Positions 1 through 64,000 of a stretch of DNA of 64,000 bases are shown here, piece after piece. The position numbers were made by a program, and so were the translations under genes. The DNA is from Bryoerythrophyllum caledonicum. Its lineage: Eukaryota; Streptophyta; Bryopsida; Pottiales; Pottiaceae. A model generated the notes under the pieces. It did not search any database and had not been told where the DNA came from. It was given only the letters and a program-made list of their open reading frames with translations. How positions within the stretch are numbered: the first letter of the stretch is position 1; every line of letters begins with the position of its first letter. The DNA is taken from the NCBI GenBank assembly GCA_963971425.1, contig OZ020521.1, positions 25,498,012-25,562,011 on the forward strand. Reading direction: 5' to 3'.

Positions 1-380
1 CACATGGTGGTTCCGGATATACAATGCAATATCTTTTGCCTTCTAGATAAGGTCTGCAAATATGTCTTCCTTCCTCCAATCCTCGAGGAGGAGGTTCAAA
101 ATTTGTGCACAACATCCTTTAGTATATATGTGCGGGTACTCCTCGGTGACCTTCATCATTGCCCCCAACATGTTTGAAGTATTATTGGTGCACACTTGGA
201 CCACATTCAATGGTCCAACCTTTTGGATAAAACTTTTCAATTGGTCCTCTATATATACCGTAGATTTCTTCATACCCGTGGTGTCTATAGACCCCAAGAA
301 GATATTTGTGAAATAGCATAGACATTGAGTCTATGGATATGATTAAAAAGGAATATGCAAACACGATACGAGGCAAAGAC
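1..380 (-). pseudogene. hAT-type transposase fragment (DUF659 region), cut by window edge
   Basis: The minus-strand frame at 43-297 reads like the DUF659 part of plant hAT transposases: a stretch ending VGPLNVVQVCTNN is followed by a YPHIYTKGCCAQILNLLLED motif. This matches the family pattern in which VVTDN carries a catalytic Asp and is followed by the C-A-H-x-L-x-L block. Here the Asp position is Asn and the usual His after CCA is missing, so the enzyme would be dead. The frame shifts near 300; another minus frame at 182-382 continues briefly. The 3' part lies outside the window. Family assignment comes from pattern recognition, not a search. Confidence 0.7.
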
Positions 381-597
381 AAAACACAACAATATCGGCC
401 AGTTTTAGAACGACCAGTGTTACAGCAACGTCCCTAGTTCTTATCTGCCTACAAAGTTTCAAGCAAACTTCTACAACAGAGTTGCTCAAACTACGGGTAT
501 GAGTTCCTTGAAGTTGAATGTTGCAACATGGATAAACAAGTTCCCTAGCTTGCCAAGCTTGCACATGACCCCATAGAAAAAGTATAAATGATTGTAA

Positions 598-1160
598 TCA
601 ACCCATGACCAACCAAATTGGTTGACCTTCGCCTGCATTGAAACAAAGTCTAGACATGTTCAAGTCGGAATGGAATTCAACGTAACAATGCTCTAAGGCG
701 TGGCTAATAGAGGAGTCAACCTTAAGATCTACAATGCGATCAACTCGTTGAAGGCTAACATTGGGTGCATCCAAATCACTGCCTTCACCATAGGGGCGGA
801 CCTCCATTGATGAAGCTGAATAGCAATTGGCCCGCCGGAACGACGCTTCACTACTTTGGTGAACCAAAACGTAGGATGCTTGTCAACGTCCTCTGGAACT
901 GGATATGCAACAAGGCCAACACCATCAAAATTGGTTAATTGGAAGTATTGGTGGGAAGACACTTCTCGCTTTTGTAGAACCTGGAAACCAACGCGCTTGA
1001 GGGCAATGATCTTTGACCGCTTGAGATTAATACATCTTAACATGCCAGATTTGTGGGACATTATGTGGGCAAGTAAAAACCCACGTTTTGCAAAAGCCCA
1101 ACACACTAAGATGAACATCATTGGGGTAGAAATAGAACCCATATCACTAGATTCTACCAA
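598..1160 (-). pseudogene. C-terminal fragment of a SWIM-type (Mutator-like) transposase, second copy
   Basis: The frame at 729-1160 contains IIALKRVGFQVLQKREVS followed by a PVPEDVDKHPTFW stretch. It aligns by eye with the T2 transposase segment EILRLEQAGFQLQERREIS and its following PTPEAPDAYPTLR. It is therefore a piece of the same transposase family, separate from the copy at 2100-4524. No SWIM cysteines can be read and the ends are undefined. It lies just outside the left inverted end of T1, so it belongs to another, older insertion or to a rearranged copy. Confidence 0.5.
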
Positions 1161-1362
1161 TATGATAGTTCATCCACTTTTTGGTGTATGTGGGACATAT
1201 AGTGGCCTTTCTTCTTTTGGATGGTCTTTATTGTGCATTGCTTTCTAGAGAGGCCTTGAAAAGTCCATCATGCTACACTGGAGCAATGTTTAGGTACTTG
1301 GATGATATACCAATCAATAACATCACGGTTGGATTCCTCTATTTGCAAAATGAGTGAGCGAA

Positions 1363-1419
1363 GCTATTTTGTGAGCGGAAAGCGGTGAGCGGTGAGCGGT
1401 GAGCGATGAGCAAATAAAT
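1363..1419. repeat. T1 left terminal inverted repeat
   Basis: It starts GCTATTTTGTGAGCGG, then has three GGTGAGC units, one GATGAGC unit and an A-rich edge. It is the inverse of 10513-10559. Internal heptamer repeats of this type are typical of transposase-binding sites in terminal regions; that role is inferred. Confidence 0.75.
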
Positions 1420-2099
1420 ATTGGATTTAGGTAGTAATTTCTTGAGAACTTGATAATATTGGTAGGTTTTTTTAAAAAATGGTTATAAATAAAAAATGTG
1501 TACTATTTGCAAACTTGTCTTATCTTTTAATGTGAAAAACGTATTATCCTATAACCGTGGAAATGGAATTTTTTGTAATTGCATTTTTACATTCAGAAGG
1601 AGAGGAGGATTATGGGATGATTTGAAAATCTTTTTTTGGTCACATGCTGAATTGGAAGTTTTCAAAGTATTCATTTATTCAATCAGTAAAGACTATCCCT
1701 AACATCCTGATATCTTGACAAGAATTGTTTCAAAGTGTTATCTTCTTCACTTTCATACTCATTACTTTCACTTTGTATTGAAATGCAAGGAATAATAATT
1801 CACAAAGGTTTTTATTAGGGTTTGAGGTGAGCCTCATTATAATATTTATGGACTATTTCTGGAGTCAAGTATAGTAATCAAAGAGCCATAATAGAAATTT
1901 ATAATGTACAAAGAAGGCCTAGCATCCTAGATAATCCGTTATAGGATTCTATTCAATGGTAAGATGAAAGTGTGGAAGAAGTAACCATGGTAAGATGAAA
2001 CTGTAGAAGAAGTATCAATCGCAATATGTACTGGTGGCCATTTTAGTCACACCAGTGTTTCAATTGAATATGCAATGACAAATATAGTATATTCAAATG
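1420..2099. other. AT-rich non-coding subterminal region of T1
   Basis: No coding frame is supported. The segment includes CCTATAACCGTGGA near 1548, shared with T2 near 59498, which ties the two elements together. Short duplicated phrases (GGTAAGATGAAA, GTGTGGAAGAAGTA) occur at 1959-2010. Confidence 0.5.
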
Positions 2100-4524
2100 T
2101 CAAACCGTTACAAAAGTTTGGCACTTGGGTAGAAGAACTTCCAACACGCGCTTGATTTCATTGTAGGTAAAACTCGATGGGTGGATAAATTGATCTACCT
2201 CAGGAAGAAGATGACATAACTGTTGAGTAAAAATATAGTACATATGTTTGCAATTTACCCATTGACCACGCTTCCCTAGGGACTTCATTTCCATATCTTT
2301 GGAAAACAAACAATCGCAGCTTGGAAATTGCCCAATCGTGATTAGATATGACGATGTCTTGGATCCTTGGATAGATTCAAATGTAATAATTGAACCCAAC
2401 CGTGGAGAAGGAAGCATGGTGACCTTTTGAACTTTACCGTTAATTGAAAGGGCGGACGCATAGCTCTTTGAGTGTTTCATAGACAAGGCCTTGGAGTTGC
2501 GTCAAATGTTCTTCCCGAACTTGCGCTTTGGGTAATCGTTAGGAAAAACTGGTGCTGGATACTCCTCAAAATTGATAAGTCCGATAAAATCACCGGACAA
2601 TTCTTGTGGTGCTAGAAAAGGGCGTTCTGCCAATCGAAATCCGGCATGCTCTAGAGCATAGACTTCTTGTTGAGTAGGGTTGGTACCAAGCTTGACGGGC
2701 CAAACCTTGGGCACATGTGGTTTAGCCACAACCCACTTGCGCCTTGTGCCCTTCACACAACATTCAATATCGTCGTTGCAAAAGAAAAACTGCATCTACT
2801 CCACCTTATTCTTCTTGTAATGGGTCATCATTCCCATGTAAGTAGGAGCTGTTGTAGACTTGTTGTATTGGACAATCTTGGCGACGCATTTTTTCTTTGT
2901 TATCGCTTGTTGTGCAAAACAAACTTTTGTTGAAGTCCTTGGAAGCTGCTCTATGTGCCACTCCTTCTCATTACAAGTCGTCTCAAGGACCACCTTTGTA
3001 TGTTGCGGAATTGGTGTGGCTGTTGTCGTCTCTTCAGCTCGGGGAATCTCTGCTACAAGTTTGAACTCACAGTCACGTGAATGACCAACAGAATTGCCTC
3101 CATCGTAGCGTGTTTTCTTTGCCGGCCGAGACATACTCATCTTGTCTGGGCGATGAGAGTCATACTTTGATCCAACGGGGATGTCTGTCTTTTGTTTCAA
3201 AGATATGAAGACCTCTTCACCTTCAAAATGGGGCTCTCTCGTACAAAATTCTGAAGCACCTGGCATTACCTCTAAGGCCGCATGGAGTTTCTTTGAATCT
3301 CATGTAGTCTTGGCATTGCGTTGGGCAAGGCGCACACGAAGATCGTCTCTACTTGGGCCCGTGCCTGCTCTGTCGCCTCTGGAGAACTGATAGTATGCAA
3401 GCACTTGCGTGAATGCTCTAACGTAGTCGTCCACTGTCGCTACATATAAATTATTTCACCTCTTTCCCGATTGTTGGAGCCATTTGTTGTGCATTGTCTT
3501 TGCTAGGTTACAAGAGGACATTTCCACAAGTTCTTCTTCACTGAGATTCTGCCACATGTAACAAGGTATTAGAGAATAGATGACATATCAAATTATAAGT
3601 AAGATAGTACATCAAACAATAAGTAAGAAGATACATTAATCTGTAAGTAAGATGAAATTTGCATAGATAAGAAATATACACTTACAAGCTCCATAAATCC
3701 ACCCCATTGGTGGTATCGAAAGTGCCAAAAAGCAAGCCATAGGTCTAGACGAACAAGGTCTTCTTTGGTTGTAGCGCCTGATGATAACCACCAAGATCTG
3801 ATGGCAAGGTATTTAGACTGGGCGTCTTCCAGAGAATTTGCATTTTTGTATTCCTTACATAGACGACGATGTTGCTCTTGCAGATTGGGTCGAATATCCG
3901 CCTTTGTGTGCTTTTCAAGAGATTGCGTCCAATAGAATAAGCATGTACGTTCCCAGTCATCGATTCGAATATTTGCATCGCCAGAATTGTAAATGATCCT
4001 CACCGAATTTCAATTAGCTTGGGCACTATCCGCCATAAATCCCTGGAAATTGGGCTCGGAAATGCCATGTCGTCCTGCAATGACATTCAAGTTCCTTTAA
4101 AATATAACTTGGGCCTGAACGTCATTAGCTTGCATGTCACAAACTGCTATTGTCATGACACGACAATAGGAAGCATCGTAGACATGATAAGCCATTGTGG
4201 TCCAACCCTTCACACGCTTGACATGGTTAAACATCAGCCAAGCATCAAGTAAATCTCCGCTAGTTTGCATCCGCATGACAAGATCGACACCACTGCCGGG
4301 TCCACCTTCAGACATTTTAAAAACAAATACCTTGTCAGACGCTTCTCCCACTCTGTCTCATTGGTTGGAGTAGGTCTATGAACTCTATCAAGGTAGATGC
4401 ATTGGTCATTGATGCACTTCAAGTGACCTAGGCATGAGGACATTCTAAAAGAGAGACCGAAGTCATTTATAATGTGGGTTGTGACTGTACGAGTCCATGC
4501 ATGACCATCATGACGCTTGTCCAT
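2100..4524 (-). pseudogene. Decayed SWIM-finger transposase of T1
   Basis: Five minus-strand frames (4524-4234, 4351-4097, 4003-3593, 3266-2796, 2795-2100) match the T2 transposase in order. They show a C-x4-C zinc block near SSCLGHLKCINDQC, the DKVFVFKMSE and GPGSGVDLV block, a WERTCLFYWTQSLEKHT region, the GEEVF segment and a C-terminal SWIM finger (C-D-C, then GQWVNCKHMYYIF). Relative to T2 about 170 codons are missing between the N-terminal zinc block and DKVF, and the N-terminal 200 or so residues cannot be recognised. Several frameshifts make it a pseudogene. The likely role was DNA transposition of T1 by a Mutator-like DDE enzyme. Confidence 0.8.
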
Positions 4525-4841
4525 GCCCTGTAGTAGCTTGGCTTGTGACTACAAAGACAACAGTGAAAGTGGAGGCAAAATTTTTCGAAATGGGTTTACT
4601 GAAGATTTACTGAAGATCAAGTTCCTTAGGTCCGCAATTAAACTTGTCTTAATATCAGCCGGTTATTCTTAAGCAGCCGTGTGAGCATTGCCTATTTCTG
4701 TGTCTGACTTATTGATTTTAGTGTGAGTGATCCGATTGTTAAAGGTAGAAGAGATAGTTCCGTGTGAGATTACGAAGAATATAAGAGAACTCTGTTCAAC
4801 TTTTTTAGGTGTGAGAGAACCAAGAGTATGAGTCATTGAAA

Positions 4842-6714
4842 GACCTCGTTTACGAGGCCTTCCTCGCCAGCTGTCATAAGCATGTACGTGAATATAGAAT
4901 AGATAGCACTGCTCGATTATATTCCACCAATGTATATTTGAGTCGTCGACTTAAAGATTTCGTGAAGTTCCTCGTCGACATTGCATCAACTTAGGACCGC
5001 TTTCGACTTTATAAAACAACCCTCGTATGCGAGGCCACCCTCCTCAGTTCCCTTTAGCATATATCTCGGTTAAGAGGGCAGAGAGGGCAGTGCAGTTAAT
5101 GTTGGTGTTGATGAATTATTTAGTGGTCTTGTCATAGGTGGATTTGCACTAAGCTTCATATTGTTAAGGATCTCCTCGTGGCGACTTGAGTGTGACAACG
5201 GGCATTTAGACGTTGCATTGGTGTAGAATCAGAAACAATATAAACCTAGAGGCCTCGTATGCGAGGCCTCCCTTACCAGCTTTTGAGTTCATGTGCATTC
5301 TAGTTCATGCATTTGTCCATATAGGGATCCCGTTTAGGTCACTGATGACTTTAGTGGGACGGCGAGCATGAACTTGTCATGGCAGTGTAGGAGCAAAGAA
5401 ATAATAAAATTGCAAGCCTCGTATGCGAGGCCTACCACAGGGGTGAGCTTGCTGGTGACATTCACAACCTTTAGCTTGCCTTTACCAGCCTTTAGCTCGC
5501 CTTTAGCTAGCCTATACCACAACCTTTAGTAGTGAAGGACCGAAATAAAAACATAACCTCAAGCCTCGTATGCGAGGCCTACCACAACGGTGAGCTCGCT
5601 GGTGACTACCACAGCCTTTAGCTCGCCTTTACCAGCCTTTATCAGACTTTTGCTCATAATTAGCTAACCTTTACTACAGCCTTCAACAGTGAAGGACCGA
5701 AATAAAAATATAATTGCAAGCCTCGTATACGAGGCCTACCTCGCCAGCTTTCAAGTTTATGTGCGTCCCTTTGGTTTACTGCGAATAGACGATCATGTAC
5801 GTCCTTAGAATCATTGTATGTACTGCGGATAGAAGAACAAGAGTGCCGTATCCGGAACAAAATTGTTCGCAAGTCACAATCAGTTTCACAGACCAAACCC
5901 TAAGCCACTTGCATGCATGATTCTCTTCGTTGATGTCATGATTCTCTTCGTTGATGTCATGATTCTCTTCGTCGATGTCATGATTTTCAAAAAGCTGATT
6001 ATTTCAACGAGAATCATGCATGCAAGTCAACGAAGAGAAAATCATTTCGACAGCTTCAGAAAATCATGACTTCTGAAGCTGTCAAATGTCGAATGTCGAT
6101 GATGATTTCTGAAGCTGTCGATGTCATGATTTTCTGAAGCTGATTCCATAGCCGCGAAAAGCGAGAAACCAATTCCTAAGCCGCGAAAAGCGAGACCAAA
6201 CCCTAATCCACTTACATCGCATTCATGCAAGTGGCTTAGTATGAGCTTCAGAGAATCATGACATCGCATGCATGCAAGGACGAGAATTAAATAATACCTG
6301 ATGGCCTCGTATGCGAGGCGTCCCTCGCATACCTTCAAGTTCATGTGACGCCTGCGAATTGAAGTTCAGTGTGGATAGAAGTTCATGTTCGTGGAAATGG
6401 AATGTAATATTGACTCGTCGTCGGTGGGATCCCGATATGCTCCTTTGTGACATGGCCTACCTCATCACGCGGTATTGTTTACAGCATGGCGGCACCTCAT
6501 GTCGATAAGCAGTATCAGTTTACAGCATGTACCAAGAGACCTCGTACACGAGGCCTTCCTTGCTGAGTCTCCTTGGCGTGTGAAGGTAATCCAGGACAAG
6601 GACCTCCGCCAGCTGATTAGCTGATCTTATGTTAGGATGACGACGATGATGATGATAAATTATGCGACTGAAGAGCCTAAGTCAATGGTCCTTGAAGACC
6701 TCGTTTACGAGGCC
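4842..6714. repeat. Cluster of nine GGCCTCG-TATG-CGAGGCC hairpins
   Basis: Near-identical imperfect palindromes with stem G(G/A)CCTCG, a four-base loop (TATG, TTTA, TACA, TATA) and CGAGGCC occur at about 4842, 5021, 5251, 5416, 5563, 5720, 6303, 6538 and 6697. Spacing is mostly 150-235 bp with one 585-bp gap. Flanking text is partly repeated too (TTTAGCTCGCCTTTACCAGCC, and TTTCAAGTTCATGTG-like phrases after several copies). Loops vary while stems are kept, which is what selection on a fold, or recent spread of a structured repeat, would give. No coding capacity was seen here. Confidence 0.75.
5925..6000. repeat. 21-bp tandem repeat, about 3.5 copies
   Basis: The unit ATGATTCTCTTCGTTGATGTC is repeated head to tail. 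Further degenerate ATGTCATGATTTTC and GAAGCTGTCGATG pieces run to about 6260, some in inverse orientation (GAATCATGCATGCAAG near 6011). Confidence 0.7.
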
Positions 6715-6715
6715 T

Positions 6716-7888
6716 GATATTTTGTTTTTCATGACTTTCATGACTTCGGACCAAATAATTCGTCGCTGCTCAGTTATTCAAATTGTGATTGAAATTATGT
6801 GCATCTGGAAGTTCTTGTTCATGTGCAGTTACTTGTGGAATTCTCTAATACAGTCATGACTCGTACGTGGCAATTAAATAATTTAATGTTCATTTTGCTT
6901 AACCCCTAAAGGACCACGACCACTTTCGCTCTAAAACCAGTCCAAAACTGCCACTGCCAAAAAAGAGACATGAAAATCACATTTTAAAGTGAATTTCGGA
7001 TTTTCAACCATTATGTCTTAAAATAGACTTCTATATCAATATGCCATAAAATTTTGGTTGCAATCCACCGCACGGATTGGTAGATTTCAGTGTATAAAGT
7101 CAAAACAATGGTTCATTTTCTTCCCTGCGTTGAGTAGATCAACAGACTTTGACTTCACTTTATATCAAATTTTTGCATTGTACAAGGTCTAAATCTTTTA
7201 CCATTGTCTTAAGCATGATGTTGTTACCCAACACACCAATTTTTAGAGGTAAGAAAGGGGAGTAGCATATTCAAAACAAGTGTGCAAGGAGCGGAGGTTC
7301 AAAAATTGTCATTTCACATTTTATTTTTTTGTGAACTACGTATGTATTCAAATGATAATCCAAACGGTCAATAATAAGGTTTTCACCGCATATTGTTGTT
7401 GAAATAATAAAAAGTGAAAAATATGAAGATCTCTAGGTTTTATGTAGAAAAGATAATTTTTATTTCCCCCGTTGCCCAAAAATGTGTGAAAATGTTTGAC
7501 TTGGAATAAAATGCCTTTTTACACTAAAGACAATTTTTTTTTAAAAATTCCAAAAAAAGGAAATATTCTTTATATGTGTGAAAAATCTCAATGTCAATAG
7601 AAACTTTTGTCAAAATATTTGGAGGTGCCCGGAGTCCCTACTTTTGGCTTAAGTGGTACTAACTTTCAAACCTCAAATCCAAAAAAAAATAAAAAAATAT
7701 CTCCACGAAGCTCTTATCAGATCCTATCTTGAAAAAAAATTCAATTAAAAAGGATTTTTTTTCGAATTGTAGGTACATGCCCAAAATCCAAAATGACCCC
7801 GGGGGGACGTTTGGTCCCTTAGAGGTTAATCACTAATTGTTTTTCTTCATTTATATTTGGTTTTAACTCAACCCTTTTCCTTGTGTAG
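6716..7888. other. AT-rich non-coding stretch inside T1
   Basis: Homopolymer A/T runs and no supportable coding frame. It precedes the first recognisable exon of the plus-strand gene and may contain its promoter or further introns, but no clear TATA box is assigned. Confidence 0.5.
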
Positions 7889-9729
7889 AAAAATACAAAG
7901 GACCAAATGGTGGAAAGTTCTCCACCAGTACCTTCACCACCAAGTGATGAGGTATTCATTTGAAAGCCCTCAATTATGCACTTTTCTAATAGTCACCACA
8001 TGATAGTGGCACTGCCAAGTTTATTAATTCAATAATAATGCAATGTTGTATAGTTGTTTCAACTTTCATCTTACATAGAAAATGCATTGTTTGTGAGGAT
8101 GATGACATAAGGGAACAAGCTGATGTTAGTATGGGTTGAGAATCCCATCAATTTCTTGACTAATAGTGTTCGAAGGTTTAAAACATTATTTAGTGAGTGC
8201 TACATAGTATTATAGGATGCATGCTATTAGTTGATGTAGAAGATTCAATTTTGAATAGAGTTTTCTTACTTGAAGGAAAATTTTCTCTAAATTCTATAGT
8301 ATTTGCTTGAACTAGGAAGATCCAGATTTCAATCGGGATGGCGAGGATCCTAATGACCGCGTCGATATTCAGGTTTGCCTTGTTTATATTCTCATGCCAT
8401 CATATTTTCTCCCATTGTTATATATCTCATCAGTATTTTGATTTATTTTCTCCCATTGTTATATATCTCATGAATATTTTGTTTTACGTTTTGTAGAACG
8501 TTCCAACGACAGACTCTGAGGATTCGTCATCAAAGTGCTCGGGTGGATTGATCAGTTCGCTTGAGGGCGAAAGAGCTAGACAACTTCATCAGAAGTCCAA
8601 TTTTGTGATAGTCCTAGAGAGGGTCCCTTTGTGATAGTCCTAGAGAGAAGTCCAATCTTGTGATAGTCCGTTACAAAGGGTCCCTTTCACGTGCCTCTTT
8701 GGAGGATGATTGCTCTTCCTCGAGTGAGGTCGATTCAAGAGATTGACGCCTGTGCTTTGCAGAAACGATTTGAGGGAGGCTATATTGATGGAGATCGTGC
8801 ATTCTACATCTCCATCTATGATGACCGAGAGCTGACACGTGATGTTACCCTTGGGCCCTCACATTATGTCAACGTGGGATGCACATTGGATTGCAGCAAA
8901 TGAGAAGTTCGAGGAGATGTTGAAATCTAATCTAGAGTTTGTTGCATTCAGTGGCAAAATGTTTTTAGTCTGGGACGGAAATCACAGGTACAGTGCGTGG
9001 TGACGTTTTATTTCAGAACAACATAGCGACGACCCTATTTGGCATTATGTTGTTCAATACATTGTACTGAATCCGATCGGCCGGATATCGGTGTTACTCA
9101 GTTACTATATGTACGATGTGAATTGGTAAATTCTCTAACATTTATCCTCTAATCCATGCTCAATTTGACATCTTCTATGACATCTATGTCTTTATATCTC
9201 TTATTCAATACGTATGATTGTACAGGTCAACCCAAAACAATTTTGTGAAGACCAGCCTTCCAACAAAACTTCAGCGCATTCGATATTATGGTGGGCTTAG
9301 GTTGGAAGATTTCAAGGATCTTTTGACGGCGGAGGAATTCAAGACGTGCTTGAAAGTGCGGCAGTCCTGTGCAACATGGTTTCCGTTAACAGTTGATATT
9401 ATTATATCGTTCTTATACCGGGTATTCTTTGGAACTTCATACACATTTATACTTATGGGCATTGTAACCAATTTTTAGTTTTTTTCTTAAACAAACTAAT
9501 TTTGATATTATTGCAGCAAGATATAGCTCGCTCATATGATGAGGCGGCAATTGATTATGAAAAGAAGACCATGCTAGAGGATAGAAGTGCAGAAGGAGTG
9601 TGGAAGGTCATGAGCGATGCTGTAGTGAACACCGTGAAGTCAATCAAGAGCAAGGACTTTCAAAAATACCTTGTAGTCGCCAATCCTAAGAACGGCGAAG
9701 ACTTCTTTGATGAGGTAGAGTTTCTATAA
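7889..9729 (+). pseudogene. Decayed multi-exon gene with a DGNHR (ParB/sulfiredoxin-like) motif
   Basis: Five plus-strand segments have good splice borders: 7889-7951 (ATG at 7907), 8316-8372 (encodes EDPDFNRDGEDPNDRVDIQ), 8497-9125, 9226-9421 and 9517-9729. Introns start GT and end TAG or CAG. The third segment contains FEGGYIDGDRAFYISIYDDR and then KMFLVWDGNHRYSAW. The D-G-N-H-R core recalls the active motif of ParB/sulfiredoxin-fold proteins. The frame is broken by a short duplication near 8600-8660, a frameshift near 8880 and a stop near 9001. The last exon is mixed-charge and unrecognised. The gene lies on the opposite strand to the transposase of T1 and may be a second, accessory transposon gene. 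The fold assignment is weak. Confidence 0.5.
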
Positions 9730-10512
9730 TATTGTGTGCTCTAATATTGTGTGTTCTATATTTTTGAGGTATCGAGATGGTGACACCTCTTTCTACCTCC
9801 TTCTTTACCTGCTACCATCTTCTAAGCTATCTAGACATGGAATAACGTACCACATGAATCACAACTTTAAACTTATTCCAATTTGTAACTGCGTACAAAA
9901 CTGTCAGATAGATTAGTCAACTAGTTTGTCATTGAGTAATGCATCAGAATTTAGTAGCATATACAAGGCAAGGCTGGATTATAAAATGTACACTAAACGA
10001 GGTACACTATATTGTTCGTACCGTAAACCATACATACAAAAATACATTCGATGCAAATAAATGAGTTGTTTTATGATGAGCAAATGGATACATGACTTTT
10101 TCAATACTAAAAATCTATTGAAAATCTCATTATAAATATGTATAGAGAACCATGAAGACGTAGATTTTGTAGGGCTAAGTAAAACTGGAACAATATAGAT
10201 ACAATCTTCATTTCGTAAACCGTAAACTCTAAATCCAAAATTCCAATTCTTTAAATCAACGTTCAAGTACACTATACATCATGGGAACACACCAAATTGG
10301 TGATTTCTCTAATAATGAGAATGCGAAGCCTTTCATCCACGACCATAGGGTATTTTATGAAACTACAGCAAGTCATCCTTTTATTTTTATCCATCATACT
10401 CATTATAGTGTAAAATAATCCAAAGCCATAGACCCTCTTATGAGTTAAAAAAATGTCTTCAGCACACAAACTTGTTTTAAAACTCAGTTTTTTTTGGCTC
10501 AAAACCCCTATA
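9730..10512. other. Non-coding right subterminal region of T1
   Basis: AT-rich. Short minus-strand frames exist but none resembles a protein. It contains two related phrases around GTAAACC near 10024 and 10216, suggesting an internal duplication. Confidence 0.4.
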
Positions 10513-10559
10513 TTTTTGCTCACTGCTCACCGCTCACCGCTCACTGCTCACAAAATAGC
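10513..10559. repeat. T1 right terminal inverted repeat
   Basis: Tandem GCTCACC/GCTCACT units end in GCTCACAAAATAGC, the reverse complement of the sequence at 1363-1419. This defines the right end of T1. Confidence 0.75.
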
Positions 10560-10951
10560 ATTCCCCCAAAATGAGTAAGTAGATTGTGCTGGACAATAAC
10601 GTTGTCCATAGATTTTGGACTTGGAGAGTTGTGTGCGCCAGTAGTTAAATCGACATCCACATCTAGGTCCGTATCCTCACCAACTTCTCAAAGAACTTCA
10701 CGAGCCCTCTGGGCCTTGGCCAACTTGGTCCATACTAAAGACAAAAGAAATTGATCCTCTTTGGGGGGAGGGGGGGTGAGTCAAACTTCAATCATGGGGG
10801 TACTTGGTCGATCTTCTTTCATGTGCATTGCTTTCTAATTGATAGGAGATGTAATTTGTTGCGGATTCTTGATGAAATTGTCACTTGTATACATGCTCAT
10901 ATATTTGAAGAAAAGAAAAAAATAAGGAAATGCAATTCTTCATTTTTCAAG

Positions 10952-11227
10952 TAGTAAGCAGTTGCGGAAGGCAAGGATGGGAAGACGCAAGGCCTAGAGG
11001 ATGACTTAGGAGATATTCCTTGTGCCCAATCATTAGAGATTGGTGAAGGTGAGAGTTTGCTAATTATTGGAGAGGATGGTGCAGCGCCATTGCAATATAA
11101 GAAAGACGACATTAAGGACGAAGAACAAGGACATGAGGGGCTCAAATGTTTAGAAGTGTGCTCTAGAGGGCAGCCGGCACCGGCACTCCTTTGGAAGTGC
11201 CTACAAGAAACTCCAAGGCATAATTAA
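10952..11227 (+). other. Open acidic plus-strand frame, possible exon fragment
   Basis: A stop-free frame of about 90 codons follows a TTTTTCAAGTAG acceptor-like sequence, with no ATG at its start. It is rich in Glu, Asp and Gly (for example LEIGEGESLLIIGEDG) and ends in TAA at 11227. No family was recognised. Its last part contains a segment also found near 22530. It could be an exon of a broken gene or chance. Confidence 0.25.
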
Positions 11228-11507
11228 AGAGGATGCCATTAGCTTCATGTCGTGCACAACCGCATCGTGCCAAGATAACATCGTGCTAATCAGGTGAGAA
11301 CGCACAGTCAGAGACAACTCGAGAGTAATGGTGACATAAGCACCACCGTTACCTCTATAAAACAATAATACAATGCACACTTACACACTTTCACCAATCC
11401 AGACTTGAGGAAAAGAAATAAATGACCCATGACCTCGTATACCAAGAAGTAGTAAGCGGTCTCCAAGTACCCCTTTACTCGCCCCCTTTGCCCGTGCTGA
11501 AGCCCCG

Positions 11508-11563
11508 TTCACACCGGCGAACCACACAGTTTACATGTAAACTGTGTGGTTCGCCGGTGTGAA
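11508..11563. repeat. Perfect 56-bp palindrome
   Basis: Two 28-bp arms, starting TTCACACCGGCG, meet at a central TTTACATGTAAA with no spacer and no mismatch. Extruded, this would be a 28-bp hairpin with no obligatory loop. It lies between the integrase stop of the methyltransferase retrotransposon and its unknown 3' end, so it may be part of that element's 3' terminal region or a tiny insertion of its own. Confidence 0.9.
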
Positions 11564-11651
11564 AACCTCTCAAAACCATAGAATCACTGTAATCCACATG
11601 AAAAGGCGCTAAAAGACTTGACAAACAAAGGGTAGGCCGGGTGCAAGTAGA

Positions 11652-11666
11652 GCCCCATCGTTAATC
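11652..11666 (-). promoter_or_regulatory. Conserved 3' motif GATTAACGATGGGGC
   Basis: The 15-base motif lies just downstream of the integrase-PHD stop and is followed by a TGCACCCGG sequence. The identical 15 bases occur after the last stop codon in element C (33092-33106) and element II (54308-54322). It may be a polypurine-tract region or another cis signal; the function is unknown. Confidence 0.5.
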
Positions 11667-11710
11667 GCCTCTAACATATTTTTAATGCTAGACTTTGTCC
11701 ACTCAGACCC

Positions 11711-12874
11711 TCAACGTGCTAAACACTCAGGACAAGACCATTGATCCACTGGTACTTCCAACAGAGGTGGAGTTAAGCATTCTAAATGCCACCCCGTAGA
11801 ACATAAGTCACAAATAACCATAGTGGCAGCCCTTTTGGCACTACCACACAACCGACAACGTAATCCAGCAGAGATGTGAGAGAGACCAGGGTGTACTGTC
11901 CCATCAATGTGTGGCAAGTGGCAAGGTGCACAATTACGTGTGTGATCCTTCCACTTCTTGCCATCACGACCCTCCAACACTAACACTCCTGAGTCCTTCA
12001 CCTCACGAACTCTCAAGATTATCCTTTCTATTGTCACATCCAAGGTGGTGGGCGTTGCTTGCTGCAAATACACATAGTCTCCAGGTGTAAAACGCCGCAG
12101 CTGCGGTCGATAACCACCTCCCCGTATTGTAGCATAGCGCAACGTATCTCGATGTTGAGCAATGGAGAGGTTCTTCAATGCCATAGGCATCACCCTTTTG
12201 AACAACTCTGCACGATGCTCACACACTTGAGCCCACGTGTCTGGATTGTCCATGTTAGCCAACACGGTGTCAGCATCTGCTTGAATGGCCTTCGGTAAAA
12301 CCGGGTGCCTTCCAAACAATAGATAGTAAGGTGAAAAAGACGCCAAGGATGCCTGTTTGCTGAACCGATAGCCCATTGCTATCCATGGTAGCTGTAAATC
12401 CCAATCCTGCTGATGTCCTTTCTTCAAGCTGTACTTCCGGAGCCCCCTCTTGACGGTTTGCACCATGCGCTCCGCCAATCCATCTGCTTCGGGGTGATTC
12501 CTCGAAGTAGTGCGATGATCAATCATCGCTTGCTCACACAACGTCTGAAACTCACACAAGAATTCTTTGCCTTGGTCTGTAAGTACCTCTGCTGGAGCTC
12601 CAAAGCGACTCAGAACACGGTCAAGAAATGAATATGCAGCTCCCTCACTAAACTTATCAGGTAATGCCACTAACTCTATCCATTTCGAGAAATGCTCGAT
12701 GATTACCAACACATACTTGTTGTGTCGAGGTGTCACTGGCAATAGACCTGCAAAATCCAAGCTCCATCTATATCCTAAGCCCATAATTGGCAAAGGTTGT
12801 AACAGAGGCATTGGAGCGTTAAAAGACGCTCGTACTCGGTCATACACCATACACCGAGCCACTAAAGCTTGCAC
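11711..12874 (-). pseudogene. Integrase core and C-terminal PHD finger
   Basis: The 387-codon frame starts in the integrase: LDFAG carries the first catalytic Asp, TDQGKEF the second and AERMVQ the Glu of the DDE triad. RFTPGDYVYLQ begins the C-terminal integrase domain. At about residues 337-384 there is a C4HC3 PHD finger (CRLC, CDLC, GWHLEC, WSCPEC). Chromoviruses of this superfamily usually carry a chromodomain there, and a PHD finger could likewise read histone tails to guide insertion; that role is inferred. A stop codon near 12880 separates this frame from the upstream zinc-binding part, so in its present state it is broken, although this segment itself is intact. Confidence 0.85.
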
Positions 12875-12880
12875 TTGGGA

Positions 12881-14083
12881 TTACATTCCACGCCACCAAT
12901 AGTGAATCTGAAGTAGACTATAAGTCCTCCGCACTCCAAACTGTCCAAGGTCCTCATGTGTGTCTTTAATCAGTTTCACTCTTTCTATTGAAGTTGGTAC
13001 TACCTTCTTAGTACCATCTGGCCACACTCTCATAAGGTGAGTCCTCTCCCACACAAACCTCTTAGCTCGTTGTAGAACCCTATCTCTCTCCTTATGAGAC
13101 CATGAAGCCACCGTTTCTCCCTCTTGCAAAAACTGCATCACATTCGTGTCTTCGTGAATATCTCTGGTGCCCCTAGACTCCTCACCTCCATCCTCATCTA
13201 CTGTGGCCACAGTAGCTTCCCTGGTGGTGTCTCCATTCAATGCCAATATTCCCAAAAAACCCGAACAATGCCAACCTGGCAACGGCTCGGTTTCACCCTC
13301 AGTATGCCACCTAGCACCTGTATCATCCTCTTGGTTTAGAATTGGATTGCGGCTAAGGCCATCTGCATCCATATTAACCAATCCTGCCCTATGAACCACC
13401 TTGAAGTCATACTCCATCAACATCAAGGCCCACCGTGCCAATTTTCCTGTCAATTTATCAGACTCCATCAACCATTTCAACGGCTGATGATCTGTAATTA
13501 ATAGAAATTCGTTACCGTAAAGATAACACCGAAAATGAGCAATTGCCCATATTGCAGCCAAGCATTCCCCCTCATACGAGCTATACTGAGCGTCAGCATT
13601 GTTGTTGGACCGGCTGGCATACGCAATCACAAATTCCTTACCATCATCATCCATTTGCGTCAATACTGCATCAATCCTCAACGAGCTCCAATCTGTGTAT
13701 AGCTGGTACGTCCTTCCTGCTATAGGCTTCCGAAGTATTGGTGCTGATGCCAAACGGTCTTTCAATTGTTGAAAGGCCGCCTCTTGCTCATCTCCCCAGA
13801 TCCAAGGTTGATCATTCCTTGTCAACATGCTTAATGGCTTGGCAATAGCACTGAAAGTTTTGACAAACTTTCTATAATAGTTACACAACCCCAGAAATAG
13901 TCTCAACCTACTAACATCTCGTGGTCTAGGAATAGACATCACTACTTTCACTTTGCTAGCTACCACACCTAATCCACTTGGATAAATCATGTGGCCTAAA
14001 TACTCAATGCGATCAAAGTAGAATTTGCACTTACCAGGGTGCAACTTTAATCCATGGAGCCTCAATCTAGCAAAAACCTCCAT
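12881..14083 (-). pseudogene. RT thumb, RNase H and integrase N-terminus
   Basis: A 400-codon frame. It begins with the RT segment GLKLHPGKCKFYFDRIEYLG typical of Ty3 elements. It continues through the connection and RNase H (QLYTDWSS at about residue 128, SSYEGECLAAIWA, LLITDHQPLKWL, ADGLSRNP). It ends in the integrase HHCC region (DTHEDLGQFGVRRTYSLL, then YWW). It stops at a TAA just before the cysteine pair of the zinc site, which is encoded in the next frame segment. In a complete element this would be one polyprotein with 14825-14130 and 12874-11711. Confidence 0.85.
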
Positions 14084-14086
14084 CTA

Positions 14087-14825
14087 GTGTAGTCTATGTT
14101 GCTTTCGATTCCTGCTAAAGACAATGATGTCATCGATATAGTATCTCACGAAATCCAACCCCGAGAATACTGTCCATAACCCTTTGAAATTCTGCTGGAG
14201 CATTCTTCAATCCAAACCGTAGAAACTTCCATTGAAACAACCGGTCCTTCCCATCCCTGTCAATGCCCAAGAACCCGGTTTTCTCCTTGTCTTCCTCTCT
14301 CAATTCAATCTGGTGGTATCGAGAGCATAAATCCAATGTACTAAACACCATGGCATGGCCAATGGCCTCAAAGTTCTCCTCAGGAGTTGGCATTGCATAA
14401 CGGTCTGACTTAGTGAATTTATTAATTCTTCTATAGTCACCACACATCCTTTTCTCAGTCCAATTACCATAAATGTCCTTCTTGGATGGCATAACCGTTG
14501 CTGATGCATACTCACAATCTGGAGGAGCCAACTCCACCAACTCTGCAGCCATCAATTCTTCAGTGCGAGCACGAATCATCTTCCGCTCCATGTCGCTGTA
14601 CTTGTATGGCTTTCGATAAATTGGTGCTTCGTCGGTTAAGTTAATATGCACTTCTTGCCCCTTCAACACTCCCATATTATATAAACTGAAAGCAAAACAA
14701 TCCAAATACTCCTTTAGGAACTCATGTACCTCCACCTCCACCACTCCATCTGCCAGGCCTACTCTTGGTTTCCAAGTGTCCTTAGTCACCACCTCCTTCG
14801 GTTCCTTTGGAGCAGGGTTTTCCAC
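14087..14825 (-). pseudogene. Reverse transcriptase, frameshifted before the YIDD motif
   Basis: The 231-codon frame carries RT fingers and palm motifs: YRKPYKYSDMERK, CGDYRRINKFT, a VFSTLDLCSRYHQI block with the first catalytic Asp, and FLRFGLKNAPAEFQRVMD. A single-base change near 14160 throws the next motif into another frame, where RYYIDDIIVFSRN is plainly visible. A TAG then precedes the thumb at 14083. The two active-site Asp residues of YIDD are preserved in sequence but not in frame. The enzyme type is clear and the copy is non-functional. Confidence 0.85.
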
Positions 14826-14834
14826 CCTTGGTTG

Positions 14835-15527
14835 CTATTGAATCCCCAGTGAAGGAGACTCCCCTCCTTCCTCCTCAATAAGACTCCCAAGTCCTTTCAA
14901 TCGACCCAATTTGTCAATTTCTTCCATGTGAAGAGCTGTGTGTTCTTCTAAGAAGATCTTCTCCACAACATCCTCCAAATCCATCCTCTGGTGAGCCAAT
15001 CTACTCTCTTCACTCCAGTTCTCCCCTCCATAGTGAAGATCCGTTGCCTTGGTGGTCGCAAAAATATTTGCGTTATCCCACATGATCCATGGATCAGGTG
15101 CAAAGGCCCTCTCGCCCCCAACCACTTTGCTTGTCACCCTGACAGAGGCAAGTGGTTCTCCTGCCGCCCGCAACTCATAATAATCCATGTTACTAGTCAA
15201 ACTAGAAGCTAACCGCTTCTGTTCTGCAACCACTAATGAAACAATCCAAGTCAAGCAATTTAAATCCATGGCCTGACCAAGTAAAAATTGTCTCTGTGGT
15301 TGTGAAACCCCAGGCACATCGGTGGTGCCAGTGGAAAAGCCCATGGCTCTCTCTCGCTCATTTGTATTTGGCTCCACCATCTCCTGGGACAATGAATCCC
15401 ATACAAGCCCAGGTCCATTATCCTTCAAGGCATAAGACCGTGCAAAGCTAACCAACGTGGATAAGGCCCTACGTGGTTCCCCCTTGCGGTTAACTACCGC
15501 TAATGGTGCCTGGTCATCGTGATACAC
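14835..15527 (-). pseudogene. C-terminal part of the methyltransferase and linker to RT
   Basis: A 230-codon frame. Residues about 10-35 (RKGEPRRALSTLVSFARSYA) fit the target-recognition side of DNMT3/DRM-like enzymes. Residues about 57-92 (NERERAMGFSTGTT, then RQFLLGQAMDLNCL) match the C-terminal motifs IX-X pattern in which E-R-x-x-x-M-G-F and L-L-G-x-A-x-D close the catalytic fold. The remaining part (about 110-230) is an acidic linker leading to the RT frame, which begins 10 bp after its stop codon. The frame is offset from the upstream methyltransferase segment. Confidence 0.7.
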
Positions 15528-15946
15528 GCGCCGTGGTGTCCTACAATATAACCAGGCGGTTGCCTTTGAGAAGTCTGAAGCAATCGAAGCACTCGAATCA
15601 TGTCAAAGAACCTGGAAGAACGGGAATCCTTTAACCCATTCTGATTGCCTGCCATAGACATGCCTTGGCAAGGCCATCCTGCAATGACAAGGTCCACATG
15701 ACCCACACGGTGAATGTCATCGTCTGAAAACAAGGAAATATCACCCACAAGCGTAGAGAAGGAGGTTTTGATGGCACTCATGGCCAACAATTCTGGGAAT
15801 TGAGTCCTCAGTCTTCGTGTGTGACGTTTGGCCACATGTCTTGCTGCTTCATCCACATCCACGTAAATGTAGCGCTTAACCTTGATCCCAGCTTGTAAAA
15901 CAGCTGCCAAGCCTGTGCCAATGCCTCCAAATAGTTCCAACAACAC
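15500..15946 (-). pseudogene. Cytosine-C5 DNA methyltransferase, catalytic N-terminal half
   Basis: The 148-codon frame begins LLELFGGIGTGLAAVLQAG, the S-adenosylmethionine-binding motif I (F-G-G-I-G-T-G). Motif II follows (YIYVDVDEAARHVA). Motif IV carries the catalytic cysteine (LVIAGWPCQGMSMAG, Cys near residue 93), then SSRFFDMIRVLRLLQ. After PPGYIV the expected ENV motif VI and the following motifs are absent and the frame shifts, so roughly 60-80 codons appear to be deleted. Family: DNMT, most like the DNMT3/DRM branch by eye. It lies between the protease and RT in the same orientation, in a polyprotein context. In an intact relative it could methylate element or target DNA. Confidence 0.85.
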
Positions 15947-16024
15947 GATGCCATCTGTTGGTGCCTTCCAATGGATGGTGGCAATGTCTAATGGAGGTCC
16001 TAGGTCTTGGTCAACTCCAGGCTC

Positions 16025-16273
16025 TTATTGCAATTGTGGTAGCATAGAATGCTGCCATGCCTCTTCCACTGCTAACTCCGCGGCCTTCTTCAACTGGGTG
16101 GTGTTACTCCACGCTGCCTCGATTCCAGGTCTGTATCCTTCTTCCTCTCCACCACTCGTGTTGCCCATGTAGACATCCACTTTCTCTGAAATGTGGTCAA
16201 CCCTAGAAGGATCCTCAAAACCTGCTTGAAACCATGAAGGTTTCATATTCATACCTCCAGAGAAGGCAAACAC
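16025..16273 (-). pseudogene. Linker between protease and methyltransferase
   Basis: An 82-codon frame with no recognised domain. It contains GGMNMKPSWFQAGFEDPS and an Ala/Glu-rich end, and stops 4 codons before the region leading into the methyltransferase. By position it belongs to the same polyprotein, separated from Gag-protease by stops near 16508 and 16350. Confidence 0.5.
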
Positions 16274-16507
16274 GTCAGCTAAGTTACCAGTAAGAACTCG
16301 AATAAATCGAGCTGGCAGCTGAGCCTTCCGCCCATCTCCTGCTTGCCATCCTCATCTATAGCTTGCTGACTCCTCCCAGAAATCCAAGGTGAATTCCATA
16401 GAGTAAAGCACCGCCGAGCCCACCAAGACATCATACGACTTGGCCTCCGTAACGATCGCCTTCACCTTCATAGAACTGGCATCTGCCACATCAGTTTGGT
16501 TGAATTG

Positions 16508-18301
16508 TTACACCAACTCAGCCCTTGTGATCCCTGTCGCGTGCTCTGTACCTCCCATGGATGTGCTAATGGTCCAGGGACACTTCTCCACAGTATCCCC
16601 AGTTAATCCCAATCCTTCCATAGCAGACGCTCCTAGCATCAAAGCTTGAGCTCCTGAATCCAGAAGCACACGTCGAGGTACAAATATCTTCCCCTTAGGC
16701 CCATTGAGTTGGAAAATACCTTGGGAATTATCAACCACTACCACACCAGGGATAATGGATGATCTCTCAATCGCAGGTCTAGCGGCCATTGTCTTCACAC
16801 GCATGGCTGCAAAAAGCAGCTCCTCCACGTTGTCACTCTGGCTCTTCTCTGCCTGGATTATCTCTGTCTTCAATACATTAACACCCGGGGAGTTGTCTAA
16901 CTCACACATTGAGGCCACACTTTTGAAGACCTCTGCCACACTGAAGCCATCCTGTGACAACATCTTAGCAGAAAATAACGAGGCTTCCCACACGGAAGTA
17001 GTTGCCTCCATAAGTGCTCGAGAACCTCCTGTGAGTCCTCTAGCTTGTGGTAAGGCTTGTGTGGGTATTGCCACTGGTCGTGGTGGAGGTACCATGGATG
17101 ACGTGGGTACCATCTCTTCTAACGTGAAGGATTGAGGCAACCTGACTTGTCGATTATCCTTTCCATGGTGGAGATCCAGAGTTGGACTAGCTCCACGTGG
17201 AACATCCTTGGAACTTGGAGTATGACTCCGTGTGAGGGCACAGGCCTCCTGTGTGCCATCCTTTATGGCAAGTGCCATGCCACTCAACATAAAATCTCCA
17301 AATTCATCATCTACAGAGCTAAAACCGCCCCCAGTATGAAAACTGGGAGTAACCTGAGGCTTGCTACCTACCACATTGGTATTGGCACTCATAGCTTCCA
17401 TCTTGGCCTCCAACTCGGCAAATTTGGCCTTCCAGCTCTTCTTCTCCCCTCCAGTGGCCTTGGACTCCTTGTCCTTGCCTCCTTTAGCTCCCTTGCTCCC
17501 CGTGGGCTTCAACTCTGGATGAAGCTTCCAGCACCTAGCCTCTCCATGCCCCTTGGCACCACAACCCGAGCAAAATCCTCCAGTCTGAGGTGTGGAAGTC
17601 TTACCTTCCTTGCAATCCTTCCTCTGATGTCCTGGCTTCCCACATTTGAAGCATAAGCCACCAGACTCTGCAGTATACGAAGGAATGGCCACCTTGGCCA
17701 CCTTAACCTTCTCTGAGACCTTCTCTTCACGTTTGAAAAAGCCCATGGCTGCCTTCTCTTCCAGTAAGTTTATCTCAATCCGCTCCGAAGTCTCAAAAAC
17801 AAACCGTAGTGTCGTGGGTACTCCCAATCGCAACGTCTCATTGCGAACCAAGGTCTTTAACTCCTTATCCAGGATACTGTACCAATGTTGCACTACCTGT
17901 TGTTCTATAACTCCGTGAGTGACTGAGATTAGTCTCCTTAATCTCGCATGAGCCTCTCTCAGAGACTCGTCACCTCCACGTGTGAAGGAACGCAGGGCCT
18001 TCATCTTATCCGCCCTCTGTCCTTGGTAGTCTGTATGGAGTTGCACGAAGAATTCCACGATGGGATTGAATGGAGGTGGATGATTTACCAGTATCTCTGT
18101 CTGCTCCACATCCTCCGTTGAGCTCATGCCTTCCTCCATCTTTCCCTTGGACAAGAGTGAGGGTGTCACCCTCCGTGCCCCACCGAACACGTCCACGTAG
18201 TTCGGTGCGTAGAAGTCTCTCCAGGCCATGATTTCAGTGAAATGGGCCGCCTCAAATTCTCCGTAGTTTGCTAGTGGTGCTCCCTCCAGACACCCAAACA
18301 A
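16508..18301 (-). pseudogene. Gag with two zinc knuckles, and aspartic protease
   Basis: A 597-codon frame. Residues about 75-190 have the helical capsid pattern of retrotransposon Gag (VEFFVQLHTDYQGQRADK, then ESLREAHARLRRLI). Two CCHC knuckles follow, CFKCGKPGHQRKDC at 217-230 and CSGCGAKGHGEARC at 244-257, which bind RNA during packaging. After a variable linker a pepsin-like protease motif LLDSGAQALMLG appears at 546-557. The frame opens just after a TGA at about 18308, where the upstream frame (18523-18308) ends in NPYMV; both read as one protein with a single stop, so the copy is inactive. Confidence 0.85.
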
Positions 18302-19363
18302 GGCTCTTCACACCATGTATGGATTGAAGTTGGGGATACGTGACTTCTGGAGTTCACACCACATGGTGAACTCCCTCTTGAAGTCATCGACTTCGATGGT
18401 GCCCGTGGCACCTGAAAATCTTCGTACCCCTCTTTCTCCACCTCCATATGGTGAAGCCATTTCCTCCCAATCAAAATATGATTGGTAAGGTTTTATGGGT
18501 AAGACTGGAACCTGAATACTCACCTATGGGCTTTCAAGAAATTCCTCCTCTTCGACCAGTGGCAAAGCACTCCTCTCTGCCTCTTCTGGTTGGCCACGAT
18601 TTTCTGTCAATACTCTCTCACTAGCATCTACTGAGAAGGGGGTGTTTCTACGTGTAAACCCGGGACCCTTCCAGTTCTCTAGATTGCTAATTGGGTGCTC
18701 TTACTGGAACAATCGCCAGGCCTCATGGGTTCCTCTCATCTCTGGGGCATAGATTGTGGATGTCACTTCCCAATCCAATATCTCTAAGGTAAGAATATCC
18801 CACACACTCGAGGCACGCTCCTGCCACGTGTTAACCTCCCACTGCCAGGTAGTGTGGAATAAAAATCCTTCGCTCTCGAACTCGGTGAAAATGAGGGAGA
18901 AGGTGGGTAACTGGATGCCTGAAGAGAAGTCCTCAACCTCTATACCATATCTGGATCCAGAATTTCGAAGAACCACGGCCTTACCTCCAGTTACCAAGTC
19001 TTCGACCCCCACTTGCCCACGAGCACGGCACAGCGGTGCTGGAATTCCTTCCTTCACCCGAAGCGAACGAATTTTCTGCACCCCACCGAGTGAAGTCCAA
19101 TACTTCACCGATTCTGCACTCAACACCTTCGTACCTGGTTTACGCAAATTCTGAGGCCCTATGCGAGATTTGGCTATGGGTAAAAGCTCAAAGTCCCCGT
19201 GGCTTCCACTTGTTGTGGCTGGGGCACCTTTCACTCGTAGGCTCTGTAAACAATCGATCAAGGTGTCCAACACCTCGCCATCAATTTCCACCTTCGGCCC
19301 ACTAGTCCTCTCGGGTTTCTTAGACTTACCTCTTTCCTCCATGGTCCATAACTCAAGTCTCAA
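18302..19363 (-). pseudogene. Gag N-terminal region
   Basis: Two frames precede the main Gag frame. At 19363-18701 there are 220 codons, probably starting at the second Met (TMEERGKSKKPERTSG), with no recognised domain. At 18523-18308 there are 71 codons (SYFDWEEMASPYGG, then FKREFTMWCELQKS), leading directly into 18301. A stop near 18700 and another at 18308 interrupt them. By order and strand they are the N-terminus of the same polyprotein. Confidence 0.6.
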
Positions 19364-19479
19364 ATATCCTTGAAATTCTCAAACCATATTAACAGAGTCC
19401 CCGCAAGCTTCCAAGCGTCCACTTTACCCTCCACCAGGTGCTATGAGTATAAAATCATCTTTCAACCTCCTGGTAGTCA

Positions 19480-20450
19480 ATGTTGGTACTCGGGTAATCT
19501 CATACGCAAACCCTACCTAACCTCATACGGGTACGGCAACCATTAATATGGTCCCAGTCTCGGTTACCAACCCCCACAGCCGGTCATCAACCCGATTGCT
19601 GGTTATCAACAGGACTGTAGGTCATCAACCCCACAGCCGGTCAACAACCAAGGGGCCGGGTTTAAACCAAACACCGGATATCAGTCGCATATACGAGTGT
19701 CACTAATCCAGGTGGGTATCATCACAACACTGGGTTTCTACACCAGTTTCAGGGTATCAAGTGTAAATGCGGATAAGGTTATCAATCACAACCGGGTATA
19801 AGCTCAAATCGGGTATCGTACCACACCCGGGTGTCAGCTCTTCCTGCCGGGTATCTCTCACTTGTCCGGGTATAAACCCACAAACCCGGATATCAACCCA
19901 CAGACCCGGGTTCAAACCCTGCCTCGGGTATACACTCTACCCCGAGTATAAACACCTGCCCGGTTATCGTACACCAACGCCGGGTACCAGTAGCATCAGG
20001 GTACCAGTATACGCTAAGAACCGGGTATCAAACCCTTAAACCATGTATCAACTCTCAAACGGGTATCAAACAAGCAAGAGGGTCTCAACAGTATAACCGG
20101 GACCCGCCCTAACTAGGTACCACTCTAACCGGGTACAACCTCAACCGGATACCAACACTGCCCCGGGTATAAGTCAAGAAAAGGGTATCACGGCGGACAA
20201 GGTAACAACAATCAAAAGGGTCTTACACACAATCAGGGTACCCGTCCGAAATAGGATATCAACGTCTCTCTAGATATCAATCACTACGATGGTTATCATT
20301 CCCTGCTCCGATTCTCAATCACACCCGGGTACAAACCGATGTCCCGGGTATCATGTTCGAGGACTGGGTACTACACTGTATCCGAGTATAAATCATCAAC
20401 AGGGTATAACCATAAACCAGCAGACCGGGTCGGAGAGAGCCGCAGCGAAC
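19480..20450. repeat. Degenerate array of CCGGGTATCA-type motifs
   Basis: For about 1 kb, variants of CCGGGTATCAA, CGGGTATAAA and CGGGTACCA recur roughly every 20-25 bp in one orientation, separated by C/A-rich spacers. No coding frame is supported. It lies immediately upstream of the Gag start of the methyltransferase element and could be that element's 5' leader or LTR, or an old satellite. Confidence 0.65.
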
Positions 20451-20689
20451 GCTGTCAGTGCCTGTCTGCGCTGTATCTGTGTGAATCCTTATGCGTCTGA
20501 AGAGATACCTCTCATTCCTTGCTCATGCACCACACCCTGTAGTTCATTTGCGCATCCGGCGTGAAGCTGCTGCTCCTGGTGAATGCCGCACAATAGCCTA
20601 ATGCTTGGTGCTGCATCAACGCTATGTTGGTGTTTGAAAAGCGCCGAACTCGAGACCAGTGGGTCTACCGACTAGCGTAAACCACAACC

Positions 20690-21735
20690 CCGCCGCTGGT
20701 ACTTGCACGCAGGGCTGGTGCCGCTATCTCCCACACCACTCTACACGAGGTGTTGCTGGTCTTTGACGTCCATTCCGGAATCCATGTTCAACGAGACAGC
20801 CACGGCGTAAATCTTAAACTAATTTCACGTACCAAGAACGCTAGCCTCCTCAATGTGGTTCTGGCTCATGAGTTCGTCAATCGCACAAGACCACTCCGCC
20901 TCTGGCACAACAAGCTTCTCCCGCACTCTCAGAAGTTCACACCCGCAGCGTATGTCGCAAAGTACCATGTGAAAGATCAAACGTCAGTGTCCACCTTTCT
21001 GCGCGCCTGTCCCATGGACGAGCCCCCGGACGATGTGATCGTCGCATCCGCCAACGACGGCGGCACGACCTCTTTCACCAGCGGATTCAGCTTCGCGAGC
21101 AGTCCCCACTCGAACAGCCTTGGAGGAGGATGGTAAGATCCGGTTCCAAGCTGCTGCTGCTGCCTTTGTAACCCGCATTCTCTTCTCCACAGCCCAGAGA
21201 GAAGGGGTCGCAAGGCGACGAAGCCGTTTGCAGGCTTGGGAGCTCTTACGCGGATCCCTGCTCCGGTCTCCCGAATTACCACAATATTGACATTGTCGTG
21301 GCGCATCTTAAGCCCCGGCAGGTTAAAGCAATGCACTAGCGACGCGAACAGGTCCAGCTCCTTGCGCAACTGCACATTGCGCGAACTCACACCGCCACCG
21401 ACGTTCTGCACACAAAAGTAAAAAACCACGACCACCACCACAACAGCGCCGAATGCCACTCGGGACTCCAGCTTCGCGTCCAGCTTCGTCTGTAGCTCCT
21501 CCATCACAGCCACCGCCGCGGCTCCCAAGGTCGTTTGCCCAAACGTTACGCCCGTCCACCTTCAGCAAGCTCCCCAAAGTGGCACCTGCAACCCACGAGC
21601 ACCACCACTGTGCAGGCGTGCGTCGTCTCTCTCCTGTGAAAGCGGATCTAAGATCCTCACAGAAAGTGTGGATGAAGACTAAGGTCAACGAACTGTCATC
21701 CACTTGGATTGGCTTATAGTTGACATCCGCCACTC
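20690..21735. other. GC-rich gene-derived island, strand uncertain
   Basis: Base composition changes sharply here. On the plus strand a stop-free frame (20681-21136) reads like protein (HEVLLVFDVHSGIHVQRDSH) after a TTGCACGCAG acceptor, and ends beside a GTAAGA donor at about 21133 with a CTTCTCCACAG acceptor 60 bp later. On the minus strand the 21528-20977 frame has a hydrophobic segment (VAFGAVVVVVVVFYFCV) and a plausible globular stretch (KELDLFASLVHCFNLPGLKM). A further minus frame starts MADVNYKPIQVDD at 21733. I could not decide the strand and recognise no family. It may be a captured host gene fragment or a residual host gene. Confidence 0.35.
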
Positions 21736-21739
21736 ATTC

Positions 21740-22610
21740 TCACCCTTATCCAATGGATTTCATCCGCTTAGCTAAGCACACTTGAGGTTTTGCAACAAAA
21801 TTTCAGCACTAAAACATAGCTCAAAAACACCCTAAACACAACATTTTGAGGGTTTTAAGTGTCACTAAATCACTAGGAATACACTCATATCTTAGTGGTG
21901 ATCTTTCTCAAGTAATAAATAAGTAGAAAATACTCATAAACTACACATAGTCAAGCCAATGCCATTCTTAAAGAATGGTCGCATAATAACAATGAAGTTT
22001 AAGAAGTGCACGCAAGCACGCACTCTCTCACTCCATCACGTGGGAGACTCAACTTGAGAAAGATGAGTCTCCCCACACTACACGTGGAGGTCATTTGGAC
22101 TCCAAGTCCCAAATGAGGTGTCAAAAGACACCACCAAGGCCCTAAAAGTCAAATAATACTAATACTAACTCTAATTAACAATTAAAGCTAGCATCTAGGG
22201 TTTCCTTGGGCCATTTAACCTCCTAGTTGGTTTACAACGCGTAAACCAACCTCCACAAACCCTCCAACGCGTCGAACCTGACATTCACCCTATTGCTAAT
22301 GAATGATAAGTTCATTATATTTCATTCACGCCCTAGAACTTTTGATGAACTTTCTGAAATGATGTGACACATTAGAAATTGAGCTTTCAAGAGTGTAGTA
22401 TGTGTGGATGAAGTATGTCAACACAAAACTTCATTCATGCATAACTCTCTCATTCAAGTTCCATTGCTAATGTGCTACATCACTTTAGAAACCACATGAA
22501 ATTCTCAAGAGTAGACTTTAGAGGAATGCCGACTCCGGCACTCCTTTGGGAGTGTCTACAAGAAAGTTCATGACACTTGCCTTTGAATTGAAGGTTCTTC
22601 AAGTAATATC
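21740..22610. other. Non-coding stretch
   Basis: AT-rich with no supportable gene. It contains a short inverted repeat GGTTTAC-AACGC-GTAAACC near 22230. At 22515-22555 a segment (CCGGCACTCCTTTGG, then AGTG and CTACAAGAAA) closely matches 11163-11207. Confidence 0.5.
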
Positions 22611-22616
22611 TTTCAT

Positions 22617-23066
22617 TTGGTTGTCATTTCAATATCTAGCAACTCCTACTCGATATGCGCATGCACTATCATTGCTTTTTGTTGCTTGTCGACCGAGATT
22701 GTTGGTGTAGATATGGTGCCATACGGAGCTGCCGGTGCCGGGATGGGGGCTACCAGTGTCAGCATGGAGGCTGCCAATGCTGCCGTGGAAGCTTCCGGTG
22801 CCAACATGGTGGCTGCCGATGCCCGCATGGAGGCTGCTTGTGCTAGTATGGGGGCTTCCGGTGTCAACATTGGGGCTGCCAGTGTTAGCATGAGGGCTAT
22901 CGGTGCCGACATGGGGGCTTTTGGTGCCAACATGGAGGCTGTCGGTGTCAACATGGGGGCTGTCAGTGCCGGCATGGGGACTACCGTTGTGAGCATGGAG
23001 GCTGCCGGTGCTAACATAGAGATTGCCGGTGCCGGCAGGGGTTTCAAGATTATATACAAACTGTAA
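22617..23066 (+). CDS. Low-complexity ORF made of a 21-bp, seven-residue tandem repeat
   Basis: From about 22714 to 23040 a 21-bp unit (consensus ATG GGG GCT GCC GGT GTC AAC) repeats about 15 times without a length change. On the plus strand it encodes M-(G/E)-A-x-(G/S)-(A/V)-(N/S) heptads in a 149-codon frame. On the minus strand the same DNA gives S-P-H-V-G-T-D heptads (22629-23072), and another minus frame is also open. It is not clear which strand, if any, is translated. There is no recognised domain, no intron and no promoter. Confidence 0.35.
   Translation: MVVISISSNSYSICACTIIAFCCLSTEIVGVDMVPYGAAGAGMGATSVSMEAANAAVEASGANMVAADARMEAACASMGASGVNIGAASVSMRAIGADMGAFGANMEAVGVNMGAVSAGMGTTVVSMEAAGANIEIAGAGRGFKIIYKL
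22714..23040. repeat. 21-bp minisatellite
   Basis: About 15 diverged head-to-tail copies of ATGGGGGCTGCCGGTGTCAAC-like units. All copies keep the 21-bp length, so three frames stay open. Confidence 0.85.
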
Positions 23067-23331
23067 ACGCAAGGCCTATCGAGGCTCTAATCTTTTTTAT
23101 TCTAAATATAGAGGTGACAGCAAAGGTATATCACATTTAGCAATGAAAGAAACATTCATCAAGTTTTGGATTGTTCATTCACAAATAGGATTTGAGAGTT
23201 GGATTATTGATCTCGTGAGACAAGATATCATTGCCTAATGGATGCTCAAGAAACGTGCTCATATGCATCTCTCGACAAGTATGCCATCCATTAAGAAGCA
23301 TGGACTATGTTGATCTTAGCTACAACCACGG
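23067..23331. other. Non-coding flank left of element A
   Basis: No gene seen. It ends ACCACGG at the left edge of the A LTR. It does not match the sequence flanking the other A LTR at 52941, so no target-site duplication is visible for A. Confidence 0.5.
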
Positions 23332-25288
23332 TGTGAGCCAAATAAATCCCCCTCTAGCGGAAGGCTTATCTTGAACATAAGATCCTACCGAGGGATGCAA
23401 CCCCTTGTACAACCACCATTGAAACCGATCATACACACCATATGCAAGGAATAGTGGCTTACGTGGAATATGGTGAGCAACTTGTGTTTGTTATGCATGC
23501 ATTCAGCCTTACTTCATGCCCCAACTTTAAACATGCACAACTTTTGCCTTATGACTTTGTTTTCTACATTCTTTGGCTTAAGTAGGTTCACCTTGTCCTT
23601 GTTAACTGGAATGGACCACTCAAGACTAGATTCAGATCAAGGTACGACCCCAAGCAACAGTTGGTAGCAGACAGGCACTCTTCTCGGGTTCAGAACTTAT
23701 GTTCCCTTTATCCTCTTCTTTACAACTTTGTTTTTTGAGTTTTCCTCTTCTACCCTAACTAGTTCTTTGTGCTTAACACAATGGCATCCTTCAATTAGCC
23801 AACCGACTTGAACTTGGACTCACAACCATACGACCAGCTGCACCATGACTCAAGCATCCACCCACTTAATTCATAAACCATACAATCACATGCACAACCC
23901 ATGCAACACCTTCCTCGTTGGGTTAATTCTTTGTATTTATTGGAAATGTTTTTTAGGTTTGTATCAAACACTAATTCTATCTCAATTTAAACAGTGCTTC
24001 CGCGCGATTGATGAAGATGGCAAATCAAGGTTTATTTCCTATAACAAGTACTAGATGCAATTCAACCACATTCACAAGGTTGGGTTTTAAGAGGTTGGGG
24101 GGGGGAAAGCTCCCTGATTTGGTACTGCAGTTCACCCTCTGCCTTACATGTGCTGTTTGCGATCGCCTTCCTTGTGTGCTGTTCGTGATCGCCTTCCTCT
24201 TATGCTGTTTGTGATCGCCTTCCTTTTGAGCTGTTCGTAATCGCCTTCTTCTTGTGCTGTTCGTGATTGCCTTCCTCTTGTGCTGTTCGTGATCTCCTTC
24301 CTAACCTAATTGTCCTCGGTTCGAACTAGGGGCCCCCAACTCTCAGCTGGTGTTCTCTCGCTAGTAACTAACACACAATTCTCTCCAGCAGCCGAGGCTT
24401 CCGGCTTACTACTCTTGCTCTCGCAAGTTCAGTCCTCCTCTCTCAACATTCCTTGCCCGCTCCTTCAAATGAGCTCCTTGGGGGGGGGGGTAATCCTCCA
24501 GAGCCCTTGTTTGCCTTGTGCTCCTCACGTTCCCTTCGTCGTTCCCTCGTGGTTCACAGCCGCCACTTTTGGGTCGCCACATTAATGGTCACACTAAACA
24601 ATAGTAACTGAAAAGCTAATTAATCTCTAGCCACCTTTGCAACAACACGGGAGGTACCTCCACTAACCTAATAATACTTTTACTAATAATTTTAACATCA
24701 TGCCACATGATGTGCGCATGATCAACAATAAGTGAACCCTTTAACTAATTCAAGGGTGCTAAACTCACGTCTATCTACCTAACTTAAATTCCCCTTGCAT
24801 GGGGTTATGTCTAATTTAATAAGTGATTGGTAGGGGTATTGCCCAAGCCATTTTGACCCTTCTTGACTAGTTTTTAATGGGCTTTTAAAGCCTCATTCTT
24901 ATTTCTTCCTCTTCACCATCATTCTTTATTTTTTTTCCCTTCCATCTACTCCTATTTTAATCGTGGCTAATTTACCGGGGCTACTTCACGGTCTCCGAAT
25001 TGATAGGAGATAATTTCTTCTCCATTCCATTCACTTTTAACTTTTCTATTGTTTTTATATTTTAACTTTTTTTTTCTCTCTATTTATTTTTTGATTAATC
25101 ATATAAAAATCTTGGTTGCCATAATGTGGCTCCTAAATTATGAATTAGTGGATGGAAAAGGCCAATTGGCCATTTTGGTCAAAAATCATGGGCTAATCCA
25201 ATTGGTTAACCCATTTTTACTACTTCTTAACCTCAACGTATACGTTGCGTGATCCATTCCTCACCGTGAGCCATTTTCGCGGCTCACA
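23332..25288 (-). repeat. LTR of element A (3' LTR)
   Basis: A 1957-bp repeat starting TGTGAGCCAAATAAA and ending CGCGGCTCACA on the plus strand. It contains about six 26-bp tandem units of the type TGCTGTTCGTGATCGCCTTC at 24148-24303. The partner is 51053-52940 (1888 bp, fewer units). Confidence 0.85.
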
Positions 25289-25455
25289 TATGGGGGTCAT
25301 CTGGGACAACTCTAAGAGGTCGAAGACTCAAGAAAAAAAAAAAAAAAACTCTTGCACTAGGGCACACGGTCAATTCTCATCTCTTCGTGGCTGAAATAAA
25401 CTAAGACCGTAAAAAGAATTGGGAGGTCTCAAGTGGTGTGAAGGTTGTGAGCAAA

Positions 25456-25866
25456 TCACACCTTGTATTCCTTGTATCGGTTGCCCGATGTTCTTGTTGG
25501 AAACTCCTCGCCATTTAGGGTTTGGAGTTGAACAGAATTGTTGGGGAAGACCTCCTTCATGAGATAAGGTTCCAACCACAAGGCATTGAACTTGCCTGGA
25601 AAGTCCAATCTCCTTGCGTCTTGGAGGGGGACTAGCATTCCTGGTCTTAGAGACCGGACCTTGTTCCGTTTGTCGAAGGCAATTTTCCTTCGACGTTGAA
25701 TGGCTTCCATGTTTTCGGCGCTCCATCGGCGCATCTCATCAAGCTCCTCTAGTCGTTCTAAACGATAGGCTAAGGACGTAGCGATGGACCACCGTTTGGT
25801 CACGGCCACTCGTAGAGAGGGGATCTCAAACTCTATTTGCAATATGGCTTCAATGCCATACACCAA
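25456..25866 (-). pseudogene. Integrase C-terminal part of element A
   Basis: A 136-codon frame beginning LVYGIEAILQIEFEIPS, the standard region after the integrase core, then RLERLEELDEMRRWSAENME and a C-terminal domain ending GNRYKEYKV. It is closely similar to the last 140 residues of B. The catalytic core is missing because a deletion has joined the RT N-terminus at about 25970 to this part. Confidence 0.8.
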
Positions 25867-26254
25867 CGAGAAGGGCGTAGCGTGCGTGGTGACTTTGAAG
25901 GTGGTCCGGTAGGCCCATAGTGCGGTGGGAAGTTTTGTGTCCCAATCCCTCCTGGAATCGGTGACTGTCTTCCTCCTCTAAAATGGTGTCGATGAATGGC
26001 AAGGAGAAGTGGTCTTTTTGGGTGTGGTGATTTAGTTTCCTATAATCAATGCACACTCGTAGCTTCCCGTTTTTCTTTTTAACAAAAACCATGGGGGAAA
26101 CCCAATCAGATATTTCCACTAGTTTAATGAACTTTGCTTGGAGTAGCTTCTCCAACTCGGCCTTGATAATCAGCTGAAGGTTAGGGTTCAAACGCTGCTC
26201 CTTTTGTCTAATGGGGGTGGTGCCAGGAAGAAGGGGAATGTGGAGTTGAGCCAC
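25850..26254 (-). pseudogene. RT N-terminal remnant of element A, joined by deletion to integrase
   Basis: The frame carries LPGTTPIRQKEQRLNPNLQ, ISDWVSPMVFVKKKNGKLRV and CIDYRKLNHHTQKDHFSLPF, the fingers of a Ty3-type RT, and ends at FIDTILEE. It then runs out of frame into the integrase region DSRRDW-type sequence. The catalytic palm (YxDD), RNase H and integrase core are absent. The breakpoint differs from that in B, so the deletions are independent. Confidence 0.85.
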
Positions 26255-26287
26255 CGCCAGGGGAATGCCCTTCAGGTCCTTATACGA

Positions 26288-27960
26288 CTACGCAAAAATG
26301 TCCCGGAACTCTACCACTAGTAACTTGTACTTCACCATCTCCTCCTTGGTCAATCCAACACCCACATTTATACTACGGACTTCATCTTCTTCATGAGAGA
26401 CCACCATCAACTTCCAATCATCGTGATGTGGTTGTTGAGTGGGCCCCTTGTACCAATCATATGGGACTTGGGGGTATGTTGTCCCCAAACCACTAGCTAG
26501 AATATCGGTGGATGTCCTTCTACAGTGGAGAGATGGGTTGAGAGGGCCTTCATTGATCAAAACCTCTAACTCTGTCCCTTGTGTACCATTGACATCCATT
26601 CGAAACACCGCTGCAGGTTCTAAGTCATCTAGGAGGGGGACGAGGCTAGGCTCCAACTCAGTCTCCATCTCAATCAATTCACTCTCCATGAAATGCACGG
26701 ACATAGCTTCATCCGCACTCGAGGTGTGGTGTTCCTTCAACCATTTTACAAACTCCCTTGTGGGAACCCATTCATAAAGCCCCGGTCCCATGCTCTTGAA
26801 CGGCATCATGTTGGCCATCGAGGGTTGGGCTCTATCCATCGCCTTGTGAAGTGCAAGCCTCACTCTTTTGGGAGGCTCTTTTGCCAATACCTCTCGTGAC
26901 TCATCCTCTGAAGAGCTCATGCAACCGTGACACAATCCCAACCTACTTGGTTGGATATGGACCGTGGTAGGGTTCTCCGGTGGTCTACAGGTGATGTGAG
27001 ATTTCGGTCCTCCCCATTCTACCGTGGCATTGGCAATTCGCAACCAAGGCCTACCTAGTAGTAAGGGGTATGCCTCCTTGTCGGAGTGCATTCGAATGAC
27101 TTGAAAGGTGAGGGAGTACTCCTCATCCCCCGTGGTAACCTTACAAACACTAATTTGGTCTAATGGAGCCTCTGAACTTTGATTAGCCATGTCGATGATG
27201 TAAGGAGATGGTCCCGTGATGTCTAGTCCCAATTTCTCCATGGTTGAGAGGGGCATAGTGTTCAAACCACTACCACCATGCACTAGTACATTAGGTACCA
27301 CTTTGTCCAGGATTAAGACCTCAATTTGGATTGCCTTGACCTCGATATTGGGGTGTGAGGACTTAACACGGGCTGCCAATCTAACCTTTGCCTTAGGTCT
27401 CCGCTTCACTGGGGTTCCCGACCTAAGGTTCTTCCTCATGGGTGGTGATACCTCCAATAGTTGGGCAATAGTGATGTCCACCTTAAGGCGGCTCAAATCC
27501 GCCCATAAGTCGTAGGGTCCTTCTCCCACGTTCTCCTCGACACGTGGGAATGCATTAACCTCTAGACTAGGGATTTGTGGACCCTCCCATGCACCTTGGG
27601 AGGTGGATAACCGGGTTTGGGACTTGGGTGCCCCATGCGAGGGCCTTAAGTTGGCCCGTCGAGTGCCTTCCACCACTTCCTTGGTGGTCTCGTTTAGGTC
27701 GGAAAAGTGGGGTGAATCCTCCTCCGAGGTGTCACCATCCTCTGGTATGGGTGGAGGAGGACTCAAGTATCTAGGTTCCTGCCGGTTAGACCGAGTTTGG
27801 ACCGCTAACGCCGGCAATTCACAAGACTGCACCTCCTTGGTTGTACTAACCTCGTGGAAAACCACGTTAAGCTCTGTGAGGGAGGGGAAGTGTGTGGACA
27901 CTACCTCACTTGACATGGTGGCATATCGAACGTCTTGTGGGCCTTGGCTTTGTTGCCCCC
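26288..27960 (-). pseudogene. Protease region of element A
   Basis: A 542-codon frame, 27916-26288, starting after the D insertion point. It contains a retropepsin-like VLVHGGSGLNTMPLSTMEKL segment; in B the same place reads LVDGGSGLNIMPLS, so the A copy has His where the catalytic Asp should be. KEAYPLLLGRPWLRIANATVEW follows. It ends in a TAG where B has a Trp codon (FRDIFAW). An acidic linker lies at each side. Confidence 0.85.
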
Positions 27961-29095
27961 TGTCGTACCACGAATTTAAAATTTTTTTTAGTTAGTTAGT
28001 TAGGGATCTTAAATGTGAGTAGTTAGATAGATATAGGAGTTAGCCCTAGACTAGTATTAACCTTTAAGGTAGAGTAGAGTTAAAAAAGTTGGAAGGTATT
28101 TCAAAAACCTTAGAGTGGATAAAAAGTAGTCTAGGACTCGATTCTAGCTGGAGCGGAATAAGGAGCCCGGGAGGGGAAAACTCGAAGCTCAATAGTTAGA
28201 GCAGAGTACAAGGAGCCCGGAAAAAAAAAATTTGAAGCTCAACAGTTGGAGCGGAGTATGAGGAGCTTAGGGAAAGAACCCGAGATAACAACTGAAGCCT
28301 GAAAGAAACTTCTAAGGCCCAAGCGCGGACTTCTTATAGAGCTAGAACATGGAGAGTGAACAACACCAGCCAAGCTTGAAGGCCAGCACTAGCACAACTC
28401 GGAGACCAGCACTAACACGAGCCCGGAGGCCAGCACTAGTAGAGCCGGAGGTCAGCATCAACGGAGCCAGGAGGTCAGCATTAGCGGAGCCAGGACGCCA
28501 GCACTAACGGAGCCCGGAGGTCGACATCAACTCGAACCCGGAGTTCAACACTAACGGAGCTCGGAGGTTGACATCAACACGAACCCGGAGGCCAGCACAA
28601 GCGGAGCGCAAGGAGGAGGTCCGAGTAGGCAGCCCAAGTAGGAAGTTGCTCATGAGCTCCTTCCAAGCTAGAGGCCGGTACAAGAACAAGTAGTGGAGCG
28701 CAAGGAGGAGATTCGAGTAGGCAACTCTAGCACCGAAATACGAGGAAGGAAGAGATCTGAGCAGGCAACCCAAGCACCAGAGTGCGAGGAGATCCGAGCA
28801 GACATCACTCGAGCACCAAAGACGACGAGGAACATGAGCGAGTAGGCGGGAGGAATATCACCAACTCCGTGAGCAGCGTAGCGAGGAGCACTAGGAGGAC
28901 ATAAGGATTGCCATCATCACGAGAATAGGTGGGCAAAGGCAAAGACGGAACCGTGAGGGCAACCATCACCAAGAGGGCTTCAAACGGACTCGGACCAAGA
29001 CCACCATAGTGCAAAACGAGCTTGGAGGCGGACGAGTAGTGGAAGAGGACCGCGAGCAGCAAAGCGAGGAGAAAGCACGGCGTGAGCAAGAACAA

Positions 29096-29505
29096 GAAGG
29101 TACAGCCCGGAAGTGAGTTCGGACCGAGCCCAGAAAGCTGTCCCGGGGGTTTCGAATCTTGGGAGAGGCATAACTCCCTTGATACTTGTCCAAATGGGAC
29201 AAGTGACGAGTCTATCGATATCTACGCAACGAGTAAATGTCAATCAAGTGGTCGATCATCCCGTTTGGATGCGGGACAAGGAAGATACAGGGGCTAGAAG
29301 GTTCAGCCCGAAAGTGAGCTCGGACCGAGCCAGGAAAGCCGTCCCGGGAGTCCCGAATCTCGGGAGAGGCATAACTTCCATGATACTTGTCTTAATGGGA
29401 CGAGTGAGGAGTTTATTGGCATCTACGCAACGAGTTGATGTCAATCAAGTGGTCGATTGTCCCGTTTGGATGCGGAACAAGGAAGATACACGGCCTAGAA
29501 GGTTC
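29096..29505. repeat. 201-bp tandem duplication in D
   Basis: The phrase GAAGGTTCAGCCCG starts at 29096, 29297 and 29498, and the text between (CGGACCGAGCC, GGGAGAGGCATAACT, CTACGCAACGAGT) is repeated with about 90 percent identity by eye. The flanks are rich in CGGAGGCCAGCA-like and GACCACCACC-like short repeats. Confidence 0.8.
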
Positions 29506-30444
29506 AGCTCGGATGTGAGCTCGGAAGGGAGCTCGGATAGGCAAAGGAGGACAACCACCACCAAGGCAAGCTCGGATAACCGAAGGAGGACGACCACCAC
29601 GGCCAAGGCAAGGAAGGCAAGCTCAAATAGGCAAGAAATGAGGACCACCACCGCGAAAGAGAGGACGAGCCCGGACCGGAAAGGAGACCATGAGCAACGA
29701 CCGGGAAGGAGAGGACGAGCCCGGACCCTGAAGGAGGTAGGTCCGAGCATACCAGCTGAAGGTAGGTCCGAGCTGCAAACTTGAGGTAGGTTTGAACTAC
29801 AAGCAAGGTAGGTCCACGCACACTAGCTGGGAGAGCGGGGACATCACGATCACAAGTATACCAGCACGAGCACACCAGCTAAAGAGGTCCGCGCACACTG
29901 GCTGAGGTCAAGTTAAGACATTCCTCCGTACAGGGAGCCTTCATTGGGACTCCGAGCCTTATACCAGGCTTCTTGGCTCGGTCTGAGCCCCACCGAAGCA
30001 AGACTTCCGTGCTATTCACTCCGGGTAGTCCGGATGCCTCATGGCTTCGATGGGGGCCTTACCACGGTCGTCCATGGCCGGTTTGGCACCCACTTCATTA
30101 GCAGATCTGTTATCACCTCTTGTGACGCTCGCAAAGGCTGCAGCAAACCCGACTTCGAGCAAGAGCGCAAAGAAGCGGAAGAGGAGGGAAGAGAAGAGAA
30201 GACTTGAGGAGTTGACCCGGAAGTAGGGTCAGAATCTTAGTTCATAGGTCACTATTCATTTCGGGATTTGGCCCCTGATTGACTTTGGTTTTGACTTGGT
30301 TTGGCCTTGGGTTTTGTGTAATAAGTGACATTTGACAGTGCACGTCGTGGGGAGTGGCAGCACCGCCGCCAAGAGTAGTTAATGTCACCGTTTTTAGTTA
30401 GAAGGTATCGTTTGAGTTTAGACTCTTGTATGAGTCCTTCGCAA

Positions 30445-30452
30445 TATAAGAG
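30445..30452 (+). promoter_or_regulatory. TATA box of the D LTR
   Basis: TATAAGAG lies in the context TCGCAATATAAGAGAGGAG, followed about 30 bp on by TCTCTCTTCACTGC, a usual arrangement for an LTR core promoter. Confidence 0.5.
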
Positions 30453-30627
30453 AGGAGTCTCGTGGCCTCTCTCTTCACTGCTTGATGTGTGTATTTGCTT
30501 TCAGTTTAATTCTAAACTTATGCTTTGAGAAGACTTTTGATGGTTGGGGAGCTCGGATTGCATACATGACTGTGAGGGCCATTTCAAGTAGTCCACTCCT
30601 CAAGTCTATACTAATTGTCTAATCATT

Positions 30628-30790
30628 GTTTCCTTGTTCCATCAAATAGATTAGTCGGGGTGGATGGGAATAACAGGTGAGGTGAGAAGATAGTTAGTAG
30701 GGGCGTGACTCCAAGTCTAACCGTACAGTTGTTTCCTTGTTCCATCAAGTAGATTAGTCTGGGTGGATGGGAATAATAGGTGAGATTGAA
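30628..30790. repeat. 102-bp direct duplication in D
   Basis: GTTTCCTTGTTCCATCAA and the following GGGTGGATGGGAATAA phrase occur at 30628 and again at 30730 with few differences. Confidence 0.75.
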
Positions 30791-31270
30791 TGTGTCTAGG
30801 GAAGGACGAGGGAGGAGTGACGAATGTGTAAGGGTCATAGTGAGTCTTGAGTGACCTTCCGGCATATCGGTTGGTGTCGGTTGTGAAGACTCATATCACT
30901 CCCTGAAACACCCTACCTCCAGCCGCATCGGATGTGGAGGGAGACTAGGAGAAGGACGGATAGTGGGCGGGTAGGCCCCTTGCTCACTTACATTACGCCA
31001 CTCATAGTTTCGGAAACACGGGCCTAACAACCCTTTGGGGAGATCCCAGTGACACCATAACCATCCAAGGAAGTGAGTAGAGTTAGAATAAGAGAATGGG
31101 AGGAAGAGTAACTATTACTTGTGTCAACCACTAGAATCTCTTTGAGTTCACGGACTACCGTCCGTGGTGATATACTCTTTATCCGGGTACTCGTGTACTT
31201 CGGACGTTTATAGTGTGCATAGTTGTAAAGATAACCCCCCCTCCCTCTCTTGACCGGGACTTCGAGCAAA

Positions 31271-31402
31271 GTAGGCTCCTACCCAAAGGTCCCTACCTTC
31301 CGAGCCAAGTAGGCTCCTACCCGAAGGTCCCTACCTTCCGAGCCAAGTAGCCTCCTACCCGAAGGTCCCTACCTTCCGAGCCAAGTAGGCACCTACCCGG
31401 GG
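31271..31402. repeat. 38-bp tandem repeat, about 3.4 copies, in D
   Basis: Units containing GTAGGCTCCTACCC and GGTCCCTACCTTCCGAGCC are repeated head to tail with one or two differences each. Confidence 0.85.
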
Positions 31403-31630
31403 GAAAACACTCGTACCGGAAGCGAGGTGGTGGATATAAATAACGCTCAGGCATCTAACCATATTCCCTTATTTCCTTTGATGTAATTATTGTGATATAG
31501 GTAACATTGTGTACATATAAACTGGTTGTTAGTCGTTGTAGTTCTCGGTGATTCTCTGTGGGAACAATTACCTTAAGGGTATCTTTGTGTTAAGATATGA
31601 ATACTTGCCAACACGCACTACGACACCCCC

Positions 31631-31864
31631 GGTGGGATTGCCCTTTGCCAATAGGGATGTAACCATCCTTGGTGTTTACCCCCATTAGAGGATTTTGGTT
31701 TTGGCGGTTGTTGTTGTAATCGTAATAAAGACTAGGTGGCTTGAGGATATTATCGGAGGGAGGGTTACGTGCACCTCTCAAGTGATCTTTAGCTTGTTAA
31801 GGGTAATTCCCCGGTGGGAAAGGCATGGAATCACCTTGTCCGGCCTACAATACACGTGGGTACG
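31631..31864 (-). pseudogene. Middle Gag segment of element A
   Basis: Between the D and C insertions, the minus strand encodes RGARNPPSDNILKPPSLYYD, then GVNTKDGYIPI, matching B residues around 560-600 (RGARNPTTDNTLRPPSLYYD). Upstream it reads CRPDKVIP as in B. It joins the Gag piece at 46478 on one side and the protease piece at 27960 on the other, proving that these three segments are one split element. Confidence 0.85.
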
Positions 31865-33091
31865 GTCGTTGTTGCAGTTTGTAGAGACAATATCCCTCCG
31901 GAATGCACCCAATCGTCACTAAGTGATTCCAAAGTAACCGCTCCGGTTTTGTTCCCACAGAGACCTAATGTTCTTTTCCAAATACTCTGGATTACTAAAC
32001 TTATCACAAAAATTTGTTTATTAGTTAGCTACAGTCTTTACTTTCAACGGGTAGATCCGGATCCTTCCGGAGTCCGGATTATGTACAATGGTTTTCGGAA
32101 AGTAGTTTTCCGGAAGTTAGAAGGGTAGTTTGATTTGTCTCAGTCCATCCTCAGAGAGTCTCCTGGAGTTTTTAAGCAAGTGGCCGGAGTCCACTGATCC
32201 TGTTTTGTATAAGTGGCTGGATTTTCCACTGCCCTGTGACTTAAAGTGGCTAGGCACCCACTGTTCGGAACTTATAGTGATCGAACACCACTCTCTCTAC
32301 AATGCTAACTGAAGATTTGATTGTTGCTGCTAGACTTAGACTCCCACGACACCCGGAAGGCCTTCCGAGTGCGGTTACACAGAGACAAGTCCGGACTTCA
32401 ATGACATTCCAATAGGTGCGGTTGCAATTCTCCGGAACAGAGGCTCACCGTTTGCTATGGTTATTCCGTCTAGGTCTTAATATCAGGCTTTATCCTATCT
32501 TAGGTGTGAACTCCGGTATTGACCGGAATCTAGTTTAATACGGATTCTTCCGTGAACTAGAGATTACGAGGAACACCTCTATAGTTCATCTCTTCCCCTC
32601 CTAGCTATTTCCGGACCCTAGCGACTACCAAGAACACCTCTGCAATAGCTCTCTCCAGCTCTCCCAGGCGATCTCTTGATACTGACCTAGATAGATTCCC
32701 CCTCCGGCAATACAATTGAGTTATACTATTCCGAGAGAACTACTCATACAACCACAGACACAAGAACGGATCCGTCACTCACAAGTTCTACACATCACAC
32801 AATAAGCATAAGATAGCAAGTCTAGTACAAAAAGATAATGTGTATTTTCAGGTGAGAAGAACAAGATGAAAGGTTTTTGCCCAAAACCTCACTACTAAGT
32901 ACTACTAAGTTCCTTCTAAACTCAGCTTTCCTACGGGAAGTCTGCTAGATCATATCTAAAAGATCCGAGAAATCCGGAAAAGTTCCAGATTGGATCTCAG
33001 ATCCAAAAATCACGGAACAGTTCCGTCTCCAGAATTCCTACTCTACTACAAAACTCGCAGTCGATTCCGTCAGCAGCTCGGTGCACTTCGG

Positions 33092-33106
33092 GCCCCATCG
33101 TTAATC
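33092..33106 (-). promoter_or_regulatory. Conserved 3' motif GATTAACGATGGGGC in element C
   Basis: Identical to 11652-11666 and 54308-54322; it lies about 50 bp after the stop codon of the C protein and is followed by TGCACC, as in the other two elements. Function unknown. Confidence 0.5.
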
Positions 33107-33157
33107 GATGTTGATTCGGAATCTAACATCCAAAAAGAAATACAAAACCTAACTAAC

Positions 33158-34017
33158 CTAAATCGGAGCACTTGGGCCCCGATTTCTCCCACTCCTACGG
33201 GAGGAGGAAATCTCCACCGGAGCGCGCTGCTTGCCCTTCCCCTTCTTCGACGTTGCAGGCGAAAGGTTGGTCCTCCGGGTCGATGGTCCGGTCGCTGGAG
33301 TGACACTTGCCACCGGAGTCCTGGCCTCAGGCGGTCGAGGGGGCTGTTTCGGTGATCCTTCCGGAACCGTAGGTGCTGGCGGCTCCGTCGTGAAAACTGA
33401 CCTAGTTTCCTGGACCAAGTCTTTGTAGCTTCTGGACGGAATCCTTAGTCCAGACGCCAATCTCCGGGACACGGACTTTGGTGCAGCCGGGTGGTCGCCT
33501 TCCGCCGGAGGATCTGGCAAACGCATGTTGGGTGGCGAGAGAAGGTCCGGAAGCTTCTTCAGGATCTCACTCGTACTCGGATTGGGCACTACGATACCCT
33601 CCGTTGGTGTCCGAGGTGACATTGTGTCAAGAGACTCCGGATTCGCTGAGGTTCCCGGAGCTGGAGTGGTCTTGGTTGGTGGTTCCGGAGGAGCCGTAGT
33701 TCAAGTTGGGGTCGTGGTGCCTTCAGGTCCAGGTGCTGCCGGGTTTTCCGGAAGCTCCTCGTTGATGTTGTCGACCAGCAGCTTCATCTACTCCTAGGTC
33801 CGCCTCATCTTCTCCGCTTGATCGAGGAGGAATCAGATGATTTTGGCCTTGGTGACCTTCTCCTCTTCTCCACAAGTTTGATGAAGAGGCGGCTCCGGTT
33901 GATTACGTCAAGCGGAATTCCAGGGCCGCGCGTACCACTATCAGGGCAGCTGCGGAAGCGTTGGCCTTTGCCTCGGCCAACTTCCGGGCGGTCACCGCCA
34001 GAGCTGCCTCTACGAGG
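33158..34017 (-). pseudogene. Element C protein, C-terminal half
   Basis: After the B insertion point the frame reads LVEAALAVTARKLAEAKANA, an Ala-rich helical stretch, then meets a stop and a frameshift. It resumes at 33622-33158 as a 154-codon Pro/Ser-rich tail ending SKKGKGKQRAPVEISSSRRS and a basic end. The same KQRAPVE ending occurs in fragment III (56933-57030), and a similar basic tail ends the protein of II. No known domain; Gag-like or nucleic-acid-binding is a guess from composition. Confidence 0.6.
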
Positions 34018-34022
34018 TATTG

Positions 34023-36595
34023 TGTGAGCCAAATAAACCCCCCCTAGTGGGAAGCTTATCTTGAACACAAGATTCTACTTTGAGGGATTCAGCCCCTTGT
34101 TCAATCAACAATCAAGACATACATGCATACCTCCCATTTAGATCGCAGCGGTTCATGATGTGTTTAACGCAATGTTTTATCTATCATGAGTGCATTAGGG
34201 ATGAATTATATCTTTGACTTATTGCCGGACTTTGAACCTCTTTATCTTTTGCCTTATGGCTCCGTTTTCTATGTTTTTTTTTTGTATTCTTATTAGTTTT
34301 TCTTGCTTAACACGATGGCAGCCTTCAATTAACCATTTGATTCAATCCTAGACCCACAGCCAACGACCAGCAGTGTTCACTTAACATATGCATTCATTTA
34401 ATATCATGCACTACACATTCACATGCATTCACACAAGTAATCCCATTCCAACCTTACTAATGACAATTAAACCACCAATTGGTTGAATTTATAACAAAAC
34501 CCTAATCCTAGTGAAAATTTGGCAGCGCTTCCGCGTAGTGTTTTTAACTAGACAATTTAGGGTTCCTTCTCCACATGCAATCAAGAGAATAATGAATCAA
34601 TTGGGAAAGGAAGAAGGCTCCCTGATCCCGCTCAATTCACCCTCTGCCGTGTTTGTGTTCGTTCTTGTGATTGTGGTCGTCTTCCTCTTCTTGGTGCTCT
34701 TCACTCTGCAGCCGATATCTTCGTCGTCACAACTCCGATCCGCACGTTCTTGATCTTGTTGGAAAGCCAACTTCCTAATCTATCTATTCCTAAAATCTTA
34801 GCTTAATACAACTAGAACTCCGTGACTGACGAGGGAAAAACTGAGGCCGCGTGGGATCCGCCGCCGGTTGCTCCAGCTGGTCGTCCTTGCTCCGCGGCTC
34901 GTATCTTCGTCTTCGCAGCTCCAAACCGCACGCTCTTGGGCTTGTTGGAAAGCCAACGCTCTGATCTCTCTCCACCCGAAAAATCAACTTGATTGGAGCA
35001 ATACTCCGTGACTGACGAGGGAAAGACCGAGGACCTATGGGATCCGCCGCCGATCTTCCAGCTGGTCGCCCTCGCTCCACGGCTTGTATCTTCGTCGTCG
35101 CAGTCCCAAATCGCACGTTCTTGATCTTGTTGGAAAGCCAACGCTCTAATCTATCTACACCTTAAAGCTCAACTCGATTGGAGCAAAACTCCGTGACTGA
35201 CAAGGAAAAAACCGAGGCCGTTTGAGATCCGCTGGTTGCCCTTGCTCCGCGGCTTGTATCTTCGTCTTTGCAGCTCCAAACCGCACGCTCTTGGGCTTGT
35301 TGGAAAGCCAACGCTTCGATCTATCTACACCTAAAAGACCAACTCGATTGGACCGGAACTCCGTGACTGACGAGGGAAAACCCGAGGCCGTGTGTGGTGC
35401 GCCGCTGATCCTCCAGCTGGTCGCCTTCACTTCATAGCTCGTATCTTCGTCGTCACAGCTCCAAACCGCGTGCTCTTGAGCTTGTTGGAAAGCCAACGCG
35501 CTGATCTATCTACGCCTAAAATCTAAGCTTCATCGGACAAGAACTGTGCGACTGACAAGGGGAAATCTGAGGACAAGTGAGATCCGCCGCTGATCCTCCA
35601 GCTGGTCGTCCTCACTCCGCAGCTCGTATCTTCGTCGTCACAGCTCCAAACCGCGCGCTCTTGAGCTTGTTGGGAAGCCCACGCTCTGATCTATCTACTC
35701 GCTAATTTTCGTAACGATTGAGTTAAATTCCAGCCCACAAGAGGGGGAAATCTGGACCCTACCTCTCTCTCTCTCTCCACACACCTCCTCTCGGTTCCTA
35801 GCTCCTACCACACGCCTCTCTAACTCCTACCTCACACACCTTCGAATGAGCGCCTCCAAGGGGGGTAACCCCAAAGCCCTTGCTCCCTTCTTGTTCCCAA
35901 GGTCGTTCCCTTCGTCGTTCACAGCCGCCAATTTTGGGTGGGCACATTAATGGTCACACTAAACAATAGTAACTAAAAAACTAAAAAATCACTAGCCACC
36001 CTTGCATTTAACACAAGTGGGTGTCCCACTAACCAAGGAATATCTAAATCTAACCTTTGACTCCATGCCACATGTGTGTGCATGATCTCAATAAGTGAGC
36101 CTCTAAACTAATTTCAACGATGCAAATACTACCTAATTAGCCTAGATTGAATTCCCCTTGTTTTGGGTTATGGCTAATTTGCCAAATGATGGTGAGGGTT
36201 TTTTCCCCAAGCCTTTGGGTCCCTTAAACTATTTTTTCCTCTTCCCTTTTCTTTGAGGCTCTTTGATTTTTTCCTTCTTCCTTCTTTTCTCCTTCTCACC
36301 ATTTTTCCCTCCTTCCTATTGTTTTGGTTTTCTCCATCTTTTCTTATTTTTTTTTCTTTTTGTTTTCTTCTATTCTTTTAATTTTTTTTTTCTTTATTTT
36401 TTGGTTATCTTCCTAAAACTTCCGGTTACCACAATGTGGCTCCCACTGATGATTTAGTGCACGGAAGGCTTAATTGGTCAATCCAATCGAAAACCAAGAA
36501 CTAACCAATGGGATAACCCATTTTCACTACTAGTTAACCCTTATGGACGCGATGCGCGGTCCATTCAACCTCGTGGGCCGGTTTTGCGGCTCACA
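34023..36595 (-). repeat. 3' LTR of element B
   Basis: 2573 bp, TGTGAGCC...GGCTCACA. It contains six head-to-tail copies of a unit of about 185 bp (one of 170 bp) from about 34713 to 35760, each with GTATCTTCGTCGTC and TTGTTGGAAAGCCAACGC phrases, and a C/T-rich tract at 36230-36410. Confidence 0.95.
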
Positions 36596-36739
36596 CATGG
36601 CGGCCATCTGGGACAACTCGAAGAGGCAGAGAACCCCCTCTTGCTCATGGGCACACGGTCAAATTCTAACTTTTTGTGTTCGAATGACCCATGGTTGCAG
36701 CCAAAATTTGGAGGCCCAATCGTGAAGGTTGTGAACAAT

Positions 36740-39700
36740 TCACACCTTGTACTCCTTGCACCGGTTGCCCGACGTCCTCGTGGGAAAATCCTCGCCGTTT
36801 AGGATTTGAAGTTGAACGGAGTTGTTGGGGAAGACCTCCTTCACGAGATAGGGTCCCAACCACAAAGCATCTAACTTGCCAGAGAAACCCAATCTCCTCG
36901 CATCTTGGAGGAGGACTAACATGCCCGGTTGTAGTGACCGGACCTTGTTTCGTTTGTCGAAGGCAATCTTCCTTCGACGTTGAATGGCTTCCATGTGTTG
37001 GGCGCTCCACCGACACATCTCATCAAGCTCCTCCAATCGTTCTAACCGATCCGCTAAGGACGTGGCCATGGACCATCGTTCGCTCACGGCCACTCGCAGA
37101 GAAGGGTCTGAAGGGATCTCAAATTCTATTGGCAAAATGGCTTCAATGCCATATACCAACGAGAAGAGAGTAGCATGGGTGGTTACTTTGAAGGTGGTTC
37201 GGTAGGCCCATAATGCGGCGGGGAGTTTCGTGTTCCAATCCCTCTTGGAATCGGTGACCGTCTTTCTCAAAATTTTCACGAGGGTTTGGTTGACCCGTTT
37301 GGTATGGCCATTGGTTTGGGGGTGGTAAGGGGTGGTCTTACGATGGTTGATCTTGAACCGGGTGGTTTGTCTAATGGGAGTAGTGCCCGGGAGAAGAGAA
37401 TTGTGATGTTGTGTCACCGCCCGGGGAATGCCCTTGAGGTCTCTATATGACCACGCAAAAATGTCCCGGAACTCGACAACTAGTGACTTGTAGTTCACCA
37501 TCTCCACCTTGGTCAATCCAACATCTACCTTTATATTGCGGACTTCTTCGTCCTCATGAGAGACCACCAGCAACTTCCAATCATCATGATGCACGTGTGG
37601 TTGTTGAATAGGTCCCTTGTACCAATCATTCGGAACTTGGGGGTATGTTGCCCCCGAACCACTACCTAGAATACCGGTGGATGTCCTCCTAAAGTGGAGA
37701 GATGGGTTGAGAGGGCCCTTATCGATCAAAACCTCCAACTCCATCCTTTGTGTGCCATTGACATCCATACCGAATACTGCTGCGGGTTCTAAGTCATCTA
37801 GGAGGGGGACAAGGCTAGGTTCCAACCCGGTCTCTACCTCAATCAACTCACTCTCCATGAAATGCACGGACACAGCTTCGTCCGCGCTCGAGGTGGGGTG
37901 TTCTCTCAACCACTCTACAAATTCACCGCTAGGGACCCACTCATAAAGGCCCGGTCCCATACTTTTGAACGGCATTACTTTGGCTTTCGAGGGTTGGGCT
38001 CTATCCACCGCCTTGTGGGGCGCAAACCTCACTTTTTTGGGAGGCTCTTTTGTTAGAACCTCTTGTGATTCATCTTCGGAAGAGCCCATGCAACCGTGGC
38101 ATAATCCTAGCCTACTTGGTTGGATATGGACCGTGGTAGGGTTCTCCGGTGGACCATAGGTGATGTTTGGTTTTGGGCCTCCCCATTCTACTGTGGCATT
38201 GGCAATTCGCAACCAAGGCCTACCTAGTAACAAAGGATATGCCTCCTTATTGGTGTGCATTCGAATGACTTGGAAGGTGAGGGAATACTCTACCCCCCCC
38301 GTGGTAACTTTACAACCACTAATTTGGCCTAACGGGGCTTCCGAGCTCTGATTGGCCATGTTGATGATGTATGGTGATGGTTCAGTGATGTCTAGACCCA
38401 ATTTTTCCATAGTTGAGAGGGGCATGATGTTCAAGCCACTCCCACCGTCGACAAGTACGTTGGGTACCACCTTATCCACAATTGAGACCTCAATTTGAAC
38501 CGCCTTGACTTCGATGTTGGGATGTGCAGATTTTACACGAGCCGCCAACCTCACCTTTGCCTTAGGCCTCCGCTTCACCGGGGTGCCCGACCTAAGGACT
38601 TTCCTCATGGATGGGGATACCTCCAACAGTTGGGCTATGGTGATGTCCGCCTTGAGACGACTCAAATCTGCCCATAAATTGTAAGGTCCTTCTCCCACGT
38701 GTCCCTCGACACGTGGGAATGTATTCACTTCGGGCCTAGGAACCGGTGGACCTTCCCATGGCTCTTGGGAAGTGGACAATGGTGTTTGTGACCTAGGTGT
38801 CCCATGGGAGGACCTTAAGTTGGCCTGTTTAGTGCCTTCCACCGCCTCCTTGGTTGTATCGTATAGGTCAGAAAAGTGAGGTGAATCTTCCTCCGAGGTC
38901 TCATCTTCTTCTGGTATGGGTGGAGGGGGGCTTGAGTACCTAGGCTCCCGTCGGTTAGACCGAGTTTGGACTGCCAAGGCGGGTAACTCACAAGTCTTTG
39001 CTTCCTTGGTTGTGCTAAGCTCGTGAAACACTACATTGAGCTCTGTGAGGGAAGGACCTTGTGTGGATACGATGTCACTTGACATGGTGGCATAGCGCAC
39101 ATCCTGTGGACCTTGGTTTTGTTGGCCCCCGTGGTTTTGTTGGCCCCCGTGGTTTTGTTGGCCACCGTGGTTTTGTTGGCCACCGTGGTTTTGTTGGCCA
39201 CCATGGTTTTGCCCTTGGTTTATAGGGATGTAACCGTCCTTGGTATTAACCCCCATTGGGGAAGTTTGACTTTGGCGGTTATTGTTGTAGTCATAGTAGA
39301 GGCTAGGTGGCCTAAGGGTGTTATCGGTGGTGGGGTTACGTGCACCTCTAAAGTGGTCTTGGGCTTGTTGAGGATAGTTCCCCGGTGGGGAAGGCATGGG
39401 AATTACCTTGTCCGGCCTTCGACATACTTGGGTGGGGTGATTACCCCCACAGTTACCACATACTACTCCACTTTCAACCCAACACTGCCCAGGTGCGTGT
39501 CTCTTGCCACAAGTGTGGTGGATTTCATACCGTGGTCGTGGAGGTCCCCCATAACCTTGGTTTGGTGGTGTATAGCCTTGAGGGCCATAGTTAGTTGCCA
39601 CCGGTGGTTGATTCCTATGGGGCGGCACATACGGGGTTTGAGTGGCCTGGTACTGCGGTGCCGCCGCAGGGGTGGTGCAGAAGGGGCTAGTGTGCCCTGG

Positions 39701-40927
39701 TTGGCCACATTGAGTGCACCATAGGCCCGAGGCATGTCTACCAGACTCTATGGGTGGAGGTGTGGGGTTAGGGACTTGATTTTTAATCAACAAGGCCATT
39801 TGGTCTTGCATGGCCTTGATTTGTTGAGCTAATTGGTCCTGAAAGCCTTGTTGGCCTTGGAGGATTTCGTTCTTCATCTCCTCCTTCCAGGTGCCTCGCT
39901 CTTCGTGATAGGTGAGCTCGGGGAGAGCTACGGGTGGTCTAACGTTCAAGGGTGGAGCATAGTAGTTCCAGATGGGAACTTGTGCACCCGGGTTTCCTGG
40001 GTTAGGTTCCAGGGCCGGCCCCTTGCCCTTGGCATGGATAGGTATAAAACTAGGGATGTGGTGCTCTTCCTTCCTCCACATACGCTCTTGGTCTCGATCG
40101 ACTTGCTCTATTAGCCTAGCTTGTGCCTTGGCTGCGTCTAACGATGTGGGGCGGACCTTCAGAATCTCCCTAATGGTTCCCTCACTGTTGAACCCTTGGA
40201 TAAAGAATTGGGTTAAGGTGTCATTGGTGAGGAGATTGCCTACGAATCTTGTAACCACCAACTCGAATCTCCTGATGTAGGTCGTGATATCCTCCCCTGG
40301 ACCTTGACGTAGCGCGGCTAGGGCTGTGAGGGCATTACTCTGACCTACCTCGGGTCTAAAATGTTCCAAGAAGGCCCTCATGAGACTATCCCAATCCTCA
40401 AAGGTTCCGGGGGGGTGATTCCTATACCACTCGTAGGCGGCGTCCTTCAAGGTACACGAGAACCACACTAGGAAATAACCGGTGTTGGTGATGAGGCACG
40501 TCGTGAGGAGCTCCAGAAAACGTTCTACGTGTGCGGAGGGGTCTTCATCCTTGGTCCCCCTAAAGGTGGGCAAATTGGGTGGCATAGGCGCCGCTTGCAA
40601 GCCCTCGGGTACTAAGATGGGTAAACCTCTTGGCTGAACCAAGGGATTAATGGGAGGCCGCACCGGGGGTGGTCCCCCAGAGGCCATGGTAGGGGCTGAG
40701 GGGGTACCTTGTGGGCTAGTGGTGGTGGTGGTGTTCACCGGATTGAATGAAGTTGAAGGAAAAGATGGAGGGAAGGGGAGGAAGGGAGTTGGTAAGGCTT
40801 CTAGTTGTACCTCCAAGAACCCCTCTGCCGTGTCCTCCGTGAGTTCCCTAGACCTACTCCTCCTTTCACTCGCCGGTTCCCACTGTGGTGTGAGGGAAGG
40901 TCGTTGAGACCTTGTGGCTCGGGACAT
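36740..40927 (-). CDS. Gag-protease fused in frame to an integrase tail (B polyprotein)
   Basis: 1395 codons, starting MSRATRSQRPSLTP. Gag capsid lies at about 100-290 (PTFRGTKDEDPSAHVERFLE, then EHFRPEVGQSNALT). Zinc knuckles follow: CTQCGQPGHTSPFC near 404-417, then CGKRHAPGQC and CGNCGGNHPTQVC near 470-500. An 18-bp tandem repeat encodes QNHGGQ five times near 570-605. The protease active site is LVDGGSGLNIMPLS near 827. At about residue 1180 the RT start (LLPGTTPIRQ) joins directly to the integrase segment TTPYHPQTNGHTKRVNQTL, and the integrase C-terminus ends GNRCKEYKV. RT palm, RNase H and the DDE core are gone, yet the reading frame is kept. It could supply Gag particles but cannot copy itself. 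Confidence 0.92.
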   Translation of the reverse strand: MSRATRSQRPSLTPQWEPASERRSRSRELTEDTAEGFLEVQLEALPTPFLPFPPSFPSTSFNPVNTTTTTSPQGTPSAPTMASGGPPPVRPPINPLVQPRGLPILVPEGLQAAPMPPNLPTFRGTKDEDPSAHVERFLELLTTCLITNTGYFLVWFSCTLKDAAYEWYRNHPPGTFEDWDSLMRAFLEHFRPEVGQSNALTALAALRQGPGEDITTYIRRFELVVTRFVGNLLTNDTLTQFFIQGFNSEGTIREILKVRPTSLDAAKAQARLIEQVDRDQERMWRKEEHHIPSFIPIHAKGKGPALEPNPGNPGAQVPIWNYYAPPLNVRPPVALPELTYHEERGTWKEEMKNEILQGQQGFQDQLAQQIKAMQDQMALLIKNQVPNPTPPPIESGRHASGLWCTQCGQPGHTSPFCTTPAAAPQYQATQTPYVPPHRNQPPVATNYGPQGYTPPNQGYGGPPRPRYEIHHTCGKRHAPGQCWVESGVVCGNCGGNHPTQVCRRPDKVIPMPSPPGNYPQQAQDHFRGARNPTTDNTLRPPSLYYDYNNNRQSQTSPMGVNTKDGYIPINQGQNHGGQQNHGGQQNHGGQQNHGGQQNHGGQQNQGPQDVRYATMSSDIVSTQGPSLTELNVVFHELSTTKEAKTCELPALAVQTRSNRREPRYSSPPPPIPEEDETSEEDSPHFSDLYDTTKEAVEGTKQANLRSSHGTPRSQTPLSTSQEPWEGPPVPRPEVNTFPRVEGHVGEGPYNLWADLSRLKADITIAQLLEVSPSMRKVLRSGTPVKRRPKAKVRLAARVKSAHPNIEVKAVQIEVSIVDKVVPNVLVDGGSGLNIMPLSTMEKLGLDITEPSPYIINMANQSSEAPLGQISGCKVTTGGVEYSLTFQVIRMHTNKEAYPLLLGRPWLRIANATVEWGGPKPNITYGPPENPTTVHIQPSRLGLCHGCMGSSEDESQEVLTKEPPKKVRFAPHKAVDRAQPSKAKVMPFKSMGPGLYEWVPSGEFVEWLREHPTSSADEAVSVHFMESELIEVETGLEPSLVPLLDDLEPAAVFGMDVNGTQRMELEVLIDKGPLNPSLHFRRTSTGILGSGSGATYPQVPNDWYKGPIQQPHVHHDDWKLLVVSHEDEEVRNIKVDVGLTKVEMVNYKSLVVEFRDIFAWSYRDLKGIPRAVTQHHNSLLPGTTPIRQTTRFKINHRKTTPYHPQTNGHTKRVNQTLVKILRKTVTDSKRDWNTKLPAALWAYRTTFKVTTHATLFSLVYGIEAILPIEFEIPSDPSLRVAVSERWSMATSLADRLERLEELDEMCRWSAQHMEAIQRRRKIAFDKRNKVRSLQPGMLVLLQDARRLGFSGKLDALWLGPYLVKEVFPNNSVQLQILNGEDFPTRTSGNRCKEYKV
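39113..39211. repeat. 18-bp tandem repeat in B Gag
   Basis: TTGGCCACCGTGGTTTTG-type units, five to six copies, in frame with the ORF and coding for Q-N-H-G-G-Q repeats. A has no such expansion at the matching place (31631), so it is a recent coding expansion. Confidence 0.85.
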
Positions 40928-40930
40928 CTA

Positions 40931-42424
40931 CTCTAGGATCCAAGAGTACGGTCTAATGGTTTGTTGATGGTATTCATGTCCTCCAAAAGGTTTTCCGTCC
41001 AAGTTCCGAGGTCGTGGGTGGGTCTACACGAAGCACAGCCTAATTCGATCGGTGAGTGGGTGTTTCCAACACTCCTACTCCCGATTCTATCACGAGGATG
41101 GACTGACTCAAGACCAAGACCCAAAAATTTCTTAGTGGTGGAGTTTTAGCTCGATGAAGCCGCCGAAGAATCCTATTAAGGACTACCCTTCAAGGGTAAC
41201 GACAAAAAGCTAACCGAATTGAGGGATGTCTCCACGAGCATCACCCCGTTGGAAAGCTGTCCCTCAACTGGCGCCACACGGTACAAATCCTTACTGTGGG
41301 GCTGACCTAGGCCTCAATTTGATAAAAGGTGGGGTTCCCTGGTATCCTGGTATCCCTCTTCCACCTTTTACCTCCTTGAACTAGGCATTACCCACTAGAA
41401 GGAAAACGACACAATCACGGGACGGCATGCAACAATGTGTGTATACAATGTTATCACTGTGAAGAAGACATACCTTGATGCATCTCCAGCCACCCTGTCA
41501 CTGTTAGTTGAAGTCGACCGTGGACCTAATCGCACTCTATCGGTGCTAAGGCCAACCAATAAGTCACATACAATGTTATAGAGGGGGATAACTTACCTTG
41601 AAGCAACTCCAGCCAATCCACTTGTTAGCACAAGATTCGTTGCATGCAATTTCGTGGTTGGCCAACCTAGTGGTTCTAAGGCAAGTGTTCCACACGGCTC
41701 AAGTGGGAAATCAGGGTTTCCTAACCCAAGTGAGGTCACCACCTCCAAGTTGGTCCTATTTACTACTCGTGGTCCTAAAAAGAGGGTGTAGTGCACATAC
41801 CGTACGCAGCGCTCCTTCCAATCAGCACCCCTACGTCTTGGATGCGTCCACGACTCCAACTCCCCACCAAGTGGCTCATTCACATACACATACGTTAACT
41901 TGCAACAATTAACTCAACTATTCCAGTTACACCAAGTTGTTCTTACCTTGGTGGTTAGTCAAGCGCGGGGGGAAGGAAGGGGCGCCCTTGTCCCATACCC
42001 GGGCACTTGCACCCTTCCCCTTCGACCTAGGTGCTCACTGGAAATCCTTGTGGATTTCCGTGGGAGGGCCTCAACCTTTCACCCCTAGGCCCCTTGCTCA
42101 ACTCAAGCCACAAGCCTAGAAGGGGATCCCCCCAACACAAGGTGTTTTGTGGTTGGAGGGTCGGGAACTCCACACTCCCTTCTAGACCCCCACCTTTAAA
42201 CACAACTTGGCATCCATGCACTCACCATACTTCCAAACATTCACAAGTCATTCACCATCCAACAATAACTTAACCATTCATGAGTAAATTGGGCACTTAC
42301 CTCAAGTTGCCCTATGTTGCTCCATATGCCATGAGGCTAATTGCGTTTGTACCTTACATCCAACGATAGAACAATTAGCACAATCAAACCATGAACACGC
42401 CTCCTCCCGGCGGACGCACTAAAA
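40931..42424 (-). other. 5' leader of element B
   Basis: Non-coding DNA between the 5' LTR and the ORF. Directly next to the LTR (minus strand) it reads TTTTAGTGCGTCCGCCGGGA; the same place in A reads TTTTGGTGTGTCTGCCGGGA, the likely primer-binding region. The matching leader of A is at 47929-51052. Confidence 0.65.
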
Positions 42425-44997
42425 TGTGAGCCAAATAAACCCCCCCTAGTGGGAAGCTTATCTTGAACACAAGATTCTACTTTGAGGGATTCAGCCCCTT
42501 GTTCAATCAACAATCAAGACATACATGCATACCTCCCATTTAGATCGCAGCGGTTCATGATGTGTTTAACGCAATGTTTTATCTATCATGAGTGCATTAG
42601 GGATGAATTATATCTTTGACTTATTGCCGGACTTTGAACCTCTTTATCTTTTGCCTTATGGCTCCGTTTTCTATGTTTTTTTTTTGTATTCTTATTAGTT
42701 TTTCTTGCTTAACACGATGGCAGCCTTCAATTAACCATTTGATTCAATCCTAGACCCACAGCCAACGACCAGCAGTGTTCACTTAACATATGCATTCATT
42801 TAATATCATGCACTACACATTCACATGCATTCACACAAGTAATCCCATTCCAACCTTACTAATGACAATTAAACCACCAATTGGTTGAATTTATAACAAA
42901 ACCCTAATCCTAGTGAAAATTTGGCAGCGCTTCCGCGTAGTGTTTTTAACTAGACAATTTAGGGTTCCTTCTCCACATGCAATCAAGAGAATAATGAATC
43001 AATTGGGAAAGGAAGAAGGCTCCCTGATCCCGCTCAATTCACCCTCTGCCGTGTTTGTGTTCGTTCTTGTGATTGTGGTCGTCTTCCTCTTCTTGGTGCT
43101 CTTCACTCTGCAGCCGATATCTTCGTCGTCACAACTCCGATCCGCACGTTCTTGATCTTGTTGGAAAGCCAACTTCCTAATCTATCTATTCCTAAAATCT
43201 TAGCTTAATACAACTAGAACTCCGTGACTGACGAGGGAAAAACTGAGGCCGCGTGGGATCCGCCGCCGGTTGCTCCAGCTGGTCGTCCTTGCTCCGCGGC
43301 TCGTATCTTCGTCTTCGCAGCTCCAAACCGCACGCTCTTGGGCTTGTTGGAAAGCCAACGCTCTGATCTCTCTCCACCCGAAAAATCAACTTGATTGGAG
43401 CAATACTCCGTGACTGACGAGGGAAAGACCGAGGACCTATGGGATCCGCCGCCGATCTTCCAGCTGGTCGCCCTCGCTCCACGGCTTGTATCTTCGTCGT
43501 CGCAGTCCCAAATCGCACGTTCTTGATCTTGTTGGAAAGCCAACGCTCTAATCTATCTACACCTTAAAGCTCAACTCGATTGGAGCAAAACTCCGTGACT
43601 GACAAGGAAAAAACCGAGGCCGTTTGAGATCCGCTGGTTGCCCTTGCTCCGCGGCTTGTATCTTCGTCTTTGCAGCTCCAAACCGCACGCTCTTGGGCTT
43701 GTTGGAAAGCCAACGCTTCGATCTATCTACACCTAAAAGACCAACTCGATTGGACCGGAACTCCGTGACTGACGAGGGAAAACCCGAGGCCGTGTGTGGT
43801 GCGCCGCTGATCCTCCAGCTGGTCGCCTTCACTTCATAGCTCGTATCTTCGTCGTCACAGCTCCAAACCGCGTGCTCTTGAGCTTGTTGGAAAGCCAACG
43901 CGCTGATCTATCTACGCCTAAAATCTAAGCTTCATCGGACAAGAACTGTGCGACTGACAAGGGGAAATCTGAGGACAAGTGAGATCCGCCGCTGATCCTC
44001 CAGCTGGTCGTCCTCACTCCGCAGCTCGTATCTTCGTCGTCACAGCTCCAAACCGCGCGCTCTTGAGCTTGTTGGGAAGCCCACGCTCTGATCTATCTAC
44101 TCGCTAATTTTCGTAACGATTGAGTTAAATTCCAGCCCACAAGAGGGGGAAATCTGGACCCTACCTCTCTCTCTCTCTCCACACACCTCCTCTCGGTTCC
44201 TAGCTCCTACCACACGCCTCTCTAACTCCTACCTCACACACCTTCGAATGAGCGCCTCCAAGGGGGGTAACCCCAAAGCCCTTGCTCCCTTCTTGTTCCC
44301 AAGGTCGTTCCCTTCGTCGTTCACAGCCGCCAATTTTGGGTGGGCACATTAATGGTCACACTAAACAATAGTAACTAAAAAACTAAAAAATCACTAGCCA
44401 CCCTTGCATTTAACACAAGTGGGTGTCCCACTAACCAAGGAATATCTAAATCTAACCTTTGACTCCATGCCACATGTGTGTGCATGATCTCAATAAGTGA
44501 GCCTCTAAACTAATTTCAACGATGCAAATACTACCTAATTAGCCTAGATTGAATTCCCCTTGTTTTGGGTTATGGCTAATTTGCCAAATGATGGTGAGGG
44601 TTTTTTCCCCAAGCCTTTGGGTCCCTTAAACTATTTTTTCCTCTTCCCTTTTCTTTGAGGCTCTTTGATTTTTTCCTTCTTCCTTCTTTTCTCCTTCTCA
44701 CCATTTTTCCCTCCTTCCTATTGTTTTGGTTTTCTCCATCTTTTCTTATTTTTTTTTCTTTTTGTTTTCTTCTATTCTTTTAATTTTTTTTTTCTTTATT
44801 TTTTGGTTATCTTCCTAAAACTTCCGGTTACCACAATGTGGCTCCCACTGATGATTTAGTGCACGGAAGGCTTAATTGGTCAATCCAATCGAAAACCAAG
44901 AACTAACCAATGGGATAACCCATTTTCACTACTAGTTAACCCTTATGGACGCGATGCGCGGTCCATTCAACCTCGTGGGCCGGTTTTGCGGCTCACA
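42425..44997 (-). repeat. 5' LTR of element B
   Basis: Same length and apparently the same sequence as 34023-36595, offset by exactly 8402 bp throughout. Confidence 0.95.
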
Positions 44998-45002
44998 TAT
45001 TG

Positions 45003-45917
45003 CTTCATCATCTTCTCCATTTCCGTGTTGGCCTTGTACATGGAAGAGATTTGGGTGTGCAGCGCCTATGTACCCATCTTTTGGCTCCGGAGTTCCTCCA
45101 CCCTGTTGATGGCATCTTCCAATCTGTTGACGTCCAGGCTCCGGACGATTTGCTCTACGTTGGTGGTGATGATGTAGTTGGTCTCCTTAAGGAGCCCAAC
45201 TCTCCAGCCAATATCTCGTGTGAGCTCATCCATGAGCTTGAGCTGACCCTTGGAGTCGTCCCGGTCAACCTTGTTCTTCTTCCGGCTGGTCCCTGCTGAG
45301 GGTCCAGACTCATCTTCTCCGGTCGATGCGGAGGAGCTGCGGATGTCCGGACTCTCCAGCTCGGGCTCCTTCCCTCGAGGTCTCTTTGGAGCCTTTCGGC
45401 CTTCGGGAGTGCCTATGGTTGTTGCTTCCGGGATAGGCTCCTTTCCTCCGGACTCTTCCTCCTCCGACTCGTCCCCTCCATACCCTAGCACGAGCTGGGC
45501 GTCCAGGTGTCAAAGGTCTTGGAGGTTGTAGCCATCCTTCGGGTCCACGGATCCCTCGAATTCCTCAGCCAGAAACTCGTCCCGCCGTTCCACTGCCTTG
45601 GTGCGGCCGGCCCGGAAGTCGTATGCCTGAGACCATTCCGGGACTCCCCTGAATTTCGGATGGGCTCTCATTAGCCCTTTGTATTTATTGTCCAGTGTCC
45701 CTACTTACTTCCGGACGTAGACCTCCTTCCGGATGCCCTAGGGAACTTTGAGCAAACTCTTATAACCCATATACTTGAGGCTATCCTTCAGCATATTGAG
45801 TTCGTCCGCGTCTTCGGGGATTTCCAGGAGAACGCCGCTTAAGAGAGGGAGTGCAACTGCCGGCTCTTCGTCTCTCCGGCTGCGCCCATCCCTGTCCGTC
45901 CTCTTCTTCGTCGCCAT
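45003..45917 (-). pseudogene. Element C protein, N-terminal half
   Basis: It probably starts at 45917 (MATKKRTDRDGRSRRDEEPA). Frames 45932-45738 and 45491-45066 are in one register, separated by three in-frame stops, with KDGYNLQDL, an acidic linker (GGDESEEEESGG), and a helical region (MDELTRDIGWRVGLL, IVRSLDVNRLEDAINRVEEL). It parallels the protein of element II (DGYVLSDL, then SYGGMETDEEPEE) but lacks most of the middle domain seen in II. B is inserted after the codons for EKMMKQY and its TATTG duplication lies in this frame. Confidence 0.6.
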
Positions 45918-46083
45918 CGGCAAAGACTTCATGAGTCTTGCCTATCACCTCACTGTCTCTCTAGGTTGTCCCTTCACACACCAACCTCAGACAAACTCTC
46001 CCTAACGGACGCACGTCCGTTCTAACCGTCTAAGTTTCAAAATCCTAACGGCAAGCGGTTTGAAAAATCGTAAGAGTGAGGAA

Positions 46084-46120
46084 GAAAGAGAGAAAGAAAG
46101 AAAGGAAGAGAGAAAGAGCT
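46084..46120. repeat. GAAA/GAGA-rich simple repeat
   Basis: A purine run of GAAAGAGAGAAAGAAAGAAA type in the leader of element C, upstream (minus strand) of its presumed start codon. Confidence 0.7.
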
Positions 46121-46477
46121 GGAGCGAAAGTCTCGACAGGCAAAGACGAAGCAAAAAGAAAGAGTCTCCCACCGAACCCCAACTTTAAGTAGTCTGGCTG
46201 TTAGTACGGCTCATGATGACAGTTGATGGTGACATTTCCGGCTGACGGTTCCAGATCACTGACTGCCCCAGAATTCCGGTAACTACTCCGGCTTCGTTTT
46301 TAGCAGCTTTAGGCTTAATTAGGGTTTGCATTCAGGCCCATCCGACGTTATTATTATATCAAGACTATAGGCTGTACTCTAGCACGAACTATTGTAACTA
46401 ATTAACTTAATTTTTTGTCTTGGCCGGAATTTAAGGTTAACTTCTGGCACCATGTGGGAACGGAGTCCCGCAGTGGT

Positions 46478-47928
46478 TACCGCTAGAGTTACCACATACC
46501 ACTCCACTCTCGATCCAACACTGCCCTGGTGCATGCCTCTTGCCACAAGTTTGCGGAGGTCTGCCATAGCCCTCACTCGGGGTCGCGTAGCCTTGTGGAC
46601 CATAGTTAGCTCCCGCCGGTGGCTGATTCCTATAGTGAGGCACATAGTGGGGTTGAGTGGTTTGGTGCTGAGGTGCTGCCTCTACGGTGGTACAAAAGGG
46701 ACTTGTGTGGCCCGGTTGGCCACATTGGGTACACCATAGGCCCGAAGCATGTCTATCAGACTCTATGGGTGGAGGTGTGGAGTTAGGCACTTGGTTCTTA
46801 ATCGACAAGGCCATTTGGTCTTGCATGGCCTTGATTTGTTGAGCTAGTTGGTCTTGGAAACCTTCTTGGCCTTGGAGCATTAAATCGTTCTTCATCTTTT
46901 CCCTACCATGTGCCTCGCTCCTTGTGGTATGTGAGTTCGGGGAGAGCTACCGGCGGCCTCACACTCAAGGGCGGTGCGTAGTAATTCCACATGGGGACTT
47001 GAGCACCTAAGGCTCCTTGATTAGGCTCTAGGGCTGGTCTTTTGCCCTTGGCATGGATTGAGATGAAACTAGGGATGTGGTGCTCTTCCTTCCTCCACAT
47101 TCACTCTTGGTCTCTATCGATTTGTTCTATCAACCTAGCTTGTGCCTTGGCAGCTGCCAACGAGGTTGGGCGGGCTTTCAAAATCTCTCTAATGGTTCCT
47201 TTGTTGTTGAATCCTTGAATAAAAAATTGGCTCAAGGTGTTCTTGGTGAGGAGGTTCTCCACGAACCTTGTAACCACTAGCTCGAATCTCCTAATGTAGG
47301 TCGTGATTTCCTCCCCTGGACCTTGGCGTAGAACGGCTAGGGTTGTGAGGGCATTACTTTGACCTACTTCGGGTCTAAAGTGCTCCCAAAATGCCCTCAT
47401 GAGGCTATCCCAATCCTCAAACGTGTCGGGGGGGTGATTTCTGTACCACTCGTAAGCGGCATCCTTCAGGGTACATGAAAACCAAACTAGGAAATAATCG
47501 GTGTTGGTGATGAGGCAAGTAGTGCTCTAAAAATGGCTACACGTTTGCGGAAGGGTCTTCATCCTTGGTTCCACTAAAAGTAGGCAAGTTGGGCAGCATA
47601 GGAGCCGCTTGCAAGCCCTCAGGTACTACAATGGGTAGACTCCTTGGCTGAACCAAGGGATTAATGGGAGGTCGGTCCGGGGGTGGTCCTCCCGAAGCCA
47701 TGGTAGGGGCTGATTGGGTGCTTTGTGGTCTAGTGGTGTTGGTTGTCTTCACCGAATCAAATGAGGTGGAAGGGAAGGAAGGGAGAAAGGGAAGGAAAGG
47801 GGCTGGCAAGGCTCCAAGTATCCGTCCACCGTGTCCTCGGTGAGTTCTCTTGACCTACTCCTCCTTTCACTTGTCGGTTCCCAAGGTGGGGTGAGGGAAG
47901 GTCTTTGGGACCTTGTGGCACAGGACAT
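46478..47928 (-). pseudogene. Gag N-terminal segment of element A
   Basis: It begins at an ATG at 47928 (SCATRSQRPSLTP, as in B) and runs through APMLPNLPTFSGTKDEDPSA, the capsid (EHFRPEVGQSNALTTLAVLR) and the zinc knuckle CTQCGQPGHTSPFC, to CWIESGVVCGN, where element C is inserted. Frames 47809-47537, 47400-47101, 47100-46903 and 46895-46437 are split by stops and shifts, including TGA at 47100. It is a decayed relative of B Gag. Confidence 0.85.
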
Positions 47929-48784
47929 CTACTCTAGGGTCCAAGGTTTTGGTCTTGAAGTCCGTTGATGATAGTCATGTCTTCCAAAAGGTTTCCCGTC
48001 CAATGGTTGAAGGTCGCGGGAGAACTACTCGAAGCACGGCCTAGCTCAAACAATGAATGGATTTTTCCAACACTCCTACTCATAATACTATCATGAGGAT
48101 GGACTGACCTAAGACCAAGACAAGATTTTTTTTATTGTGGACTTTTAGCTCGATGTAGCCGTCGAAGAAACCTATTGAGGACTACTCTTCATGGGAAAAT
48201 GATAAAAAGCTAACTGAATTGAGGAATGTCTCCACGAGCATCACCCCGTTGGAAAGCTATTCCCCAATTGGCGCCATACGGTACAAATCCTTACTATGGG
48301 GCTGACCTAGATTTCAACTTAATAAAAGGTGGTGTTCCTCGGTAACTTTGGTATCCCCATTCCACCTTTCATCAAATTGAGCTAGGCATTACCCAGTAGG
48401 AAGAAAACGACACATTTACGGGACGGAATACAATCAACATGTGTGTACAATGTTATCATCGTGAAGAAGACATACCTTGATGCATCACCAGCCACCCTAT
48501 CACAATTAGTCGAAGGCAGACCGTGGACCTAATCGCGCTCTAACGATACTAAGGCCAACCGTTCATGCACAATGTTTTAAAGGGGGAAAACTTACCTTTG
48601 AGCAACTCCCGCCACTCTACATGTTAGCACAAGGTTCTTTGCATGAAATTCGTGGTTGGCCAGCCCTAATGCCCTATGGCAAGTGTTCCACACGGTTCAA
48701 ATGGGAAATCAGGGTTCCGTACACCTTATAATGGTCACCACATCCAATTGATCCTATCTTACTTCGCGCGGTCCTACAAGGTGT
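47929..48784 (-). other. 5' leader of element A (part)
   Basis: Non-coding; it matches the B leader in patches (CTCCACGAGCATCACCCCGT, TTGGAAAGCT). The leader resumes at 50868-51052 after the CACTA insertion. Confidence 0.7.
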
Positions 48785-48787
48785 AGG

Positions 48788-50867
48788 CACTACAAGAAAA
48801 CCAGCCCAATGTGACTGGATGTGACTAAGCGCATATGACTGAGTAGTCACCTCAGTCATTGGTTTAGTCTAAAATCAGTCCTAAGAGGGTCCAGTCATGC
48901 ACTAGTCATATATGTAGTCATATTTTTGAGGACCTGGGTGGGAACGGCTACGGGAACAGGACATATGTTCTCCTGCCCGGTTCCCAGAGTCATGCTCTGA
49001 GTGCTTACTATGTGTAGTCATAGTAATGTAGTCATATGGTAAGGGCAATTGGTTTATGTATGACTTATTGTAGTAAGAGAGTTGGTTTGGGTGACTACAC
49101 GCAGTCATGTAGTGAATAACCTGACTAGTAGTAGTCATATATGTCAATCAGATGATTTTGAAGTCCTCTACTCGTTGGCTCAATAGGTGAGTGCTGTGAA
49201 ATTGGAGTAGGTCCATAATCTCCACTTACATAATAACTTCCCTGTTCAACACTACTATGTTTGCGCGCAAACATTCTAGGATGTCATTTTAGGGTTCCAT
49301 TCTAGAAACACTTTTAAATACACCTTCAAAAATTAGTAACTAATTTGCAAGAGAGTCCAAAAATCATGATTCCACTTGCTCTATCTTCCCACTTGCTTTC
49401 CAGATGCACGAAATTGCCTTGTAGGCTTAACTTTCATACAGATTTCCCATGCTCACAAAAAAGCAGGTACGAATATGAATTCTGAAAAGTCATCACGTAG
49501 CACAAACCTTCTGTTAGAGCCTTGAATTTGAAGCCGGGGCTTCAACACATCCATGGGCATTGTCAAAAACGCACTTAGACCTGCATAGTGCAGGAATGAC
49601 AATCTTGAATAACAATCTCAAATTTGGCGACATGTCTCAAATAAGATAACATCAGACAACTCCTTCATCAAAACCTACACTCAACTAGATTTTATCTAAT
49701 TGGATCAAAACTCATAAATCTATCACATTCTAAACTATAACGGATCAAGGAAGCAGTGTTATCCCTACAAACGTTATAATTTCATGAATGTTAAAAAAAA
49801 TTGACTTCCCTACAAAAACACAATTGGTAAGACTAGTGAGTGTTATGTGTTAAGTGTTATAACATGCTCTACTTTCTTCTTTGCTAATTGCACCTCTACA
49901 AGTGTTAATTTTGAAAAAATCAAGGTAATAATATATGAGAGCATACATTTGAAACATGTAATCACATTTATCCCATATTCTTTGCGAACAAGTGTCATAT
50001 TCTCTCTTATTTAGAGATGCTTCTTCCTTGTGTACTTTCAAGCAATTTGGGAGAGGGGATGGCAGACATAGAAGGTTTGGAAGTTGGGGTGCTTGTTGGG
50101 TGCTAGTTTGCTACAGTTGAGGCTTACAATACTTGATTCAGCATCTTTCAGGCACATCAATCAGGGTCAACAATCATGCACAGGTACTATATGGAGCTTT
50201 TTCCTTTTTTCTTTAATCTTTAAAAATCTCACTACAACTCGTCATAGCATTCAGAAGCTATTTCAATATTCGTGACTATGGGTAGTCTAATAGAAGTGAC
50301 TCCAAAGAGTCCTATTCTCCAAACTCAATGTATGACTCAATGCGTGCAAGATCTCATTACTATACACAGTGATAAAACCAATCATGTATTAACTGATACC
50401 TCACTACATTTAGTCATACCATTTAGAAGCTATTTGAGTATTTGTGACTAGGGGTTGCCAAATAGATGTGACTCCAAAGAGTCACGTTCTCCCAACTCAA
50501 TGAATGACTCAATTTAGTCACCATCTCACTACTATGCGTAGTGATAAAACCAGTATTATGTTGACTTATACCTCACTAGAAATAGTCATTCATTCAGTCA
50601 CTATTTACATATGGATGACTACATGTAGTCATACATATATGACTATATAGAGTCATATGGACCCAAGTCCCACTGCAGGTCCCGTTTTGAGGTCCCAAAA
50701 CATTGTGGGAACGCAGTATTGGGAACAAGAAGTGTCCGATATGACCCCCAGTCAGATTGTCCGAAGCGACTAAGTCAAAATGACTAGAAACAGTGCTAGT
50801 CACATTTTGGTTTATGCCCAACTGTAGTCATAAAACCTAGTCACATTGGGCTGGTTTTCTTGTAGTG
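48788..50867. mobile_element. Non-autonomous CACTA (En/Spm-type) transposon
   Basis: It starts CACTACAAGAAAACCAGCCC, ends with the exact inverse (TGGTTTTCTTGTAGTG) and has 3-bp duplications AGG (48785-48787 and 50868-50870), the hallmarks of CACTA elements. The inverted match extends to about 27 bp (through CCCAATGTGACT). Within 250-300 bp of both ends many TAGTCAT and GTGACTA motifs occur in both orientations, as expected of subterminal transposase-binding repeats. At 2080 bp with no transposase-like frame it is non-autonomous. It lies in the leader of A. Confidence 0.93.
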
Positions 50868-51052
50868 AGGGTACATACCTTATGCAGCGTTCCTTCCAAT
50901 CAGCACCCCTATGTCTTAAATATGTCCCCACCTCCACGATACTCAACGAGGTATGTACAAGTAACTCACTCCGTTTCTCAACTCATCCAATGGTTAGGAA
51001 AATCACAACCTCCAACAACATACACGTCTCACTCCCGGCAGACACACCAAAA

Positions 51053-52940
51053 TGTGAGCCAAATAAACCCCCCGTTAACGGAAGGCTTATCTTGAACACA
51101 AGATCCTACCCAGGATGCAACCCCTTGTATAATCACCATTGAAACCAATCATACACACCATATGCAAGGAATAGTGGCTTACGTGGAATATGGTGAGCAA
51201 CTTGTGTTTGTTATGCATGCATTCAGCCTTACTTCATGCCCCAACTTTAAACATGCACAACTTTTGCCTTATGATTTCGTTTTCTACATTCTTTGACTTA
51301 AGTAGGTTCACCTTGTCCTTGTTAACTTGAATAGACCACTCAAGACTAGATTCAGATCAAGGTACGACCCCAAGCAACAGTTGGCAGCAGACAGGCACTC
51401 TTCTCGGGTTCAGAACTTATGTTCCCTTTATCCTCTTCTTTACAACTTTGTTTTTTGAGTTTTCCTCTTCTACCCTAACTAGTTCTTTGTGCTTAACACA
51501 ATGGCATCCTTCAATTAGCCAACCGACTTGAACTTGGACTCACAACCATACGACCAGCTGCACCATGACTCAAGCATCCACCCACTTAATTCATAAACCA
51601 TACAATCACATGCACAACCCATGCAACACCTTCCTCGTTGGGTTAATTCTTTGTATTTATTGGAAATGTTTTTTAGGTTTGTAGCAAACACTAATTCTAT
51701 CTCAATTTAAACAGCGCTTCCGTGCAATTGATGAAGATGGCAAATCAAGGTTTATTTCCTATAACAAGTACTAGATGCAACTCAACCACATTCACAAGGT
51801 TGGGTTTTAAGAGGTGGGGGGGGGAAAGCTCCCTGATTTGGTACTGCAGTTCACCCTCTGCCCTACTTGTGTTGTTCGTGATTGCCTTCCTCTTGTGCTG
51901 TTCGTGATTGCCTTCCTTTTGTGCTGCTCGTGATTGCCTTCCTCTTGTGCTGTTCGTGATCTTAACCTAATTGCCCTCGGTTCTAACCAGGGGCCCTCTG
52001 ATCTCAGCTGTTGTTATCTCGCTGGTCACTTACACACAAAAGTCTCCTAGAGCTCGGGTTTCTGGCTTTCTACTCCTACTTTCTCAATATTTCTTTGCCC
52101 GTAGCTTCGAATGATCTGCTGCGGGGGGTATCCCTCCTGAGCCTGTGCTTGCCTTGTGCTCCTCGCGTTCCTTTCATTGTTCCCTCGTTGTTTACAGCCG
52201 CCACTTTTGGGTTGCCACATTTATGGTCAAACCAAACAATAGTAACTAAAAAGCTAATTAATCTCTAGCCACCCTTGCAACAACAAGGGAGGTGCCTCCA
52301 CTAACCTAAGAATATTTTTACTAATAATTTTTACATCATGCCACATGATATGCGCATGATCAACAATAAGTGAACCCCTTAACCAATTCAAGGGTGCTAA
52401 ATCCACCTACATCTACCTAACTTTGCATTTCGCTCGCATGGAGTTATGTCCAATTTAATTAGTGATTAGCGGGGGTTTTGCCCAAGCCATTTTGACCCTT
52501 CTTGACTAATTTTTAATGGGCTTTTAAAGCCTCATTCTTTTTTCTTCCTCTTCACCATCATTCTTTATTTTTTTTCCCTTCCATCTACTCCTATTTTAAT
52601 CGTGGTTAAGTCACCGGGGCTACTTCACGGTCTCCAAATTGATAGGAGGTAATTTCTTCTCCATTCCATTCTCTTTTAACTTTTCTATTGTTTTTATATT
52701 TTAACCTTTTTTTTTTTTTTTTTTTTTCTCTCTATTCATTTTTTGGTTAACCATATAAAAATCTTGGTTGCCATAGTGTGGCTCCCAAATTAAGAATTAG
52801 TGGATGGAAAAGGCCAATTGGCCATTTTGGTAAAAAATCATGGGCTAATCCAAATGGTTAATCCATTTTTGCTCTTTCTTAACCTCAACGTATACGTTGT
52901 GAGGTCCATTCGTCACAGTGAGCCCTTTTTGCGGCTCACA
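51053..52940 (-). repeat. LTR of element A (5' LTR)
   Basis: 1888 bp, TGTGAGCCAAATAAA to TTTTTGCGGCTCACA; long stretches match 23332-25288 base for base. It contains about four of the 26-bp TGCTGTTCGTGATTGCC units (51868-51960) and a longer poly-T run near 52707. Confidence 0.85.
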
Positions 52941-53090
52941 ACACCAAATAGCAATTCGAGTAAAGTAAGTCTGGAGTATGTTTTCTCATCGTTAATTGCT
53001 ACTTGTCCGGAATTTAAGCTAAAAAGTACTACACCTGAACAGTAATCTGGTGCCCAATTTGTCCCACCTCTGCACAAGGGGGAGATCTCC
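52941..53090 (-). pseudogene. Fragment III (3' part), C-like element interrupted by II and cut by A
   Basis: Across element II this joins 56933-57030: the frame KQRAPVE at the right continues here as ISPLCRGGTNWAP. A mutated form of the shared 3' motif (AATTAACGATGAGA, minus strand) lies at about 52985-53000. The fragment ends abruptly at the A LTR. Confidence 0.6.
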
Positions 53091-54307
53091 TGTTGCAGTT
53101 CGTAGAGTGAGTATTCCTCCAGATAGCACTTAATTGGAGCTAAATCTATTTGGAATATCCGCTCTAAATTTGTTCCCACAGAGACCTATTGTTTCATTCT
53201 GAAATGATAAGTAAACTAATAACTACCCTCCTATCGTTTACTAGTTAGCGATCCTATTCATCCCTTGATCTACCCATCCGGATCCTTCCGGATTCCGGAT
53301 GTCCCTTCCTCCAATCGCTGGATCCTTCCGGATTCCGGATAGTGTCAGACGGAGTTTCCTTCCGGAGTTTTTAACCGAGTGGCCGGGTACCACTAATCCT
53401 ATTTTGTGTAAGTGGCCGGATTCCCCACTGCCTTGTGATTTAAAGTGGCTAGACACCCACTGCCCCGGACTTTATAGTGGTTGGACACCCCACTCTTCCT
53501 ACTTTTGCTAACCAGTAGTTGATTTGTTGCTTCCGGATTCAATCTCTCACATTATCCGGAAGGCTTTCTGGATATAGTCACTCAGAGTCTCGTCCGGACT
53601 ACAACGACATTCCGGTTGATACTCGGTGGTTCTGTGAGATGTGTATGGTAGATTTACACTTAGATTTCCTTCTGGACGTGCACCTTAGGCTTTTCCATCT
53701 ATCGTAAGGGGAAATTCCGGTCGCAACCGGAATCCGGGTTCACACAGATTCTTTGTGCCCTAGGAGCTTCCAGGCTCACCGCCTACTATACCCTCCCTCC
53801 CCCTCCAGGCTCCTTCTCGTCACTGTGGATCGTCAGACTCTACGTAACCTCTCCTTCAGCTATTCCGGGCGCTCTCCTAAAGCAAGTCTCAACCGGTTGT
53901 ACTAGATGCGATCCGAGTACCACTTCACATACAAGAACTAATTCACTAAACATCAACCACAATGGGCCTTATCCTTCATTCACGAAACTGTACTCCACCA
54001 CCATAACTTCAGGAAGAGAAAATATGCTAACGGAAAATACCCTTCGTGAAAGAGAGAAGAACAAGACCTTGAGCCGTCTAAGACTCAGGTATTAAGTAAC
54101 ACTACAATTAATCCTAAAACCTTATTCTATCAGCTGAAAATCCGGAAAGTCTATCCTAAAAGTGAAAGAGATCTTATCCCTAGAAATTTGGAATTCAAAA
54201 CTCAGATCCGGAAATTCCGGATCTCAAATCCAATTTTCATGGATCTAAATCAAAACTTAATTAGGATCTTCCTGAGTCTACTAAGTGATAGCCGGGTGCA
54301 ACCCTGA

Positions 54308-54322
54308 GCCCCATCGTTAATC
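54308..54322 (-). promoter_or_regulatory. Conserved 3' motif GATTAACGATGGGGC in element II
   Basis: It lies about 30 bp after the stop codon of the II protein and is followed by TGCACCCGG as in the methyltransferase retrotransposon. Short inverted arms GTGATAG/CTATCAC enclose it here. Confidence 0.5.
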
Positions 54323-54353
54323 GCTATCACACTTAAGCACTTAAGGTCCCTAT

Positions 54354-56452
54354 CTACGGAGTAACGTGATTCTTCCTCCTACTGCTACGGCGCGTAGGGG
54401 TAACTTCTGCTGGTGCGGCGCCGGCCTCTGTTTGCGCCGGAATGGTTGCTGGTGGCTCCGGTACGAAGGTCGGTACCTGCATTCTTGGTTTGGAAGGTGT
54501 ATTCGGATCCTCTGCTATTGCGATCCTAGCTGATGGTGCGTCTGTCCTATCTTCGAGGCTTGGAAGGTCCCGGAAGCTACCACTGGGGCTGACCACCATG
54601 GGTGTCGCTACAGAGCGTCCAGGTAAAGGGGCCGTCAGTGGTGGCACCGGAGGTGGAGACTCTGTCGGAATCCGGAAGGACTAAGGGGGTACCGTCAATG
54701 GATTCTCCGGCATCTCCTCCCATTTCTGCATACTCTCCGTGCTTGGGAAGGTCAAACCATTCCAACTCATCGGAGAGTTGAAGTCCGGCGTCCCCACTAG
54801 ATCGTTGAATCCTCCAGTAGAGATCTTTGGTGTGCCGGCTACAGGCCTGGGTGAAGAGTCAGCTATAGGTTGGGGCGGGGATATGGCTTCTGGTCCGGAT
54901 GGAGATCCGGACGGTCTGGAAGCGGGTCCGGATGGGCCTGCCGCCTCTGGAGCCGGAGGTGCTTCGAACTGTGGTGGTGCTTCTGGTACTGCTCAGGCCG
55001 CTTCTGCAAGGTCCTTCGCCAGCTCTTGCATTTTTTCCCAAGTGCCCTCCATCTTCCGGGTGTGGTCCACGAGGAACCGGATGACCTACCCCCTATTGAA
55101 CTTCTCATTCCTCTCAAGACTCTCAGTGTAAAGGAGAGCCCGGTTGACAATATCCACCGGAAAGTCCAGCGCTGTGCGGATCTCCGTCAAGGACTGAAAG
55201 GTCGCCCGGACCTTCGCTTCCGCCACCACTCTCGCATGCTGTGCTACATCTCGTGCAGCTTCCGCCTGTCGGACCTGTGCCCAGAGCCAGGTGTTGATCT
55301 GGGTGACGGTGGCATTCTCCTGCTCCAGCCTGGTGATAAAAAACTAGTTCGTCTTCATCCGCCTGAGTAGTGAAATGAGGTCAGCGGAATCTTCCAATCC
55401 CACTGCCTCCAGGACGGCCATGATCATGCCGTGCCTTTCCCGGATTTCTCCTTCCTGGATCCTGGTCCGCCAGACAATATGTCTGTAGAGTTCATAAACG
55501 TCCACCGGAATGTTGCCACTAATATTTGGGGCCCACGTAGGTCCCGGCTCTGTTCCGATCGCGAATTGTTCGTCTTCTGTTGGCTATTGCGGTGCGACTG
55601 CCGGTGCCTCGGACGGACTCTGAGCTGGTATCGTTGACAGAGGCTGGCCGGATCCCGAGGCTTCCGGAGTCTTCTGAACCGAACCACTGCGCTTCCGATT
55701 TGGTCTTCGGAGTACGAGGGGGGATGACGACTTCTCCGCCTCAGAGTCCGTTGACTCTTCCGGCTCCTCATCTGTTTCCATTCCTCCGTATGACTAGATG
55801 GTGAGCAGGCTATCATACTCGGTCTGCTCATCCGGGCTCAGCATCTTCTGCTTTGCATACGTATGGGCTAGGTAGGTGGAGAGGGGTGACGGGGTTTTTC
55901 GGGCTTTCGGCAGGTTCTTCACCATCCGGTCGATCTGCTCGTCCATGATGGCCGCCCAATTGACAGATAGTTTACGTCTCATTGACCCCAAAATTAAGTT
56001 AGCTAACTTGGCTACTATCCGTTTAGGTTTCTCAGGGTGAAAAATAGGGTTAAAGAATGCCATAACCAACCTCGCATTCGGATCGGTGAGGTCGCTCAGG
56101 ACATACCCGTCTCTAGGATTTGCCTTCGCGTGGAACTTTCCCTTCAGGATGGCGTCGTCGTGCTCCGCCACCTTGATCGTTCCTGCCCGGAGCTCATAAG
56201 TGTCCCTCTAGAGCGATGTGGTCCAGACCTCCGGATGCGCTGTGCGTACTGGCTTGGGGGCTCTCCCAGGAGCTCCGCCATTATGGTTTTGCTCCGGAAA
56301 GCCCAAGGTGTCCCTAAAAGACCTGCACACCCCATGATTTCGAGGAAGCTTTCTAAAACCCGGTAGGTCTTGTCTGGCTTGGGAATCTCTGGAGTCACCT
56401 TTTGCAGTAGCAGGGCTCCGCCTGCTGGACCCTTGCCCTTCTTGCCCGCCAT
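54354..56452 (-). pseudogene. Element II protein: mobile-domain-like N-terminus, coiled coil, basic tail
   Basis: The likely start is 56452 (MAGKKGKGPAGG). Conserved blocks are TYRVLESFLEIMGCAGLLGT, LLGEPP, then after a frameshift GKFHAKANPRDGYVLSDLTD, FFNPIFHPEKPKRIVAKLAN and LSVNWAAIMDEQIDRMVKNL. An acidic linker, helical segments (LEQENATVTQINTWLW) and a basic end (RRSSRRKNH) follow. The same order occurs in E. It resembles the putative plant transposon protein/Gag-like families of plants, but this is weak. About seven in-frame stops occur, mostly TAG at likely Gln or Trp positions. It is broken. Confidence 0.6.
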
Positions 56453-56932
56453 CCAAGCCCACCTCTCCGTGAACTTGTGCCTCGCAATGGTGGCCGGAAA
56501 TTGTGCACGCACTGACCTCACCAAGTCCCTCGTCGTGCACTACCTCTAATCTACAGTCCTAAACGAAGGCCGGACGTGAAAACTCTAATGAAATGCGTGA
56601 AGTGGAAGAGAGATGAGCCTGCTAGAAACCCTTAAAGATTGGCGCGCAAGGCTGGCAGTCGCGTTTTGTAGACCGACGTGCTTGTACGGAAACCGTTATG
56701 CGTCGTAATGACATTTCCGGATCCGGCTGTCATTGTACTCCGGTTTCGCAACTTCCGGGAAAAACGCCGTAACTACCTCTATTAAAGATTCCGGCTCAAC
56801 ATTGACACCTTATTTTTTTCTGATACTATTTATGCTACTATAGCTAACTAAATTTTTTTAAATTTTTCTTCATTTCCTTCCATATTTGGTATTATGTTCC
56901 GGAAGTTGGTAGGAACGCCTTCTCACATCTCC

Positions 56933-57030
56933 ACCGGAGCCCGCTGCTTGCTTTTGGCCTTCTTCGTTGTTGCCGGTGAAGAGTTGCCCTTCTGGGTCGA
57001 TGGTTCAGCCGCTGGAGAAACCCCTTGTCC
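56933..57030 (-). pseudogene. Fragment III (coding part), C-like protein tail
   Basis: The minus strand encodes AAEPSTQKGNSSPATTKKAK and then KQRAPVE, very close to the C protein tail (GPSTRRTNLSPATSKKGKGK). It is the host into which element II inserted. Its upstream border is where element E begins, near 57030. Confidence 0.65.
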
Positions 57031-57113
57031 AAACCTAGTTTACGGAATTAAGGTCTTAGTGTAAGTAAAGGACAAATGGTTGGTGATTTTTTGGAGATAA
57101 GAAACATCCCCAT

Positions 57114-57122
57114 TATAAATAG
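57114..57122 (+). promoter_or_regulatory. TATA box upstream of the E coding region
   Basis: TATAAATAG lies in an AT-rich context about 340 bp upstream of the first codon-like sequence of E. There is no other evidence. Confidence 0.4.
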
Positions 57123-57449
57123 ATAGTTTTACTAAAAACTATCACAAGCACTCGTAGCCTTAAGCTTAAAACCCTAAAATCACTAAGAAAGAATTCGGGC
57201 ATCTCTGGCGCGATTCCAGTCTCGGCAGGATGGATCCAGGATCGGGATCTAACGGTTAGAACCGTCCCCGGGTTTAACGGCCATAACCGGCCGCGGGTTT
57301 GGATTCAGGTAATGATTAGTTAATCCCAGGGTTTTTCCTCTCATCTTTCTTAGTGATCCCCAGGGTTGTTTAGCGGCTGGTGAGCGATTGTCGACGGCTG
57401 AGGGTTGTGAGAGTGAGCTTGGTGAGTCGATAGCGCCACCTTTGCGGAT

Positions 57450-59089
57450 TAGGGTTTGAGTGCGGATTTCTCCGCAGATCCGTTAGGAAGAGTCCGGATT
57501 TGTATCCAAGAAGAGGGTAGCTATGATGACGCCAAGAAGGCGACCAGCAGCAAGGCGCCAACCGAATCGATCGTGAACCTCCGAAATGTGGTTCCGGTGG
57601 TTCTCGAATCCGAGAGTGACCGGAAGGCGTTGGATGCGGATTCGAATAGGATGGGATGGTTTGGATTTCGGGAGCATCCATGGGGTTTCAGGGACGACGC
57701 AATGGTCCGGGAGCTGCTAGATGGGGTCTCCAACGAATTCGACGGCACAATCCGTGGGAAGCCGGAGAAGTAGACTTCAACAATGTGGAGTGAAGTCTAC
57801 CATATTCTCGACCCGCGGAGAAGGTATGTGCTTACGCCAGGAATGCTTTGTCGACGGAACTTCGCGCGGAAGGCGGATCCGAAGGACGCTTTTACGGTGG
57901 CGGACTGCAAGGACCCGAGGGTAAGACGGGTGTACGAGTTCCTGCTCCCGATCCTGTATCCGGATCGGCCATCGAAGAGGATTACGACCCTGGCCAACAC
58001 GATCTGGGGATTCTATAGGGGCAAGCGGAAGGTGGCGTGGGGAACCATCGTGCCGGAACTGGTAGGTAAGTTCCTACTCGGATTGGGAAAGGTGCGACCT
58101 ACTCCAATCTTTCCGTTCCTATACCATCTGTATGAGCACAAGGATTTGCTGAGCGACAACGAGAAGATCGCCTAGGAGACGGCGAAGGTGTTGGCAAGCC
58201 ATGGCTAAGAAGACACAAAACCGGATGCGCAATCCGAGCATACACCAGATTTGGATTCGGATTCGGATTCCTTCGACGACGACGACCCCCCCACGACAGT
58301 CAATCCAAGGAATAAGAGGAAGCAGACGGAAAGGAGCAACACGACACCTCCCATCCGCGAGCAAAAGGTCAGCAAGGAGAAGGAAGAGGAGGATCCTTTC
58401 GACATAATTGTGGAAGGATACGAGAAGGCGAAGGAGACTTACGTGATGATCGAGGTCATCTTGGCTGAGGAGTGCTGGATTGCAGGAGATGTCGAAGCTG
58501 ACGAGCTCTGCGGACACCTCGAGCCGAACTTGCAACTCCGAAACGTACAAGAGCTAGAGGCTCGACTCATCTCCGTGGAAAATTGGAACCGGAAGATGAA
58601 GATGACCCTGAGACCGAAGGAGACAGAGCTGACCGCAGCGATGGGTAAGGCCAATGATTCTGCACTTGCTCTTACCCGGGTGAAAGAGTTTGTACAACAG
58701 CTAGGAGACGTGTTGTTGGGGGCGAAGCTGTTCGACGCCGTATTCGACGAGGCCCAGAAGCTAGACAGTCCAATGGCAAAGAAGCTCGTTGGAGTATTGG
58801 TGGAGTACCACTTCAAATTGGAGAAGGTACTGGAGGAGTGCCGGAAGATTCACGCAGGGATCTTCCAGGATGTTGGGAAATGTAAACAGAAGGTCTCTCC
58901 GGATTTGAAACCAACGAAGGCACTTCCGGTAGTGCAGGCGGTTTTGGATCTGTAAGCCGGATTCCAAACCCCGGGTCCGGAACCCAAGAAGCGGAACGAC
59001 TTGCTTCCACCGTTATCTCAGTTGAAGACGAAGGTTCGGCAGGGGAAGACGAGTAAGGTGGAGATCAGGGTTATTATAACCGACGGGTA
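57450..59089 (+). pseudogene. Element E protein, divergent relative of the II protein
   Basis: One plus-strand register is open from about 57450 to 59088, apart from stops at about 57771 (TAG), 58173 (TAG), 58206 (TAA) and 58953 (TAA). Blocks match II in order: FGFREHPWGFRDDAMVRELL, MLCRRNFARKADPKDAFTVA, FLLPILYPDRPSKRITTLAN, WGTIVPELVGKFLLGLGKV. An acidic linker rich in DSDSD and a long charged helical region (VEGYEKAKETYVMIEVILAE) follow. The start codon is unclear: no ATG follows the upstream stop until inside the first block. It is probably a fossil copy of a mobile gene family, as relatives C, II and III sit next to it. Confidence 0.6.
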
Positions 59090-59362
59090 GACGTGATCAG
59101 ACCTGACAACCGTACGGGCGGTCCGGACTAGACGGACGGACGGACGGTTCGGACGGATTGCTTAAAGTGCGCCAAATAGTTTTTTGCAAGTAAGAAAATT
59201 TTACTGTGATGGCCACGTCACATTCGGACGTGTCATGCCACTGTGGCACTAAGGCGAGGACGTCTCCATGAGAGGCGGGGATGTCTCCGCCCTGGGGCGT
59301 GGCACCTCCATTAGGGGCGGGGAGGTCCCCGCCCCTCATGTAGGCGTCCCTGCCCCAACGAC
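59090..59362. other. Spacer between E and T2, with a GC-rich hairpin
   Basis: It contains a GACG/GGAC simple repeat (59130-59156). At 59313-59336 a perfect inverted repeat AGGGGCGGGGA/TCCCCGCCCCT is separated by GG, and GGCGGGGATGTC-like phrases surround it. No gene. Confidence 0.6.
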
Positions 59363-59412
59363 GCTAGTTTGTGAGCTGTGAGCGATGAGCAATGAGCGAT
59401 GAGCGGTCATTT

Positions 59413-60180
59413 CATAAGCAACGAGCACAAATTTACTAAAAAATTATATTTATTCGAATAATTTTGGAGAATATTTCTATTTTAAGTAAATTTTTGGACC
59501 TATAACCGTGGATTGAACTCAATTGTTGGGATTTTAGGGCCTCTCAAATCATACCGTAAAATCATCAAGCCCCCCTATTTTCTGAGATTTAAAGAAGTTC
59601 AGTATTTGGAAAGGACATTGCTTATAGGAACAGTGGAGTATTTCAATGGCTAGCAATAGTGAAGATGACATTGACTGTAGCAGATTTGTACATAACGCCA
59701 GAATTTCTAAAAGAACTAGTAGACCAAGTTGAGAGAGAAGATGATGATGGTGGTGCGAGGGAGCATCAGGCTTTAAAAAGAAGCAAGATTTTGAATAGTA
59801 TAGAGAATAAGGGGTGCTAGGGGTTTAGATTTATCAAGGCTTGGATATTACGAGTTTAACATTTTAAGTTGTTGGGAAATAGTGAAGGGAGGATGCAAGC
59901 CCCATGAGAGGTAGCTAGTCTAATTGTTGGCGCCAACAATTTAAATCAAGAAAAAGAAAATGAAAAAAAAAACTTCAGAGAATATAGGTAGACAACATAG
60001 TTTGAAGTGGCCAAGTCTTTTACATTTTGATGTTACACTAGGGGGCATGTACTTCTTATGAGTGGTAGCTACTTTAGTTGTTGGTACCAACAACTATATT
60101 ATAAACATCATAGAATTAAGGACTTGGAGACACATCCATAGTTATTAGTGATTATGACCTTGGCTAACTTCTACATGTAG
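59413..60180. other. Non-coding subterminal region of T2
   Basis: AT-rich, no gene. CCTATAACCGTGGA (about 59499) is shared with T1. Related phrases GAGGTAGCTAGTC-TAATTGTTGG (59910) and GTGGTAGCTACTTTAGTTGTTGG (60062) suggest an internal duplication. Confidence 0.5.
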
Positions 60181-63100
60181 TCAATAGAGAAAACGACCCA
60201 CACCGCTGTCCATTACTTTCTTCACTTCGTTGAAGCTGAACGTTGGTGCATGAACAAAGTGGTCATCTTCCAAATGAAACTGGCACAACACACGAAAGAT
60301 GTAGTATAAATGCTTGCAATAGTACCAAGCGCCTCGCTTCTTCGTCCGGACGAACATATCCTTGAAGTCCTCACAAGAGCAATCCGGGGTGGTCCCAATA
60401 GTCAAGCGATACTCCGTCGTTCTCTGCGCCTTTTTGCAGTGCAACAAAACTATACCTCCATTGACAGGGTATGGAATGGGAGTAACCTGGCTGATGCGGG
60501 CATCAATGATGGCGGCTGACTCCCAACGGTTCCTTTGCTTCACGGACACCTTGCCTTGTGGTAGACGTCGGATGCGGCGCCCATCACGGAGTGTTGGATA
60601 TGCATCGGGTGCTTCTGGAGTTGGAACTGCAGTAACTTCGGCAATGTGACTCTTGGAGTGTCCAAAGAGACGCCGAGGTGAAATTTCTCGGCGCTCTTGA
60701 AGTTGGAATCCAGCCTGCTCAAGTCTAAGAATCTCCCCCTTTGTGAGCTTCGTGCCCTTGAGTACGGGCCAAACGTTGGGCACCTGGGGTCGGGCGCCGA
60801 CCACCCACTTTAGGTTGGTTCCCTTCACACAACGTTCGATATCGTCCATACAATGGAAGAACTCCATCATCTTGTCTTTCAACAGACGGCGAATGTGCAA
60901 CACTCCAGTATAGGTAGGGGCAGGAGTACTCTTACCTAGACGTATAATCATCTCTGAACAAGTTCTTCCAGTTCGTGCTTGTTTGGCAAAGCATTTCTTC
61001 TTGGAAGTCTTTAGGAGTCGGGCAATGTGCCATTGCCTCACATCGCAGTCAGATTCTTGGACACTAGTCACATGCTTCACCTGTGCACTTACAACATTGG
61101 ATGCTGATGCTGGTGGAGACAAAATGCGAACGTCGTTAGAAGAAGTAGGTGAAGAAGGGGGAGATAAATCAATTGCTGGTGGAGCACTCTCACGGCGGCC
61201 CTTCCTTGTTCTCGTCTGGACCTTGGGACGGGAGAAGTTCATCTTGTCTGAGCGGTGACTATCAAACTCAGATCCAAGAGGGAGGTCTAGCTTGCGTGCG
61301 GTAGACCCGAAGACCTCCTCACCCTCAAAATGTGGGGTACGGGTGCACCATTCCTTCCCCTCTGCCATCGTCTCCATTGCGTCAACAACTTTATCTAGTC
61401 TGCCCGATTGCTGGGCTTGGCGTAGCCTCAACTCTTGTTTTGAAGGCCCAGTTCCGGGCCGCCCACCCTTTAGAAATTTGTAGTAGTTTGTGCACTGCAT
61501 GAATGCACGTACGAAGTCGTCCACTGTAGCGTCGTACAAATCGTTCCCCCTATTGCCAGACTGTTGAAGCCAACGGTTATGGACGGTCTCCGACAAGTTG
61601 CAGGAGGGCATTTCAGCACGCTCTTCATCCGTGAGGTCCTGGAAAAGACATCCAGGAATTTAGCCAACATTGATTGCTAGCACAAACAAGTGAGTCCACG
61701 GGACAATGTACTAGGCGAAAGAATGACTTACCAACTGCATGGAGGCTCCCCATTGCCGGTAGCAATAATGCCAGAAAGCAAGCCACTGGTCAAGCTGCTT
61801 GAGTGCTGTATCGTCTACGGCTCCACACGATTGCCACCATGCCCGAATTGCAAGGTATCGAACCTCAGCCTCGGCGGAGGTCTTCGAATTTTTATATTGC
61901 TTGCATAGGAGACGATGTTGTTCTTGGAACTCACTCTTGATATGATTGTCTGTATGGCGGTTCATGGAGGTGGTCCAATGAAGGAGGCATGTGCGCTCAC
62001 GATCAGGCATCTCCTTGAGTGGATCTCCGGTTCCATAGATCTTGCGAACAGCATTCCAATTGGCACCAGCGCTATCCGCCATGAATCCCTTGAAGTTGAC
62101 AATCATGAGCCCATGCCTAGCCATGACTTCGTTGAGGCACTTCCACATGATACATTGGGCCTCACAATCCTCAGATTGCATATCACATACTGCAATAGTC
62201 ATCACCCTACAGTAGTGTGAATCATAGACATGGCACGCCATAGTGGTCCAATTATTGACGCGCTTGACGTGGTCAAACATGAGCCAAGAATCTTGCAAGT
62301 CTCCTCCTGGCTGCATTCTAGTGACAAGGTCAACACCGGAGCCAGGTCCTACCTCACTCATCTTAAAGACGAAGACTTTGTCGTTGTTAGCGCCTTGTCC
62401 CGGAAACATATTTCGTTGGACAAAGGGCCAGGTCGTACATCCTCTCATCTGGCGGATGCCGTCCATGGGATTAGTGCGCCCGACGTGCTTGAAGTTTGAT
62501 ATAGCATTCTTGATGTTTGGAGAGGCGAGGTTGGCGTACTTCTCCATAACGGTCTTCATGTCCTCCACAGTCATGGTCGTATCGCACTGTTGTGGACGGA
62601 GGAGATGCTTCGCAAGGAACTCCTTACTTGCAGCCATGGCAATGGAGGAATTTGTTGCGGACGGAGTGCGCTCCACTTGCTCGCCGATCAAGGAAATGAT
62701 AGTATTCTCAGACTCGCGGCAGACGCCAAATGCAACGGGGTGATTATGGACGCCCAAGTGCACACAAGCTCGGGTCATACCCGGTGGTCCAATGACATAG
62801 TAAATAATAGCGTCACATGTAGCAATGGCCTTAGGTGGAGTCTTGCATACCTTGCAACATACGGTGGACAGTTTCGGAGGGTCTTCCCTCCCCGGCACGA
62901 AGGGAATGGGAGTTGTCCCTTCCCACTCCTTTTCATTGTAGGGGTCTTCACGATTCGGTCGTTTTAGGTAATCGCAATCCAGATTTCCGCACTTGAGATG
63001 GCCAGCACATGAGGATCTCCGGAAGGTAAGGCCCATGTCATTTGAGATGTTGGAGGTCTTTGTGAGGCACCAACAATGGCCATCGTACTTCTTGTCCATA

Positions 63101-63852
63101 CCCTGCAAGTTCTTGGCCTTGGACGAATTGGCACCAGCAGCAACGGGTGGCAACTCAAAGATGACATCACCATCGTACATGGAGGGTAGGAAGTCAACTG
63201 TCCGATGTGGCACTGAAGCATAGTTCATATTCTTCAGCACATTCCAGCCACTTGGTCTAGACGCTAAGCTCTTCAAGCACGCAACAACACTTGTACGTCC
63301 CAATGTTTGAGGATGTAGGGGAGGTCGTGCAGCGGAAGACGGTGTTGGGGGTTGCCGGTGCTCGTCGAACGTGGAAGGTGGGGGGGTGCGAAAAGAGGTG
63401 GGAGTGGAGGCAGTGATGTCCTCCACGCGGAAGTCATCATCGCTGTCGTCAATGAAGATTGGAGAGTGCGCCTGATGTTGCTTCAAGGGCGGGGGGATGT
63501 CGGCTACGCTAGTTGCTGGAGTGCAAAGTGGGGCGTGGATGCTAGACGTTGTGAACTTCCCGGGCATCAACAGGTGCGTGGATGCTTGCATCTGCATTTG
63601 AGACAAACCAAAGACTTTGTAAGTACCCTCCTCCAAGGACCATGTCTTCTGACCATTAACTAGGGAACTGAGCTGAGTGACGGTGTATTGAACATTTCCG
63701 TCCACATTGAGAACCTCCTTCTCAACATAGATAGACTCTTCCTGGAAACCAAAACGGACTGCTAGGTATACGGAAGGAACTATGGCAAGACCGTTAGGTC
63801 CTAGTGGATGTCGAATTGGATGCTTTGCTCCTTCAGTGCTAAGTGTAGCCAT
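60181..63852 (-). CDS. SWIM-finger, Mutator-like DDE transposase of T2 (two exons)
   Basis: Exon 1 runs 63852-61732 and exon 2 runs 61638-60181, about 1192 residues. I chose the ATG at 63852 (GAGATGGCT context); the frame is open upstream but has no ATG. A Ser/Pro/Asp-rich N-terminus precedes a zinc block, CAGHLKCGNLDC near residue 282, and HLGVHNHP near 365, together like a GCM/WRKY/FLYWCH fold for DNA binding. WLMFDHVKRVNNWTT and FMADSAGANWNAV (Asp near 593) are probable DDE residues. The C-terminus carries a SWIM finger (C-S-C, then RGAWYYCKHLYYIF). No stop or shift is present, so it may be active. It is the closest relative of the decayed gene in T1. Confidence 0.85.
61639..61731 (-). other. 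93-bp intron of the T2 transposase gene
   Basis: On the minus strand the donor is TTG|GTAAGT (61731) and the acceptor is CTTTTCCAG|GACC (61639). Splicing keeps the frame (phase 0) and joins SMQL to DLTDEE. Confidence 0.85.
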
Positions 63853-64000
63853 CTCTAAGGACAATGCAATGGGGCAAAGAAGATTCGTAAAAATTGCTAA
63901 CAAGTTACTGAATGCTACGAGCGATGGTGGTGTATATGTTGGTAGTGGAGTTCTAATTCAGTTTAGAGAGTGACATTGAGCGGTGTGAAGAATGTGACAA

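Follow-up and report, generated by a model that had tools for sequence, protein, structure and literature searches.

The window, a stretch of 64,000 nucleotides from the moss Bryoerythrophyllum caledonicum, contains a dead retrotransposon copy. It belongs almost certainly to a Ty3/gypsy-type family with split terminal repeats, a DNMT3-type methyltransferase and an integrase which ends in a PHD finger. Our full explanation adds to this identity and to the ORF layout a mechanism involving a Gag-side methyltransferase and the PHD finger; as a whole, we consider it rather probable. A writer of DNA marks and a likely histone reader would be found in one mobile unit. Retrotransposons are a usual target of DNA methylation, so a DNMT3 of their own under strong selection raises a question: What does methylation give to the element?

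The window copy and its family

The features of the window copy are listed in Table 1. As the original prediction stated, Gag to PHD finger follow a single minus-strand order, with the methyltransferase between protease and reverse transcriptase. The motifs it named are present in the translations (as LFGGIGTG, GWPCQG and LLGQAMD), and the C4HC3 PHD finger is found at the integrase C-terminus. The span it proposed, 11641–19363, lies inside the element but is too small, the true ends are at 11248 and 22283. This copy is dead: It has premature stops, a frameshift in pol and a 229-bp deletion at 15542/15543, which removes methyltransferase motifs VI–VIII. Alignment to the intact copy shows that A2 and the second B are also absent. 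In PDB, the window integrase matches Ty3 best, while foamy-virus integrase comes first for its fold model.

Table 1. Features of the retrotransposon copy in the window.
Feature	Position	Strand	Basis or Pfam match
Whole retrotransposon copy, 11,036 bp, TGTC...GACA ends	11248–22283	-	Comparison with the intact copy L031/L034/L035, reading of the borders
Target-site duplication TTCA, 3' side of element	11244–11247	+	Alignment to intact copy and border reading
Target-site duplication TTCA, 5' side of element	22284–22287	+	Alignment to intact copy and border reading
Terminal repeat A1 (5' end)	21913–22283	-	96–97% identity to A of intact copy where aligned
5' leader (approximate extent), degenerate short repeats	19380–21912	-	
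Open frame with ORF0 (ATG at 19342); L031 counterpart has 213 aa	18701–19378	-	No Pfam match
Part of ORF1: Gag, CCHC knuckles, LLDSGAQ resembling aspartic proteases; ORF1 has premature stops	16508–18307	-	CCHC on 16508–18307
DNMT3-type methyltransferase (by profile and fold), N-terminal part, motifs I and IV	15543–15994	-	DNA_methylase on 15500–16024, E 9e-12
DNMT3-type methyltransferase (by profile and fold), C-terminal part, to LLGQAMD	15201–15542	-	No Pfam match for 14835–15602
In-frame UAG between ORF1 and ORF2, context CAA UAG CAA CCA (leaky-stop type I motif)	14835–14837	-	
Reverse transcriptase at the start of ORF2, with a frameshift near 14130	14130–14834	-	RVT_1 on 14130–14834
Reverse transcriptase end, RNase H, integrase zinc-binding domain	12881–14083	-	RNase H domains and integrase zinc domain on 12881–14083
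Integrase catalytic core (rve)	12491–12772	-	rve (9.6e-14) on 11711–12880
C4HC3 PHD finger, integrase C-terminus	11723–11857	-	PHD (7.1e-10) on 11711–12880
Terminal repeat B (3' end)	11248–11479	-	

The order in intact young copies is ORF0, then ORF1 (Gag, protease and DNMT3), an in-frame UAG and ORF2 (reverse transcriptase, RNase H, integrase and PHD finger), which includes the Ty3/gypsy domain order Gag, PR, RT, RNase H, integrase. Intact ORFs of 1,370 and 1,038 aa are found in L031 and L032. The presence of methyltransferase and PHD finger in one retrotransposon, suggested originally from the window, is borne out by two intact copies, in which both were read across the whole coding part.

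In the 437-Mb genome, in which two plastid-type rbcL genes were also found, 106 places with an integrase-PHD were scored. A methyltransferase is listed upstream in 90 of them, at a distance of 3.0–4.5 kb in 87 cases, and downstream in none. The window copy and C12:15916701 also have a methyltransferase, which gives at least 92 of the 106 copies; it was not seen in 14 places, judged from the listing. All 23 copies with a fully open ORF2, which includes the PHD finger, have a methyltransferase upstream (22 according to the list, one in a retrieved stretch), and the refuting case named in the original prediction, intact members without the methyltransferase, was not seen among them. The methyltransferase is not a separate insertion: It has no borders of its own.

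These domains might be passengers, or nested by chance without any joint function, and the broken methyltransferase of the window copy would fit this. Such a reading is extremely improbable and already contradicted by the fixed spacing at 87 places with none in reverse order, by the location of the methyltransferase in frame inside ORF1, by dN/dS values of 0.04 (methyltransferase) and 0.1 (PHD finger) between subfamilies and by the catalytic methyltransferase motifs, kept in three subfamilies and further relatives. Chance is excluded because of the Pfam E-values and the repeated occurrence of the same arrangement. The recurrent order and spacing, with purifying selection acting on both domains, leave the prediction of a single element standing. 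Its description as a "self-contained silencing or targeting system" is, as written, a hypothesis, and the window copy is dead.

Split repeats and element ends

Instead of two ordinary flanking LTRs, the family has split repeats with the layout A-coding-B-A-B, as read in three copies, each from a different subfamily. A search for LTR pairs within the window alone found none. A 77-bp repeat (11144–11220 and 22499–22575) was considered as an LTR candidate and rejected, it lies outside both element borders. TG...CA ends and a 4-bp target-site duplication (TSD) are found in four of four copies; a fifth copy, from subfamily 3, was read by eye. The internal B-GC-A junction is equal to both ends of the element brought together, with a spacer of two bases. 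Being made of joined ends, it may be a template which restores them, possibly through a circular intermediate. An internal junction has been proposed as an end-restoring template for DIRS-type elements. The combination of split repeats with a DDE integrase lends itself to testing the way in which ends of this kind are replicated.

Methyltransferase, PHD finger and conserved UAG

Intact copies have methyltransferase motifs I, IV, VI, VIII and X in canonical, unrearranged order. Most of the 27 rows of the alignment retain the motifs, with single changes or stops in some of them (stops inside the methyltransferase in five of the 27); the loci for this comparison and for that of the UAG are the best PF00145 matches, so the sample leans to intact copies. 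Between subfamilies, dN/dS is 0.044 for the methyltransferase and 0.080 for the protease, 0.087–0.107 for the PHD finger and 0.026–0.031 for the integrase. Judging by these values, both methyltransferase and PHD finger are under purifying selection.

When the family profile is compared with PDB, DNMT3A scores 3e-22, HhaI 1e-10, DRM2 8e-10 and DNMT2-type enzymes 2e-5 to 5e-5. A chain named only "DNA methyltransferase", which we take to be tobacco DRM, scores 1.5e-11. DNMT1 does not appear among the 56 PDB matches listed for this profile. DRM aligns over part of its length only, because it is rearranged. Profile and fold are both nearest to DNMT3A/3B; for the N-terminal piece of the window alone, DRM2 (4.5e-8) is slightly above DNMT3A (3.9e-7). 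By profile and fold comparison, the methyltransferase appears to be DNMT3-type, nearer to DNMT3A/3B than to DRM, DNMT1/CMT or DNMT2. In a tree of the element methyltransferases, the branches of P0218, P0217 and P0037 are long and host DNMT3 is not included, therefore it was not used for placement.

The enzyme could modify RNA (genomic RNA or primer tRNA) instead of DNA. Gag-side expression would place it on packaged RNA, and the published discussion of a LINE-type case raises RNA methylation (PMC5890265). Nevertheless, the profile matches DNMT3A/3B best and DNMT2-type enzymes far less well (2e-5 at best), and we consider an RNA target quite improbable.

The C4HC3 zinc ligands of the PHD finger are present. 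PDB matches of the window PHD include those of KDM5B, UHRF1 and PHF21A, and it is likely to be a histone reader, as far as sequence comparison indicates.

The UAG is present in all 28 distinct ORF1/ORF2 junctions compared, and the CARYYA which follows is exact in 26 of them; the junction of the divergent subfamily 3 is UAG CAA UCA. Since it is kept in every junction and in a divergent subfamily, we have rejected decay as the origin of the stop at 14835–14837. UAG followed by CARYYA is the type I leaky-stop motif, a TMV-type context (PMC3542737). From this context, the UAG is predicted to be a probable leaky stop.

If the UAG is read through, the methyltransferase would be synthesised together with Gag rather than with Pol alone. 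Ribosomes would stop mostly at the UAG, so that more methyltransferase than reverse transcriptase would be produced and packaged along with Gag. Its target, during or after reverse transcription, would be the freshly made cDNA (or the site of insertion), and the incoming DNA would then resemble methylated DNA of the host. Insertion of the cDNA would proceed by the DDE reaction of the integrase, while the PHD finger would hold the intasome to histone H3 tails. We give this mechanism not quite an even chance; self-methylation and histone reading by the element are what we infer. More tentatively, the element might pack a de novo methyltransferase at Gag stoichiometry through the leaky stop, methylate its own cDNA in the particle, restore its ends as a circle through the internal B-A junction and insert by means of a PHD-guided DDE integrase, a writer-plus-reader which would have spread through streptophyte algae and bryophytes. 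With the enzyme on the Gag side of a probable leaky stop, an otherwise vague idea can be tested: Particles should contain large amounts of it, and its substrate should be the cDNA.

The context of C-to-T changes in the window copy was considered as a methylation footprint. It is weak (CG 34/488 vs. CHH 119/2,868), and a reverse-direction control has the same CG preference (21/476 vs. 77/2,845), so it was rejected.

The methyltransferase of the same element might act on host chromatin or integrated copies, as self-restraint or as a change in the host methylome, rather than protect cDNA. Strong purifying selection fits any useful role, a slower retrotransposition rate is one option raised by the authors who described the algal element (PMC5890265), and CpG o/e (0.53 in the element, 0.69 in the whole window) is consistent with prolonged methylation, whatever its source. 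On the other hand, the Gag-side location, upstream of the probable leaky stop, suggests that the enzyme works in the particle, and the window copy has no strong CG-specific decay. We consider a host target unlikely, and prefer action on cDNA or the insertion site.

Comparison with known systems

In chromoviruses, the integrase of a Gypsy element has a chromodomain, and a methyl-CpG-binding domain is also known on a retrotransposon. These elements share with the moss family a chromatin- or methylation-reading module; they have a reader only and are not known to carry a DNA methyltransferase as well.

The closest known element is KnitGypsy-Dnmt3 from Klebsormidium nitens (de Mendoza et al. 2018), whose methyltransferase-bearing Gypsy elements confirm the suspicion in the original prediction that methyltransferases in retrotransposons had been reported from a charophyte alga (PMC5890265). 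According to the description in that paper, it has Gypsy domains, a DNMT3-type methyltransferase with unrearranged motifs, and DIRS-like repeats, as the moss family does, and its methyltransferase is likewise under purifying selection, with Ka/Ks below 0.2. Its methyltransferase had no activity in yeast, where human DNMT3B also failed, so the result was called inconclusive (PMC5890265). The description sets it apart in several respects: Its methyltransferase is in the Pol polyprotein ORF, whereas ours is in the Gag-PR ORF, with a UAG before reverse transcriptase, and readthrough would join it to the latter; "PHD" does not occur in the main text, whereas our integrase ends in one (PMC5890265). 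The 4-bp TSDs and TG...CA ends on split repeats also distinguish the moss family at the level of description. It is possible, if doubtful, that we have simply found KnitGypsy-Dnmt3 in another host, only the species being new, which would be compatible with our explanation. The shared features and two K. nitens integrase-PHD proteins (P0011 and P0052) speak for it, the differences in the description against it.

In Symbiodinium, SymbioDIRS-Dnmt3 and SymbioLINE-Dnmt also carry methyltransferases, and those of SymbioDIRS methylate CG in yeast, as described in the same paper (PMC5890265). The methyltransferase on a retrotransposon is common to both, but the machinery is tyrosine recombinase or LINE and the hosts are different; charophyte and dinoflagellate acquisitions are treated there as independent. 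PAT-type DIRS elements, as described, have a similar A1-B1-A2-B2 layout, with a tyrosine recombinase and without an integrase gene, whereas a DDE (rve) integrase and 4-bp TSDs are found here (PMC4157794).

Integrase-PHD Gypsy proteins are found in Klebsormidium, Calypogeia, Marchantia, Sphagnum and Gonium, with named matches 48–71% identical. This search admitted proteins of 214–680 aa, so full polyproteins were out of its reach; among the 120 proteins listed, only P0037 from Marchantia matched methyltransferase pieces. Long relatives include nine proteins of 1,252–1,376 aa with a methyltransferase, and P0218 has methyltransferase and PHD finger in one 1,967-aa frame. No relative was found in the viral contigs scanned.

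In summary, a green alga had provided a known case, which the moss family extends. We regard as new the pairing of methyltransferase and PHD finger in intact copies, the Gag-side methyltransferase before a probable leaky stop, the integrase-type footprints on split repeats and the relatives in Marchantia and Closterium.

The window copy and the intact element

The window contains a single Ty3/gypsy-type retrotransposon. A domain scan of its open pieces finds CCHC, DNA_methylase, RVT_1, RNase H, integrase zinc, rve and PHD domains. The N-terminal part of the methyltransferase is in one reading frame with ORF0, Gag and protease. After a 229-bp deletion the remaining methyltransferase and most of the RT lie in a different frame, and the frame is restored past a frameshift near 14130. 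This copy is dead, because of premature stops in ORF1 and ORF2, the RT frameshift and the loss of methyltransferase motifs VI–VIII.

Coordinates of the element, of other features of the window and of loci elsewhere in the assembly
Feature	Position	Description
Retrotransposon	22283–11248, minus strand	11,036 bp
Palindrome	11508–11563	Perfect, 56 bp, 28-bp arms; 3' untranslated part of the element; partial match only in the young copy L031
77-bp repeat	11144–11220; 22499–22575	74% identical, just beyond both borders; probably a piece of the DNA in which the element landed
Tandem repeat	22728–23041	21-bp (63-bp) repeat, Ala-, Gly-, Met-rich open frame
Distant repeats	23393–25288; 51113–52940	About 27.6 kb apart, five blocks 86–97% identical; perhaps the LTR pair of a large nested element
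Repeat blocks	34,023–35,775; 42,425–44,177	8,402 bp apart, 100% identical where compared; 34023–44177 is apparently an LTR element of very young age
gag-pol-like frame	36740–40927	1,395 aa, between these blocks
Two long frames	60181–63957	One has a CxCx..CxH motif, which we take to be SWIM-like; possibly a MULE-type transposon
Two B–A junctions	C12:23034613; C12:23035218	605 bp apart; apparently one copy whose 3' end reads B-A-B-A-B
L001	C14:16016358–16017317	Full-length PF00145 match, 218 bits, one 370-residue frame
Two different rbcL genes	C821 (L040); C590 (L041)	A short accD-like frame comes after one of them; two plastid types may be present in the assembly

The intact copies L031 and L032 are 99.5% identical. 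In L031, ORF0 (1617–2252, 213 aa) is in a different frame from ORF1; Pfam finds no domain in the window counterpart of ORF0. ORF1 (1,370 aa) contains Gag, CCHC, protease and DNMT, while ORF2 (1,038 aa counted from the first GTG) contains RT, RNase H, integrase and PHD. Both lengths are the same in L032. A single UAG divides the two ORFs, which are in one frame.

A pattern covering the bases on either side of this codon gives 30 rows, which correspond to 28 distinct places (L003–L029 and the window; L031 and L032 duplicate L017 and L018). Beyond this set, L030 has a changed junction and L002 has no detectable RT start. UAG is found at all 28 junctions and CARYYA in the next six bases at 26 of them (exceptions L014 and L015); the pattern itself demands CAA after the codon, and the loci lean towards intact copies since they were chosen as the best PF00145 matches. 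In subfamily 3 (L033), whose methyltransferase is 54% identical, the junction is UAG CAA UCA. The type I readthrough motif is UAG CAR YYA, according to a passage of PMC3542737. We infer from the junction sequences that the UAG would be a leaky stop with readthrough.

The terminal repeats are split in two parts, A and B. The intact copy 1 has A (371 bp) at its 5' end and B (232 bp), GC, A and B at its 3' end, and each pair is 100% identical. The same layout is found in a subfamily-2 copy (367 bp at 100%, 231 bp at 99.6%) and in a subfamily-3 copy (367 bp at 98.6%, a 97-bp B piece at 99%). Elements end in TGTC...GACA and are flanked by 4-bp duplications: CCTC, TAGT, AGGA, and TGAA in the window copy (TTCA on the plus strand). 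In subfamily 3 the border given by the alignment is shifted, so the duplication there, AGCA, was read by eye. A B–A junction query scored 40 places among 874 candidates; a listed integrase-PHD lies upstream at 33, in 32 cases at 1,040–1,057 bp. In the window copy one end is A and the other has only one B, the outcome expected if the two B repeats had recombined.

Co-occurrence of methyltransferase and PHD

The assembly comprises 437,360,962 bases, and its contig C9 contains the window. All counts from the genome searches are lower bounds: 123 places scored among 1,055 candidates with PF00145, 118 among 2,140 with the methyltransferase of an intact copy, and 106 among 5,330 with the integrase-PHD. 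The two methyltransferase lists merge into 173 places, also a lower bound. One of them, L001, is not a copy of the element: it has no match to the element pieces and is a bacterial-type or host methylase.

A listed methyltransferase is found upstream, on the same strand, at 90 of the 106 scored integrase-PHD places, and downstream at none. The distance between centres is 3.0–4.5 kb at 87 places (median 3,417). Two of the other 16 are the window copy, whose methyltransferase was observed directly, and C12:15916701, where the stretch examined has a full methyltransferase (340/341 residues aligned, 87% identical). Thus at least 92 of the 106 carry the methyltransferase, the remaining 14 being judged from the lists alone. 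The original prediction, that one element combines both domains, holds in a check that avoids circularity: 23 places match the 1,041-residue ORF2 frame without a stop, and every one of these has the methyltransferase (22 listed, one by the stretch examined). ORF1 (at least 1,358 residues) and ORF2 (1,041) are both stop-free within the match in eight copies, matched by hand.

All eight zinc ligands are present in the PHD, whose matches include the PHDs of KDM5B, UHRF1 and PHF21A. Comparing L031 with three subfamily-2 copies, dN/dS is 0.087–0.107 for the PHD (65 codons) and 0.026–0.031 for the integrase. Integrase-PHD proteins are widespread, with 436 hits in a search limited to proteins of 214–680 aa. 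The best 120 of these include Klebsormidium nitens, Calypogeia fissa, Marchantia, Sphagnum and Gonium; 59 of the 120 fit a strict PHD pattern; the others do not, in some cases because the sequence is truncated.

Type and conservation of the methyltransferase

We aligned 27 rows (25 distinct places), each covering 90% or more of the domain. Every row keeps ENV, and all except L010 keep GWPCQG. Motif I is changed in L007, L008, L020, L022, L024 and L028, and differs by a conserved change in subfamilies 2 and 3. Internal stops occur in five rows.

A profile of six element methyltransferases gave 56 PDB hits, with DNMT3A as the top match (3e-22). Lower ranks include a chain named "DNA methyltransferase" (1.5e-11), presumably DRM-type, the bacterial HhaI (1e-10), DRM2 (8e-10) and DNMT2 (5e-5); DNMT1 is absent from the 56. 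The window piece alone places DRM2 (4.5e-8) slightly ahead of DNMT3A (3.9e-7), and the related protein P0206, examined over its full length, ranks DNMT3A/3B first. The motif order is unrearranged, so the enzyme is not DRM. DNMT3A/3B chains also fill all 50 top rows for a fold model of another relative, P0209, with modest TM-scores (0.33–0.67 by target); in this model (637 aa, mean pLDDT 54) 306 residues are below 50, and the core blocks in 201–410 are mostly 62–91.

Between subfamilies 1 and 2, median dN/dS is 0.044 (0.036–0.052) for the DNMT, with dS about 1.7, over 54 pairs of copies which are stop-free by choice and all share one divergence. For the protease it is 0.080 (0.063–0.124). Comparisons with subfamily 3 have saturated dS. 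Protease (0.87) and integrase (0.7) have roughly half the dS of the DNMT, which may reflect recombination between subfamilies 1 and 2.

Related proteins and known elements

In nine database proteins (ENA, JGI, lgn) of 1,252–1,376 aa, a single frame encodes a Gag-protease-like sequence followed by a methyltransferase; their motifs fit PC[QN] and [EK]N[VI]. P0218 (1,967 aa) has the order RT-RNase H-DNMT-integrase-PHD in one frame, so its methyltransferase position differs from the Gag-side one. This methyltransferase is barely above the Pfam cut-off (22.8 vs 22 bits), and motif IV is, as in Closterium P0217, GWECQ and not GWPCQ. Past the PHD (about 1690–1967), where Pfam has no match, P0218 has an AT-hook-like stretch and then one with an SPPF motif, which may be an amino-methyltransferase. 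In Marchantia, Mp_7g09570 (P0037) joins the end of a protease, pieces of the methyltransferase (43% identical over 107 residues, 55% over 66) and integrase-PHD in one decayed fusion; a Pfam scan detects only the PHD.

The order, conservation, selection, stop context and ends of the element are observed. Most likely, the methyltransferase would be synthesised together with Gag and packaged in the particle, where new cDNA would be the substrate of its putative methylation, and the PHD, a putative histone binder, would aid the integrase in its choice of chromatin.

In titles, abstracts and a few passages of the open-licence literature, neither the DNMT-PHD pairing nor this family is described outside PMC5890265; passages of PMC9033089, PMC9516144 and PMC11244446 gave none either. 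The closest known element is KnitGypsy-Dnmt3 of Klebsormidium nitens (PMC5890265). The word "PHD" is absent from the main text of that paper, whereas the integrase of our family has a PHD. The paper places the DNMT in Pol, while here it is in ORF1 with Gag-protease. Both elements have Gypsy domains, a DNMT3-type enzyme and DIRS-like repeats.
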